Virus record (IMG/VR): IMGVR_UViG_3300038659_000297
Coordinates: 1-50,070 of that record
Direction: 5' to 3' (one strand)
Origin: a virus
Length of the DNA: 50,070 nucleotides
Part shown: positions 1 to 50,070 of the stretch, piece by piece
Numbering within the stretch: position 1 is the first letter of the stretch
How the letters are laid out: every line of letters begins with the position of its first letter
Notes under the pieces: generated by a model
What the model was told of the DNA's origin: nothing
The model's database searches: none
Seen by the model: only the letters and a program-made list of their open reading frames with translations
Made by a program: the position numbers and the translations under genes

Positions 1-1
1 T

Positions 2-493
2 ATTGGACCTGAAGAAGCATTGAATAGAAAAAAATTCATTGAAGAGGTCAAAGAAAAGCGTTTGGCTTTAGACAGAATATTTGAGTTTGCTAAAGTTCAT
101 GATAGAGTTGATACAAGTCCAGACGATAGCATCTTTTTGGCTAAAGCTTGGCTTGGTAAAATGCTTGCTGCATTATCTGTAGAATCACCGTACAAAAAAG
201 ACGAGAAAAAAGAGATTCAGTCTAGAGCTGATATCCCTAAAACTGCTGAAAAAGATGAAAGCACTCACTTTGCGGCAGTATGCCATAGATTTAAGTTGCT
301 AGACACTTTTAAAGCAGCTATCGAGCTTCGCGCGGATCTGCAAGAAGTAATTGATTGGATTGATACTGTAGACATGAAGGGTTTTACAGCAGAAAACCCA
401 AGACTAGCAGCAATCGCTAGAACTCAAGCTTACATACACGCGTGTGAAGCAAAGTATTTTTTAGGAGTAATATTAAGCAATCAACAAGTATAA
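2..493 (+). CDS. 5'-partial alpha-helical protein of unknown function
   Basis: The frame is open from the first bases of the window and has no ATG before the first conserved-looking residues, so the true start probably lies upstream; a TTG at 20 is the only internal candidate near the edge. The protein is mostly helical and charged. Two stretches, around FLAKAWLGKMLAALS and around RLAAIARTQAYIHACEAKYF, look like amphipathic helix hairpins. The first, followed by a short ESPY turn, vaguely resembles the helical hairpin of small phage Acb2/Tad1-type proteins that sequester signalling nucleotides. This is a motif-level impression from memory only. It sits one base before the chaperonin gene and is probably co-transcribed with it. 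It could equally be an unrelated structural or regulatory protein. Confidence 0.6.
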   Translation: MGPEEALNRKKFIEEVKEKRLALDRIFEFAKVHDRVDTSPDDSIFLAKAWLGKMLAALSVESPYKKDEKKEIQSRADIPKTAEKDESTHFAAVCHRFKLLDTFKAAIELRADLQEVIDWIDTVDMKGFTAENPRLAAIARTQAYIHACEAKYFLGVILSNQQV

Positions 494-494
494 C

Positions 495-2141
495 ATGAAA
501 GAAACACAATATTCTTTGGATGCCCGTAAGAAATTACTTGCGGGTGCACAAATTATCGCAAAAGCAGTAAAAGTTACATTAGGACCTAGTGGCCGAAATG
601 TATTGATCAGAAACGCTCAAGAAAACAGACCGTTTTCTACTAAAGATGGTGTTACCGTCGCTGGGCAAATAGCTTCAAAAGATCCTATTGAAATGATTGC
701 TATAGAATCATTGCAGGATATAGCAAACAACACAGATGATAAAGCTGGAGATGGTACTACAACTGCCACAGTAATAGCTGAAGCTATACTGAACATGGGC
801 ATTGAATTCCCAGAGGAATTAAATGCTCTAGATATCAAAAGAGGTATTGACGAAACAGTTGAAGTAATAGTCGATAAGCTAGCTGAATTATCAAGGCCCA
901 TTGAAAATGACCTTGATATGCTTAGAAAAGTAGCATTGGTATCATCTAATTACGATGATGAAGCTGCGGATATAGTTACAAAAGCATTTAAAGTTGCTGG
1001 AAGACAAGGTATCGTAAACATCAAAAGATCGTATGATGGTACAACGCACATGACAGCTATTGAAGGTATGGCTTTGCCAATGGGTTACCGTTCTAAGTAC
1101 TATGTAAATAACCACGAAAATGACACTTGTATTTTAGAAGAGCCATATGTATTTATGACCAATAAGAAGATCAACAAGATGAATAACAACTTAGAGTATC
1201 TTCTTAATCAGTGTGCAGAAAACAGCAAAGCATTGTTGATTATCACTCCCGGAATAGACCCAATGATATCAGACATGCTTATTCAAAATGTGCAAAGAGC
1301 TGGATTCAAATGTTGTGTGGCAAATTCTCCAGGCTTTGGAAATGATCAAGAAGAACTACTTAAAGATTTGGGCGCAGTTCTAGGAAAATCACCATTTCTA
1401 GAAAACGATGCTTTACAATTTGAAGATCTTCCTAAGGAAGAAATCTTAAGCAGTTTGCCTCAGTCTAAAGAAGTCACCATTGGTGAACAAATGTCTTCTA
1501 TAAAAGGAGCTTTTGGATTAGATGAAGAAGAAGAGATACGTGTAGAAAAAGAAATGGATGATCGTGCTAACAATTTGAGAGAAAAACTTAAATCCGTTAC
1601 GCAGTCTTATGAGAAGTCAGTACTGCAAACACGTATATCCAGATTGTCAGATGGTATTGCTTATATAAACATAGGCGCTAACTCAGATTCTGAGTATATA
1701 GAGAAACAAGGAAGGGTTCAAGATGCTTTGTATTCAGTTAAGTCTGCAAATGAAGAAGGAATCATCCCTGGAGGAGGTGCTGCATTGCTTTCTTTATCAA
1801 AAATAGAGTTTGGTTTCAGACCAAAAAATCCAAGTAAAGAATACGGTTCTCAAATCTTGATGAAAGCAATTCAGCAACCTTTCTTTCAAATTATAGAAAA
1901 CGTAGGTATTAAAGTTTCTCCAGACGTAATTGATATTATTACTGATAATTTCAATCATGGAATAAACGCTAAAACCGAAAAGTATTCTGAAGATTTGATT
2001 GAAGAAGGTGTAATTGATCCAGTAAAAGTAACTCGAGTTGCTTTAGAAGCTGCAGCATCAATTGCGGGAATGATCCTTACTACAGAATGTGTTATTGTAG
2101 ATACAGATGTGTATAAAAAAGAACCTCAACAACCTTACTAA
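495..2141 (+). CDS. groEL: Phage-encoded GroEL-type (Hsp60) chaperonin
   Basis: This is a full-length group I chaperonin of 548 residues, an ATP-dependent folding machine expected to assemble as heptameric rings in the cytoplasm. Visible hallmarks are LGPSGRNV near residue 29, the ATP-site TKDGVTVA (Asp51), GDGTTTATV at 85-93 (Asp86 equivalent to E. coli Asp87), an apical segment ending in SPGFG, VQDAL with Asp410 equivalent to the catalytic Asp398, and PGGGAAL around 425-431. The region before Asp410 is about 12 residues longer than in E. coli. The C-terminus lacks the flexible GGM repeat tail and ends in EPQQPY. No GroES-like gene lies in the window, so it must use the host co-chaperonin, a phage gene elsewhere, or none. 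It overlaps the next gene by one base (TAATG), suggesting translational coupling. All nucleotide-binding residues that could be checked are present, so it is probably active. Confidence 0.97.
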   Translation: MKETQYSLDARKKLLAGAQIIAKAVKVTLGPSGRNVLIRNAQENRPFSTKDGVTVAGQIASKDPIEMIAIESLQDIANNTDDKAGDGTTTATVIAEAILNMGIEFPEELNALDIKRGIDETVEVIVDKLAELSRPIENDLDMLRKVALVSSNYDDEAADIVTKAFKVAGRQGIVNIKRSYDGTTHMTAIEGMALPMGYRSKYYVNNHENDTCILEEPYVFMTNKKINKMNNNLEYLLNQCAENSKALLIITPGIDPMISDMLIQNVQRAGFKCCVANSPGFGNDQEELLKDLGAVLGKSPFLENDALQFEDLPKEEILSSLPQSKEVTIGEQMSSIKGAFGLDEEEEIRVEKEMDDRANNLREKLKSVTQSYEKSVLQTRISRLSDGIAYINIGANSDSEYIEKQGRVQDALYSVKSANEEGIIPGGGAALLSLSKIEFGFRPKNPSKEYGSQILMKAIQQPFFQIIENVGIKVSPDVIDIITDNFNHGINAKTEKYSEDLIEEGVIDPVKVTRVALEAAASIAGMILTTECVIVDTDVYKKEPQQPY

Positions 2142-2368
2142 TGGTCACAATTAATACAGATAAAAGCAGTCAAACTAAGCAAGTAGCTTTTGACAAAGAA
2201 AAAAATATTATGTATGTTACTTTTAGAAGTAATGGCAGTACATATGTTTATTCTCCTGTAACAGCAAAGCAATTTGACAAATTAATTGAAGCATCAAGCA
2301 TTGGTTCTCACTTACACAAAAATTTTAATAAGAAAACACCTGGTCTTGATATCAGGATAAAAAAATAA
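2141..2368 (+). CDS. KTSC-domain small protein
   Basis: This 75-residue protein fits the KTSC domain (a short beta-rich module named for its Lys-Thr-Ser-Cys residues). Visible features are an initial S-x-Q-type segment, a strand IMYVTFRSNGSTYVYSPV and the following helix with QFDKLIEASSIGSHLHKNF. KTSC domains occur alone in phages and fused to nucleic-acid enzymes such as lysyl-tRNA synthetase-like proteins; the role of the stand-alone form is not established. The gene starts on the last base of the chaperonin stop codon and is followed two bases later by the next gene, so it belongs to the same transcription unit. Confidence 0.75.
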   Translation: MVTINTDKSSQTKQVAFDKEKNIMYVTFRSNGSTYVYSPVTAKQFDKLIEASSIGSHLHKNFNKKTPGLDIRIKK

Positions 2369-2370
2369 AT

Positions 2371-2754
2371 ATGGCTAAGAAATTAGAAAATATGTCAACT
2401 CAATCTATCATATCTGCTCAGCAGATTATCCAAATGGGAAGTGAGCAAATGCATGGTTTTTTTGGAGAAGTCTCTAAAAAACAAAAAGAAGGATTGGTTA
2501 GTTTAAGCTACAAAAACGAGCTTGAAAATCACCTCCGAAAAAGAATCAACGGAAACAATGAGATTGTTGATAATTTAGACAAAGAAATTTTCAAAAGAAT
2601 TGAAAGAGATTTTGGTGGTACTACTCCTAAGATAATGCCATTGCTTGTTCGTAAATTTGAAGAAGAAAAGAAGGACATAGAAGCTATTAAGAAAGAAGTA
2701 GCTTTTGATAAAGAAGTGAAGCAGCTTAAAAAATCAAAAGAGAAAAGACTATGA
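2371..2754 (+). CDS. Small charged coiled-coil protein, unknown
   Basis: This is a 127-residue lysine- and glutamate-rich protein with no family I recognise. The C-terminal third (FEEEKKDIEAIKKEVAFDKEVKQLKK) is strongly predicted by eye to form a coiled coil. The N-terminal half is Gln/Ser-rich. It sits between the KTSC gene and a small basic protein, overlapping the latter by four bases (ATGA), just ahead of the terminase block. A DNA-packaging accessory or head-assembly role is possible from position only. Confidence 0.7.
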   Translation: MAKKLENMSTQSIISAQQIIQMGSEQMHGFFGEVSKKQKEGLVSLSYKNELENHLRKRINGNNEIVDNLDKEIFKRIERDFGGTTPKIMPLLVRKFEEEKKDIEAIKKEVAFDKEVKQLKKSKEKRL

Positions 2755-3074
2755 TAACAAGCGAGGATAGAAACGCAACTATTAAAGATCCGGATATGCT
2801 TAATTGGTTAAGCGAAAATGAAATCCGTAAAATTAAAGTTGAAGAACAATCCTCTAAGTTAAAGTTAACGGTGCCGAAGAAATTCATAGAAACAAAGAAG
2901 GACAATACAATTTACAAAGTTGGATTTCTTCGCACCTTTCTCAAAAAGCTTTATCCAAAGGATTCATACCAGAAAATTGTAGGAATAATGAACGATCGAT
3001 ATCAAATATTCCTTGGTAAAAGGCAGATTGAAAGATATGCAATAGAATACCGAAACAATAAAAAATATCATTAA
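2751..3074 (+). CDS. Small basic helix-turn-helix-like protein, possible small terminase
   Basis: This 107-residue protein ends in a basic helical region (YPKDSYQKIVGIMNDRYQ followed by LGKRQIERYAIEYRNNKKY) that could form a helix-turn-helix. It lies two genes upstream of the large terminase, the usual location of a small terminase subunit, which recognises the packaging site. The assignment rests on position, size and charge only, with no family-specific motif seen. A strong terminator hairpin starts four bases after the stop, so this is the last gene of the chaperonin operon. Confidence 0.65.
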   Translation: MITSEDRNATIKDPDMLNWLSENEIRKIKVEEQSSKLKLTVPKKFIETKKDNTIYKVGFLRTFLKKLYPKDSYQKIVGIMNDRYQIFLGKRQIERYAIEYRNNKKYH

Positions 3075-3077
3075 TTG

Positions 3078-3107
3078 AAAAAGAGGTAGCTAACGCTACC
3101 TCTTTTT
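3078..3107 (+). terminator. Rho-independent terminator closing the chaperonin operon
   Basis: A perfect 13-bp stem (AAAAAGAGGTAGC at 3078-3090 against its complement at 3095-3107) with a TAAC loop, whose right arm ends in a run of T. It lies immediately downstream of the gene ending at 3074 and just upstream of a TAnnTTTG promoter motif. Confidence 0.9.
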
Positions 3108-3110
3108 ATT

Positions 3111-3118
3111 TACATTTG
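3111..3118 (+). promoter_or_regulatory. Candidate Bacteroidetes -7 promoter element (TACATTTG)
   Basis: TACATTTG matches the TAnnTTTG -7 element of the Bacteroidetes housekeeping sigma factor. It lies directly after a terminator and six bases before an ATG at 3124, which would give a very short leader or a leaderless transcript. No clear -33 TTG at the usual spacing was found, so the call is by motif and position. Confidence 0.55.
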
Positions 3119-3123
3119 CTATA

Positions 3124-3747
3124 ATGTATTTAACAAAAATTAATATCAAGACAGGTCTTTTAGAGATAGAAGAAGAAAATGATGGCATTTTGTCAATCAA
3201 AGCTTTTCGTGAAATATTAGTTGATGAAGATTTACGTTTTAAAAAACGATCAGAATTCCCTGGAATACATTGCTTGACTGCTATTGCTCTTACAGTTGAT
3301 TATTTATCTCCAGTAAGATTTTATAGCGACAAAGATCGACCTTTTAAAGCTCAAGAAGAAGTTACTGGCAAACGTAAAGTTTGGGATTGGCCTCAAGAAA
3401 AAATACAACTTGCACTCAAAAAATATTCTGACCTCCAATATGATCCTACTTTAGTAGAAGGCCAAATCCACTACCAAAGAAAAGTGTCAATGCTTGAAAG
3501 GTTTAAAGAATCTGAAGAAAAATACGGTAAAGGTTTCAAGAATAAAAAAGGTGAAGAGATAATTTACGAAAGCCCTGCTAAAATAGCGGCTATGCTTCGT
3601 GTTATTAACACCGACATCAAAGAGTACGAAAAGCAAATTCAAGGCAAAGAAGTTTATGAAAAATCACCAGTTAAAAACGGATATAAACTTTCAAGACTTG
3701 AACAAAAACTTGAAAAGAAAAGCTCATTTTATACGGAAATACGATGA
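3124..3747 (+). CDS. Unknown protein upstream of terminase
   Basis: This is a 207-residue protein that I do not recognise. It has a mixed N-terminal domain containing FPGIHCLTAIALTVDYLSP and WDWPQEKIQLALKKYSDLQYDP, then a long basic helical C-terminal region. The conserved-looking Trp/Pro motif and the location immediately before the large terminase suggest a DNA-packaging or head-assembly accessory. It begins a transcription block right after a terminator and promoter motif. The start at 3124 is the first ATG after the promoter element; no Shine-Dalgarno sequence is present. Confidence 0.75.
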   Translation: MYLTKINIKTGLLEIEEENDGILSIKAFREILVDEDLRFKKRSEFPGIHCLTAIALTVDYLSPVRFYSDKDRPFKAQEEVTGKRKVWDWPQEKIQLALKKYSDLQYDPTLVEGQIHYQRKVSMLERFKESEEKYGKGFKNKKGEEIIYESPAKIAAMLRVINTDIKEYEKQIQGKEVYEKSPVKNGYKLSRLEQKLEKKSSFYTEIR

Positions 3748-3772
3748 TTACTAAGAGTCTTCTTTGTTTCCC

Positions 3773-3808
3773 GTAAAGGCATCAATATGAAAATGTTGGT
3801 GTCTTTAC
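3773..3808 (+). other. Stem-loop in the leader of the large terminase gene
   Basis: Arms at 3773-3785 and 3796-3808 can form a 13-bp RNA stem using two G-U wobble pairs, around a 10-base loop, followed by ATTTTAATT. It lies between the gene ending at 3747 and the terminase start at 3827. It may be a partial terminator or an RNA-processing or translational control element. The two wobbles mean the hairpin is much better as + strand RNA than as DNA. Confidence 0.55.
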
Positions 3809-3826
3809 ATTTTAATTAAAACGAAT

Positions 3827-5998
3827 ATGAAAGTAAATATTGACTGGAACAAATTTGACGGACAGCTCTATAAGCCTTTGGAGAATATGGAGATTCCTGA
3901 TTATAATTCAGGCACTATTTCTTATGATGATTTTTGGGATGATCAAGATTATAAATGTTTGACAGGTTTTAAGCCTAGAAACTTTATGCCTAAAATTACA
4001 GGTGTACATTATTTCTATTTAAACATGTGTAACATTGAACTTATGGTACCTGGGGCAACCAGAAAAACCATGGGCTCTCCGTTTTATAGAGAACTTGACA
4101 GAACTTTATATAATGAACTTGATGATGCTAAAAACAGCCATGGTCTAATTGTAGGTAAACCTAGACGAGTTGGTTTGTCTTGGTATGGAGCATCAGCTTG
4201 TTATTATGAACTGCTTTTTTATCGCGGAAACAAGCTTGGTGTAGCTGCTGGGCAAGATGATAAAGCTCAAGATTTTTACGAGAAAGTAAAATATTTAATT
4301 GAAAATGTAAGAGAAGAATATCGATCTTCTGTTAGTACTAAAAACAGTGACGAAATTCGACTCAGTTACAAACACACTGAAAACAAGCAAGACAAAGAAG
4401 GCGGCCTTCAGTCTTCAATGTACATGAAAACGATGTACGCTAAACCTACAGGTTTTGAAGGTAAAAGTTTGTCAATGGTAGTGTTTGAAGAAGCAGGTCT
4501 TTTTGAAGATATTATTGCAGCTTACAAATCTACTGAACCTTGTTTCAAAGATGGAGCAAATCAATTTGGAACTCCTTTAATTTACGGTACCGGTGGAGAA
4601 ATAGACAAGGGTTCTAAAGGCTACAAAATAATGTGGAACAACCCTGAAAAATACAATCTTAAAAAAATATTTGTTTCTTCTACTGACTTCTATCCTGGTG
4701 ACGGAATTCCAGATGAAAAAACAGGCAAAAAGATTTCTTTTTTTGATTTTAAAACTGGCCGAACAAATAAAAAAGCAGCTCTTGACTATATTATAAAAGA
4801 ACGTCAAGAAAAAGAAGGCTCTGAAGGTTACGTAAAGCATATACAATCATATCCAGTTAAAGAGTCTGACATCTTTATTAAAAACTCAGGAGGTTTACTT
4901 AACCGTAAAAAGCTTAACGCTCAAAAAAATAATTTGGATAATTGTCCTTATCCAAAAACTATTGGACGACTAGAATGGGAAACAAATGATAGCCAAACTA
5001 AATCTCTTGTTTCTCGAGCAAAAAATTTAAAAGAGATTGACAAAATACATTTCAATCGTGGTTCTAAAATAAAATTTGTTGAAGACAATGACCTTGGAAC
5101 TATTAATAAAATACTAGATCCAATTGATCACTCAAGATTACCTTTTAATCCTGACATCATTGGAACAGATAGTTACGATGATGATGTTGCTGAAGGAACA
5201 GGTTCTCTTGGAGCAAGTATTGCGTATCGATTGTTTAGTGGCCCAAACAAAGAATATGATCTTCCTATAGCTTATATTTTAGATAGAGGCAGTTCAGATA
5301 ATGATGATGAGTTTTATTCTAATACATTTCGACTGGCAGTTTATTATGATTCTGAAATGCTTTTAGAACATACTAAAATTTCGATTAAAAATTATTTCTT
5401 AGATATTAACGGTGAAAAACATCTTAAAGCTAGGCCAGATTTAGGAGAACATGGTTATAACTCTAGAGCAGTTAACCAGTACGGTTTAAAAATGCCTAAT
5501 CAATATGCGTTTAATTTTGCCACAAGACTTCTTAAAGCTGAGGTTAATCAAAATTGGAACAACATCTGGTTTGAAGAAATACTTGATCACTTAATAGAAT
5601 TTGGTGAAAGTAACTCGGATTTAGGTTCTGCTTACGCAATGTGTATGTTCTACAAGCTTGAAATGTTTGGAGAAATATCTGACGGTATAGAAGATTCGCA
5701 CGACGACGGTGACGTCATAAATGATATGGGTACATGGGTAATAGAAAACGGAGAATATAAATTTGTAACTTATGGCCAAGCATACCAAGGTGATGATCAT
5801 AATGATTTCTCAAGCAAAGAGTCTATCTTTGACCCTGAATATGATTTAGTTGGGGAAGAAAAAAGAAAATATTTAGAAAGTCAAACTGCTGCAGTTAACA
5901 AAGTAAAAAAAGAACGTGAAGAAGTTTTAGAACGATATGGAAATGACATTTTTGCTTTTACTATTGAAGAACATAAAAGGAATATAAATAATAATTAA
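3827..5998 (+). CDS. terL: Terminase large subunit (packaging ATPase-nuclease)
   Basis: This is the motor protein that packages phage DNA into the prohead. The 723-residue protein shows a Walker A-type loop GKPRRVGLS at 110-118, an adenine-side region with a large aromatic-rich segment (VAAGQDDKAQDFY), and a Walker B motif LSMVVFEEAG at 215-224 with catalytic Glu221. The C-terminal RNase H-like nuclease begins with DIIGTDSYDDD at 443-453, where Asp448 is the likely metal ligand. It is followed by the portal gene, the standard order. The length is at the upper end for terminases, consistent with crAss-like members. The A-rich leader ATTAAAACGAAT replaces a ribosome-binding site. Confidence 0.95.
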   Translation: MKVNIDWNKFDGQLYKPLENMEIPDYNSGTISYDDFWDDQDYKCLTGFKPRNFMPKITGVHYFYLNMCNIELMVPGATRKTMGSPFYRELDRTLYNELDDAKNSHGLIVGKPRRVGLSWYGASACYYELLFYRGNKLGVAAGQDDKAQDFYEKVKYLIENVREEYRSSVSTKNSDEIRLSYKHTENKQDKEGGLQSSMYMKTMYAKPTGFEGKSLSMVVFEEAGLFEDIIAAYKSTEPCFKDGANQFGTPLIYGTGGEIDKGSKGYKIMWNNPEKYNLKKIFVSSTDFYPGDGIPDEKTGKKISFFDFKTGRTNKKAALDYIIKERQEKEGSEGYVKHIQSYPVKESDIFIKNSGGLLNRKKLNAQKNNLDNCPYPKTIGRLEWETNDSQTKSLVSRAKNLKEIDKIHFNRGSKIKFVEDNDLGTINKILDPIDHSRLPFNPDIIGTDSYDDDVAEGTGSLGASIAYRLFSGPNKEYDLPIAYILDRGSSDNDDEFYSNTFRLAVYYDSEMLLEHTKISIKNYFLDINGEKHLKARPDLGEHGYNSRAVNQYGLKMPNQYAFNFATRLLKAEVNQNWNNIWFEEILDHLIEFGESNSDLGSAYAMCMFYKLEMFGEISDGIEDSHDDGDVINDMGTWVIENGEYKFVTYGQAYQGDDHNDFSSKESIFDPEYDLVGEEKRKYLESQTAAVNKVKKEREEVLERYGNDIFAFTIEEHKRNINNN

Positions 5999-6020
5999 TA
6001 CATTTAAATAAAATTCAAAT

Positions 6021-8267
6021 ATGAGTCTGCTATCTCTACCTGATCAAACCATTCCCGAGTCTAAAAAAGACAAAGAGTGGCACATGTCTCACGTTAAACA
6101 ATACGCTACATTTTCTTTGTCCGACAATTTTAATGATGAAAAAGACAACATGCTCAAGTATTTTAGAGCATACAATTGCGAGCTTAATGAAGAAGAGCAA
6201 AAAAAAATAAAGAGTATTACCTGTCCAAACGGAACTGATCTTGGAGTAGAGTATGTAGTTTATCCGCTTATTCAAACTAAAATAGAACAAATTGTTGGTG
6301 AATATTTAATGAGGCCTATTCGAAGAAAAGCTTATGTCATTGACAAAAAATCTAAAAACAAAAAGTTTGAAGAAAAACTTAAAATGGTTAGTGAAGAGAT
6401 CATGCGAGATCTTACTAAAAAAATGCAAGGCGATTTAGGGTTTGAACCTAAAACAGAAAATCCTGAAATAGAATTGCCAGAAGACATTGAAGAGTTTTTT
6501 GAAAAAGATTTTAAAATGCTAGCTGAAGAAGTAGCAGACAATTTACTAGCATTGTTCCTCGATGTCCGTAAAGAAAAACAAAAGCTACCTCAGCTTTTTG
6601 TAGATTATTGTATTACTGATCGATGCCATGCTATTTTAGATAAAAAGCATGGACATACTACCATGAGAAAAGTGCATCCACTCGATGCTGATTTTGACAT
6701 TGATCCTTATAAAGTAGTCCAGGACAATCACGAATATTTTTTTGAAAATTATTACCTTACAGAAAACGAAATCTATAACAGTTTTACTTTAACCTCAGCA
6801 CAAAAAGTTGAGGTTAAAAAAATGTTTGAGTCTTTCACTCAACCTATAGAAAACGAAGAAGGCCGAAGCAGTGAAGCTTTAGGTGTAACTTCTAAATTCA
6901 ATGGATGGTTCCAGACTTCTAATAAAGTCAATAGACTTAGAATAGTCAATTCTATGTGGAAATCTAGAAAAAGAATTTCTATTAAAATTTCAGAAAACAA
7001 AAAGACTAAAGAAAAAGTTTACCGTAAACTTAAAGATGAAACTGAAGCTAGAAAAAAAGATACAGTAAAACATATTGATGGTGAAATGCCGAGATTTTGT
7101 ATTATGATTGGTCCAGACATTTGTCTTGATTATGGTCTTATGGAGCAAAGGTATTCTTCAAAAGAAAACCCATACGAATGTAGGCTTCCAGTATTATCAA
7201 TTATAAGAGACAATACAACTGGCACATCTCATATTAAATCAGTTGCGGCCAAGCTTTATCAACTTCAAGAAATTGCATCTGAAATACTATTTGAAATTAG
7301 ATTAGCTTTAAAGTCTGCGGGCAACAGTCGAGTGCTTGTTTATGATGCAGCACAAACTCCAAAAGCATTTTCTAAAGGTGGTTATGAAAACGGATTAAAC
7401 CGAGTAATGCATCACATTAAACGTGACAAGCTGATGATCATTAACTCAGCTGAAAAAAAATCTCAAAAAAACACGTTTAACCAATTTACATCTCTTGACT
7501 TATCACAGAAAGGAGCAATACAAGATTTATTTAATGGCCTTGCTATTATTGAAGATCTTGCTGCAAAATTTGTAGGAATATCCCCAGAAAGAGAAGGACA
7601 AATTGGTCAATACCAAACTGCTACTGGTACTGACAAAGCTATACGCGGGAGCACAGCTAGAACAGAAATAATATACACTCCATTTGATCAGTATGTACAG
7701 TCTGTACTTGAAGCAGTATTGATTAAAGCTAAACACGATTATGAAGACGGTGAAGTTATCCAATATATCATTGGAGAAATGAAAACTAAATTCTTGAAAG
7801 TTTACAAAGAATTTTTTGATTCAGATTTTGGTTTGTATCTTTCTGATGGTCGTAAAGACAGAGAAGCCCAAGAACGTATTGATGCAGCTGCAGAAATGGC
7901 TTTATCAAATTCTGCCGGAAGTTCCCCAGATTTAATCATGGGTCTTATAGAAGTTTTTGAAGGAGAAACTGCAGTCGAGAAAAAAGCGGTATTCCAGCGA
8001 ATGGTAAATTCGATGGAAAAACTTAGACAAGAAGCTCAAGAAGCTCAATCTGCTCAATTTAAAGCTGAAGCAGAAAAAGAGAAAGCTATGAGAGATCAAG
8101 ACATGCTAAAAGCTAGAGAAGGCAACACAACAGAAAAAGAAGTCGCAACAATCTATGCTAACAATAAAATAGCAGCAGACAACGTTAAAGCGACTTCTGC
8201 AGAGCGTATTAAAGCAGCTGAATTACAAGTAGCTCAAGAAAAAGAGAATAAAAATAAAGAAAAGTAA
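6021..8267 (+). CDS. Portal protein
   Basis: This 748-residue protein follows the terminase and precedes the scaffold, the expected portal position. Dodecameric portals form the DNA channel at one capsid vertex. Features consistent with crAss-like portals are the N-terminal segment VVYPLIQTKIEQIVGEYLMRPIRRKAYVID split over the first 110 residues, an acidic insertion, a central region with SIIRDNTTGTSHIKS and a long helix (LYQLQEIASEILFEIRLALKSAG), and QYQTATGTDKAIRGS near residue 530. The last 100 residues are an Ala/Glu/Gln-rich coiled coil, which could be the inward-facing barrel or a scaffold contact. Assignment is by context, size and architecture. Confidence 0.88.
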   Translation: MSLLSLPDQTIPESKKDKEWHMSHVKQYATFSLSDNFNDEKDNMLKYFRAYNCELNEEEQKKIKSITCPNGTDLGVEYVVYPLIQTKIEQIVGEYLMRPIRRKAYVIDKKSKNKKFEEKLKMVSEEIMRDLTKKMQGDLGFEPKTENPEIELPEDIEEFFEKDFKMLAEEVADNLLALFLDVRKEKQKLPQLFVDYCITDRCHAILDKKHGHTTMRKVHPLDADFDIDPYKVVQDNHEYFFENYYLTENEIYNSFTLTSAQKVEVKKMFESFTQPIENEEGRSSEALGVTSKFNGWFQTSNKVNRLRIVNSMWKSRKRISIKISENKKTKEKVYRKLKDETEARKKDTVKHIDGEMPRFCIMIGPDICLDYGLMEQRYSSKENPYECRLPVLSIIRDNTTGTSHIKSVAAKLYQLQEIASEILFEIRLALKSAGNSRVLVYDAAQTPKAFSKGGYENGLNRVMHHIKRDKLMIINSAEKKSQKNTFNQFTSLDLSQKGAIQDLFNGLAIIEDLAAKFVGISPEREGQIGQYQTATGTDKAIRGSTARTEIIYTPFDQYVQSVLEAVLIKAKHDYEDGEVIQYIIGEMKTKFLKVYKEFFDSDFGLYLSDGRKDREAQERIDAAAEMALSNSAGSSPDLIMGLIEVFEGETAVEKKAVFQRMVNSMEKLRQEAQEAQSAQFKAEAEKEKAMRDQDMLKAREGNTTEKEVATIYANNKIAADNVKATSAERIKAAELQVAQEKENKNKEK

Positions 8268-8280
8268 CATTTTTTTTATA

Positions 8281-8288
8281 TAGATTTG
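8281..8288 (+). promoter_or_regulatory. Candidate -7 promoter element (TAGATTTG) for scaffold and capsid genes
   Basis: TAGATTTG fits TAnnTTTG and follows a run of eight T. The sequence just after it (ATTTG then TTTAACA) resembles that after the motif at 37451, arguing that the two are related promoters. It would drive the scaffold and major capsid genes from a separate start, useful for high capsid expression. Confidence 0.55.
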
Positions 8289-8310
8289 TTTAACAAAATA
8301 AAACAATACC

Positions 8311-9366
8311 ATGGCAACAAAAGAAGAAGAGAATAAAAAAGAAGAAAAAGAAGGATTGAGTTTTGACGAAAATGATATTTTTAGTTCAAAAATTGATCAA
8401 GAAGAAGAAGAAGAAATTGATGAAAACATTTTTCGTGGTGACACTGAAGATGAACCTGATTTAACTGACACTTCTGAAAAAGAAGATGAAGACGACGACG
8501 AAGAAGAAGATGATGATGATGAATTATCATTCAGTGAAGACGAAGAAGAAGAAGAAGAAGAAGACGATGAATTTACTAAAGAAGAAATTGAAAAATTCAA
8601 TAAACGTCTAGATACTGATTTTAAAACTTCTGAAGAGTTAAAAAATCATTTCAAAAAAGAAGATACAAAAACAGATGATCCTTCAAAAGAAGAAGAAGAA
8701 TTTGAAACTGCTACTAATACTATCGAGCAATTTTCTGCTTTTATGGGATTAGACGATGAAGCTTTGATGAGAAGACAATATGAAACTATTGCTGTTCAAA
8801 AAGGTAAAGACATTAATGATGATGATGTAGCCGATGAAATTGAAGACCAAGTTCAAGATCTTATTGATTCAAAAACTATTTCTCTTCATGCTAAAAACTT
8901 AAGAAACGATATTAACGAAAAGGTTATTAAACCTGCCGAATCTAAAAAATCAGAAATTGAGACTCGTAGAGCAGAAGAAAAAGCTGTTGCTCAAAAAACA
9001 GAAAAAGAGCAATTACAAAATGCTCTTGCTGAAATTTACCAGTCTAATTTCTTTGGTGTAAAAATCGATAAAAAAACATTGTCCAAAGTTTACAAAGATG
9101 TAAACAGCGGTCAATTCCTTGACGGACTAAAGTCTGATAAGAAAGCTCAAGCAGAGTTAGCTGTGTTGCTGGCATACAAACCAGAAGTTTATAAGAAAGC
9201 AACCGGATTAACATTTAGTGATGGCCTTAAAGCGGCAACCGAAGATTTTGACAAAAAGCAAAAACAAAACGGTGAAAGTGCCATGACAAAAGCCCAAAAG
9301 CGAGGCACGTCTGGGAGCTCAGATGGTTCAAAAGGATTACTATCTTCATTGATAGCTGATGATTAA
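8311..9366 (+). CDS. Acidic putative scaffold protein
   Basis: This 351-residue protein lies between portal and major capsid, the typical scaffold position. The first ~100 residues are extraordinarily acidic, with uninterrupted Glu/Asp runs (for example EDEEEEEEEDDEF). The remainder is charged and helical, ending with a Ser/Gly-rich tail (KRGTSGSSDGSKG) and LLSSLIADD. Charged, helical, low-complexity scaffolds that are expelled or cleaved during head maturation are common. The acidic GAA/GAT runs create a misleading serine-rich open frame on the other strand. No protease motif was seen in it. Confidence 0.75.
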   Translation: MATKEEENKKEEKEGLSFDENDIFSSKIDQEEEEEIDENIFRGDTEDEPDLTDTSEKEDEDDDEEEDDDDELSFSEDEEEEEEEDDEFTKEEIEKFNKRLDTDFKTSEELKNHFKKEDTKTDDPSKEEEEFETATNTIEQFSAFMGLDDEALMRRQYETIAVQKGKDINDDDVADEIEDQVQDLIDSKTISLHAKNLRNDINEKVIKPAESKKSEIETRRAEEKAVAQKTEKEQLQNALAEIYQSNFFGVKIDKKTLSKVYKDVNSGQFLDGLKSDKKAQAELAVLLAYKPEVYKKATGLTFSDGLKAATEDFDKKQKQNGESAMTKAQKRGTSGSSDGSKGLLSSLIADD

Positions 9367-9443
9367 GGTGGAAAAGCCAACGACATTGAAGCCTAAATCA
9401 ACAAACGTCGCTTTAACTGAATAGCCCAATGGTAAGGAGGTTG

Positions 9444-9480
9444 AAGATTTTTAAAAACAAATTATTAACTCAAAAATCTT
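9444..9480 (+). other. Inverted repeat in the major capsid leader
   Basis: A perfect 9-bp inverted repeat, AAGATTTTT at 9444-9452 and AAAAATCTT at 9472-9480, ends six bases before the capsid start codon. The gap of 120 bases between scaffold and capsid is long for this genome and otherwise holds no gene. The repeat may stabilise the capsid mRNA, regulate initiation or be a weak terminator; its arms are AT-rich. Confidence 0.5.
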
Positions 9481-9486
9481 TAAAAA

Positions 9487-11160
9487 ATGGGATTATTATT
9501 AAGAGGTGCTGAAGAGCGCTTCAACCCTCAGATTCACACAGAAGGCAATTCATTGACTACGTTGATGAAAAAGCATTTCGAAGTTGAAAGAAAGTCTTTC
9601 GATCTTTTCAAAAAATACAACAAGTTTCAGTCTTGGATGTATTACACTGGTCGTGTTAACCAAGGTGTAAGAAAAGGAAAAATGAAAAAATCTGGTGAAG
9701 GAAACTCCATCAGTGATAATGCTTACCGTATTGCTTACGAAGGTATGGACATCCTTCCAGCTTACTCTTTCGGTAAAGCGGTTGTAGGTTCATGGCATGA
9801 TGCAGGTAGTCCTTCTCCAAACATGACTGCCCTTACTGGTACAGTTACTTTGTCTGGTGTTGCTGCTAATGCAGTTGAAACAGATACTTTGGTATCTCTT
9901 TCTGTACAACACGATCCAGAAAATGGAATTTTTGGTGATAAGTACAATCCAAACGACAAAATCACTTTAGGTGATGGTCTTGGTTTGAACGTTATTATCA
10001 CTAGGCCTGGTCGTAAAGCGTCTACAGGTGATCACTACGTTTACGATGGTAAAACGATTGGTGCTCCAGCTCTTTATGATGAGACTCACTTTGCCGATGG
10101 CGTTGTCTTTGGAGAAGGTGGTTCTGCTTTTGGAGAAGGTTCTTTGAAAGGTTCTCAAAGAACAGCGCGTAACAAATGGAGAATAAATTATTCTTTTATT
10201 ACTCGTTACACGCTAACCATGACTGGTTCTGCTCAAAAGCAAAAAGTCTCTAATATCTACAATGGATCTAATCCAAATGATAAAAGCTGGGAATTTACCG
10301 AAGTTCTTAGAGGTGAAAGAATCTTTAGAATGTTAAATGAGCAAGCTTTACGTTTCTCTAGAACAACTATGGATCCTTCAAGCCATGCTTGGTATGAAAA
10401 CTATGGAACAAACAAACTGAGTCTTGATGGTTTCCAACAAGAATCAGGTATTGCTGCTCCAGTAATTGGAAACGGATGGATTCCTGAAATTCAGGATAAC
10501 GCTACTTTCGATTATAATCCAAACAACGGTTTGGCTCATACCATGATCGAAGCGCTTACGAACACGCTTGCAGTTCGTTCTCCAGAAGGTAGTTCCGGAA
10601 ACACATTTTTAGCTATTACTGACCGTATTGGTCGTACAGCTTTTGATGCCGGAATGAAAAAATTGATGCAATACGATTCTTCTTCTGCTGGTGCTAGTAA
10701 CATTGTTTACAATGTCACTACCGGTAAAGACATGACTCTTGGTTTCGAAGTTACTCAATACGAGTACCTTGGTAACAAGTTTGTACTTATCGAAGATGAA
10801 CTATTTAACCACCCTGGTCTTTACGGAACAAACGGAGGTTTGGTAGGTACTGGAAACATTTACGTATTGAACACTACTCCAGTAGACGGTGTTCCTAACT
10901 TTGAAGTTTTCTCTCGTCAAGACAGAGGTTTCAAACGTAAGTTTGTAGATGGAATGACATCATTCAATCCAGGGAATGAGAACAACAACACTGCCGCTTC
11001 TGGCTTTGACGGATGTTCTATTCACATGCTTTCTGAATTAATGGCTGTACTTTATGATACTAGATCTTGTGGTATTTTAAAAGCTTCAGCTGTTTGGGCA
11101 GGAGGAGATTTAACAGGAAGTGTTATTGCTGGCCAAAAAGCTTCAGCGTTTACTTTCTAA
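9487..11160 (+). CDS. Major capsid protein
   Basis: The 557-residue product follows the scaffold and is bracketed by a long leader and a strong terminator, as expected for the most expressed structural gene. It begins MGLLLRGAEERFNPQIHTEG and contains many Gly/Asn/Thr-rich beta segments, a long N-terminal helix region (LTTLMKKHFEVERKSFDLFKKY) and a C-terminal part with MLSELMAVLYDTRSCGIL and ASAVWAGG. Size and position agree with HK97-fold capsid proteins of crAss-like phages (about 500 residues). Codon choice looks more uniform than in neighbours, with many GGT, GCT and CGT codons. This suggests translational optimisation. No HK97 motif is diagnostic by eye, so the call is contextual. Confidence 0.88.
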   Translation: MGLLLRGAEERFNPQIHTEGNSLTTLMKKHFEVERKSFDLFKKYNKFQSWMYYTGRVNQGVRKGKMKKSGEGNSISDNAYRIAYEGMDILPAYSFGKAVVGSWHDAGSPSPNMTALTGTVTLSGVAANAVETDTLVSLSVQHDPENGIFGDKYNPNDKITLGDGLGLNVIITRPGRKASTGDHYVYDGKTIGAPALYDETHFADGVVFGEGGSAFGEGSLKGSQRTARNKWRINYSFITRYTLTMTGSAQKQKVSNIYNGSNPNDKSWEFTEVLRGERIFRMLNEQALRFSRTTMDPSSHAWYENYGTNKLSLDGFQQESGIAAPVIGNGWIPEIQDNATFDYNPNNGLAHTMIEALTNTLAVRSPEGSSGNTFLAITDRIGRTAFDAGMKKLMQYDSSSAGASNIVYNVTTGKDMTLGFEVTQYEYLGNKFVLIEDELFNHPGLYGTNGGLVGTGNIYVLNTTPVDGVPNFEVFSRQDRGFKRKFVDGMTSFNPGNENNNTAASGFDGCSIHMLSELMAVLYDTRSCGILKASAVWAGGDLTGSVIAGQKASAFTF

Positions 11161-11173
11161 AAAGTTCAATTTT

Positions 11174-11210
11174 ATTTGCAACCCTCACTAATGGGGGTTG
11201 CAAATTTTTA
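11174..11210 (+). terminator. Rho-independent terminator after the major capsid gene
   Basis: A perfect 11-bp stem (ATTTGCAACCC at 11174-11184 with its complement at 11195-11205), 10-base loop, then a T-rich tail. It lies 13 bases after the capsid stop codon and would separate abundant scaffold/capsid mRNA from the downstream connector genes. Confidence 0.9.
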
Positions 11211-11224
11211 ATTTAAATTAAGTC

Positions 11225-12058
11225 ATGGAAACAAAAGAAAAAACAAAAAACGTAATTCAGAAAGAAGGTTTAATTGAAGGCGTTTGGCAATTGAAGTACA
11301 AATTAGTTAACGATCTTGGACCAGAAGGATTCAGTGGTCGTATGATCAGTTCCTATCCTGATGCAGTTACAGGTAAAGAAAGAGTTCTTTACAATGTAAA
11401 CGGTCAACAGCTTTCAGGATATATGATAGAGCGTCAAGTCACTAGATTTGATTCTAGAAATCCTCAGCACAGATTAATCATTGACTGGTTAGTTGGCCAT
11501 CCTGAAGTAGGAGTTCCAGAAGAGCAAACTAAAGCTGATAATCGCTATTACGCTAAAAAGCTTTCAAACCCTCGTATTACGCTTGTAAATTTAGATCACC
11601 AAAGCGTTGTTGATTTAGAAGAAGAAGATTACATCGATAAACTTATTGGTGCCATTGCGCAAGACACAGGAAAGCAAGCTTTCTCTAGAGATAAATTAAG
11701 ATTTATCTTATCTGCATGTAAGTTAGAGTACAGAGAAGAAAAATACATTACTAAGCCAGATCTTGAAACTACTAAGCTTAGAAGCAGACTTAAAAATTAT
11801 GTAAGGTCTTCTTATGAAAACGCTCAAAAAGTCAACAAAATTCTTGACAACATTGAAGAAGCAAAATACATTTATGAAATTAAAGAGCTTGCGCGTACGG
11901 GCGTAATTTCAGTAAGTGATGGAATGTATCGCTACAAAGGAAATGCTTTAGGCATATCTTACGACAGCGTTATTTCTTTTTTCAAAAACGATCCAGAGTT
12001 TTACGCAGAGCTTTCAGGAAAGCTTTACCAGGCTCTTAAAAATGAATCTAACAGTTAA
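11225..12058 (+). CDS. Structural protein downstream of capsid, unknown function
   Basis: This is a 277-residue protein that I cannot assign to a family. The N-terminal half appears beta-rich with SGRMISSYPDAVTGKERVLYNVNGQQLSGY split across residues 38-65. The C-terminal half is helical and charged, including a region with LRFILSACKLEYREEKY. Its place between the capsid terminator and the connector genes suggests a capsid-auxiliary, decoration or head-completion role. It starts 15 bases after the terminator, so read-through or an unseen promoter must express it. Confidence 0.75.
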   Translation: METKEKTKNVIQKEGLIEGVWQLKYKLVNDLGPEGFSGRMISSYPDAVTGKERVLYNVNGQQLSGYMIERQVTRFDSRNPQHRLIIDWLVGHPEVGVPEEQTKADNRYYAKKLSNPRITLVNLDHQSVVDLEEEDYIDKLIGAIAQDTGKQAFSRDKLRFILSACKLEYREEKYITKPDLETTKLRSRLKNYVRSSYENAQKVNKILDNIEEAKYIYEIKELARTGVISVSDGMYRYKGNALGISYDSVISFFKNDPEFYAELSGKLYQALKNESNS

Positions 12059-12071
12059 ATAAATTGCAGTA

Positions 12072-12722
12072 ATGGAATATAAATTATCGGAAGTAGATTT
12101 TAAAATAAAAACTTTTGCTGACAAGCAAGGTTCAGACTACTTTCCTTTACCAATAATATTAAATTATTTCAGAACTGCAACTTTAGATTTTGTAGGAGAA
12201 AAAGTAAAGATTATAGAAAAAACACAAGAAGTGGTCGATGATATTCGGCCACTAATTGTTCCTGCTAAGCTTAACATTATAAAAGACCCAAACGACAACT
12301 CAAGATACATTTCAGGCTTACCAGTGAATTATTTCAGAGTACTAAGCTATGATATCATTTACAATGATGGAACACGCTGCAGAAGAGCTGATGTACTTAG
12401 ACAAGGCGAATACAAGATTGCACATAACAACCCAAACCGAACACCTACAAAACTTTATCCTTTAATCACACAAGAAAGCAATCTTTACCAAATAGATATT
12501 GGTGAAAACGATGTTGTACCTCAGTACATGAAATTGATTTATTGTAAGCAACCTAATTTTGCAACAGTTTCAAACACTAATGTAAGAGCAGTCAATCTTC
12601 CAGATGAAGCTATAGAAAAAATAATATTGAGTACAGTAACTAGATTGTTTAATAGTACTGGAGATCAAAGAAGTCAATCTAATTATCAGCTTCAAGAAGC
12701 TTTTAGAAAATTCAATAAATAA
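12072..12722 (+). CDS. Probable connector (ring) protein
   Basis: This 216-residue protein is in the expected position for a head-tail connector. It has an N-terminal helical part typical of gateway/adaptor proteins (YFPLPIILNYFRTATLDFVG), a beta-rich centre with LPVNYFRVLSYDIIYNDGT, then YMKLIYCKQPNF, and a C-terminal helix (LPDEAIEKIILSTVTRLF). This order resembles ring proteins under the portal of crAss-like and other short-tailed phages. Its stop codon overlaps the start of the next gene by one base. The exact ring number cannot be assigned from sequence alone. Confidence 0.7.
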   Translation: MEYKLSEVDFKIKTFADKQGSDYFPLPIILNYFRTATLDFVGEKVKIIEKTQEVVDDIRPLIVPAKLNIIKDPNDNSRYISGLPVNYFRVLSYDIIYNDGTRCRRADVLRQGEYKIAHNNPNRTPTKLYPLITQESNLYQIDIGENDVVPQYMKLIYCKQPNFATVSNTNVRAVNLPDEAIEKIILSTVTRLFNSTGDQRSQSNYQLQEAFRKFNK

Positions 12723-13429
12723 TGAGAACAGAAGCCGACATCATTTATGGAATATGGGATATAGTGCGCGCTGGAGAAGTTAATGCTGATGATCCTATCA
12801 ACGAACGTTTGATGCGTGCGTTTTTAAGAATACATCGAGGTAAGCTTTTAACTAGATATTGTAACAATGGAATGGAATTACCTGATGAGGTTTTTCAATA
12901 TATTCAAAAAGATTTTTTCAAAAAAGACGGAGTTAATCTAGTATCTGAAGTAATGCCAAAAGTAATAAGATTCAAAGATAACTTTGGAATTCAGATTACT
13001 ATTGATGGTTATGATATTTCAATAGTTAATGCTTCTTCATGGAGAAGAGCATTAAAAGATAGATTCAACAAATATCATCCGTTGGCTAAATTTATAAACA
13101 ATAGAGTTGTTATTTATTCAGGTCAAATACAACCTGATCTGCTTGAAGATTTTTCTTCTTCTCATTTAAACACTATTGTTCAAATGCTTAAAGATTTAGA
13201 AAATGAAGAATTAAAAAAAATAGGTATGCAAGCGGTATTAGTTGATCCAGACGACGGTTTAGGCTACAACTTCACTAAAAGCCCTTATCCTATGCCAGAC
13301 GAATTAATTGAAGATCTTATTAATTCAGTCAATGCAAGAGAATTTAATTTGTTTCTAAGAACTGCTTCTGATGAAACAACTAATATGAGAAACGATGCGA
13401 AACAGCAAAACGATAGCCCGGAGCTCTGA
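12722..13429 (+). CDS. Probable connector or tail-assembly protein
   Basis: This is a 235-residue protein, translationally coupled (TAATG) to the preceding connector. The N-terminus is helical (DIIYGIWDIVRAGEVNADDP, followed by INERLMRAFLRIHRGKLL), the middle has KVIRFKDNFGIQITIDGYDISIVNA, and the C-terminus is Asn/Asp-rich. The initial helices, rich in conserved-looking Arg and Trp, resemble small connector proteins. No enzymatic motif was found. It is followed by a terminator-like hairpin at 13477. Confidence 0.65.
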   Translation: MRTEADIIYGIWDIVRAGEVNADDPINERLMRAFLRIHRGKLLTRYCNNGMELPDEVFQYIQKDFFKKDGVNLVSEVMPKVIRFKDNFGIQITIDGYDISIVNASSWRRALKDRFNKYHPLAKFINNRVVIYSGQIQPDLLEDFSSSHLNTIVQMLKDLENEELKKIGMQAVLVDPDDGLGYNFTKSPYPMPDELIEDLINSVNAREFNLFLRTASDETTNMRNDAKQQNDSPEL

Positions 13430-13476
13430 TGTTGAGGTCATAAACATAGATTTCTTTTATAAAATATTTGCAAAAC

Positions 13477-13504
13477 AAAAGAGAAGGTATCACCCTTCTC
13501 TTTT
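13477..13504 (+). terminator. Terminator-like hairpin after the connector genes
   Basis: A perfect 11-bp stem, AAAAGAGAAGG at 13477-13487 and CCTTCTCTTTT at 13494-13504, with a 6-base loop and a T tail. It lies 47 bases after the stop at 13429 and inside the most 5' part of the open frame that begins at 13395. This implies that the frame's first ATG is not the real start. Confidence 0.75.
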
Positions 13505-13550
13505 CTGCATTGGAACAAAAGTAAAAAGACAACGAAGAAAAATAGTTACT

Positions 13551-13937
13551 TTGCAGCTGTTTAAAAAAATAGTCAAAGAATACCTTAAAGTTTATTTTTA
13601 CGATTTTTATATGAATGATTTACCAATATATTTTCCGCTTGGTGGTTTAATGAAAAAAGTTATATACCCAAAATGGGTTAGATATATGGCCAAAGGTAAA
13701 TCTGAGAAAAGAATATCTGGTGGAAATAATTCTATTGGATTTTTTTGGTTTATGAGAGCTAGCCAAAAAATGAACTATCTAGTTAATATTAAAAAGCTTA
13801 CAGGTACTACTAATCAGATACCTAAAATTGAAAATTTATACACAAGCCAAAAAAACAAAGATTTATTACCTATCTTTAAACAGGAATTAAAGAAGGCAAA
13901 ATCTAATAAAACATTGTATTTATGTACTCTAACTTAG
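13551..13937 (+). CDS. Basic virion-associated protein, unknown
   Basis: The open frame extends from an ATG at 13395. However, its first part overlaps the previous gene by 35 bases and contains a perfect terminator hairpin, so a later start is more likely: TTG at 13551 or ATG at 13611. The protein is basic and aromatic (FKKIVKEYLKVYFYDFYMND, then LPIYFPLGGLMKKVIYPKW), with a Ser/Asn/Gly segment near RISGGNNSIGFFWF and a lysine-rich tail. The motif IYFPLGG followed by basic residues looks conserved, but I cannot name the family. It overlaps the next gene by 16 bases and sits between connector and fibre genes, so a tail or capsid-associated structural role is likely. Confidence 0.6.
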   Translation: MQLFKKIVKEYLKVYFYDFYMNDLPIYFPLGGLMKKVIYPKWVRYMAKGKSEKRISGGNNSIGFFWFMRASQKMNYLVNIKKLTGTTNQIPKIENLYTSQKNKDLLPIFKQELKKAKSNKTLYLCTLT

Positions 13938-15325
13938 TGCCTTTTGATAACATTTTAGAATCGATTAAAGACGATACTGGAATGACTAATCTTACTAATT
14001 TACTTCCTCGCATTAGAAGGCTTGTCTATCGTACTGAGAAAGACATAGGTTTTGGAGCTAGTCTTATTCTCAGAAAAGTAGTTTACAAAACAAGTGATAA
14101 CACTATAATCTATGATGGTTATCAATACAAACTTAAACTTCCTGATGATGTTGTTCATATAGAAAAAATAGGCATTTGTGAAGAAAATAAAATCTGCCCT
14201 GGAGATTATAGACTGCAAGGTAATTGGATGTTTTTTTCTAAAAAACAACAATTAGAATCATTCACTTTGTTGTACTATACATTGCTTACTGACGGGGAAG
14301 GTAATCCTGTAGTTTCAGAAAATCATCTTGAAGCAGTTGTTTCAGGAATTTGCTATTACTTGTATCGTCCTAAACGGTTTGTAGACAAAGGTTCTCGAGC
14401 TACTTACAGAGACATGGAAATATATTATCATGACCGCATTGGAGAAGCGCGTGGAGATGATGTCTGGCCATCTACTCCGCAAGAATGGGCTAAGATATCA
14501 GAAGTGTTGCGTTACAGTACTAGAGACGCTTTTATGTATTCTAGCACGGAACAATGTTTTAAAAATGTACCAGAAAGCGTTTTAACTACTGGTGGCAATC
14601 CTCCTACGTTTACAGATATTCATTACCCAGAAGATACTACTGAGCCAGGAGGAGGTGGTTCAGGTGACGGAGGCGGCGGAGGCGGCGATGTTGATCCGAC
14701 TATGCCAGAAGTCAGTATAAACATTTCAAGTCAATTTGTAGAGAGAGGAACTTCTTTTGAAGAAACAGTAGTAATTACGTTTGTACAAAACGATGCTGGA
14801 GCTTTAATTTCTTATTCTTTAGAAAAAGACAGTAAAGAAATTTCAACAACTCAATCAACACCAGTCAATTATTTAATTTTAAATCAATTTACTATGCAAG
14901 GAAAAGCTATTTACGAATCAGGAATACAATTGCCAGAAGGAACAGCAGAATCTGAACTTGCTACATTAACTGAAGTTTTACCACAATGGAAAGGACAAAA
15001 AAATAATGATGTAAGTATGAACAATCAATCTTACAGCAATCTAAATTCTGTTTTAGAAAAATTTGTACAACAAGGCTCTAATGCTAGTATTACTGTTTCA
15101 GCAGGCAACTATGGATTTTTTATAAGCACAAGTCCAAATGCAGTAATAAAAGAAGACAATTTAGGGTTTAAAATATCTCCAAATGCTTATCAAAAAAACA
15201 CCATAACAGCTCAGCTTGCCAATGGAGATACTATAACTCTTACAGAGTACATAATTAGACCTTCAGGAGCTGAATTTACTTATAACATAGAAGAACTAGG
15301 TTCTCTTTCTACAATTCAACAATAA
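13922..15325 (+). CDS. Connector/fibre fusion: tail-adaptor domain plus beta appendage
   Basis: This 467-residue protein appears to be two domains joined by a glycine linker. Residues 1 to about 235 form an adaptor-like domain with FDNILESIKDDTGMTNLTNL and LPRIRRLVYRTEKDIGFGAS near the start, then YQYKLKLPDDVVHIEKIGI. Then comes a Pro/Gly-rich spacer (GGGGSGDGGGGGGDVDP). Residues from about 260 onward form a beta module that recurs as the C-terminal part of the next protein (VSINISSQFVERGTSFEETV, later QWKGQKNND and AGNYGFF). The N-terminal domain is probably virion-bound, and the module is displayed. Similar head-fibre or ring-associated proteins exist in crAss-like phages, but the pairing was not verified. 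It overlaps the next gene by one base. Confidence 0.7.
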   Translation: MYSNLVPFDNILESIKDDTGMTNLTNLLPRIRRLVYRTEKDIGFGASLILRKVVYKTSDNTIIYDGYQYKLKLPDDVVHIEKIGICEENKICPGDYRLQGNWMFFSKKQQLESFTLLYYTLLTDGEGNPVVSENHLEAVVSGICYYLYRPKRFVDKGSRATYRDMEIYYHDRIGEARGDDVWPSTPQEWAKISEVLRYSTRDAFMYSSTEQCFKNVPESVLTTGGNPPTFTDIHYPEDTTEPGGGGSGDGGGGGGDVDPTMPEVSINISSQFVERGTSFEETVVITFVQNDAGALISYSLEKDSKEISTTQSTPVNYLILNQFTMQGKAIYESGIQLPEGTAESELATLTEVLPQWKGQKNNDVSMNNQSYSNLNSVLEKFVQQGSNASITVSAGNYGFFISTSPNAVIKEDNLGFKISPNAYQKNTITAQLANGDTITLTEYIIRPSGAEFTYNIEELGSLSTIQQ

Positions 15326-16284
15326 TGGGACAAAAGTATACAGGAACATTTGACATACCCGGAGGGTTTTCTAACAAAGGATCAAGCCCTATATCAGACA
15401 ATATGGTTGTTGAAAAATTCAACGACTTATTAAATAATGAAGAACTGCCTTTTATATATCAAGGCATTATTGTTTATGCTGAACAAGAAGATGCTCATTA
15501 TACTTGGAATGGAGAAGACAGAGCTGATGCTGCTAACTGGAAATCTATTGGAGGTATTTTTGTGAATACAAATAATGTGACTCAAACAGTTGGTGGATTT
15601 ATTGCGGGAGAACCAGCAACTCCCCCACAAGGTTTAAGTCCTCAGCAATTTGGTGATAAATTATTATTCCCTGCAAATCAACCTGCAATTAGTTTTAATA
15701 TTTCAAATCAGTTAATTGAAAAAGGAACTAGTTTTAGTGAAACAGTCAACATATCATTTTCTCAAAATGATGCTGGAGCTTTAGATTCTTATAGCTTAGA
15801 AAAAAATGGAACAGAAATTTCTGTGAATCAAAGTACTTTAGTTCAAGAAAATCCTGTTTTACAAAATTTTAGTTTAAGAGCAAGAGTTGATTATGAAGCT
15901 TCAGGTCAATTAAGTGCTGGAACAATAAGCACAAACACAGCTACTATTAGTCCTAAAATTCCTCAATGGAAAGGAAGTAAAAACAACAACACTACTTTTA
16001 ACAATTTGACTCGAGATCAAATTGTTTCTCAGTTAGGAGCGCCAGATATATTATCAAATGATGATAATAGAATCATTGACGTACCAGCGGGAGAATATGG
16101 TGTGTTTCTAAGTGTAAATTCTAACGCTAAAATTATTTCTGATGAAACTGGATTACCTCTTGCTGAAGGAGGAGGTTATACTAAAAGCTCAATAAATTTT
16201 GATTTAAAAGATGGTACAAGTGCTACACTTACTCAATATTTTATCAATACAGCTCAAGGTAATTTCAAATATTATATAGAATAA
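15325..16284 (+). CDS. Short tail fibre with shared anchor and shared beta module
   Basis: This 319-residue protein has two recognisable parts. Residues 1-77 are the anchor also seen in the proteins starting at 16284 and 18089: an initial T-G-x-F-x-x-P-G-G-F pattern, then YQGIIVYAEQEDAHYTWNG and NWKSIGG. Residues from about 115 to the end are a beta module matching the C-terminal half of the preceding protein, with ISFNISNQLIEKGTSFSETV, QNDAGAL, PQWKGSKNNN and PAGEYGVF in the same order. The anchor probably binds the virion, and the beta module contacts host surface or another appendage. One-base overlaps on both sides indicate coupled translation. Confidence 0.75.
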   Translation: MGQKYTGTFDIPGGFSNKGSSPISDNMVVEKFNDLLNNEELPFIYQGIIVYAEQEDAHYTWNGEDRADAANWKSIGGIFVNTNNVTQTVGGFIAGEPATPPQGLSPQQFGDKLLFPANQPAISFNISNQLIEKGTSFSETVNISFSQNDAGALDSYSLEKNGTEISVNQSTLVQENPVLQNFSLRARVDYEASGQLSAGTISTNTATISPKIPQWKGSKNNNTTFNNLTRDQIVSQLGAPDILSNDDNRIIDVPAGEYGVFLSVNSNAKIISDETGLPLAEGGGYTKSSINFDLKDGTSATLTQYFINTAQGNFKYYIE

Positions 16285-17174
16285 TGGCAAAAACAACACA
16301 AGGATCTTTTAGAGTACCTGGAGGTTTTAAAATACAAAACCCTTATCCGGTAGACGATAGAATAACTGTAGATAATGATTCTGATTTACTCAGTAATTCT
16401 ATTCTTCCAGATATCTACGCAGGTATTATTGTGTATTCTAATCAAAGCAAAAAGCATTACACTTGGACTGAAGGAAACAGAAGCATTTCTGCAAATTGGA
16501 AACAAATAGGCAGTCAATATTCTGCAAACGATGGCGTAATATTAGACGGAACAATTTTAAAAGTAGACAATACTGTTGTTAGAACAAGCGGCAATCAATC
16601 TGTTAGTGGTACCAAAACAATTAAAACTGGTCTTAACTTTGACAATAATATTTATCAAAGAATTAAAAAACAAAACGGAACCTTAACTAGAGTTCATGGA
16701 ATAAACAGTTCAGATATTGAATACATAGGCTCTGTTGATAGTTCTGTTGCCGAAACGAAGATTGGCAACCAAACTTCAAAATTGTCTTTTAGAACGTCTA
16801 ATTTTGATAGATTAACTATTGATAATTTAGGTAAAGTAAAAATCTTTAAAAGTTTAGAAGTCACAGAAGGATTAACTGCTGAATTTTTTGCAGAAAGTTC
16901 TCTTCGTAAATTAAAAGAAAACATTTTTGATTATAAAAGTTCAGGTCTTAAAAAAGTAAACAATTTGAAGATTGTTACTTTTGATAAAATTGACGGAGCA
17001 AAAAACAAAATAGGTATTATAGCTGATGATACTGATAAAGATTTTTTAACTGAAGATCAAAAAGCAGTTGACCTATATAAAACTTTATTTGTTCAAGCTA
17101 AAGCAATTCAAGAGCTTAATAAAGAAGTTGAACAATTAAAAGAAATAGTAAATAAACTTGTGAACAATGGCTAG
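16284..17174 (+). CDS. Tail fibre with S74-type intramolecular chaperone
   Basis: This 296-residue protein starts with the shared anchor domain (VPGGFKIQNPYPVDDR, YAGIIVYSNQSKKHYTW). It then has a short beta region including SGNQSVSGTKTIKTGLNF, and ends in an S74-type intramolecular chaperone. The chaperone has SSLRKLKENI at 205-214. Ser206 and Lys211 have the spacing of the catalytic serine-lysine dyad, but the usual Asp after Ser is Leu. The last 40 residues form a coiled coil (AIQELNKEVEQLKEIVNKLV). Such domains trimerise fibres or spikes and then cleave themselves off. The fibre part is unusually short, so it may be a trimerisation/anchor subunit. It overlaps the next gene by eight bases. 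Confidence 0.82.
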   Translation: MAKTTQGSFRVPGGFKIQNPYPVDDRITVDNDSDLLSNSILPDIYAGIIVYSNQSKKHYTWTEGNRSISANWKQIGSQYSANDGVILDGTILKVDNTVVRTSGNQSVSGTKTIKTGLNFDNNIYQRIKKQNGTLTRVHGINSSDIEYIGSVDSSVAETKIGNQTSKLSFRTSNFDRLTIDNLGKVKIFKSLEVTEGLTAEFFAESSLRKLKENIFDYKSSGLKKVNNLKIVTFDKIDGAKNKIGIIADDTDKDFLTEDQKAVDLYKTLFVQAKAIQELNKEVEQLKEIVNKLVNNG

Positions 17175-17550
17175 AGCATTCAACATGATGATTACTTATG
17201 TAGATGCTAATTACATGATAAATAATGAAGATTTTATCATGGCTAATTCTTTTGATTTAAATTCAACTAATTGTCTTACAAAATCTGAAATTCTAAGAGT
17301 TTTTGAGAATGTAGATCCTAGTTTTTTACAAGATTATGAAAATAATCAATTAGTACCGTATCAAAAAATAAAAACTTTTGAAACGTATTGGGCTGGAATA
17401 GATCCAGAATGTATTACCGATGAAACTTACTGGGTAGGTATAGATCCTATATGTACGCAAGAAGAAACTTACTGGGTAGGCATAGACCCAATATGCACTG
17501 TAGAAGAAACGTATTGGGTAGGTATAGACCCAATATGTATTTCAGAATAA
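17167..17550 (+). CDS. Small protein with four tandem 14-residue YWxGIDPxC repeats
   Basis: This is a 127-residue protein in the fibre island. Residues 1-71 are Asn/acid-rich with no recognised family. Residues 72-127 are four perfect-length tandem repeats of the pattern ETYW[AV]GIDP[EI]C plus three variable residues, ending at the stop codon. Each repeat holds one Trp, one Tyr and one Cys. The gene could encode an adhesin, spacer or a disulfide/metal-stabilised rod; function is unknown. An in-frame second ATG is present at residue 25 (17239). It overlaps the upstream S74 gene by eight bases. Confidence 0.7.
   Translation: MARAFNMMITYVDANYMINNEDFIMANSFDLNSTNCLTKSEILRVFENVDPSFLQDYENNQLVPYQKIKTFETYWAGIDPECITDETYWVGIDPICTQEETYWVGIDPICTVEETYWVGIDPICISE
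17380..17547 (+). repeat. Four-copy 42-bp in-frame tandem repeat
   Basis: Copies are at 17380-17421, 17422-17463, 17464-17505 and 17506-17547, with no spacer. Copies 2-4 are close to identical at nucleotide level, mostly with synonymous differences, while copy 1 is more diverged. This pattern fits serial duplication at the 3' end. The unit length is a multiple of three, so copy number can change without breaking the frame. Confidence 0.93.
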
Positions 17551-17568
17551 TAATTTAAAATTTTTAAA

Positions 17569-18048
17569 ATGAGAAATACAGGATATAAAAGATTTCAAAA
17601 CGTAAAAGAATATTATGTAAGCAATGATCAACCCACAGGAAGAGTAAAGCCAAACCCTCCTTCCGGACAACCTGATCATGCAATTCCTGTTTTAGATACT
17701 AACGCTTGTCCTCTTCCAGGAATTGTTACCTCTATGGAAAAAAGAGAATATATGTTTAGAGAAATTGATGGACCAGGTGATGGTGATATTTATGATAGAT
17801 ACAAGTATCCAATTATAATTACTACAAACACTACAGATCCAAATATCTTTAAATATTATTATGATATTGGATTTTCAAATGCTTACGAAAGTTTTCCAAG
17901 TAGTATAGACGTAATTGCAGAAGGATTTACAGGAACAAACGATTACGGTGATATATTAGATGCATGTCAACCAAGCCAAGAAGAGTTTTTAAATCGAGAT
18001 GATCTAGTAGCTGCTTATACAGTAGATAATTATACTTTTACCTTTTAA
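17569..18048 (+). CDS. Fibre-island protein, unknown function
   Basis: A 159-residue protein with no family I recognise. It is rich in Asp, Pro, Tyr and Asn, with segments YYVSNDQPTGRVKPNPPSG, NACPLPGIVTSMEKREYMF and a C-terminal part ending in VDNYTFTF. It has no signal peptide or membrane segment. Its position between appendage genes suggests a tail-fibre accessory or receptor-contact protein. Downstream is an AT-rich hairpin that may end this small unit. Confidence 0.65.
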   Translation: MRNTGYKRFQNVKEYYVSNDQPTGRVKPNPPSGQPDHAIPVLDTNACPLPGIVTSMEKREYMFREIDGPGDGDIYDRYKYPIIITTNTTDPNIFKYYYDIGFSNAYESFPSSIDVIAEGFTGTNDYGDILDACQPSQEEFLNRDDLVAAYTVDNYTFTF

Positions 18049-18049
18049 C

Positions 18050-18073
18050 AAATCAATTTTAAAAAATTGATTT
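18050..18073 (+). terminator. AT-rich hairpin before the long fibre gene
   Basis: A perfect 11-bp inverted repeat, 18050-18060 with 18063-18073, followed by TATTTATT. The central pairs cannot all form because the gap is only two bases, so the real loop is larger. It is a weak terminator or an RNA stability element. Confidence 0.5.
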
Positions 18074-18088
18074 TATTTATTAATAACA

Positions 18089-21000
18089 ATGGCCAAATCA
18101 ACACAGGGAGCTTTTAGAGTACCAGGAGGATTTAAAATTCAAAATCCATATCCAGTAGATGATAGAATGGTTGTCAATAATGATAACGATTTAATTAATG
18201 CTACAGAATTACCAGATGTTTATCAAGGCATTATTGTTTATTCTAAAGAAAGCAAAAAACATTACAAATGGAATGGTTTTGACAGAACCAAATTAAGCAA
18301 TTGGGAAAGTATTGGAAACCAAAAAAAATATGGACTTCAAGGCCAATCTTATCGAATAACAAATAACAACTCAAATGATGTTATAGCTGCTGATTCTTTA
18401 AAAATTGGAAACTACGTTAGAAACCAAGAAGAGTTAAATTTAATGCTTGCAAATCCAGATTCAAAAATATCTTTTGAAACAGTTTTGTCTACGTGGACTA
18501 AATTTTCTCACAATAATTTAAATGAGCTTCCGGCTAACTTAGGAGAAACTACACAATGGAATTATGATTCTATAAACAAAGAACTAAGTGCAACTATAAA
18601 CTCAACATCACATATTGGATATATAAGCAATGTTCCTCTTTTAAATTACAAGTTAAACGCAAGACTTTTTAGTACTGTGTTAGCAGACAATGATAAAATA
18701 GGAATTGTCATAGCTTTTGTAGAAGATCCAAATGATTTAATTGCAAACGAAGCATTCGGTTTAAATCCCGAAATTTACCCTGATTTAAACACGTCTGATG
18801 AGTTTATTCCTAATCAGCATACTCTTACATTATTTAGAAGCAGAAAAGGCCCAACAGAGTCTTATTTTGTAGTTTACAATTATGAAAAATCAGATTCTAA
18901 AATAATAGAAAACGGTTCTAACCTAGTTTCTAACACTACAGACAACTGGGGCACATCTTATGTTGATGTACAAGTAGAAAGAACAAAAAACACAATCAAT
19001 GTTTATACTTTAAATTTTAGTGATTTAGCTCAAAATGTAAATTTTGAAGACACTAAAATAACTATCGATCTTGAATCTGATAATGATTTAAAAAGATTTA
19101 TAGGCGCTTGTAAATATGGATTTTCAACACATGATCAAAATGGAGCTTCTTTTAAAAACATTTCAATTAAAGGTTCTGGAAATAATGAAATTTATGATTT
19201 AGAAAAAAGAAATGTATGGACTTTAGATTCTAATGAAGATTGGGTGATTGATCCATTAAGAAAAACAGATCAAGAAATCTTAAACAAAACCTTGCTTTAT
19301 AACAAGGTTTTGAAAACTATTGTCTGGTATAATACAAGCAAAAATTTTGTAAAACTTACTCAAGAAGAATTTTCATCTTCAGAAGTCTTTTATTTTATTG
19401 TTACTCCAAACACTACTAATTTAAATACTGTAAATAACGCCAGTGATTTTTCTATAAAAAATCCAGAAAATGCTTTAATGGTTTTTACTTATTATGATGG
19501 AAATGACTTAACTCAAGCTAACATAATAGACACCAAAAGATTTAAACTGATCACTGCTCCTAATTCTCAAATTGGTGATTACAACACTAATAGATTAATT
19601 TCAGGAACGTTTGGAACTAATGGTCAAACATTAGTAGAAAGTAATTTTCAATTGATCTATGAAAAACAAACTACTTCCAGTGATATAAACAGCATAGCTG
19701 AAACTATAGATTTGGGAAATATTACTCCTTCAGCAACAGTCTGGGATTTTATAAATGCTTCAACAGAAAGTTACGAATTAGAGAATCCAAACGTAAACTT
19801 AAACATTGTAAAAGGTATTGTTGATAATAAAACTGTAGAGTATTTATACAAAGGATCAGGTAATATTTATGGATCTGCTTTTGAAACATTAGCAGAAAAT
19901 GATCTTCAGTTATTAAATCGTGATGAAGATATTATTTCTCAAAAAGATTATTCATTTGACTCTTACGTTAAATTGACATCAAGCTCTTTATCTAGCTTTT
20001 TAATCAATCAACAAAACTTTTGTCTATTAAAAACTACAAACAACAATAATCTGTATTTTGTCCACAAAAGTTCTTTAAACTTAAACTTAAACGGTTGCAG
20101 AATAAAATTATCAGAAACAGGACAAGTTTCTGATTTAAATTTAGGTACTGAAGAAAATGATTTTATTTATTACCTAGTTCCAAACACTTTTGAAAAAGAC
20201 AGCACTGGTGTAGGCACTTTTACTTATTGGAGAAAAATAATATTAGCTGACACAGAAAATATAAAAGATAACGCTGTTACATCTAATAAAATTGCAGCAA
20301 ATAATGTTACTGAAACAAAATTAGCTATTGCTGTTAGAAACAAATTAAATACTCAGCCTGATTGGAGTCAAAACAATCAAACTGCTTTAGACTTTATCAA
20401 AAACAAACCGTCCTCTTTAGATGGTGTAGGAATACAATCTACAGTAAACAATAATGACGGTACTTTTACAATAACCTATACTGACGAAACAACCTTTACC
20501 ACAAGTGACCTTACAGGGCCTCAAGGAGTAAGAGGTCCAAAAGGAGAAAACGGAGCTCCGGGAATTCAAGGTTTTCCTGGTCCTCCAGGTGAAGACGGAG
20601 CAATTGGGCCACAAGGAGAACAAGGAATTCAAGGTGAAGTTGGACCAAAAGGAGATACAGGAGACACAGGAATTCAAGGTCAACAAGGAATACAAGGACC
20701 TAAAGGAGACACAGGAGACACGGGACCTCAAGGAGACAAGGGAGACCAAGGAGATGACGGGCTAACCTCTTACCAAGTTTGGCTTGCAAATGGCAATACA
20801 GGTACTGTACAAGATTATTTAGATTCTCTAGTAGGTGCAGACGGTACTAATGGTACTGACGGGAATGATGGAGCCACGGGAGCGACTGGACCACAAGGAG
20901 AAACAGGACCACAAGGTGAGAGCGGAGCTGCAGGTGAAGATGCTACAAAAGACCCCATTCCTTTTAAAACACTTACATCACCAGCCAATGAAATAGATTT

Positions 21001-21268
21001 TGCAGGGGATAACCTAGAGCTATATAATTGGGATGCCCCCACCGATCAAATTAGTTTTACCCTCACAAATCTAAGAGCAGGAGTGCAAAGAATTATAAGG
21101 GTTAATAATGCTACTGCTGTGGGAAGTGAAATTCTTATTAATGGAGATGGATCTGCTAGTTTTATTGGTAGTACTGATAATTGGTTTACAGACGAAATTA
21201 TGGAAATATCAATTTTTGGGCTTTCTACAACTACTTATGAATGGTGGTATAACTTAAAACAAAGATAA
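18089..21268 (+). CDS. Long tail fibre with shared anchor and collagen-like stalk
   Basis: This is a 1059-residue fibre. Residues 1-75 are the shared virion anchor, nearly identical in its first 25 residues to the protein at 16284 (VPGGFKIQNPYPVDDR). The middle ~700 residues are beta-rich and Asn/Ser/Thr-rich, including SKIAANNVTETKLA-like phage fibre wording (actual SNKIAANNVTETKLAIAV). Residues ~809-955 are collagen-like Gly-x-y repeats (for example GPKGENGAPGIQGFPGPPG). They are interrupted by TSYQVWLANGNTGTVQDYL, an insert frequent in phage collagen fibres. A C-terminal beta cap ends in YEWWYNLKQR. It probably forms the trimeric long fibre for host recognition. The collagen DNA is a repetitive GGA/CAA-rich tract and a likely recombination hotspot. 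Confidence 0.85.
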   Translation: MAKSTQGAFRVPGGFKIQNPYPVDDRMVVNNDNDLINATELPDVYQGIIVYSKESKKHYKWNGFDRTKLSNWESIGNQKKYGLQGQSYRITNNNSNDVIAADSLKIGNYVRNQEELNLMLANPDSKISFETVLSTWTKFSHNNLNELPANLGETTQWNYDSINKELSATINSTSHIGYISNVPLLNYKLNARLFSTVLADNDKIGIVIAFVEDPNDLIANEAFGLNPEIYPDLNTSDEFIPNQHTLTLFRSRKGPTESYFVVYNYEKSDSKIIENGSNLVSNTTDNWGTSYVDVQVERTKNTINVYTLNFSDLAQNVNFEDTKITIDLESDNDLKRFIGACKYGFSTHDQNGASFKNISIKGSGNNEIYDLEKRNVWTLDSNEDWVIDPLRKTDQEILNKTLLYNKVLKTIVWYNTSKNFVKLTQEEFSSSEVFYFIVTPNTTNLNTVNNASDFSIKNPENALMVFTYYDGNDLTQANIIDTKRFKLITAPNSQIGDYNTNRLISGTFGTNGQTLVESNFQLIYEKQTTSSDINSIAETIDLGNITPSATVWDFINASTESYELENPNVNLNIVKGIVDNKTVEYLYKGSGNIYGSAFETLAENDLQLLNRDEDIISQKDYSFDSYVKLTSSSLSSFLINQQNFCLLKTTNNNNLYFVHKSSLNLNLNGCRIKLSETGQVSDLNLGTEENDFIYYLVPNTFEKDSTGVGTFTYWRKIILADTENIKDNAVTSNKIAANNVTETKLAIAVRNKLNTQPDWSQNNQTALDFIKNKPSSLDGVGIQSTVNNNDGTFTITYTDETTFTTSDLTGPQGVRGPKGENGAPGIQGFPGPPGEDGAIGPQGEQGIQGEVGPKGDTGDTGIQGQQGIQGPKGDTGDTGPQGDKGDQGDDGLTSYQVWLANGNTGTVQDYLDSLVGADGTNGTDGNDGATGATGPQGETGPQGESGAAGEDATKDPIPFKTLTSPANEIDFAGDNLELYNWDAPTDQISFTLTNLRAGVQRIIRVNNATAVGSEILINGDGSASFIGSTDNWFTDEIMEISIFGLSTTTYEWWYNLKQR

Positions 21269-22282
21269 ATGGATAAGTTTAGTTTTTTTAATCGAAATAG
21301 GCCAAATTACCCTGTAACGGATATACTTGAAGGTTGCAACGCTTTGATAACTACAAAAGCAGAATTAGCCGAACAAATGACTGTTTCCGTAAATAATATT
21401 AAAAATTTATCTTTTAATTCTGATAACACTATAACATGGCACTCAGTAAATAATTATACTACAAGTAGAACTTTTTCTTTTTCTGATAGTCGTAACGCTC
21501 CTCAAAGACAAAGCGATTTAGCCGCGGCGGTTACTAGATTTGAAAGTTATAAAATGGTTGGAGCTGGTTCTTTATTGTTTTCAGATTCTAATATAAAAGT
21601 TTTAAAATTATTTAATAGGACCATTGTTGGTAATGAAGGATTGAGAGATTTAAAACAAATTGAAGTCTTTGAAATGCCTAAATTAATTTCTTTTGCTAAT
21701 GCTTCTCTAATTAACTTAGGTACTAGTAACGGAAGTAAAGTTATTGATTTAGATTTTCCATTATTACAAAGTTTTGGAGATATTTCTGGTAATTTTATTA
21801 TATCAAATGATTATGGAACTAATATTAGTTTTAATGGAAAAATTAGTTTCTGGAATAAACAAGTTACTCTACCTTTTGATATAAGCTTAATTAGTGGTTT
21901 AGATCAGAGTAGTTTTAGAAATGTTGTATTGCAAGGTTCTTTTAATTTCACTAATCCTGGGATTACTACTTTAAATAATTATTCTTTCTGGTCATGCCAC
22001 AGTATAACAGAGCTTATTTTCCCTCATGTTACTACTTTGTCTAATCTTAATCTGGTATTCAGAGATATGAACTCTATTCAATTAATATCTTTAAGAAAAT
22101 GTAAAGTTATTGAAGGTACTATTTTTCAACTATTACCCACTAATAGGGAAGCCGAAGTAAATATTGCTATGCTAGATTATGAAGGAAGCGGAAGTGTAAA
22201 CACAAGAGTACAATATTTATTAAATCGAGGCTGGACAGTTAGATTTTACGACGATAACGACAACTTAGTAACAACTTTATAA
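21269..22282 (+). CDS. Putative receptor-binding protein with leucine-rich-like repeats
   Basis: This 337-residue protein starts immediately after the long fibre stop. After an N-terminal ~90 residues, it shows irregular repeats alternating hydrophobic strands and turns, such as IKVLKLFNRTIVGNEGLRDL, IEVFEMPKLISFANASLINL and SITELIFPHVTTLSNLNL. These resemble BspA-type or irregular leucine-rich repeats used by bacterial and phage adhesins. No signal peptide is present. The likely role is the distal receptor-binding tip or a fibre-attached adhesin, inferred from position next to the fibre gene. Confidence 0.65.
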   Translation: MDKFSFFNRNRPNYPVTDILEGCNALITTKAELAEQMTVSVNNIKNLSFNSDNTITWHSVNNYTTSRTFSFSDSRNAPQRQSDLAAAVTRFESYKMVGAGSLLFSDSNIKVLKLFNRTIVGNEGLRDLKQIEVFEMPKLISFANASLINLGTSNGSKVIDLDFPLLQSFGDISGNFIISNDYGTNISFNGKISFWNKQVTLPFDISLISGLDQSSFRNVVLQGSFNFTNPGITTLNNYSFWSCHSITELIFPHVTTLSNLNLVFRDMNSIQLISLRKCKVIEGTIFQLLPTNREAEVNIAMLDYEGSGSVNTRVQYLLNRGWTVRFYDDNDNLVTTL

Positions 22283-22290
22283 TATAAAAA

Positions 22291-22770
22291 ATGAATACAA
22301 TCAAATTTATCTCAAAATCAGAAAACTATCAACTAAAAGACGGTCGAAACTCAGTAATACAAAGCCCATTTATTGAGCCTAGTCTTACAAATATCAACTT
22401 TGAAAACAAAACTTTCTTAATTGAATTTGTAATGAGTATAATAAATACAAATGATCAAAAGGTTAAAATTTCAGAAGGCTCTGGACGTATGCCTTTTAAT
22501 TCTCAAAACATTGAAACTGTAGTGAGCTTTAATGGAAATGAAATGGAGGCTGAACAAGCCTTAATGAGTGGCTGGTCTTATAATATTGCGGAAGTTTTAT
22601 CTTGGGGTAAACCAAGTTTTCAAAATGTGTTCGACTATGTAAATGTTACTGCTAATGGCTTAGTTTTTAAAGAAGGACCAGGGAAACAATTAGCAATAGA
22701 TCTTATCCTTAATACAGTGATGATTGAGGGCGAACCTTTAGGAACTCACTTTGAATTAGAAATAATATAA
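22291..22770 (+). CDS. Fibre-region protein, unknown function
   Basis: A 159-residue beta-rich protein that I cannot assign. Recognisable segments are SENYQLKDGRNSVIQSPF, then FLIEFVMSIINTNDQKVKIS, FNGNEMEAEQALMSGWSY and a C-terminal FELEII. It has no signal peptide and no membrane segment. It overlaps the following secreted protein gene by one base (TAATG). A fibre assembly or tail protein role is possible by position. Confidence 0.6.
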   Translation: MNTIKFISKSENYQLKDGRNSVIQSPFIEPSLTNINFENKTFLIEFVMSIINTNDQKVKISEGSGRMPFNSQNIETVVSFNGNEMEAEQALMSGWSYNIAEVLSWGKPSFQNVFDYVNVTANGLVFKEGPGKQLAIDLILNTVMIEGEPLGTHFELEII

Positions 22771-23261
22771 TGAAAAAATTTATTTACATATTGCTTTTTA
22801 TACCTCTAATAAGCTTATCACAAGGAATAAGTATTAACGTTTCACAAGATGCAAGGTTAGCACTTGTAGGAGATGAAAGAGGAAACGAAGCGTTTACCAC
22901 TAATGTTAATCTTGCTGCCGAATTTAGAGGATGGCAAAAGGGAAACTCATATTTTCTTATGCGTCCAGAATTAGAATACGCAGATTTACAAGGTGGTGAG
23001 CTGTATAGAATGACCGCTAATTTTGGTTATACCTTCAATAAGTGGGTTAAGAATGTTGATTTCACTGCTACGGTTGGAGGTGGTATGCTTATAAGACATA
23101 AGTTGTCAGGCTTACACACACAAGCCAATCTGCAAACCACTTGGTATTTTACTGATGGTATTGGATTATTCCTTGACTCGGAATTTGTACAACGTGTTGA
23201 TTTACCTAGGAAATTTCTAGGCTACTCTGGAAAAATAGGAATAAAAATTATGTTAAGATGA
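22770..23261 (+). CDS. Secreted outer-membrane-like beta protein
   Basis: This 163-residue protein has a clear N-terminal signal peptide: MKK followed by a hydrophobic run ending LISLSQ, with likely cleavage near residue 18-19. The mature part is made of alternating beta strands with aromatic residues, ending in SGKIGIKIMLR. It is consistent with a small outer-membrane barrel or periplasmic beta sandwich. A secreted phage protein expressed late could modify the host envelope, exclude other phages, or aid lysis. A decayed partial copy lies 850 bases downstream. The stop overlaps the next gene by four bases (ATGA). Confidence 0.75.
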   Translation: MKKFIYILLFIPLISLSQGISINVSQDARLALVGDERGNEAFTTNVNLAAEFRGWQKGNSYFLMRPELEYADLQGGELYRMTANFGYTFNKWVKNVDFTATVGGGMLIRHKLSGLHTQANLQTTWYFTDGIGLFLDSEFVQRVDLPRKFLGYSGKIGIKIMLR

Positions 23262-23719
23262 TTACACTAGATAACGTTAATCAGCTTCAAAAGGAATACA
23301 GTCTAATCTCTAAGACAAAAATAAGAGGTAATAATTCTAGACCTCGTTATAGGCTAGATGTTACCCTTGAAATACAGCTTAGTAATGGAATGAATATTAC
23401 TATACCAAAAGGTTTTGAATGGGATTTGAGCACTGTGCCTCGTTTTGCTTGGCCTATACTTGCTCCAGATGGTGATTTTGAATTAGCTTATTTGATTCAT
23501 GATTATTTATGGGTTAACAAAGAAGAAATGGCTATCCACTTTGAGTACTACGACATGAATTTTAATCAAAAATTTACTGACGATGAAATGCTTAAATGGG
23601 CAAAGGTCACCAATGGAACTAAAAAAATATCCATTAGAAATATAGATAATTATACTAGATATTACGGAGTTAGTTTCTTTGGATGGCTGGTTTGGGATGG
23701 GCATATAAATATTAATTAA
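23258..23719 (+). CDS. DUF1353 family protein
   Basis: This 153-residue protein fits DUF1353. It has a beta-rich N-terminus with MNITIPKGFEWDLSTVPRFA, the family signature G-F-x-x-D-x-x-S-x-P, then ELAYLIHDYLW with a conserved His-Asp pair. The biochemical role of DUF1353 is unknown. It is frequent in phage genomes near tail or lysis genes. The C-terminus ends in YYGVSFFGWLVWDGH, an aromatic segment. ATGA overlap links it to the upstream secreted protein. Confidence 0.8.
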   Translation: MITLDNVNQLQKEYSLISKTKIRGNNSRPRYRLDVTLEIQLSNGMNITIPKGFEWDLSTVPRFAWPILAPDGDFELAYLIHDYLWVNKEEMAIHFEYYDMNFNQKFTDDEMLKWAKVTNGTKKISIRNIDNYTRYYGVSFFGWLVWDGHININ

Positions 23720-23732
23720 ATAAATATAAATT

Positions 23733-24074
23733 ATGAAGTTTTTTGACAAGATTATTAAAGAAAGATGGCACTTGCACATTATCGTGGGGGCAGGCTTTGG
23801 GTTATTGCTATTTGGAGCATTTAGTTTGTTAGGCTTCTACAGCTCAACTAGATGGTGGGAGGAAATGGCTATTCAATTAGTTTTTGGAACTGTATTTGGT
23901 TTGGCTTTTGAAATTATTCAAGACCACACTTCAGCAGTTTACTACAAGAAACTAGAGATTTTCTACAAATTACAAATTTTTTCAAGGAATAAAATAGTAG
24001 GAAGCAAGGCAGACGCTTTTGCTACAGGTATTGGTTTTGCTATTATAATACCACTTATATACATTTTTGTTTAA
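23733..24074 (+). CDS. Integral membrane protein, possible holin or lysis accessory
   Basis: A 113-residue protein with about three transmembrane segments: residues ~15-35 (HIIVGAGFGLLLFGAFSLLG), ~45-63 (AIQLVFGTVFGLAFEII) and ~93-113 (ATGIGFAIIIPLIYIFV). The charged loop between the second and third (HTSAVYYKKLEIFYKLQ) is predicted cytoplasmic or periplasmic. It precedes the lysis genes. Three-TM small proteins can be holins, but similar envelope proteins occur in Bacteroidetes phages without a proven role. Confidence 0.7.
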   Translation: MKFFDKIIKERWHLHIIVGAGFGLLLFGAFSLLGFYSSTRWWEEMAIQLVFGTVFGLAFEIIQDHTSAVYYKKLEIFYKLQIFSRNKIVGSKADAFATGIGFAIIIPLIYIFV

Positions 24075-24117
24075 TCAGTATAATTTAATTTTATGAATAC
24101 GACCAATACTTATTTAG

Positions 24118-24318
24118 AAAAAAATCCTAGAGTTTCATAATGGAGCCTTGTTCGTGATTGCTATAGCTCTTTTATACTACGTAGCTAATTTTCAAACTGG
24201 TTACTATCTTACAAAAGGCATTGTAATATTTGTAGACTCTGAATTTTTAAAAAGACCTCTACTGGGAGAAATAAGATATAGTGGTAGAATAGGTTTTAAA
24301 TTTTTGCTTTATAGATGA
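24118..24318 (+). pseudogene. Decayed 3' fragment of an outer-membrane-like gene
   Basis: Reading frame 24118-24318 has no plausible ATG and opens just after a TAG stop. Its last ~45 residues (ANFQTGYYLTKGIVIFVDSE, then SGRIGFKFLLYR) align with the C-terminus of the secreted protein at 22770 (ANLQTTWYFTDGIGLFLDSE, then SGKIGIKIMLR). The order and spacing are the same apart from a 2-4 residue gap. The N-terminal part and signal peptide are missing. It is therefore a remnant of a duplicated or independently acquired paralog. The gene-poor stretch 24075-24447 otherwise contains only a promoter motif. Confidence 0.8.
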
Positions 24319-24364
24319 AACTAAATATTTTTATAAAATAAAATTTACGCTTCATCTTTTCTGC

Positions 24365-24372
24365 TATTTTTG
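24365..24372 (+). promoter_or_regulatory. Candidate -7 promoter element (TATTTTTG) for the lysis genes
   Basis: TATTTTTG matches TAnnTTTG and lies 76 bases before the start at 24448, in the only long noncoding stretch of this region. No good -33 TTG is evident. It could give the lysis block its own timing. Confidence 0.45.
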
Positions 24373-24447
24373 CATAAATTTAAAACATGAAAATTTGCAT
24401 TTTAATTTTCTTTTTCTAAAGAAATTAAAATCAACTAACACAGAAAA

Positions 24448-24732
24448 ATGATAGATTTCATTCAGACTACACCTGACATAACATCTGTAAATGAATTACT
24501 TAACTATGCTTTGGGAGCATTAGTTGCTGTAGTTGTTTATCTTTACGTTGAGAAAAACAAGCAGAACACAAAACTTCAAGACAAAATTGAAGCTTTGTAC
24601 TTGGAACACAAAGACGACTTTAAAGAGTTTAGTCAAGAAAAAAGCGACACTTTTCTTCGTAATCATCAAACTATGCAAAAAATGATGTTATTGCTAGATC
24701 AACTTAAAGATATGCTAAAAGATGGAAGATAA
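24448..24732 (+). CDS. Holin-like single-TM coiled-coil protein
   Basis: A 94-residue protein with an N-terminal transmembrane segment at about 20-36 (YALGALVAVVVYLYV), then a highly charged coiled coil to the C-terminus (QDKIEALYLEHKDDFKEF and following). The architecture suits a holin or an inner-membrane spanin-type subunit. It lies two genes before the endolysin and overlaps the next gene by 11 bases, supporting a lysis-cassette role, but homology was not tested. Confidence 0.68.
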   Translation: MIDFIQTTPDITSVNELLNYALGALVAVVVYLYVEKNKQNTKLQDKIEALYLEHKDDFKEFSQEKSDTFLRNHQTMQKMMLLLDQLKDMLKDGR

Positions 24733-25180
24733 AATTTTTTATAACATAGAGAGAGAACGTATTAAAAAAGAAAATCGTAAGCTTGATAAAATCTACGAAG
24801 AAACTTGTGATGCAATAAATACAAAAATGGATGAAGTATTGCAATGTCTAGTAAAAAAAAACTCAATACTAAATTTCAAAAGCCTAAAAGAAATTCCGTT
24901 AAGAGAAATGTATAAACTAAAAGAAGGGGTTCGTATTTTTAAAATTGAAAATACTAAAAACAGTCTGGTTTTTGAAACTTATATGGAACCAAGCACTTGT
25001 CTTAGTTTACACTCTCACGATTGCTACGAAATTATTCAAATTATTTATGGTCACCTTAAAGATAACGTAAAACCTAAACATACATATGAAGCTGGAGATC
25101 GATTAATATATGATCGTTTAGAAAAGCATGAGCCTAAGACTGATGTTCAAAGTAAATATTTAATTACTTTCATAAAATAA
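24722..25180 (+). CDS. Cupin-domain protein with coiled-coil N-terminus
   Basis: This 152-residue protein has a charged helical N-terminal part (~1-45) and a C-terminal cupin beta barrel. Cupin motif 1 is intact: His97-x-His99-x3-Glu103-x6-Gly110. A later His136 in the second motif completes a metal site. Cupins bind a metal and may act as isomerases, dioxygenases, lyases or ligand sensors; the substrate cannot be inferred. No catalytic cupin subclass is evident. It sits between a holin-like protein and the amidase endolysin, an unusual place for a small-molecule enzyme. It may modify envelope sugars or control lysis. The 11-base overlap with the upstream gene suggests coupling. Confidence 0.8.
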   Translation: MEDKIFYNIERERIKKENRKLDKIYEETCDAINTKMDEVLQCLVKKNSILNFKSLKEIPLREMYKLKEGVRIFKIENTKNSLVFETYMEPSTCLSLHSHDCYEIIQIIYGHLKDNVKPKHTYEAGDRLIYDRLEKHEPKTDVQSKYLITFIK

Positions 25181-25189
25181 TTTTAAGTT

Positions 25190-25759
25190 ATGCCTAGACC
25201 AGAAAAAACTAAAGGAGTTGTAATTCATTGTTCTGCTGGATATAGTAGCATAGAAGCCATAGAAAAATACTGGTGGGATGTCTTAGGTTGGAGAAATAGT
25301 AAAGGTTATCATGCTATTGTAGATTTAAATGATGATATCTGGTATTTAGTAAAACCTACTGTAAGAACCGGAGGCTATTCCAAAACACCAAGCAAATCAA
25401 CCTATAGGTTTATCACCAATGGCGTACTCGGCTTTAATGACGAGTATATCCATATTTCTTATGTAGGTGGTGTTGAAAAAGACAATTACAAAATTGCCAA
25501 AGACACTAGAACACCAGGTCAAAAATTAAAGCTTCAACATCTTATTAGCGATTCAATGCTCTGGCTTAAAAGCCAAGAGCAAAACACTAAAATAGATTTT
25601 TGGGTTGGTGGCCATAGAGATTTTTCTGATGATAAAAATAATAATGGCGAAATTGATACTTGGGAACGCACAAAACAATGTCCTAGTTTTGAAGCCATGC
25701 AAGAATATTTAGATTATACTTCAATCGATAGAAAATTGAAATTACCCAATGACTTATGA
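25190..25759 (+). CDS. Endolysin, N-acetylmuramoyl-L-alanine amidase (Amidase_2 type)
   Basis: This 189-residue protein cleaves the bond between N-acetylmuramic acid and L-alanine in peptidoglycan to lyse the host. T7-lysozyme-type zinc ligands are visible at His13 (VVIHCSAG), His142 (GGHRDFS) and Cys164 (KQCPSF), with Lys162 near the active site and Tyr40-His41 in GYHAIVDL. Residues 148-156 read D-x-N-x-N-G-x-I-D, an EF-hand-like loop found in several Bacteroidetes phage amidases. No signal peptide is present, so a holin is needed for access to the wall. The stop codon overlaps the next gene by four bases. Confidence 0.93.
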   Translation: MPRPEKTKGVVIHCSAGYSSIEAIEKYWWDVLGWRNSKGYHAIVDLNDDIWYLVKPTVRTGGYSKTPSKSTYRFITNGVLGFNDEYIHISYVGGVEKDNYKIAKDTRTPGQKLKLQHLISDSMLWLKSQEQNTKIDFWVGGHRDFSDDKNNNGEIDTWERTKQCPSFEAMQEYLDYTSIDRKLKLPNDL

Positions 25760-26466
25760 AAAAAATAATCAAGTACATCGAAAAAAGGCTACAAGGTAAA
25801 ACCACTTTAATTTTATCTGTAGCCTTACTTGTTTTTTCATGTTTATTCATGTATCAATGCACAGAAACTAAAAGACTAAAAAAGCATGCAGAAAATACTG
25901 CCACGTTTTTAAATTCAGAAATATCTTATTACAAAAACAAATTAGGGCAAGAAGTAGCACAGAAAGAAGCTCTCTTTGGTCAAAAAGAATCTTTGGACGT
26001 ATTGCTTTCAAAACAAATAGACTCCACTCAGCAGCTTAAAAAACTTGTTAAACAATACAAAGAAGTAAAAGCTGCGGGAAACATTATTCAAGTTACTAGA
26101 ATAGATACTGTAAAAGTTGAATATGATAATCCAATAGAATTTGAATTTTCAAAAAACTGGTCAGTTAATGATAAGTATTATTTTATAGCCGGAAGATCAA
26201 CAAATACATTTACAAGTGTAGATACTCTTCAGCTTGATAACACTATTAGTTTTGCTATTGGTAAAAAGAAAACTGGATTTTGGAACACTACGTTTCAAGC
26301 TGAGGTTGTAAATAGCAATCCATTTGTTAAAACTACTGGATTAGATACTTACAGTTACATTGAAAAGAAAAAAAGATTTGGCATTGGTCCTTACATTGGA
26401 ATTGACTTTTTAACTTTACAACCAGCACTTGGTCTGAGCCTTAGTTTTGATTTGATTCAATTTTAA
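25756..26466 (+). CDS. Spanin-like envelope protein (inner TM, coiled coil, C-terminal beta)
   Basis: A 236-residue protein coupled by ATGA to the endolysin gene. It has a basic N-terminus, one hydrophobic segment at about 17-35 (TLILSVALLVFSCLFMYQC), then a coiled-coil stretch (~38-95, including HAENTATFLNSEISYYKNK). The C-terminal domain is beta-rich and ends in LGLSLSFDLIQF, with the terminal aromatic residue typical of outer-membrane beta proteins. The layout suggests a single protein spanning from inner to outer membrane, that is, a spanin acting in the final lysis step. The hydrophobic segment could alternatively be a lipoprotein or signal-anchor sequence. Function is inferred from topology and position. 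Confidence 0.7.
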   Translation: MKKIIKYIEKRLQGKTTLILSVALLVFSCLFMYQCTETKRLKKHAENTATFLNSEISYYKNKLGQEVAQKEALFGQKESLDVLLSKQIDSTQQLKKLVKQYKEVKAAGNIIQVTRIDTVKVEYDNPIEFEFSKNWSVNDKYYFIAGRSTNTFTSVDTLQLDNTISFAIGKKKTGFWNTTFQAEVVNSNPFVKTTGLDTYSYIEKKKRFGIGPYIGIDFLTLQPALGLSLSFDLIQF

Positions 26467-26501
26467 ATATTAACTTGTGCCAATAAAATATTTTTACTAC
26501 A

Positions 26502-27497
26502 ATGGCAATAACCGATTTTCAAATTGTAAGATTACCTAGAAACGTTATTTGTAAAATAAGAGATTCTGAAATTACTAACGGATCTACTTACGATATTTCA
26601 GACGAAGCAGATCTTAACTTTAAAAGATTTCCAGAATTAGAAGGTTATTACCTCAACAAAAAATTAAAATTTAGAACTTACGATAGCAGTGTTCAAAAAT
26701 ATAGTAATGAAGCTGAAATCAATCTAGTCTGGGAAGCTAACTCTTCTGTTTTGCCATCTTCTGAAAACAATACTCATCTTCTCCAATATGGAAATGCTAT
26801 TAAGCTTTTAGATCATTTACCAATAAACTCAGCTACTGAGTTTATTGAAATAACAGAAGTTACAGAAGGAGTCATTGTGCCTTATGTTTTTTTAGAAGAA
26901 AATAGAGAAGTTGTACCTGGTGAAAGATTTAGTCCAGAAGATTTATTTTATTCTTTTTTTCAAATTTCAGAAGTAAGAAATAGATATCCTTATTTTGTTT
27001 TAAAATATAAAGTAGGAAGAAACAATGTATTGCAACCAGAAGAATACACGCTTACATTAAATGCTGAACTTCCTTTGCAAATTAATTTATTATTTCAAAC
27101 TGTTTCAGGACCTGAATTAGGAATTGTAGAAATAGGAAATAATACAATGGTTTTTAGTGAAGTTTCTCACTTTGAAGTAGCTGGAGGTATGCCTAATGGA
27201 ACTGTTCAGTTAACTTTTGATTTTGCAAATCTTTTAGATTCTGTTCCTGAAATAGACGACGTTAAACGCGTTATTATAACTGGTAATAATCAATCTTACA
27301 ATGCAACTTCTGGAAGTTTACTTTACCCATTAACTTTTGATTTAGATTCAAGTGGTCAACTTAATTTTACAACTACGTTCATAAAAGATGCAGATGAATT
27401 TAGTCTTTCAGAAAGTTTTGAAATATTTATATCTGAAATTAACGGAGAAGCACAAGGTCCATTATTCATAACATTAACAGTACTAAGCGAACTATAA
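26502..27497 (+). CDS. Beta-rich tail protein preceding the tail hub
   Basis: A 331-residue protein dominated by beta segments with an Ig-like or fibronectin-like flavour, for example YTLTLNAELPLQINLLFQTV and EVAGGMPNGTVQLTFDFANL. No catalytic motif or signal peptide is evident. Its stop overlaps the start of the 1537-residue hub candidate by one base (TAATG), suggesting stoichiometric assembly. It may be a tail collar, adaptor or chaperone for the hub. Confidence 0.68.
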   Translation: MAITDFQIVRLPRNVICKIRDSEITNGSTYDISDEADLNFKRFPELEGYYLNKKLKFRTYDSSVQKYSNEAEINLVWEANSSVLPSSENNTHLLQYGNAIKLLDHLPINSATEFIEITEVTEGVIVPYVFLEENREVVPGERFSPEDLFYSFFQISEVRNRYPYFVLKYKVGRNNVLQPEEYTLTLNAELPLQINLLFQTVSGPELGIVEIGNNTMVFSEVSHFEVAGGMPNGTVQLTFDFANLLDSVPEIDDVKRVIITGNNQSYNATSGSLLYPLTFDLDSSGQLNFTTTFIKDADEFSLSESFEIFISEINGEAQGPLFITLTVLSEL

Positions 27498-30400
27498 TGA
27501 TAAATTTTTCAACAGTTAATACTTTTGAAGGAGGTAATTCAAAAGACCTTAGCCAAAACATCGAAAAGAAAAACACTTTTGAAAAAGGCCTTAATGGAAG
27601 AATTTACTCTAAAGATGGAGTTTTTTCTTTTACAGCAATTTCTGGAAGTAAACTTGTTTATGAAAATTCTCAAATAATAAAATATTTAGGGCATCATTCT
27701 TTTAGGGATGAAGCTATTGTTTTTGCTAAATGTCTAATACCTACTGGTGAAAGTCAAGGCACAGAAGAAACAGTTACTGAAATACAAATACAAACAGATG
27801 ATTTTATATTAAAGGGTTTATCAGAAACTGATACTGTAATTACAAATAGCCAAAGTTTTATTTCAGCAAACACTGAAATAATTGAAACTACTTATACTAT
27901 TGTTGTTCCTTTAGCTGATGAAGATGATTTTGAACTTCCATATTCAGAAACTGAATCTACACAAGAAGAAATAGATTTTGGTGAATATTACAATGAGCGA
28001 TTTAATGTTGCTAATTATAAAATATGTAACATAAACGAAAACGCAATACCTCTAAACAATCAAGAATATTACGACACAATAATTAGTTTTAAGCTTAATA
28101 GCGAAGGTAATCTTACAAGTGAGACACTTTGGACAGGATTACAAAACTGGCCATTAAACGGAAAAATAACAGCAGAAGGCGTTGAAGAAAACGAGTTTTT
28201 TAAACGTGTATATTACTCTGATGCTATAAATAATAGACGAGTAATGAACCGTAAAGATGTAGCTTTATTTACTCGTAAAGCAAAAGAGTTTGATCAAATC
28301 CTTGATAATGTACTTTTACAACCTCGATTAAAAATAATTGAAGACGGTGGCCAATTAAATTCAATGAGAGTATTGTACTTGTATCGAATCATATCTGAAC
28401 AAGGACAAATTTCTGAATTTTCTCCATTTTCTGAATTTGCAGATATTTTAGTAGAAAATGAAGCTATTGGTTATAGAGGTGGTGACGTAAGTGAAATAAC
28501 TACTAAAGTTTCAAAAATTGAAATTGATTTAATAAATCCAGAGCCATCTTCTCAAATTGAATGTATTGCTTTAGAGTTTGAATCTCAAGGACCGCCAACT
28601 TCAATAAAAAATTTAGGAATAAAACAAGCTAGAGCAATTACAGAATTTTCTCATTTTGGTAATGAAACAGAATTTATTGATGATATTACAATTGCTGATA
28701 TTTTAGAATTTAAAAACACTTGGAAATATTGCAACGATTTTACATCTAAAAAAAACAAACTTATTGCTGCAGGATTAAGAAACAATCCTTTACCTACAGA
28801 AATACAGAATCTTGAATATTTAATGCCATTACACTCCTGGAATGAAGGCAGTAATACGTTTAATTCTTTAATGAATCCTGAGCCATGGAATTACAGATGG
28901 ATTGATCCTACTAATACAGAAAAATTAATTTATATCAAACAAAAGAAATATGAGAACATATCTTCTTTTGGGCCTTGTTTAATAACTTTTGAAAATAGAG
29001 AAAATGGCAATTTTATTGAAAAAGAATTTCCTAATCTAGATTTAGAAAATTATACAGATATACTTGCAGATATAAGAGATTGGTTGCTCGATCAGTATTT
29101 TAATAATTCTGAGTTTTTAAGTTTATTTCCTAATCTTAAAATAAAAAACAATGGTGGCCAATTACTAATGACTCCAATAAACGAAGAAATTGTAACTGAT
29201 TTTGCAGATTATGTTTTGAAATCAAACAACAATCAGTTTATCGAAAATTTTAAAAGCGATATTGAGTTTAATGATTTAAACCTTAATAGCAGCAAGTTTA
29301 TTCATGGCGCTCAATCTGCTGGTTTTAATCAAGGTAATGGTGTTAGAGTTACTTACAAAGAATTTAAAGAGCCTCTGCTAAAAAAAGCAACTAAAATATA
29401 TGATGGTTCAGATAAACTTTTAAATTATAATACTCCTTCCGGAGAAAAATATTGCATGAAAGGAGAAATTTATCGATTAGCTTTTCAAGCTTATGATCTT
29501 GCCTCTAGCAGATATTTTTCTATTCCTTTAGGAGATGTAATGGTTCCTGAATTATATGATACAATTACTTATATTAATAATTTAGGAAACCCGGTAATTG
29601 AATCTAAAGAATACGTCAATCAATCAATTGATAATAATCAACTTTATGGTCACGGTATTAAAATGCAAATAGAAGTACGTCTAAGCTGCGAAATGCAAAA
29701 GTTGATATCTATGTATCAAATACTTTATGTTGAGCGTACAGAAGAAAACAGAACCATATTGTGCCAAGGAATAGCTGCTCCGCTTACAAGAGTTCAGTAT
29801 AATAACAGTGATCAGTTTAAAATGGACGATCGAATTCAAAATAAATGGAATTTACCTTATTACGGTGGTCCTGTTTATGATGATAGAGGTATAGCTCAAT
29901 ATGATCAAAATGGAGAAGATTTTGATTACGAAGGAGTTGATAGTGATAAAAGAATTATAACCAGCAGAAGGTTAATGTACTTTGATTCTCCAGATTTATA
30001 TTTTAATAAAATTTCTGACAATTTTGTAAAGAGCTCAAAACTCCAAGTTTTAGCTCGACTCAATACAGATCACACTCCCGGCTGTATAATGGAATACGGA
30101 GAAACTATTGATGGCATTCCATATAAAGTAGAACAATATCCTAAGTTTTCTAGAAAAATAAAAGAAAACCAATTAATAGGTAATCTTAATTTAGAAGGTT
30201 TACCAAGAAGAGCAAGAGAAAATAGTAGAGATGGAACTTTTGAAAGTTATTTTATAAACGTTTCTGTATTTTCTAATTATACAAAAAAAACTGTAAGAGA
30301 ATTAAGCATAGAAGAATCAAGAACTTTATCAAGAGGTGAAGTTATATCTGGTAATGCTTTTAATCTTGCTCACGATGTTTCAAACAATGCATTGGTAATG

Positions 30401-32110
30401 CCTGTAATGCCATGGTATTACGGAGCATATCAACGTAATTGGAATACTGGTGATAAAAAAAATATGTTTGGTAAAGTATGTACAGTTTCTCCTGGTTATG
30501 CTACTACTATAATTAAAACAAAAGAAGATTTATTTACTGATAGTTTTATTGGTTCTAATGTTCATAAAGTACATTCTCAATTAAGAAGAGGAGGAAGCGA
30601 ATATAAAGTAAGTGATAGTTACCCGCTTATTAATTTGTACAGAAATAATAGACAGTCAGTTTACGGTGGCCGAACAGAACAAGCTTACAGTCGTAACACT
30701 TATATTCCGTTAAGTAAAACAATTCCAGTTTCTAAAGGAACTGGAGTGCAATCATTTTTATGTGGTGCTGACACTTACATGACTTTAAACATTCGAACTA
30801 AAAATGATGGCAGTGATAGCAATAAAATTGAAGACGTAACTTTTGATAACAGAAACACTGGTGGTGATACCGGAGATATTAGTGTATGGAAACGTAATGG
30901 AGCTTGGAATTATGTAAATGTACTTGAAACTCAATTAGAGCCTAAAATGATGTATGGTTACAATTTTTATAGAAAAGAAGGTAATCATGAGTTTGAAATT
31001 CCAAGACCAGAAATAATAAACGGAGCTTATTTAAACATCAACAACCTTAAACAATTTATTCCTAAACCATTTCAATTTAAAGATGATCCGGACATGGGAA
31101 ATGTTGTTGCTGTTTCTAATGTAAAACTAGCTGGTGAAAGTTATGATTCCTGGTCATTGTTTAAGCCTAACAATTTTTACGCAGAACTTGAAAAAAACAA
31201 AGGGGATGTTTCAAATATTATCAGACATAAAGAAGAGATATATGCCATACAAGAAGATCAAATCTCTCAGTTATATATTGGCACCGATAGAATCATAAAC
31301 GATGATCAAGGCAACCCTATCAATCTTAAACAAGGTTCCGGAACAGTAGTTGAAGGACATAAGGTTTTAAATAACTACGGAACTGCAATACGTCGTTCAG
31401 TAGTCAATAGTGAATTTGGTTTTACTTTCTTTGACGAAAAGCATGTTGAGTTTGTAAAAATGGGCAAACCATTACTTGCTCAAAAGCTTTTACATCTTGA
31501 TTTATGGGATAAAGTCAAAACTGATCCTATTATAGATGCAGAAGGATATTACGATCATCAGTACAAAGAAACTTGTATTCGAATTAGAACTAAAAGCGGA
31601 ATGGCCATGGTTATTTCTTATAATGAAATGCTAGGTGTTTTTAATGGAGAATATGAATACAATAATGATCACTACATTTCCTTTGACAAAAAAACGTATG
31701 CTCCAGTTAAAGGACAAAGTAATCTATTGCATCAATTAAACGAAGGACCTGTTTTAAATTTATTTGATGATAAAAAATTACTTAAAACTAGAGTACTTGT
31801 CAATTCTGAAATTGACAAGGTTCTTCAGTATAAACAAACAGGACTTATAACTTCAATGAAATATCCAATCAAAGAAGTATTATACAAAACAAGTCTTGGC
31901 CAAACAAGAATAGTAAAAGGAGATCATCCTTGGTATAAAATAAGAGAAGGGAATCATTCTATTCCTGCAAAGAACGAATTTCTTAAAACCTCAGAGCTTG
32001 CTGATCTTAGAGGAAATTGGATATCTATAGAAATAACAGCTGAAAGCATTAATAACGCAAAAGTTGATATCTTAGCAGTTATTAACAGTTTACGCCAAAG
32101 CCATCAATAA
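27497..32110 (+). CDS. Large tail hub / muzzle (nozzle-type) protein candidate
   Basis: At 1537 residues, this protein has the size and location of the tail muzzle (stabilisation protein) of crAss-like podoviruses, which forms the distal tail tube. The N-terminal pattern FEGGNSKDLSQNIEKKNTF, then NGRIYSKDGVFSFTAISGSK, resembles tail proteins that open with a gene-product list fold. The central YLYRIISEQGQISEFSPF is like the beta-propeller wording of P22-type tail nozzle proteins. The C-terminal third includes IIRHKEEIYAIQEDQISQLY and YNEMLGVFNGEYEY, compatible with propeller blades. It is followed by the small glycine-zipper protein and the cargo genes. The assignment is by order, length and motifs, not by alignment. 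Confidence 0.75.
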   Translation: MINFSTVNTFEGGNSKDLSQNIEKKNTFEKGLNGRIYSKDGVFSFTAISGSKLVYENSQIIKYLGHHSFRDEAIVFAKCLIPTGESQGTEETVTEIQIQTDDFILKGLSETDTVITNSQSFISANTEIIETTYTIVVPLADEDDFELPYSETESTQEEIDFGEYYNERFNVANYKICNINENAIPLNNQEYYDTIISFKLNSEGNLTSETLWTGLQNWPLNGKITAEGVEENEFFKRVYYSDAINNRRVMNRKDVALFTRKAKEFDQILDNVLLQPRLKIIEDGGQLNSMRVLYLYRIISEQGQISEFSPFSEFADILVENEAIGYRGGDVSEITTKVSKIEIDLINPEPSSQIECIALEFESQGPPTSIKNLGIKQARAITEFSHFGNETEFIDDITIADILEFKNTWKYCNDFTSKKNKLIAAGLRNNPLPTEIQNLEYLMPLHSWNEGSNTFNSLMNPEPWNYRWIDPTNTEKLIYIKQKKYENISSFGPCLITFENRENGNFIEKEFPNLDLENYTDILADIRDWLLDQYFNNSEFLSLFPNLKIKNNGGQLLMTPINEEIVTDFADYVLKSNNNQFIENFKSDIEFNDLNLNSSKFIHGAQSAGFNQGNGVRVTYKEFKEPLLKKATKIYDGSDKLLNYNTPSGEKYCMKGEIYRLAFQAYDLASSRYFSIPLGDVMVPELYDTITYINNLGNPVIESKEYVNQSIDNNQLYGHGIKMQIEVRLSCEMQKLISMYQILYVERTEENRTILCQGIAAPLTRVQYNNSDQFKMDDRIQNKWNLPYYGGPVYDDRGIAQYDQNGEDFDYEGVDSDKRIITSRRLMYFDSPDLYFNKISDNFVKSSKLQVLARLNTDHTPGCIMEYGETIDGIPYKVEQYPKFSRKIKENQLIGNLNLEGLPRRARENSRDGTFESYFINVSVFSNYTKKTVRELSIEESRTLSRGEVISGNAFNLAHDVSNNALVMPVMPWYYGAYQRNWNTGDKKNMFGKVCTVSPGYATTIIKTKEDLFTDSFIGSNVHKVHSQLRRGGSEYKVSDSYPLINLYRNNRQSVYGGRTEQAYSRNTYIPLSKTIPVSKGTGVQSFLCGADTYMTLNIRTKNDGSDSNKIEDVTFDNRNTGGDTGDISVWKRNGAWNYVNVLETQLEPKMMYGYNFYRKEGNHEFEIPRPEIINGAYLNINNLKQFIPKPFQFKDDPDMGNVVAVSNVKLAGESYDSWSLFKPNNFYAELEKNKGDVSNIIRHKEEIYAIQEDQISQLYIGTDRIINDDQGNPINLKQGSGTVVEGHKVLNNYGTAIRRSVVNSEFGFTFFDEKHVEFVKMGKPLLAQKLLHLDLWDKVKTDPIIDAEGYYDHQYKETCIRIRTKSGMAMVISYNEMLGVFNGEYEYNNDHYISFDKKTYAPVKGQSNLLHQLNEGPVLNLFDDKKLLKTRVLVNSEIDKVLQYKQTGLITSMKYPIKEVLYKTSLGQTRIVKGDHPWYKIREGNHSIPAKNEFLKTSELADLRGNWISIEITAESINNAKVDILAVINSLRQSHQ

Positions 32111-32118
32111 TATAAATC

Positions 32119-32769
32119 ATGAATGCATTATTAGACGATTACCTAAGCAGATTTGGAAATGAAGAGCAACAAGCGTATGCTAAAAATCCTAAAGTAAAAA
32201 CTGTAAACACACTTACACCAGAGACAGATGTTATTGCAACTTCTAAAAGCGCAGAAGGTCTTTTGCAAGATTCTGCTAGCAAAGCATCAGAAGGTCTTGC
32301 TGTAGATGCTGATATTCCAAAAGCTTCAGGTGGCATGTCTGGTGCTGGTATTGCTGGTAAAGCCCAAGGACTTATAGAAGCGGTTCCTGAAACAATGGCT
32401 ATTGTAGATAACTTTAGTGGAGGACAATTTGATACTTCAGCAGAAGGCCCTGGCGTTGGCAAAAGAGATGGAGCAGTATTGGAAGGAGCTTCTCAAGGAG
32501 CAAGTGCCGGAGGTAAAATAGGTTCAATTGCTGGTCCTAAAGGTGAAATAATAGGTACTGCAGTTGGAGCAGTTGCCGGAACAGTAAGTTCATGGGTAGG
32601 ACACGACAAAGCAAAAAAAGAATATAAAGAAAACCGTAGAAAGTTTAATAAAAATGAATCTGCAGTAGAAGGCGCAGAAAACGCTGAAGCTTATGCAATG
32701 TCTGAAGGACTTGCTTCTGTAGAAAACCTTAAAGCTTTACGACAAAAACAATTAGGATTAACTTCATAA
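32119..32769 (+). CDS. Glycine-zipper internal virion protein
   Basis: This 216-residue protein is Ala/Gly/Ser-rich. Residues ~130-175 form a glycine-zipper-like hydrophobic stretch (GGKIGSIAGPKGEIIGTAVG then AVAGTVSSWVG), followed by a charged helix. Such segments insert into membranes in ejected proteins of short-tailed phages. It lies between the tail hub and the two large cargo proteins, supporting a role as a small ejection protein that helps form a trans-envelope channel. Confidence 0.7.
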   Translation: MNALLDDYLSRFGNEEQQAYAKNPKVKTVNTLTPETDVIATSKSAEGLLQDSASKASEGLAVDADIPKASGGMSGAGIAGKAQGLIEAVPETMAIVDNFSGGQFDTSAEGPGVGKRDGAVLEGASQGASAGGKIGSIAGPKGEIIGTAVGAVAGTVSSWVGHDKAKKEYKENRRKFNKNESAVEGAENAEAYAMSEGLASVENLKALRQKQLGLTS

Positions 32770-32778
32770 ATAAATATC

Positions 32779-35313
32779 ATGGCTAAACCAAAGACAGAAT
32801 TACCAAAAAATATTGTAGACAGATTGGTTAGCAATTTGCAAATAGGTATTGCAGAAATCGAATCTGCAAAAGACGGTTATGCTGCACGTAATACTGATAA
32901 TAGTAATCCTGATTTACAAGCATTAGGCAAATACCAGTTTGTTCCTAAATATTGGTGGAAAGATATTCAGAGTTTTGCTAAAAAAAATGGATATGATAAC
33001 ATTAATGATCACGAAGATTTTTTAAGATCTCCTTCTTTACAAGATTCGTTTTTTAGACACTATGTCAAAAAAGATATTCTTCCTCAAGCTCAAAAAGTTT
33101 ATGAAAGCGGGCAAAACCCCGACAATCTTACTTTAGAAGAAATGACTGCTTTTTTTCATTTTCAAAGTCCAGAAGTAGCTAAAAAAGCTATTACTATGGG
33201 AGAAGAAGGATATCGAAAATCAACTAAAAAAGGTAAAGACGGTGCCACTGTAAATAACATTGGCATGAAAAAATATAGAGATAAATATCGTGAAGCTTTA
33301 AAGACTAAAGAAATACAACAGCTTACAAAAGCTGAGGTTACTGATCCTAAAACAAAAGAACAAATTGGCAAAGATTATTTTACTCAAAAAGGTAAAATAA
33401 TTTACAATTCTAGTGATCTTTCTAAAGAAGAAAAAAACAAAAGAATACAAGAATTAAATGCTGAATACAAAGCTAAAGGTCAAATAGGAATTGTCAATGA
33501 TTACATTGAAAATAGAAACGAAAAGCTTAGAGAAGAGCATACTCCAGTTGATCCAGCAGAAAAAGAAAAGCTTAGAAAAATGCTTGAGTTTTCCAAAGAG
33601 GCAAAACTCAATGCTGGTGTTGACAAAGACGGTAATCCTATAATTGCTAAAAGCGTAATTATACCTACCAATAGTTCAGAGTCAAGACAGCATTTTATTG
33701 ACTGGGCTGAAGCTAATGATGTAAAATACAATGAACAATCTAACCTTGAATTTGAAGTTCCTGGTTTTGATAAAATTCTTAAAAAGCAATTTAAAAAAGT
33801 TACAGGTAAAACATTAGACGTAAAAACTAAAGCTACTAAAGCTTCAGGTATGCAAAATGATATTGCAAATATTGCAGCATCTTTTGGCGGAAACAAATTA
33901 ATGCCTGCTACTTTTGATATTGACAATGTTGACCAAATAGTTGACAGCGCTGGTTCTTTAACTCAAATTCAAAAACTAGATCCGCAATATATTCCAGATC
34001 CAGTAAAAATTCCTGAGAGTTCTAAAACTGAAACTTCAGGCTCTGAGAGCAAGACTAAAACTGAAGTTGAAGTTGATGAAAAGAATCCAATTGTAGATGA
34101 TGGTGTAAACGGTGCTGCAAACCAAACGATTGACGCTGAACTTGGTTTTTTAAGTCTTGGTACTGGCAAAACTGTTCCAGTAGAAAGCAAAAGAGAGCTT
34201 CCTATTGATGCTATTACAGGTATGGCTTTAGGTCTCATTGGTGATGAACAAGCAGATAATGCAAATATCCCTTTAAGGACTGAAGAAGTTAGCCAAGCTT
34301 TTAAAAAGTTTAGTTCCGATTTAGCAAAAAGGTCTAAAGAAGGTTTGCCTGCTGAGGTTGAAGCTGCAATGAATAATAAACTAGCAGAAGCTTATCAAGG
34401 TGGCCTTAGAAGTATTATAAACGCTTCTGGAGGAAACCGAGCTACAGTCCTTGGTAATCAAGGTCAACTTGAAGTTGCTAAAAACAGAGGTCTTGTTGAT
34501 ATTGAGCTTGCTGATTTTGAAGCAAAAGAAAAAGCTTTTCAACAATACGGTGAAGCTATTAAATACAAAAATGATTTTGATTCCAGAAGAGACATTGCTA
34601 ATCATAGTATCAAATACCAAGAAGGCAAAAGAGATCAGAGACTTGGACAAGAACTTGCTGAAGCAGGTTTTTCTCAATTAGTAGAAGGTATTAAATACCA
34701 AAGAGAAAACGGTCCCGGAAGTGCTAATTCTCTTTATGAAGCTCATCTTTACCAAAAGATGTTTGGGTTTAATCCTAATGCTCCAGACGACGGAACAGGA
34801 AAGCCTGGTACCCGAAGTGCTTTTGAAATGAAACGTAAAGAAGTAGAAGAAAAACAATCAACTGCAAAAACTTACCAGGCTAAACTCAATGCTATGAATC
34901 CTAACCAAAGAAAAGCAGCCAATGAGTTTTTTGAAACTAATACGGACAGAAGAAATCAATACGAATTTTTAGATTATCTTGAAAAAAATCCAAACGTCAA
35001 TCCCGATAAAATCAATATGGAAAATATGGATTTAGCTGTTAATAAAAAAGATTACGGTCTTTTGTCTATAGACAGAAAAGAGATTGACAGACAAGAAACT
35101 ATATCAAAACCTGTTATTGATAAAAAAGAAGTTTCTAATTTCTTCGCTAATCCTCAGACTCCAGTTAACGCATCTAATCAACCTGAAGGTTTATTAGCTA
35201 CAGCTCAAAAACCAAATAGCCCAGAGGAAGTCAATGATAATGAAGAAAATGAAACTAACTTTGCTAAAGATTACGAATCAGGAGTTTTGGCTAATTTGCC
35301 TAAGCTCGCCTAA
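32779..35313 (+). CDS. Internal virion protein with transglycosylase-like domain
   Basis: The N-terminal ~180 residues of this 844-residue protein look like a phage lytic transglycosylase. Candidate catalytic Glu26/Glu28 lie in IAEIESAKDGYAARN, and the downstream ALGKYQFVPKYW (48-59) matches the A-x-G-x-Y-Q-F-x-P pattern. The rest is charged and helical, with long coiled stretches and an acidic C-terminus. Virion-associated transglycosylases open the peptidoglycan so that DNA and internal proteins can enter. The gene is in the cargo position before another cargo protein and the giant polymerase. Which Glu is catalytic cannot be decided by eye. Confidence 0.78.
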   Translation: MAKPKTELPKNIVDRLVSNLQIGIAEIESAKDGYAARNTDNSNPDLQALGKYQFVPKYWWKDIQSFAKKNGYDNINDHEDFLRSPSLQDSFFRHYVKKDILPQAQKVYESGQNPDNLTLEEMTAFFHFQSPEVAKKAITMGEEGYRKSTKKGKDGATVNNIGMKKYRDKYREALKTKEIQQLTKAEVTDPKTKEQIGKDYFTQKGKIIYNSSDLSKEEKNKRIQELNAEYKAKGQIGIVNDYIENRNEKLREEHTPVDPAEKEKLRKMLEFSKEAKLNAGVDKDGNPIIAKSVIIPTNSSESRQHFIDWAEANDVKYNEQSNLEFEVPGFDKILKKQFKKVTGKTLDVKTKATKASGMQNDIANIAASFGGNKLMPATFDIDNVDQIVDSAGSLTQIQKLDPQYIPDPVKIPESSKTETSGSESKTKTEVEVDEKNPIVDDGVNGAANQTIDAELGFLSLGTGKTVPVESKRELPIDAITGMALGLIGDEQADNANIPLRTEEVSQAFKKFSSDLAKRSKEGLPAEVEAAMNNKLAEAYQGGLRSIINASGGNRATVLGNQGQLEVAKNRGLVDIELADFEAKEKAFQQYGEAIKYKNDFDSRRDIANHSIKYQEGKRDQRLGQELAEAGFSQLVEGIKYQRENGPGSANSLYEAHLYQKMFGFNPNAPDDGTGKPGTRSAFEMKRKEVEEKQSTAKTYQAKLNAMNPNQRKAANEFFETNTDRRNQYEFLDYLEKNPNVNPDKINMENMDLAVNKKDYGLLSIDRKEIDRQETISKPVIDKKEVSNFFANPQTPVNASNQPEGLLATAQKPNSPEEVNDNEENETNFAKDYESGVLANLPKLA

Positions 35314-35325
35314 CTATCTATAAAT

Positions 35326-37389
35326 ATGAATGGTTTAAAAGGACTCACTGAAGGTACTCAAGATCGCGAATCAAAAATTCGCGAACTTGGTGTTTTAGAA
35401 AGAATGTCTCAAAGCGTAGAGCAAGAGAAAGCAGCAGAAATACAAGCTCAGCAACAAGAACAAATGTTCTATGAGAAAATGTATCAAACTGCTGAAAGCA
35501 TGCTTGGTAAAGACAGAGAGCGCATTAACAAAAAAATTATACTTGCTCAAAGGCAAGTAAGAGAACATTTAGATATGACTGGTGGTTCTCGAAAAAACTT
35601 TTTAGCTGAAGGTGGCATGTCTGTTTTAGGCAATCTTAAAAATCAGATATTAGAATCTGATGAAGCTTTTAAATATAAAGAAAACGCTAAAAACCTTGCT
35701 AAAATCTTAGAAATAAAAGAAAAAGGTCTTGGCCATTTGCTTGCTCCTAGAGATTTAGAGTCTGCTGAAAACTATGAAAAAAATCCAGAGGGTGGATCGA
35801 TTACTTATTCTGGAATGATGACTGAAATAAACATTCCTCCTTCAGCTAATTCTGATTATGGTACCCAAATTCCTATAAATAATATACTAAGTTATGATTC
35901 AAACTTAGTTAAGATTATGGGCAATTATAAAATACAACATCCAGATGCTCCAGATTTAGACCCGCAAAATAATCCTAAAGATTACATGAAACTTGTAGCT
36001 TTTGCTAAAAAAATGGGTTATGGTGGCACAGGCAGTAACACTACAGCTATGAGAGAAGAAGCTGCAGCATCTAGAGCTAGAGCAGCTTATGAAAATAAAA
36101 GATCTACTAAACAAAAAGATCTTAAAAAGAGTTTTATTTCTCAATACAATGTGCTTAATTCTAAATTTAAAGAAGGCACAACTGTTGAAGATATTAATAA
36201 ACCAATAGAAGAAGGTGGTTATGGCGGTAGCTATTGGGAATCCCAACGTAAAAATGATCCTTCTGTCAATAAAATACTTGGAGATAAATCAACTTTAATA
36301 TCAAGAAAAAGAGGCCTTGATGAAAAAGGTTTAGACGGTAACGATTTTCTTCCTGATTTTATTGATGAATCGGGCGCTTACTTGTTTAATGATATGGTTG
36401 GCCTTAAAGATTCCTATCGAGTATTCCAAGGCAACGAAAAGAAAATTGTTGATAAAATTTTAGGTCAAGAAAACCTTGGTGGTTTTAAAATTGAAGGAAA
36501 TAAAGTTATTGGCTACACTCCTGGTGAGCAAGATTTCAGAATGGATGGTGTAAAACTTGGAACTAAAAATGCTGTAAACCCTGATGATTTTAAAGGCAAT
36601 TACGAAGTTATGGGAGTAGTTACTGGTATGAAATCTATGATCTCTAATGGTGATGGTGTTGAAGAAGAAGCTTTGTTAATCAATGCTTATGATGATAATG
36701 GTGAATTAGACAAAGATGCTACTGCTAAAATAGAAGAAGGTTATACTTCTGAAATGAAGCCTACAACTCTTATTGCTTTAAGGAACGAAAACGACGATGT
36801 TTTTTATAAAGAAATAGATATGGGCAGACCAGACGTTGCTACAATGATGAGCAATGCTATTGGGGAAGATGATGATATAACAGATAAAGTTCAGCAAGAA
36901 AACCATGCAGCTGCTAAAATGCGTCAAATAAAAAAAATGGGTAAAGATGAACGCATTATGGTTGATCGTAAAATAAATGAATTAGATCAGGAAGTTTTTA
37001 ATGATGAAATGTTTAAAACAGAAGGAGAAAATTTTTACGGAGAAAACAGCGGTGGCCAGTTAAATAGAGTTCCTGAAATGAAAGCTTTCTATATGGCTTT
37101 TGATTATTTAGAGAATTCTAACAAACGTGATGAAAACAATCCAGACGGAGATAAAAGTATCTATGCTCCTAACGTTCAAAAATATATTGATCAAGAAAGA
37201 TTTACAAAATCTGTTATTGCTGCAGGAACTGAAGAAGATTTTAAAAGCTATGAAACCGGAAACAGTTCTGATAAACTTATAGAAAAATGGATTGAAGGAG
37301 CTAATAGTGATTTAGATCAAGATTCACTAGCTTACAAACGAAACGTAGAATTAGCCGCTAAATGGCAACAAATTCTAAACATAATATAA
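35326..37389 (+). CDS. Large helical internal (cargo) virion protein
   Basis: A 687-residue hydrophilic, mainly helical protein with no enzymatic motif recognised. The first 100 residues are Gln/Glu-rich coiled coil (AAEIQAQQQEQMFYEKMYQ). A structured middle contains GSITYSGMMTEINIPPSANS and DYGTQIPINNILSY; the last part is acidic. In position and composition it matches a crAss-like cargo protein packaged with the virion RNA polymerase. It is the last gene before a terminator and promoter pair. Confidence 0.7.
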   Translation: MNGLKGLTEGTQDRESKIRELGVLERMSQSVEQEKAAEIQAQQQEQMFYEKMYQTAESMLGKDRERINKKIILAQRQVREHLDMTGGSRKNFLAEGGMSVLGNLKNQILESDEAFKYKENAKNLAKILEIKEKGLGHLLAPRDLESAENYEKNPEGGSITYSGMMTEINIPPSANSDYGTQIPINNILSYDSNLVKIMGNYKIQHPDAPDLDPQNNPKDYMKLVAFAKKMGYGGTGSNTTAMREEAAASRARAAYENKRSTKQKDLKKSFISQYNVLNSKFKEGTTVEDINKPIEEGGYGGSYWESQRKNDPSVNKILGDKSTLISRKRGLDEKGLDGNDFLPDFIDESGAYLFNDMVGLKDSYRVFQGNEKKIVDKILGQENLGGFKIEGNKVIGYTPGEQDFRMDGVKLGTKNAVNPDDFKGNYEVMGVVTGMKSMISNGDGVEEEALLINAYDDNGELDKDATAKIEEGYTSEMKPTTLIALRNENDDVFYKEIDMGRPDVATMMSNAIGEDDDITDKVQQENHAAAKMRQIKKMGKDERIMVDRKINELDQEVFNDEMFKTEGENFYGENSGGQLNRVPEMKAFYMAFDYLENSNKRDENNPDGDKSIYAPNVQKYIDQERFTKSVIAAGTEEDFKSYETGNSSDKLIEKWIEGANSDLDQDSLAYKRNVELAAKWQQILNII

Positions 37390-37420
37390 TGATATTTAAC
37401 TTTAAGCCTTAACTAATATT

Positions 37421-37450
37421 AAAAGCAACTCTTTGAGGGTTGCTTTTTTT
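37421..37450 (+). terminator. Terminator after the cargo genes
   Basis: A perfect 9-bp stem, AAAAGCAAC at 37421-37429 with GTTGCTTTT at 37439-37447, a 9-base loop, then T residues to 37450. It lies 31 bases after the stop at 37389 and ends directly at a promoter motif. Confidence 0.88.
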
Positions 37451-37458
37451 TATATTTG
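37451..37458 (+). promoter_or_regulatory. Candidate -7 promoter element (TATATTTG) for the giant gene
   Basis: TATATTTG fits TAnnTTTG, directly follows the terminator T-tract and is 21 bases before the start codon at 37480. The following TCTTAACATAAA resembles the sequence after the element at 8281. It would allow the giant gene to be transcribed independently by the host polymerase. Confidence 0.6.
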
Positions 37459-37479
37459 TCTTAACATAAACTACTTACC

Positions 37480-40400
37480 ATGCCAGATATTTTCAAAATG
37501 TTTGAAGAAACTCCTTCAAATAAACAAACTCCAAATCCTGCTTCAGATCAAAAAACTCAACATGAGGATTTTTTAGAATATCCTAATGACAAAAAAGAAG
37601 CACAATCTCAAGGCTCACAATCTCAGCAAGAACCTAGGCGAGCTCAAAACAATTTTGAGAGCGATACTATTACTAATGACCCTAGAGAGCAAGAGCGTGC
37701 TCAAAACACTATGTATTCTAATAGTGAACTTGGAGAGATTTCAACTAAAAACACTAAAAATTTAGAAGCTGATCCTGAGAGTTGGACTCCAGAATATACA
37801 ATGAAGCCTTTCTTGGATGAAACAGGCACAAGTATTGTTCGTGGTATTGGTAACCACATTTTAAAAGGTACTGGAGATATGCTTCAAGTAGCTGGTTCTT
37901 ATGCAGGCTTTGATATTTCTAAAGGAAATATGATTTCTAGAGCATTACAAGAATCTGGTAATGCATTGGCTGATAAAAACAAATCTTATATTCCAGAAGA
38001 ATTACTTGCTGAAAACTTAGATTTTAGCTCGATGATTAATCCTAAATTTTGGAGTACACAAGTTGCGGAAATGATACCGCAAATTGCAGAATTTGTGTTA
38101 TTATCAAAAGGTGGTGCTGGAATTGCTAAAGCTGGAGCTAAGAAATTACTTAAAAACAAAGCAATTAAAACAGTAGCTAAAAATGCTGGTTTAGGTAAAG
38201 CAGCTGCATCAACAGTAGGCGCTGGTAAAAAAGCTACAAAAGTTTTTGGTACTGGCAAAGGTGTTATGGGTAAGCTTGCCACAGACCAAGGGCTTACTTC
38301 TGGAATGTCTGCGGCAACAGGAGCAGTTGGTGGTGGTATTACTAGCAACTTTATGTCTGGATTGCTTAATGCTGCTCAAGTAGTAAATGATCATAAAGAG
38401 CTTAAAGATACCAATGGTAATTTAATTTTTAGCAAAGAAGATCTTTCTCAAATGGCTTCTGGTACTATGAGAAACAATGCCGGATGGTTGCTTTACGATA
38501 TGGCATCATTTGGTATGACTTACGGAGGTGGCTGGAAAGCTCTTAAAGGAATGAATCCTGTAGCTAAAGGTGGTAAATTATTTAACGCAGCTCAGCGTAG
38601 CAAGATATCATCTAAAATGTTTAGATATGATATTGCACCTATTGTAAAAAATGTAGCTAAACTTTCAGGTAAAGCTGGCTTTGAAGGTTTTGAAGAAACC
38701 TTCCAAGAAACATACGAAGAGTGGTCCGCACAAAAAGCTATTTCTGATGTTACCGGAGAACCAATGAAGCACAAAAGCTTTATGGACTTCTACAATTCAG
38801 AAGAAAACAAAGCAACTAAAGTTATTTCTTTTGCTACAGGTATACTAGGTGGTGCCGCGTTTAACCTTTCCACTTTAGTCAATAAGAAAGCTGATGACAA
38901 TTTAAAGCTATACAACCGTATAGAGAATTTTAAAAAGATTGTTGATAAAAATGGTACTGAAGAAGAGTTAAACTGGCAAGAGTATCATATTCGTCAACAA
39001 ATAGCAGACATTGTTATTGATGATAATATTGGTCTTTATGAAGACTTTACAAATAAACTTGTAGAAAACGGAAACATCACTGAAGATGAAAAAGTTGTTT
39101 ACGATGAAATGGTTGAAAATTTTCAAGAGGTTAAAGCCAAAGGGAAACGATTAAATGTAAAAGGTCTTTCTGCTTTGATGTATAACAACGCAAAAGAATC
39201 TTATTTTGACAAAAAGATTGATGAGTATCAGACAATTTCAGAAGAACGTATTGCTACTTACAAAGAGTTAGACGATGGCAATAGTGCTGACGTTAAAAAG
39301 AAAATAAAAGAAGAAGAGCAAATTTTTGAAAAGCGATTAAAAGCGCTTTCTATTTTAAAAGCTGAAGCCAGTCAAAATCAAAGAAATCTTATTCTAGGTA
39401 AAAAAGCCAACCCTTTAGAGGTTGACTTAGTACTTGATGAATTTGGAAATGAAATGGTCATTGGTGGTTTGTCTACTCAAGACTACAACAAATACACTAA
39501 CGATAATGTATCTAAATCACAAAAAGCTGCGGATTCTGCTAAAGGTGTTGTTGGTGGAATTAAAAGTGCTGGCAAAGCTGCTCAACAAGAAGCCGAGAAC
39601 CGTGGATTTAAAATGCCATCTATGTCTAACTTATCTAAGCAAGGCAAAGAAATGGTTAATAAGGTTATGGATCAGTTTAAATCAGCTAAAGAGCCAGACA
39701 ATCAAGAAACAGAAGAAAACACTGCAAAGTCAAAAGAAAAGGCATCAGATAGCACAGATGCAGATAATCAAGAACAAGAAAATGCTCAAACTGAATCTAC
39801 TAAAACTGAAACTGAAGCTCAGCAAGAAGCTCAGCAAGCTGCAGAAAAAGTTGAGATTGATCCTAATGAAGTTGTAAGCGATGAGATTTATAAAGCTTTT
39901 CAAGAAGAAGGTGAGCTTGATTTAAAAACTATTCAGGACATTGCTACTGCTATTAGAAAGAAAGGAAAGCTTTCTCCACGTCAGGATGAAATGAGAGATA
40001 AGAATAAAGAGACTGTAATGCGAGAAATCACAAAACAGATACTTAACACTTCTACTCAAGCAAATGAAGGCGACACTATTTCTTCTCAACAACCAGGTAC
40101 TAAAAAAACAGAATCCAAAAATCCAGAAAACAAAGAAGATTCTGAAGTAGATAAAGAAGTTGATGAAGAAGTTGATGAAGAAGTTGAAGATGAAGATTTG
40201 ACTGATGCTGAAAAAGCTTTTGTTAAGACAGTAGCCAAAGGAAAACAAATAGGTAAAACTATTGGTGACGTTGGTAAAAGAAAACTGGCCAGAGCAAAAG
40301 AGCTTTATCGTTTAAAGAAAAAAAATACTGAAAACGCTGAAGAAGCAGTTGGGTCGGATCGTAAAGCCGGAACAACTAAAGAAAAAACTATTCCATTAAA

Positions 40401-43400
40401 AAATAGATTACAGTCTATTTTTATGAATGATGTAGTTAATAAAATCCGTAACCGTAAAAATCCAGACGTTGAGAACCTATCTCAAAACGAAATGGATAAT
40501 TACCTCAACACTATGAGTGCTTACAATGAGTTTGGTCCTACGGAACTAGACAAAATGATTGTAGTCAATCATCAGCTTAAACGAATGTTCCCTAATGCCG
40601 AAACTCCTAAAGAAGCATTCATTGTCCGTAATATGTTTCAAACTCTTGGAAGAGATGCGCTGGGACATACTATGGCTGGAACAATTTTTATTGATAGCAA
40701 AGCATGGAATCAAGATAGAATATTTATGCACGAGATGTCTCACATTTATTTTCAGCTTGCTAAAAACGAGCCAGAGACAAAAGAAATGCTTCGAAATGCT
40801 ATCAAAGACAAACCGCTTTTAGATAGAGTTAAAAAGATGTACGATCATCTTACTTATTATTCTATTGACATACCTGGTGGAAAGCCAGAAAAATTTACTA
40901 AACAAAACATTTTTGCTGAATACAAACGTTATGGTGTTAAACCAGAAAATCTTGAAGCTCAGCTTGAATTTGAAATTAAAGAAGGAACTCTTAACACGGT
41001 TCCTTTAAGTCAGCAAGGACTTATACTAGAAGAATTATTTGTAGCTAGACTTGAAGGTCCATTATCTGATAACTTCGATAAAATATTTCAGCCTAAAAAT
41101 GAACCTAGACGTCAAAAAGATGTAAAAAAATGGTGGGGATTAATTCGCAAAAAAGGGGAAATTATAGAAGAAGATGATGGTGTCAATTTCATGTTGCGAA
41201 AATTAAGTGAAGACGGTATTCCAAGTGGTAATCTAAAAGATTACATACTTGATACGTTTAAAGCAGTTACTGTAGGTGTTGATGTAAGCGCTGAAGGCAT
41301 GGATGCTTTAGCTATGGATTTAACTCAAGCAGAAAAAGCAGAGCTTGAAAGCATTAGAGATCGTAAAGTTGCAGTAGCTGATTTTGAAATTAAAAATGCT
41401 GGTAATATCAGAGAACAAGATATTATCACTGATTTAGAAGAAGATCTTGAAGATGATGGTACTTCGTTCTATGATAAAGATTTTGAAAGTAAAGCTAAAG
41501 GCGCTACTCGAGTGATCAAACGTTTTGGCCAAGTTTACAACAAAGCTATGCGTAAACGATTCCTTGCTAAAAATAAAGACAAGAAAGCTGACTACAAAAA
41601 AGTACCATTGTTTGATAGAGATATGTTTGAATCTACATTGTATTCTCTAGCTGTAGAAAACAAAACCGCAAATGAGTTTATAAGACAAATAGAAAATTCT
41701 GAATTGAGAGAAGTTAAAGCTTTTGATTCTTATATGAAAAGCATTCATGGAGACAATAAATTGAATTTTTACAATTCAATGCATTTTGTTTTTTCAAACG
41801 CAAAACATATATCTGGTTTTAATAATACTATTGACAACAACGGTAAGTATAGCTTTAACAATTCAATGTCTCAACTTGAAGTTCACAAGTCTAATTTAGT
41901 TTTAAAAAGACTTAAAGATGAATTTGATAAGCACATATCACCAAATTCAAATTCACCTATTTACAATAAGTTTCAAGAATCTGTTTACAATATCTACAAT
42001 GGTTCTCAAGACAAACAAGATCTTTTTAATGTGATTGAAGCTCTTGTTCCGGCTTATGGACAGTTTAATCTTCAAAAGATATTAGATCAAGGTCATGTTA
42101 CTTATAAAGGCCAGACAATGCCAATAGAAACATTAGTCTATGGCTTTATTAAAAAAAGAATGATGTTTCAAAAAAATGTCACGCGTGGTGATTACAAAAA
42201 AGCTCAAGAAGCTTACGCTAAACAACTGGCTAGAATACCTGCTATAGAAAACAATCCTTTTTTTGCTTATGAAGGTGTCAATATCCCTATTAAAATATTA
42301 AAAACTAGCTCTGCTGCTAATTTCAATCAATTTAAAGCTCTTCCTTTGCCGGGGGATCCGGCCAAAGGAATTTACATCTTTAACGCTAGACCGCTTGTAG
42401 AATCGTTTATTAGCACAAACAGAAAATTCAGTCCATTGAGCTCTATAATGAACGCTCAAAAAAATATGACTCCAGTACGTATTACCAACAATCATTTGAC
42501 AAAAGAAGTTGACAATATGATTGAGTTTCTTACTCCAGATGCTGACGGTAATATTCCTACTGAAGAACAGTTTTTTGATCGCTTTTCTCATTTAGCTGAA
42601 AAGAATAAAAAAAGAGCTGGTAAAAATTACGTTCCAAATTTATTCCTTCAAAACATATATGACAATATGCAAAAAGGAATATTGCCTACTATCTCACAAT
42701 ACCACGGTATTGAAAACGTATCTGATAGAAAAGGTAATTTGTACGCTGGCTCTAGTGCGCTTGAGCAAGGCATTGAAGATTTTATGACTTTTGTTACAAG
42801 TTCTAGAAATCCTAATGGCAGTAAAAACAATTCCTATTTAGGTAGCGTGGGAACGTTCTCAGATTCTCCACGAAAGTTTTTTATGAACATGCCTAGAATT
42901 AAGTTTGAAGACGTTTTCTCTTATGATGATGATGGTAAACTTAAGTTTCATTCTAAAAGCAAAGGGAACGTTATGACAAGCGCTCAGCATTTATATGATG
43001 AGTTGTTTTGGGATGGCCCAATTGCAGGAAGTAGAACTAAGTTTCAAAACAAGCTTAAAGATGCAGTTCGTAATGAAATTCGTTTTATAAATAAAAACGG
43101 AGAAGAGCTTGCTAAAATAGACAAGCTAAAACCTTATTTCAAAAAAGACAATCGATTAACTCCAGAAGGAATCGAAATGGTTTCTGAATATGTTATCAAC
43201 AATATCGTGAATGGTCAAAATGTTACTGAAGTATTTTTACCTGGTATAAAAGGGGGCGATATTGTCAAAAGAATGAAGATGAACTCTTCTCCTATATTTT
43301 CTGCTAAAAATCCAAACTTTAAAATTGAACCTTTATTTTTTGCTGATGAAATAGTCAACGGAAGTATAGCGGGAACCGATTCAGGAATGTATATACTTGA

Positions 43401-46400
43401 AGAAGATGCCGCTAAATTACAAAAGCTAGGTAAAGGGGTCTTTGATATGAATAATGGATTTAAACTGCTTAATGCAAGCATTGAAAAAAACAATCCAAAA
43501 TTCAAAGGCAAAGCAGCTTATTTAAAAGGTTACACTACTATTATAAAAGAAGGGCACCCAATGTACAAGTCAATGAAAATTAGAAAAGACAAGTACAATG
43601 CTTACCACAAGGAAAAGTTTGGTGTAGATCCTTCTTTAGATTTATCTGATGGATCATTTAATCATATGGTTATTGCAATTCCTCAATCTTCAGACAAAAC
43701 AAACTTTAGTCCTGAAAAGTTTATTGAGAAAGGAGAGCATACTGAAAAAGGAGAAAAAATGACTCCAAATTATTTAAGAGATAATCCGGAGCACGTTAAT
43801 CAAACTCAAGATGATCTCTATTATAAAGACGGAGAATTTGTTGGTATAGAAACTTATAATTTTGGACCACAGCAAGTAATGGACAAACAAGTAAGCAAGT
43901 CCAATACTCCTGTACAAATGATTAATTCTATAATTGTAAACGCAGGAATCAATGGCCAGCTTAAACTGGCCAATGAGATTCAACAACATATTTCTAACCA
44001 AAAACAAGCAAACCTCAACAGAGTTTTAGAAGGTATTGAAGATCATACTGCTCAAGGCTATAGAGAGCTTGTTATGCGTGAAATGAATAGAGAAGAAATG
44101 AATCAAGCACAAAGAATAATGCTTGAAGACAATGGCTCTTTAGGTACTCCTTATGTAAATGAAATTGTCACCAATCAGCTAGGTCAAACTATTCGAAGAA
44201 ACGGTAACAAGCTATTTACACCAGGAACACTTGCACATCAAAAACCAGACATTGGTATTGAAATGGCAGGTGGTAAAGAAAACCAAAGACTAAAAGGCTA
44301 TCAAACTAACGGAGATGGCTCTTTAGCTCCTGCAGAGATGTATTTACCTAAACACATGGAAGGTAGCATCAATCAAAGGGAAATGGTTACTATGGACAGT
44401 TCAGCAGGTAAAACTGCAATAGAAAACTACACTAGAGGTTTATCTAAAGCAGAAAAAGCTGAACAAACTCCTACGCAAGATATGAACGCTTTAAAGTTTG
44501 CAGCTATTGAGCTAGCAATGAAACGTCATTCTGAAGCAATCATTAAAGATTCTGTAGAGAACGAAACAACTCAAACTAAAGCTGCTGAAAAGTACATAGG
44601 CACAGAAACAGATAAGTTTGGTTATCCTATTGGATATCATGTCAAAGGTGACAAAGTAATTGCTTCTCGTGTTCCCGGACACGGTCCAGCTTCTACTGGT
44701 GTTTTTGAAGTAGTAGGGTTTGATAGTTCAGACGGTAACCAAGTAATGGTTTCATCCGAATTTAATGACATCATTGGTTCGGACAATGATGGTGATGCTT
44801 TGTTTATTCAAATGAAAGGCAAAAAGAATTATGACGAGTGGAACCAAGCTTTTGATAAGATTACTCAATACTGGTTATCTCCAAATATGAAAGAGCAAAT
44901 TACTGCTCAAATGGAATTTGAAACACAGTCTGATGCAATTGTTGAAGAAATTAATCAGCAGTTTCCTAGTACTAAAGAGTACATAATGCCATTCTCTCCA
45001 GAGCAACGCAGAATTGATTACAGCAACACTATGGTTTCTAAAAGAAACGTAGGGCCTGTTTTCAATACTCACAAAATGACAAACATGCTAGCTGCTTATG
45101 AAATAGGTTTTGACAGACCTATTACAATTAGAAAGACAAATTACAAAGCTTTTAAAGATTATGCTAAAGGCAATGAATCACGTAATCAGCAGTCAGCTAT
45201 TTTGGCTAACATTATTTTAGATAATGCTAAGCATGGTTATGCAGATGCTATGGGTATAGATGAGCACAACATTAATCAAGCTGTTTTAATGGTTAATATA
45301 GGTGTTCCCTTAATGGACGTAGCTAAGATTTTAAATTCTCCAGCTGCTAAAATGTGGAGTGATTTAAACAGAAACAACAACAGTATGTTTCATAGCGGAC
45401 GCAAACGATCTAAAATTGTTGAACAGATTTATAAAAACCTTAGAATTAATCCAGAGAAGAATAAACCTATGGTTATAAATCCAGATAAAGCTCATGAAAA
45501 AAATCAGCAACAAGCAATAATTGAAACATTCAATTATTTAGACAATATGAATTCTGAAGTTCAAACTTTAGGTAAAATTATGAGTGGCCACAATACCATT
45601 CACGTTAATCCTTTAGTATTGGAACAACAGCTTGAAAAATTTTCTGAAGTTGTAAATGCTAAAAAAGAAAATCAAATTTTAGCAATCAATGAAGATTTTA
45701 AAAACAACGCTGAGCTTAAAAACTATAGACTTGTAGCAGAAAAAACATTGGAGCACATGAAGCGTGTTAATCCAGTTTACAGAACTGCAACAAATAAAGT
45801 ACTTAAAGCTCTTAAGACTAAAATAGGAGATATTGGTACTAATGAAATAGAAAACATCTCTAGAGATTTTCAAAAATTTCAAACTTCCAGATTGCTAGCT
45901 CACAACAACGTTTCAAAAGAGTACGCTAAAGACTTAATGAATCCAAATAGTGATACATCATTGTTTAACAAACTCAATAAGTTTTTGAGACCAATTAGAA
46001 ACAACATAGATATTGATAAGAACAATATCTTAAACAGTGTTTCTGCTATCAGAAACAGTTTGTTGTTTACTAAAGCAATGAATGTAGTTGGTAAAGGAAA
46101 TGATGTTTACATATCTGCTAATTCTTCTTTTGTCAATGAAAGTTTTAATGAACAAGAAAGACAAAGAGCTCAGCAAGAGTTTGAAGACCTACCAACTGAA
46201 ATTCAAGATGATTTAATTCTTTATGATTTAATCAACCACGGTTGGAAAGGACCTCAATCTTTAGCTCCGTTTTTTGGAAAGGACACTAACATGTTGATAA
46301 ATATGGCTTCTAATGAAGCTTTAAGAAATAATGATGAGAGAATATCTCCAGCGGTTCTTGAAGAGTTAGAACAAACGATTGCCTTAAAGCAATCGTTAAA

Positions 46401-49317
46401 CGCTAGCAATTCTTTTTCTAAAATTTATTTACCAGAAAAATCTAGTGCTAATTCTAAACAAGATGTGTTTAAAGAAATGTTTAAGCAAAAGAAAGACGGA
46501 GATTTTGAATATAATACTTTGATCAATTCTCTTTCTTTAGAAGGCGGTAAATACATTAATGTCTGGGATAAAAAAGGAAATTCAGCATTATATGAAGTAG
46601 CGGACATGGCCGAATTTTTACCAGAAATATTAAGTGAAAGAACATCTAATGCTAGAAAGCTTAGACTTCATGAAATGGTAAAAGAAAATACAGCTATGAT
46701 ACCAAACACTTTGACTTATGACAAGTCAAAACGACGTTACACGCCAAACATAGATTTAGCTTTGATTACAGATAAAAATGTAGGAGATCCTAATAAGACT
46801 CGAGAGAATTATGATGAAAGAGAATATTCAGATGAGCTTACTGAAGCAACTATAAGCTTTGAAGAAGCCAGTGCAAAGATGCGTGAAGCTCTAATCAATA
46901 AACAAGCTGAGGTTCAAGGTATGGATGCTGTGGAAGAGTTTGATATTCCTATGTTCGAAAAGGAGGAAGTGTTAACGGAAAATGAATATAATAGGGCTAT
47001 GGAATATAACCCTCTTACTCACAGCTCTGTTAAGGAGAAAAACTATAAAGAATACCTTAAAGAAAAAAAAGAAGCTAATAAATTAGCTACTACTTTAATA
47101 CCTCAGCTTGAAAATGCAAGTCAGGAAGAGCTTCTGGATATGTACGCTAAGTATGGGGAAAATAATGTTTACGCATACTCTATTGTAATGACTCCAATTA
47201 TTAAAAAGCTTGCTGGTCATTTAGCCAGTGATCAGGCACAGCTTTGGGAAGATAATGGAGTTGAAGGTTTAGGTTTTGATGGCAAAGATGTTTCAAAAAT
47301 GCAAGCTTACATTATGAGTGGATCTACAATTCCATCTAATCATCCTGCATCTCAAGCTTTGGCTAAAAAGCTTGAGGCTGAATACAAAAATTTTACTTCA
47401 GAAAAGTCTAAGTACATGTCTAGAATGAATCAAATAACCGATGCTTTATATAAAGAAAAGCTTGGTTATGGTTCTAAGCGTAGTGTAATGGGTACTTTGA
47501 AAAGGATTAGAGATATGATATTTACTGGGCAGTCAGAAATATATCAAAAACTCTATGGAAATTTAGTTACTCGTCAAGAAGTAACTGATAAAACTGGCAA
47601 AGTAACTTATGATTTTAGATTAAGACCTAAAGAAGAAATTGAAAAAGAATTTAAAGCCGGAGTGATCAGTAAAGCTGAAAAAGATTTTTATGATAATTTC
47701 AAGGCTACAACTAAAGAGTTGATGCCTGCTAAAGTAGATCATAAGAAAAAGCACGACTACGTACCTCATACGTCAATGAGTAGATTAGAAGCTTTTTCTG
47801 CTAGAGGTTTACTTGGACTTATGGTCCAAAGTAGAAATGAAGATGAAGCTTTAGCTGATGTAAAACTAAGGTACAAAGCACCTGGGGAAGAATCAGCTAA
47901 GCTTATGAACTTCAGACAAATTGAAGATACCTTCAAAAGAGATTCTATCAGTGTTCATAAAAGAAACGATATCAAAAGAATTAAAGAGTATCGTCAATTA
48001 AAGAAAAAAGCAAAAGAACTGCTAAAAACTGGCAAAAATGAAGATGGAAGTAAAATAATTTACGGAACAGTAGGTACTGAAACTGCATTAGGTTTTGGAG
48101 CTATAAATAGATTTGCTAATAACAGATCTATAAAAGCCACAGAATTGCCTTCAATGGATTTAAATAAAGCTTTAGGAGATTATATCCATTCAACTCTTTT
48201 CGTCAACGGTAACAAAAATTTTAAAGGAATGGAGAAGCTTCAGGGCTATATTGATGGAGTAATTGCTTTTAATCGGGAAAATAATTTGGAAAATATGAAC
48301 GTGCATGTTCAAAAAGTATGGAAAGATTATTTTACTAAAGGTAAGAGACAAACTTCAGTTTTAGGTAAAACTGGAGATAAAGTGATCAATGGTTTGACCA
48401 GATTTAATTTGTTCTATTCTTTAGGGTATTCAGCTAATAAAAACACAGGTGGTTTATATGCCATTGGTAATATCCTAGTTGGTAAATACCACAACATTAA
48501 AGATAATGGTGGTAAAGCTTGGATAAATGGAGAGCTGAAATACTGGGGATTAGATAAAGGTTTAGAAGGTGGTATCGAAGGTATTCTAGCTAGAAAGCGT
48601 AGAATAAACGGTATTATGAAAAGTCTAAACTTTATGGAGATCAATGTTTACGACGAGGTAAACCTTGAAAAGAAAAGTGGTCTTGATGCTATATTTTCTG
48701 ATCTGGCTTTAGCGCCAATGAGATATTCAGAAAAATGGATTCAGCAAGTCCACATGATCGGTAAGCTTACTGATGAAGAATTAAATAGGTTTGATGAAGC
48801 AGGAAAGTACAAAGGAGAAGGTAACCCAATAAGCAATGAAAGGTTAGCTGAATTAGAAGATCAAGTAAAAGCTTCACATGGCCGAGGATATCAACCTACT
48901 GATCAAAGAGCTATGCAAATGTATTCTTGGGGTAATATGATGCTTCAGTTTAGCAAATTCTTACCTACAATGGTGCATGATAGATTCTCAAAAGAAGATA
49001 TTAATATTTATGGTAAAGAGCATATTGGTAGCTTGCGAGCTGTAGGAAAAATGGTGAGGTACGTTTATAATCGTCCTGAAGGGTTCGTAGAGTATAGAAA
49101 GAACCTCTCACCTGAGCAGAGAGCTCGTTTGGATAGTGGGTTAAAAGGAATGGCCATTAGTGCAGTTGCTGGAATGGCTGGCATGGCATTGCAGAGCGAC
49201 ACAGCCAATGATCTGTTCTGGGATTCAAATTACTATTTTAATTTTAACAAATTAGAAAACAAAGCAATTCCACCTGCTATTCAAACTACTACCAATTTAA
49301 TGAGTAGTGTTTTCTAA
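37480..49317 (+). CDS. Giant virion protein: metalloprotease motif plus virion RNA polymerase
   Basis: This 3945-residue protein spans nearly a quarter of the window. Residues ~190-300 are Gly/Ala-rich and hydrophobic. An HExxH zinc-protease motif (His1084, Glu1085, His1088 in FMHEMSHIY) is followed by ILEELFVARLEG near 1185, a plausible third-ligand helix. An RNA polymerase core then appears. The beta-like half has GTDSGMYILEEDAAKL (from 1965) and KAAYLKGY (Lys2016). The beta-prime-like half has ASRVPGH (Arg2397, Pro2399, His2401), VVGFDSSDGN and the catalytic GSDNDGDAL with Asp2435, Asp2437 and Asp2439. This matches the single-chain two-barrel polymerases of crAss-like phages such as phi14:2, related to eukaryotic RNAi polymerases. 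The C-terminal ~450 residues contain phage-cargo-like sequence (GNMMLQFSKFLPTMVHDRF). It is probably packaged and ejected to transcribe early genes. Confidence 0.88.
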   Translation: MPDIFKMFEETPSNKQTPNPASDQKTQHEDFLEYPNDKKEAQSQGSQSQQEPRRAQNNFESDTITNDPREQERAQNTMYSNSELGEISTKNTKNLEADPESWTPEYTMKPFLDETGTSIVRGIGNHILKGTGDMLQVAGSYAGFDISKGNMISRALQESGNALADKNKSYIPEELLAENLDFSSMINPKFWSTQVAEMIPQIAEFVLLSKGGAGIAKAGAKKLLKNKAIKTVAKNAGLGKAAASTVGAGKKATKVFGTGKGVMGKLATDQGLTSGMSAATGAVGGGITSNFMSGLLNAAQVVNDHKELKDTNGNLIFSKEDLSQMASGTMRNNAGWLLYDMASFGMTYGGGWKALKGMNPVAKGGKLFNAAQRSKISSKMFRYDIAPIVKNVAKLSGKAGFEGFEETFQETYEEWSAQKAISDVTGEPMKHKSFMDFYNSEENKATKVISFATGILGGAAFNLSTLVNKKADDNLKLYNRIENFKKIVDKNGTEEELNWQEYHIRQQIADIVIDDNIGLYEDFTNKLVENGNITEDEKVVYDEMVENFQEVKAKGKRLNVKGLSALMYNNAKESYFDKKIDEYQTISEERIATYKELDDGNSADVKKKIKEEEQIFEKRLKALSILKAEASQNQRNLILGKKANPLEVDLVLDEFGNEMVIGGLSTQDYNKYTNDNVSKSQKAADSAKGVVGGIKSAGKAAQQEAENRGFKMPSMSNLSKQGKEMVNKVMDQFKSAKEPDNQETEENTAKSKEKASDSTDADNQEQENAQTESTKTETEAQQEAQQAAEKVEIDPNEVVSDEIYKAFQEEGELDLKTIQDIATAIRKKGKLSPRQDEMRDKNKETVMREITKQILNTSTQANEGDTISSQQPGTKKTESKNPENKEDSEVDKEVDEEVDEEVEDEDLTDAEKAFVKTVAKGKQIGKTIGDVGKRKLARAKELYRLKKKNTENAEEAVGSDRKAGTTKEKTIPLKNRLQSIFMNDVVNKIRNRKNPDVENLSQNEMDNYLNTMSAYNEFGPTELDKMIVVNHQLKRMFPNAETPKEAFIVRNMFQTLGRDALGHTMAGTIFIDSKAWNQDRIFMHEMSHIYFQLAKNEPETKEMLRNAIKDKPLLDRVKKMYDHLTYYSIDIPGGKPEKFTKQNIFAEYKRYGVKPENLEAQLEFEIKEGTLNTVPLSQQGLILEELFVARLEGPLSDNFDKIFQPKNEPRRQKDVKKWWGLIRKKGEIIEEDDGVNFMLRKLSEDGIPSGNLKDYILDTFKAVTVGVDVSAEGMDALAMDLTQAEKAELESIRDRKVAVADFEIKNAGNIREQDIITDLEEDLEDDGTSFYDKDFESKAKGATRVIKRFGQVYNKAMRKRFLAKNKDKKADYKKVPLFDRDMFESTLYSLAVENKTANEFIRQIENSELREVKAFDSYMKSIHGDNKLNFYNSMHFVFSNAKHISGFNNTIDNNGKYSFNNSMSQLEVHKSNLVLKRLKDEFDKHISPNSNSPIYNKFQESVYNIYNGSQDKQDLFNVIEALVPAYGQFNLQKILDQGHVTYKGQTMPIETLVYGFIKKRMMFQKNVTRGDYKKAQEAYAKQLARIPAIENNPFFAYEGVNIPIKILKTSSAANFNQFKALPLPGDPAKGIYIFNARPLVESFISTNRKFSPLSSIMNAQKNMTPVRITNNHLTKEVDNMIEFLTPDADGNIPTEEQFFDRFSHLAEKNKKRAGKNYVPNLFLQNIYDNMQKGILPTISQYHGIENVSDRKGNLYAGSSALEQGIEDFMTFVTSSRNPNGSKNNSYLGSVGTFSDSPRKFFMNMPRIKFEDVFSYDDDGKLKFHSKSKGNVMTSAQHLYDELFWDGPIAGSRTKFQNKLKDAVRNEIRFINKNGEELAKIDKLKPYFKKDNRLTPEGIEMVSEYVINNIVNGQNVTEVFLPGIKGGDIVKRMKMNSSPIFSAKNPNFKIEPLFFADEIVNGSIAGTDSGMYILEEDAAKLQKLGKGVFDMNNGFKLLNASIEKNNPKFKGKAAYLKGYTTIIKEGHPMYKSMKIRKDKYNAYHKEKFGVDPSLDLSDGSFNHMVIAIPQSSDKTNFSPEKFIEKGEHTEKGEKMTPNYLRDNPEHVNQTQDDLYYKDGEFVGIETYNFGPQQVMDKQVSKSNTPVQMINSIIVNAGINGQLKLANEIQQHISNQKQANLNRVLEGIEDHTAQGYRELVMREMNREEMNQAQRIMLEDNGSLGTPYVNEIVTNQLGQTIRRNGNKLFTPGTLAHQKPDIGIEMAGGKENQRLKGYQTNGDGSLAPAEMYLPKHMEGSINQREMVTMDSSAGKTAIENYTRGLSKAEKAEQTPTQDMNALKFAAIELAMKRHSEAIIKDSVENETTQTKAAEKYIGTETDKFGYPIGYHVKGDKVIASRVPGHGPASTGVFEVVGFDSSDGNQVMVSSEFNDIIGSDNDGDALFIQMKGKKNYDEWNQAFDKITQYWLSPNMKEQITAQMEFETQSDAIVEEINQQFPSTKEYIMPFSPEQRRIDYSNTMVSKRNVGPVFNTHKMTNMLAAYEIGFDRPITIRKTNYKAFKDYAKGNESRNQQSAILANIILDNAKHGYADAMGIDEHNINQAVLMVNIGVPLMDVAKILNSPAAKMWSDLNRNNNSMFHSGRKRSKIVEQIYKNLRINPEKNKPMVINPDKAHEKNQQQAIIETFNYLDNMNSEVQTLGKIMSGHNTIHVNPLVLEQQLEKFSEVVNAKKENQILAINEDFKNNAELKNYRLVAEKTLEHMKRVNPVYRTATNKVLKALKTKIGDIGTNEIENISRDFQKFQTSRLLAHNNVSKEYAKDLMNPNSDTSLFNKLNKFLRPIRNNIDIDKNNILNSVSAIRNSLLFTKAMNVVGKGNDVYISANSSFVNESFNEQERQRAQQEFEDLPTEIQDDLILYDLINHGWKGPQSLAPFFGKDTNMLINMASNEALRNNDERISPAVLEELEQTIALKQSLNASNSFSKIYLPEKSSANSKQDVFKEMFKQKKDGDFEYNTLINSLSLEGGKYINVWDKKGNSALYEVADMAEFLPEILSERTSNARKLRLHEMVKENTAMIPNTLTYDKSKRRYTPNIDLALITDKNVGDPNKTRENYDEREYSDELTEATISFEEASAKMREALINKQAEVQGMDAVEEFDIPMFEKEEVLTENEYNRAMEYNPLTHSSVKEKNYKEYLKEKKEANKLATTLIPQLENASQEELLDMYAKYGENNVYAYSIVMTPIIKKLAGHLASDQAQLWEDNGVEGLGFDGKDVSKMQAYIMSGSTIPSNHPASQALAKKLEAEYKNFTSEKSKYMSRMNQITDALYKEKLGYGSKRSVMGTLKRIRDMIFTGQSEIYQKLYGNLVTRQEVTDKTGKVTYDFRLRPKEEIEKEFKAGVISKAEKDFYDNFKATTKELMPAKVDHKKKHDYVPHTSMSRLEAFSARGLLGLMVQSRNEDEALADVKLRYKAPGEESAKLMNFRQIEDTFKRDSISVHKRNDIKRIKEYRQLKKKAKELLKTGKNEDGSKIIYGTVGTETALGFGAINRFANNRSIKATELPSMDLNKALGDYIHSTLFVNGNKNFKGMEKLQGYIDGVIAFNRENNLENMNVHVQKVWKDYFTKGKRQTSVLGKTGDKVINGLTRFNLFYSLGYSANKNTGGLYAIGNILVGKYHNIKDNGGKAWINGELKYWGLDKGLEGGIEGILARKRRINGIMKSLNFMEINVYDEVNLEKKSGLDAIFSDLALAPMRYSEKWIQQVHMIGKLTDEELNRFDEAGKYKGEGNPISNERLAELEDQVKASHGRGYQPTDQRAMQMYSWGNMMLQFSKFLPTMVHDRFSKEDINIYGKEHIGSLRAVGKMVRYVYNRPEGFVEYRKNLSPEQRARLDSGLKGMAISAVAGMAGMALQSDTANDLFWDSNYYFNFNKLENKAIPPAIQTTTNLMSSVF

Positions 49318-49324
49318 AAAATAC

Positions 49325-49332
49325 TATATTTG
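49325..49332 (+). promoter_or_regulatory. TATATTTG motif after the giant gene, doubtful promoter
   Basis: This matches TAnnTTTG but is followed within 60 bases by a terminator and no + strand gene in the window. If active it would yield only a very short RNA, so it may be a chance match in AT-rich sequence or the start of a small noncoding transcript. Confidence 0.25.
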
Positions 49333-49373
49333 AATTGTCAATTCATATGCATTATTCTTAAGTCTTGTTTTAG

Positions 49374-49407
49374 AAAAAACCCCCGCTACATAAAAGCGGG
49401 GTTTTTT
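49374..49407 (+). terminator. Terminator for the giant gene
   Basis: A GC-rich hairpin, CCCCGCT at 49381-49387 with AGCGGGG at 49395-49401, extended by A6 on the left (with one extra C) and T6 on the right. It closes the long + strand transcription unit. Because both flanks are A and T runs, it could also stop minus-strand transcription. Confidence 0.92.
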
Positions 49408-49455
49408 AATTTAATGTGTATTTTTTGTAATCTTTACATTTTTTTATAAAATTTA

Positions 49456-49482
49456 AAAGCCCTGCTTAATAAACAGGGCTTT
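49456..49482 (-). terminator. Terminator for the minus-strand genes
   Basis: A perfect 9-bp stem, AAAGCCCTG at 49456-49464 and CAGGGCTTT at 49474-49482, 9-base loop. On the minus strand it is followed by TAAATTTTATAAAAAA and lies 34 bases beyond the stop of the minus-strand gene, so it most likely serves that gene. It may work in both directions. Confidence 0.8.
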
Positions 49483-49516
49483 GTTATTATAAATTTAATT
49501 TTGATATTAATACTCG

Positions 49517-49936
49517 TTAACTAAAATGCTTGAGATAGTTATCTAACAACCCTTTTATATTATCGGCACCAACAGGGTTTGCAGAGTGTACAAATATTTC
49601 AGGCAATTTATTTTTATTGTCCATACAATAATTTACTAACCATTTAGCACAGTCCATACCTGTTTTTTCTTGGTAATTTTGACCACGCCACTCTTGAAAC
49701 TTCTTACTTTCATCATAATTATTCCAAAAGTATTCAGGCGTATAATGTTCATCTGCTAAATCGTGGTCAAAAGAAATAGCATCAGGTAGTCCAAAAAGTT
49801 CTATCCATTTAACAAACTGTTTGTAATTTAGAACCCAATTTATATTGTAGTGTTTGCCATTTTTACGTGTTGGCACTTTGCCTTCTTCGTTTATATAAGG
49901 GTTTCTAATATCATCTAACCAAAGTAAGTTTTTCAT
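49517..49936 (-). CDS. Receiver-like protein of the cyclic-phosphate processing (cREC) type
   Basis: This 139-residue protein starts MKNLLWLDDIRNP, with Asp8-Asp9 as in receiver domains. It then has AISFDHDLAD (FDHDL at 56-60), TGMDCAKWLVNYC and IFVHSANPVGADNIKGLL (Ser118). This set corresponds to the receiver-like family known as cREC, linked to cyclic-phosphate processing, rather than to a classical response regulator. The canonical receiver Lys after the last strand is not evident. The family's exact reaction is not settled. It is transcribed toward the giant gene and separated from it by two terminators, so it probably belongs to a different (early or middle) expression class. Confidence 0.75.
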   Translation of the reverse strand: MKNLLWLDDIRNPYINEEGKVPTRKNGKHYNINWVLNYKQFVKWIELFGLPDAISFDHDLADEHYTPEYFWNNYDESKKFQEWRGQNYQEKTGMDCAKWLVNYCMDNKNKLPEIFVHSANPVGADNIKGLLDNYLKHFS

Positions 49937-49937
49937 A

Positions 49938-50030
49938 TTAATTTCTGTTTTGTGCTGCGTCTGCTGCAGCTTTTCCCCATTTTTGTAATTCTTTGTAAAA
50001 ATCTTTAAATATTCTTTTTAAATTTTCCAT
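49938..50030 (-). CDS. Tiny 30-residue helical protein
   Basis: On the minus strand, an ATG at 50030 opens a 30-codon frame ending in TAA at 49938, one base before the start of the cREC-like gene. The product (MENLKRIFKDFYKELQKWGK followed by AAADAAQNRN) would form an amphipathic basic helix. The A-rich leader (ACAAAACAAAACAAAA) is like that of genuine starts in this phage. It is short, so it could be a leader peptide or a small regulator; coding status is plausible but not proven. Confidence 0.5.
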   Translation of the reverse strand: MENLKRIFKDFYKELQKWGKAAADAAQNRN

Positions 50031-50070
50031 TTTTGTTTTGTTTTGTTAATGAAGTGTTAATCTTTTTTTT

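Follow-up and report, generated by a model that had tools for sequence, protein, structure and literature searches.

A GroEL encoded by a crAss-like phage and its probable, highly diverged GroES partner one gene upstream

A crAss-like phage encodes a complete GroEL, and we consider it likely, with a probability of roughly 0.78, that this protein belongs to a group I GroEL/GroES system of the phage itself, in which a very divergent GroES, encoded one gene upstream of groEL, serves as the lid. The window, by which we mean the whole 50,070-bp stretch analysed here (IMG/VR record IMGVR_UViG_3300038659_000297), contains the groEL gene near its left end. The GroES-like gene lies just beyond that end and is seen in contigs that extend further upstream.

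Phage GroELs are already known to be common, and a groEL upstream of the terminase gene is annotated in Cellulophaga phage phi14:2. What is unusual here is the extent of the GroES divergence and the fact that conserved residues of the ring-ring contact have been lost. In the open-access literature we found no paper linking crAss-like phages to GroES, apart from a passing mention of a GroEL/GroES neighbourhood in a DNA-polymerase paper, and no description of the unrecognisable GroES partner of this clade. The findings correct a false "orphan chaperonin", and with this pair one can directly test the joint divergence of a chaperonin and its lid after release from host clients.

The window is a fragment of a crAss-like phage genome

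The window is a linear contig in which end repeats are absent. It carries a Crass-type capsid, a portal and a terminase, and it is a fragment of a Crassvirales genome. The best matches of its terminase are crAss-like phage records, at low identity, while its major capsid protein scores 33.4 bits against Crass_capsid (PF23898; cut-off 27), a cut-off also passed by the capsids of four longer relatives (76-83 kb). Provided that the ~82-kb relatives are near complete, the window perhaps represents about 60% of the genome.

The groEL gene begins ~3.3 kb upstream of the large terminase start at 3827. It sits in a block of genes running in one direction, 1 bp after the preceding ORF and with a one-base overlap with the next, followed by terminase, portal and capsid. 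The late-gene setting given in the preliminary description is thereby borne out. The features of this region are as follows.

-606 to -307 (L006:6900-7199), outside the window: GroES-like gene, 99 aa, ending 307 bp before window base 1
2 to 493, plus strand: C-terminal part of an ORF of ~262 aa, between the GroES-like gene and groEL; open at its 5' end, with full-length orthologs in 99%-identical and in diverged contigs
495 to 2141, plus strand: groEL, 548 aa, intact from ATG to stop; PF00118 E 1e-50, PHROG 5725 E 6.5e-124; catalytic residues kept
2141 to 2368, plus strand: small, conserved ORF of 75 aa that shares one base with the groEL stop; phrog_3292, a family of unknown function, E 5.4e-12; present in all relatives
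2371 to 3747, plus strand: three small conserved ORFs (127, 107 and 207 aa) between the groEL block and the terminase, in the same order in relatives
3827 to 5998, plus strand: terminase large subunit; phrog_6681 E 2.8e-50, best records from crAss-like phages
6021 to 8267, plus strand: portal protein; phrog_6547 E 4.2e-47
9487 to 11160, plus strand: major capsid protein, 557 aa; Crass_capsid PF23898, 33.4 bits

Elsewhere in the window, positions 18089-21268 encode a 1059-aa tail-fibre-like protein with collagen repeats (PF01391 E 2.8e-18), and positions 37480-49317 form a single 3945-aa ORF that matches no PHROG and nothing above the Pfam cut-off. A DxDxD-type polymerase motif, which would link to a virion RNA polymerase, was not found in the giant proteins of the window. 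At the right end, on the minus strand (49517-49936), lies a gene whose product has a cyclic-phosphate processing receiver domain (PF20274 E 1.5e-20).

The phage GroEL is complete, with an intact ATPase site and altered ring-contact residues

The protein is recognised as a chaperonin by both family collections. Cpn60_TCP1 (PF00118) matches residues 21-536 with 173 bits against a cut-off of 34.3, and PHROG 5725 is annotated as "chaperonin groEL". Identity to E. coli GroEL is 34%, and the closest bacterial GroELs, mostly from Bacteroidota, are 35-38% identical. The residue comparison used E. coli GroEL together with 41 further bacterial GroELs. The ATP-binding and catalytic residues checked (G32, P33, D52, D87, the GTTT motif, D398, G415 and D495, E. 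coli numbering) are all identical to those of E. coli. Across the eight-member clade to which the window GroEL belongs, D52, D87, the GTTT motif, D398 and D495 are also kept, apart from one change of T to S. The preliminary description, which reported a complete GroEL with conserved ATPase motifs, was right on both counts.

That description also placed about 12 extra residues in the apical/intermediate region. The extra length is indeed apical: this domain has 199 residues versus 186 in E. coli, with +4 near E. coli positions 300-320 and +8 near 330-350, and the insertions are common to all eight clade members. The intermediate domain contributes none of it, its two segments being essentially the same length as in E. 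coli (58 versus 57 and 32 versus 32). The tail past the last core strand is short, with 11 residues versus 24 in E. coli. It ends in ...DTDVYKKEPQQPY and is not Gly-Met-rich, in agreement with the earlier remark that the GGM tail is missing. A Gly-Met-rich C-terminal tail is usual in group I chaperonins, though not universal, and the GGM tail is also absent from the GroELs of phages phi14:2, Calle_1 and DAC16.

Several positions outside the ATPase site are changed. At the ring-ring contact, the window protein departs from E. coli K105, A109 and R452, three residues that hardly vary among the 41 bacterial GroELs. R452, which is invariant in those 41 sequences, is F, G, L, E or N in the window clade and is changed in every one of its eight members. 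Because these three residues are changed, the ring stacking of the window GroEL may differ from that of E. coli. In the GroES-binding helix, L259 and V264 of E. coli are replaced by S and Q, which would be compatible with an altered lid, while Y199, S201 and L237 are retained. None of these changes demonstrates a single or open ring. The GroEL of one diverged relative (L044:2361-4091) has a unique insertion of ~26 residues at the ring-ring contact loop near E. coli position 461.

The phage GroEL belongs to an old virus-only clade

The window GroEL and seven metagenomic viral sequences form one virus-only clade (SH-aLRT 100) in a tree that took in 42 bacterial and other viral GroELs. The stem of this clade measures 1.82 changes per column. 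The tree comes from a quick search and has long branches, and the positions of phi14:2 and Calle_1 in it are unreliable. The window GroEL sits in an old virus-only clade, and the phylogeny against host and phage chaperonins contradicts a recent transfer from the host. The closest bacterial sequences do come mostly from Bacteroidota, the likely host phylum, as would be expected had the phage recently captured its host's groEL. Such a capture is nevertheless very improbable given an identity of just 35-38% to the nearest bacterial GroELs, the strongly supported clade with its long stem, and the presence of the apical insertions in all eight members.

A conserved gene lies one gene upstream of groEL

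No GroES was found inside the 50-kb fragment, and PF00166 searches of the window, of near-identical contigs and of relatives returned no matches. Contigs with 99% identity to the window extend upstream of its start. One of them, of 25 kb and including L006, matches the window at 99% identity across 15 kb, and window base 1 corresponds to L006:7507. Upstream of that base lie the remainder of the ORF cut by the window edge and then the 99-aa ORF.

Four near-identical contigs carry this upstream gene. Seven diverged lineages (L005, L007, L033, L034, L035, L036 and L044) have it one gene upstream of groEL, and among them its product diverges down to ~30% identity. The order GroES-like gene, ~260-aa ORF, groEL is kept in all eight sampled lineages of the window GroEL clade, and the GroES-like gene is single copy in the four long relatives. 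With 99%-identical contigs carrying it, the window genome very probably has its own GroES-like gene. The statement in the preliminary description that the chaperonin comes without GroES holds for the fragment, but the starting point of the record very probably created this impression: no GroES was seen because the contig begins too late. Taken alone, the lack of PF00166 matches would have favoured a GroES-less chaperonin; it was set aside in view of the predicted fold of the upstream ORF.

Between the two genes lies an ORF (window 2-493; L006:7211-7999; orthologs in the relatives) whose N-terminus is acidic and variable and whose C-terminal domain, helical in the AlphaFold model (pLDDT 83), is conserved. 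A Pfam search gave no match for it, and Foldseek with its model gave nothing significant. Structural re-alignment returned only ferritin-like helical bundles (Z ≤10.9), below the trust level for helical proteins. Since its place is fixed, the constant position suggests a chaperonin-linked role. Two near-identical contigs have an additional 72-aa ORF (L002:1605-1823 and L003:1740-1958) between the ~262-aa ORF and groEL, an insertion of ~350 bp; it is present neither in the window nor in L006.

The upstream protein is predicted to have a GroES fold

AlphaFold2, run with nine homologs, predicts a beta-barrel for the upstream protein (pLDDT 85.4, pTM 0.80). A flexible loop follows the first strand of the model: residues 21-40 are of low confidence and occupy the position of the GroES mobile loop. 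In a Foldseek search of the PDB, ranks 1-7 are all Cpn10, GroES or gp31, led by human, M. tuberculosis and T. thermophilus Cpn10 and T4 gp31, none of which passes E 1e-3. After re-alignment with VIA-align, ranks 1-15 are Cpn10, GroES or gp31 (Z 7.3-8.8), and the GroES-like domains of alcohol dehydrogenases rank below them. In a viral structure library, the named matches among the top 50 are all GroES/Cpn10-type chaperonins, with a best E of 1.7e-4.

At the sequence level, the GroES-like family comes first among ~30 local gene families in profile-profile score against GroES, and a GroES profile matches the L036 member at E 6e-4. The rank enrichment of the family (p ~5e-6) is only indicative, its members being related. 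Neither PF00166 nor PHROG 3188 matches the protein up to E 10, and no Pfam or PHROG family covers it. The hhalign probability of the family against GroES is only 22%, and a PDB sequence search with its profile gave chance matches only. In the loop, the I-V-L tripeptide of GroES is not conserved, and RIIE or RILE occurs in some members only. Because there is no significant HMM match, the hhalign probability is 22% and no PDB Foldseek hit reaches E <1e-3, the case for GroES identity is made by predicted fold and gene position. We assign the protein a GroES fold and a probable co-chaperonin role but leave it outside the Pfam family, and read it most simply as a highly diverged GroES. By fold prediction, as distinct from binding, a GroES is encoded alongside this GroEL.

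The barrel might instead serve some other purpose, for instance in the virion or in regulation, with a genuine phage GroEL working with the GroES of the host. Its similarity to GroES does lie below sequence recognition, and alcohol dehydrogenases also contain GroES-like folds. We regard this as unlikely, since Cpn10 and gp31 are matched above the dehydrogenase domains, the protein is GroES-sized, and it is linked to groEL in eight out of eight lineages.

A proposed encapsulating cycle for phage structural proteins

The GroES-like gene and groEL head a closely spaced block that runs in one direction into terminase, portal and capsid, and on account of this arrangement the chaperonin pair is most likely co-expressed with the packaging and head genes. 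We propose that the apical domains of the phage GroEL would bind unfolded phage structural proteins, that in an ATP-dependent cycle the phage's own GroES would close the chaperonin, and that the folded subunits would then be released.

A chain of ~557 residues is near the size that the GroEL cage accommodates, and chains of 1537 or 3945 residues do not fit. The major capsid protein is our best guess for the client, because phages such as lambda, T4 and RB49 use chaperonins for their capsid proteins (PMC9598537) and because its 557 residues come near the cage size, whereas the 1537- and 3945-aa proteins of this phage do not. The preliminary description had proposed giant cargo or tail proteins as clients; no evidence ties the GroEL to the 1537- or the 3945-aa protein, and the capsid protein would fit the cage better.

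The same description raised the possibility of an open-ring mechanism. The window GroEL would then, like the chaperonins of phages EL, OBP and AR9, be GroES-independent and open, perhaps with a single ring, possibly acting on giant virion proteins. The absence of a GroES within the window, the altered K105, A109 and R452 (the last in all eight clade members) and the replacement of L259 and V264 by S and Q would fit such a chaperonin. We consider it improbable, since every related lineage checked has, one gene upstream of groEL, a gene for a divergent GroES-fold protein, Y199, S201 and L237 are kept, and the window GroEL is 34% identical to that of E. coli, whereas EL-type chaperonins have diverged much further (22% for EL, PMC7185714).

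Returning to the paired system, we tentatively suggest that the clade may be a distinct viral chaperonin branch, with an unrecognisable GroES, lost ring-ring contacts and two apical insertions. On this suggestion, which we hold as possible rather than probable, it would form a private, possibly single-ring encapsulating pair whose parts are no longer interchangeable with host GroES and GroEL.

Comparison with known systems

In one close annotated counterpart, Cellulophaga phage phi14:2 (Crassvirales, Steigviridae), groEL (g105) precedes the terminase and portal genes and runs in their direction. As in the window, PF00166 has no match in the genome and the GroEL lacks the GGM tail. Unlike the window protein, to which it is ~34% identical, the phi14:2 GroEL is shorter (490 aa) and has no apical insertions; more small genes separate it from the terminase, and the genome has no match to the GroES-like profile of the window clade. 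The gene directly upstream of groEL, g106, was considered as a GroES and rejected, its product being acidic with no barrel-like pattern by eye. A separate gene, g096 (L008:7767-8156), annotated as hypothetical and located two genes upstream of TerL, shows GroES-like stretches by eye (IIAVGNGTEFKPGDKILLD ... ISDSYILATV) and is the genome's best match to three GroES profiles (E ~0.1). This isolate may likewise carry a hidden GroES, with g096 as the candidate.

Flavobacterium phage immuto, Bacteroides phage DAC16 and Cellulophaga phage Calle_1 resemble the window in carrying a phage groEL with a nearby GroES gene, and in Calle_1 one gene likewise separates the two. Unlike that of the window clade, the GroES of these phages gives a Pfam match (E 1e-6 to 1e-21), and apical residues resembling those of E. 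coli can be recognised in immuto and DAC16. In DAC16, both gp261 (L011:7718-7981), a clear GroES (PF00166 E 1.6e-21), and gp262 (L011:7995-9617), a GroEL, are labelled hypothetical. More broadly, GroEL relatives occur in 227 phage records, a few of which are bacterial contigs filed as phage, and many of the phage records with GroEL also carry a recognisable GroES.

T4 gp31 and GroES/Cpn10 share the predicted fold of the upstream protein (1g31 Z 7.5, 1wnr Z 8.8), but with ~10-16% identity and no HMM match. T4 gp31 works with the GroEL of the host.

GroEL homologs have been described in 36 environmental genomes of marine Bacteroidetes phages, termed "group 2" (Nishimura et al. 2017, PMC5332604). 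By their description these are, like the window, podovirus-like genomes with a GroEL; the group includes phi38:1 and IAS virus, and the paper does not mention GroES. Together with phi14:2 and the 227 phage records, these genomes show that the setting which the preliminary description had regarded as unusual has precedents.

The phages EL, OBP and AR9 also encode a Cpn60, and their chaperonins reportedly function in the absence of a co-chaperonin, in open rings that are double or single (PMC7185714, PMC9598537). They differ from the window clade, in which a GroES-like gene is linked to groEL in all lineages checked. The EL authors themselves left room for a distant GroES homolog (PMC7185714), and the present case suggests similar caution for other phage GroELs described as GroES-less, which may have an unrecognised, fast-evolving lid encoded next to them or just off the contig.

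Follow-up and report, generated by a model that had tools for sequence, protein, structure and literature searches.

A giant single-chain protein of a crAss-like phage joins a two-barrel RNA polymerase to gp47-like and gp49-like regions and a putative zincin site

Introduction

Of the phages in the human gut, crassviruses are the most abundant. Their virion RNA polymerase has companion proteins in the particle, whose roles form the context for the protein described here, in which polymerase and two companions appear to be present in one chain. In crAss001, gp47, gp49 and gp50 were found in virions by mass spectrometry and are RNA polymerase (RNAP)-associated (PMC10172136), and their location in the virion is supported also by PMC6235969. 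Crassvirus polymerase proteins of up to ~6000 aa have already been mentioned in a review (PMC10136315), and PMC10770324 notes, for both crAss-like and N4-like phages, virion polymerases fused to large uncharacterized proteins.

Genomic setting

The window, by which we mean the whole 50,070-nt stretch that was analyzed (IMG/VR record IMGVR_UViG_3300038659_000297, positions 1 to 50,070), carries the following genes besides the one of interest.

495-2141: GroEL-like chaperonin (PF00118, E 1e-50), adjoining the packaging genes
3827..5998, plus strand: terminase large subunit, TerL (phrog_6681, E 2.8e-50)
6021..8267, plus strand: portal protein (phrog_6547, E 4.2e-47)
9487..11160, plus strand: crassvirus major capsid protein (PF23898, E 2.2e-8)
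27497..32110, plus strand: crassvirus muzzle protein, 1537 aa (PF25731, E 3.4e-53)
32779..35313, plus strand: 844-aa gene that occupies the place of cargo gene C1 (assigned by position)
35326..37389, plus strand: 687-aa gene that occupies the place of cargo gene C2 (assigned by position)

Judged by its muzzle, capsid, portal and terminase genes, the window is from a crAss-like phage; PF23898 and PF25731 score above cut-off, and the portal and TerL match their PHROGs. Among the matches listed, TerL is 22-26% identical to crassvirus TerL and the portal 20-23% identical to crassvirus portals, and with identities of only 20-26% the phage therefore represents a deep crAss-like lineage. To our knowledge, no phage of this group has been cultured. 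The giant ORF follows the muzzle gene with the two cargo-position genes between them, as in known crassviruses, and hhalign found no homology between these two upstream genes and cargo proteins C1 and C2. Elsewhere, the window encodes a collagen-repeat tail fibre (18089-21268) and a smaller BppL_N and endosialidase-chaperone (Peptidase_S74) protein (16284-17174).

The giant ORF and its relatives

37480..49317, plus strand: giant protein whose single chain comprises a gp47-like part, a zincin-type site, a two-barrel RNA polymerase and a gp49-like part

This ORF encodes 3945 aa and runs from ATG to stop in a single uninterrupted frame. The original prediction had placed it exactly, and the two motifs named there, HEMSH and DNDGD, are both conserved in relatives. 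Each of the patterns behind HEMSH (residues 1084-1088), DNDGD (2435-2439) and RVPGH (2397) matches once in the 3945-aa protein. Of shuffled versions of the protein, 7.5% contain HExxH and 5.3% contain DxDGD, so that either motif alone is weak evidence. These odds of 5-8% per motif at such a length, together with the metagenomic source, are what might favor reading the motifs as chance occurrences, or the ORF as an assembly artefact that fuses separate genes.

The relatives speak against this. They were collected from IMG/VR, with core identities between 69% and 27% in one family and of 23-29% in an additional set, and wherever they are complete the ORF is single and intact, at 3756-4163 aa in the close relatives and 3508-4019 aa in the distant ones. 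All close relatives whose ORF spans both regions have both motifs in one chain and in the same order. Twelve distant relatives were aligned, eight of which have HExxH and four HExxGH at the same place; L081 and L087, distant relatives in which no HExxH was found, were excluded from the alignment. Because they are conserved across relatives, both motifs are real. A vanishingly small chance is all that we would grant to coincidence or misassembly, a reading already refuted by the many relatives that were assembled independently and show this architecture intact, and by the fold match to PDB entry 6vr4 described below.

For comparison with known cargo proteins, the family alignment was cut into seven pieces and each was run against them with hhalign. 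The nulls were 30 column-shuffled profiles and one reversed profile per comparison (best null E from 0.012 to 0.21), and all hhalign E-values in this work are those of single comparisons.

The polymerase core

43087..45639, plus strand: two-barrel RNA polymerase core, residues 1870-2720 (AF2, Foldseek, hhalign)
43318..43905, plus strand: predicted beta-like barrel region, residues ~1947-2142, with K1995 and K2016 invariant (strand pattern of the model)
44668..44796, plus strand: beta-prime-like active site, from RxP (2397) to GSDNDGD (2433-2439) (conservation)

The 851-aa core model was built with AlphaFold2 (AF2) from a 19-sequence alignment of residues 1870-2720 and has a pLDDT of 84.1 and a pTM of 0.81. 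Its top PDB match in Foldseek is 6vr4, the virion RNAP of phi14:2 (E 6.4e-13, probability 1.00), over 1101 alignment columns with a TM of 0.59 by query length, followed by QDE-1 and multisubunit polymerases. At the level of profiles, the core reached 97% against phi14:2 gp077 and crAss001 gp50 and 98.8% (E 8.6e-17, hhalign) against 13 crassvirus RNAPs, and ≤0.7% against the control cargo proteins gp47, gp49, gp076 and gp078; the core piece of the family alignment gave E 2e-13 against gp50 and gp077. These computations establish residues 1870-2720 as a two-barrel polymerase homologous to the crassvirus virion RNAPs. The phi14:2/QDE-1-type polymerase that had been predicted is thereby supported: the model, which spans residues 1900-2600, aligns lengthwise to 6vr4, and the absence of a two-barrel fold that would have spoken against the prediction was not observed.

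Conservation locates the functional positions within this fold. Polymerase residues invariant in 31 relatives include K1995, K2016, R2397, P2399 and G2433, and also D2435, D2437, G2438 and D2439. The triad stands in the context G(S/A)DxDGD with its aspartates invariant, so the DxDxD of crAss-like virion RNAPs is present, in a beta-prime-like double-psi barrel by the fold match to 6vr4. From the R of RxP to the first catalytic D the distance is 38 here and 39 in phi14:2 and crAss001. The beta-like signature proposed for residues 1965-2017 does hold the invariant K1995 and K2016, and residues ~1947-2142 would form the beta-like barrel, an assignment made through the fold match. As for the predicted R-x-P-x-H, its R-x-P is conserved but its H varies, relatives having RIPHNG, RVPADK and others. 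That the beta-like and beta-prime-like barrels lie in one polypeptide is supported by the single 851-aa model matching 6vr4.

Other searches contributed little. The Pfam RdRP family PF05183 matched weakly in two family members (best E 0.0015), and apart from this nothing useful came from Pfam, PHROGs and NCBIfam run on the chain or its pieces. A PDB sequence search with whole-chain, core and protease profiles returned chance matches only; tblastn queries with the core, the protease region and one distant relative matched nothing in 50,697 phage records; and when bacterial and archaeal genomes were scanned once with the core, no relative appeared.

The two ends of the chain

37747..38919, plus strand: gp47-like N-terminal domain, residues 90-480 (hhalign)
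47020..49314, plus strand: gp49-like C-terminal domain, residues 3181-3945 (hhalign, BLASTP)

The sequence flanking the two motif regions was described as unknown in the original prediction, a description that no longer holds for residues 90-480, which are gp47/gp078-like, or for 3180-3945, which are gp49/gp076-like. At the N terminus, residues 92-449 match the gp47 set (crAss001 and kin) with E 6.9e-5 (best of 30 shuffles, 0.18), and the N-terminal piece matches phi14:2 gp078 with E 2.1e-5 (best of 30 shuffles, 0.041). The C-terminal piece matches phi14:2 gp076 with E 4.8e-7 and the gp49 set with E 5.6e-5 (hhalign; best of 30 shuffles, 0.058 and 0.031, respectively), and plain BLASTP of the domain against gp076 gives E 7e-4. 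Its motifs are SExxIQ ... DQR..YSWG, of which the SExxIQ type is shared with gp49-like proteins. The gp49-like domain is single-copy and always inside the giant frame in 16 of the 17 relative records, the 17th ending before the domain. By tblastn, the domain (window 47920-49100) also resembles tail-associated lysins of Bacillus phages at ~25% identity (best E 6e-4), which may be chance.

Between the recognized parts, residues 2720-3180 align weakly and collinearly with gp50 towards its C terminus (E 0.006, non-significant), and residues 480-960 and 1300-1870 gave no significant hhalign match to known cargo proteins. The order of gp47-like part, polymerase and gp49-like part is that of gp078-gp077-gp076 in phi14:2, and Dulem virus 41 has it too. 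The 3945 aa found here compare with 5398 aa for the summed separate proteins of phi14:2 and 6102 for those of crAss001, and parts have therefore been lost or are unrecognised. Since its two ends match gp47 and gp49 proteins, the chain fuses three RNAP-associated cargo proteins, and it is this three-way fusion that appears different here.

The metal site

40594..41088, plus strand: putative gluzincin domain, residues 1039-1203 (six invariant residues; AF2 helices)
40729..40743, plus strand: HEMSH (1084-1088), predicted zinc-binding/catalytic motif (conservation)
41014..41034, plus strand: Q1179 to E1185, two residues that never vary in 30 relatives; E1185 is proposed to be the third ligand of the zinc

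A gluzincin site is defined by two histidines, the glutamate between them, and a later glutamate on a second helix. Across residues 990-1300, the only positions invariant in 30 relatives with a mean pairwise identity of 23% are H1084, E1085, H1088, Y1121, Q1179 and E1185, a set that makes up a gluzincin-like signature. A two-helix layout of the zincin site has been described likewise by Iyer et al. 2017 (PMC5512222). The AF2 model of residues 960-1560 has a pLDDT of 64 and a pTM of 0.34, with local pLDDT of 62-88 over residues ~1080-1199. It places HEMSH, at moderate confidence, on a helix at model positions 121-134 and E1185 on a helix at 221-243 that carries the EE motif, and E1185 may thus bind the metal as its third ligand.

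The metalloprotease motif of the original prediction stands as a zincin-type site by its invariant residues, but not as a confirmed zincin fold, the model having matched nothing: Foldseek with the protease-region model, in which pLDDT is low ahead of the motif, where a zincin would have its beta-sheet, gave no match below 0.001 in PDB or BFVD. Zincin families did not emerge from profile searches either, no Pfam or NCBIfam peptidase family matching in 18 family members. Compared with the HExxH regions of other crassviruses, the zinc-site region aligns HExxH on HExxH with E 0.0075-0.018, barely better than shuffles, and homology between them is marginal by these profiles. A likeness of the protease region to IgG Fc was rejected as a coincidence due to MHEALHNHY. 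L072, L078, L080 and L082 have HExxGH, one residue longer, and retain the downstream [DE]E-x-[FW]-A motif; this longer form presumably resembles the motif of M49 dipeptidyl peptidase III.

One reading of such a site gives its metal a purely structural or assembly role, without peptidase activity. The failure to match peptidase families favors it, as does the N4 counterpart, for whose HExxH domain no activity is reported in the accessible part of PMC12633501. Against it stand Glu1085, Tyr1121 and Gln1179, whose invariance in 30 relatives goes beyond the needs of metal binding. In zincins, the glutamate of HExxH is the catalytic base and not a ligand. As Glu1085, the general base and non-ligand, never varies, a purely structural metal site is the less likely, and we consider it quite improbable.

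Fused and unfused layouts in other crassviruses

The joining of protease and polymerase in one chain, presented as a peculiarity of this protein in the original prediction, is not one, since all nine Suoliviridae giant proteins examined have both. These proteins (9 records, GenBank) are 4328-5794 aa long and combine HEA[FWY]H with GSDFD[IV]D or GADFDVD. In-frame stops occur in five of the nine frames, which is consistent with the stop reassignment reported in crAss-like phages (PMC7886860). The annotations given to the Suoliviridae giants (L038-L047), namely DNA helicase, DprA-like, exonuclease V or nuclear pore protein, look like errors. No mention of a zincin in the polymerase proteins of crassviruses turned up in our literature search, whose coverage was incomplete.

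In Steigviridae, HExxH is found near the C terminus of gp47 (at 2157 of 2341 in crAss001), with the polymerase encoded by a gene of its own. The gp49-like gp076 of phi14:2 (L037 997-5262) has HEIMH at residue 245, and its gp47-like gp078 has no HExxH. The gp47-like protein of Dulem virus 41 (L049 5188-12612) has HELNH at 139 besides HEAFH at 2327. Which cargo protein carries the metal site thus seems to vary between crassviruses.

This distribution bears on the idea that the chain is a polyprotein, which the zincin would cut in the head or after entry into gp47-like, polymerase and gp49-like subunits. The zinc site does lie between the gp47-like and polymerase parts, the Steigviridae gene boundary comes soon after the HExxH region of gp47 (crAss001), and zincin processing of multidomain phage proteins has been proposed by Iyer et al. 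2017 (PMC5512222). However, Steigviridae gp47 retains its HExxH though the polymerase is already a separate gene, and the phi14:2 HExxH is located in gp076 instead. Separating the gp47-like part from the polymerase is therefore unlikely to be its sole job, an argument that presumes related HExxH regions, for which profile support is marginal (E 0.0075-0.018). Nor do virions point to cleavage: crAss001 bands of ~150, 270 and >300 kDa, which the gel text of PMC6235969 does not assign to proteins, fit uncut gp49, gp47 and gp50 by the masses in PMC10172136. Recombinant full-length N4 virion RNAP, HExxH domain included, was purified and modelled to residue 3500 (PMC12633501), and no cleavage site was identified in the giant chain. 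We therefore regard such cutting as unlikely. A fully self-processing polyprotein, in which the three subunits would be packed and ejected 1:1:1 and the gluzincin would either separate them or activate the polymerase after entry, strikes us as distinctly improbable.

The retention of HExxH in both layouts, fused and unfused to the polymerase, instead fits a target in trans, be it of the host or of the phage. The zincin might enter the cell as an effector against a host protein, which it would cleave in defence, transcription or the envelope, and be fused to the polymerase for co-delivery only. Host targeting by such domains has been proposed as an alternative in PMC5512222, but the window itself points to no host target, and in this strict form the reading is conceivable but somewhat doubtful.

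Proposed function

Computation establishes the homology of the N terminus to gp47 and of the C terminus to gp49 and the invariance of the zinc-type site. The reading that we prefer, and hold to be very probable, is that the giant protein is a single-chain transcription cargo of the crAss-like virion, acting through the packaging, ejection, early-transcription and zinc-site steps proposed here. Its parts would be gp47, gp50 and gp49 of crAss001, or gp078, gp077 and gp076 of phi14:2, joined in the phi14:2 order, so that the chain would read from a gp47-like N terminus through a gluzincin-type metal site and the two-barrel polymerase core to a gp49-like C terminus. By analogy with the studied relatives, the protein would be made late and packed in the head, would be ejected partly unfolded through the muzzle tail, and would refold in the host, where the polymerase would transcribe early phage genes without the host polymerase. 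Least certain is the part of the zinc site, which may be an active peptidase that attacks a target of the phage or the host during ejection or later, and could possibly also cut its own chain.

The giant-protein family demonstrates that all three cargo proteins can exist as one chain, a layout from which equal stoichiometry and a shared passage through the tail follow. The six-residue signature provides a precise, testable mark of a metallopeptidase-type site.

Comparison with known systems

Eukaryotic RNAi polymerases, QDE-1 among them, have the same two-barrel single-chain fold but are cellular, much shorter and without cargo domains. The injected, multidomain polyvalent proteins with a zincin-like MPTase domain (Iyer et al. 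2017) are similar in layout, and the giant chain may be one of them. In Thermus phage P23-45, gp96 is likewise a giant chain of the virion, and its polymerase is of the two-barrel kind with DFDGD (PMC10770324); it differs in being fused to the tail tape measure protein of a long-tailed phage, and the passages of that paper on gp96 mention no zincin.

The Suoliviridae giants (e.g. KNV26_gp059 of cr50_1, 4774 aa) have HExxH and triad in one chain and in the same order as here, but they are longer, their triad is DFD[IV]D, and the next gene is separate (weakly gp49-like where compared). In crAss001 (Steigviridae), the same three modules, all virion cargo, are the three genes gp47, gp50 and gp49, with gp50 and gp49 on the opposite strand. 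The phi14:2 RNAP (gp66, the 2180-aa gp077 of KC821624; PDB 6vr4) is a homologous single-chain two-barrel polymerase with RxP, as here, 38-39 residues ahead of the DxDxD triad. Its partners gp078 and gp076 match the ends of our chain, and phi14:2 also encodes a GroEL (gp117), as does this phage; phi14:2 differs in having three genes and the triad DFDID rather than DNDGD.

The virion RNAP of N4 (Schitoviridae) is an ejected chain of ~3500 aa with a polymerase and a zincin-type HExxH domain (PMC5512222; PMC12633501). Its polymerase is of the T7-type single-subunit kind, an unrelated fold, and its zincin comes after rather than before the polymerase; the T7-like single-subunit domain of such N4-type enzymes is absent from the protein described here, which has the two-barrel polymerase instead. 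Crassvirus cargo proteins, whether fused or separate, repeatedly carry HExxH sites, and the virion polymerase of N4, although of a different kind, has one as well.
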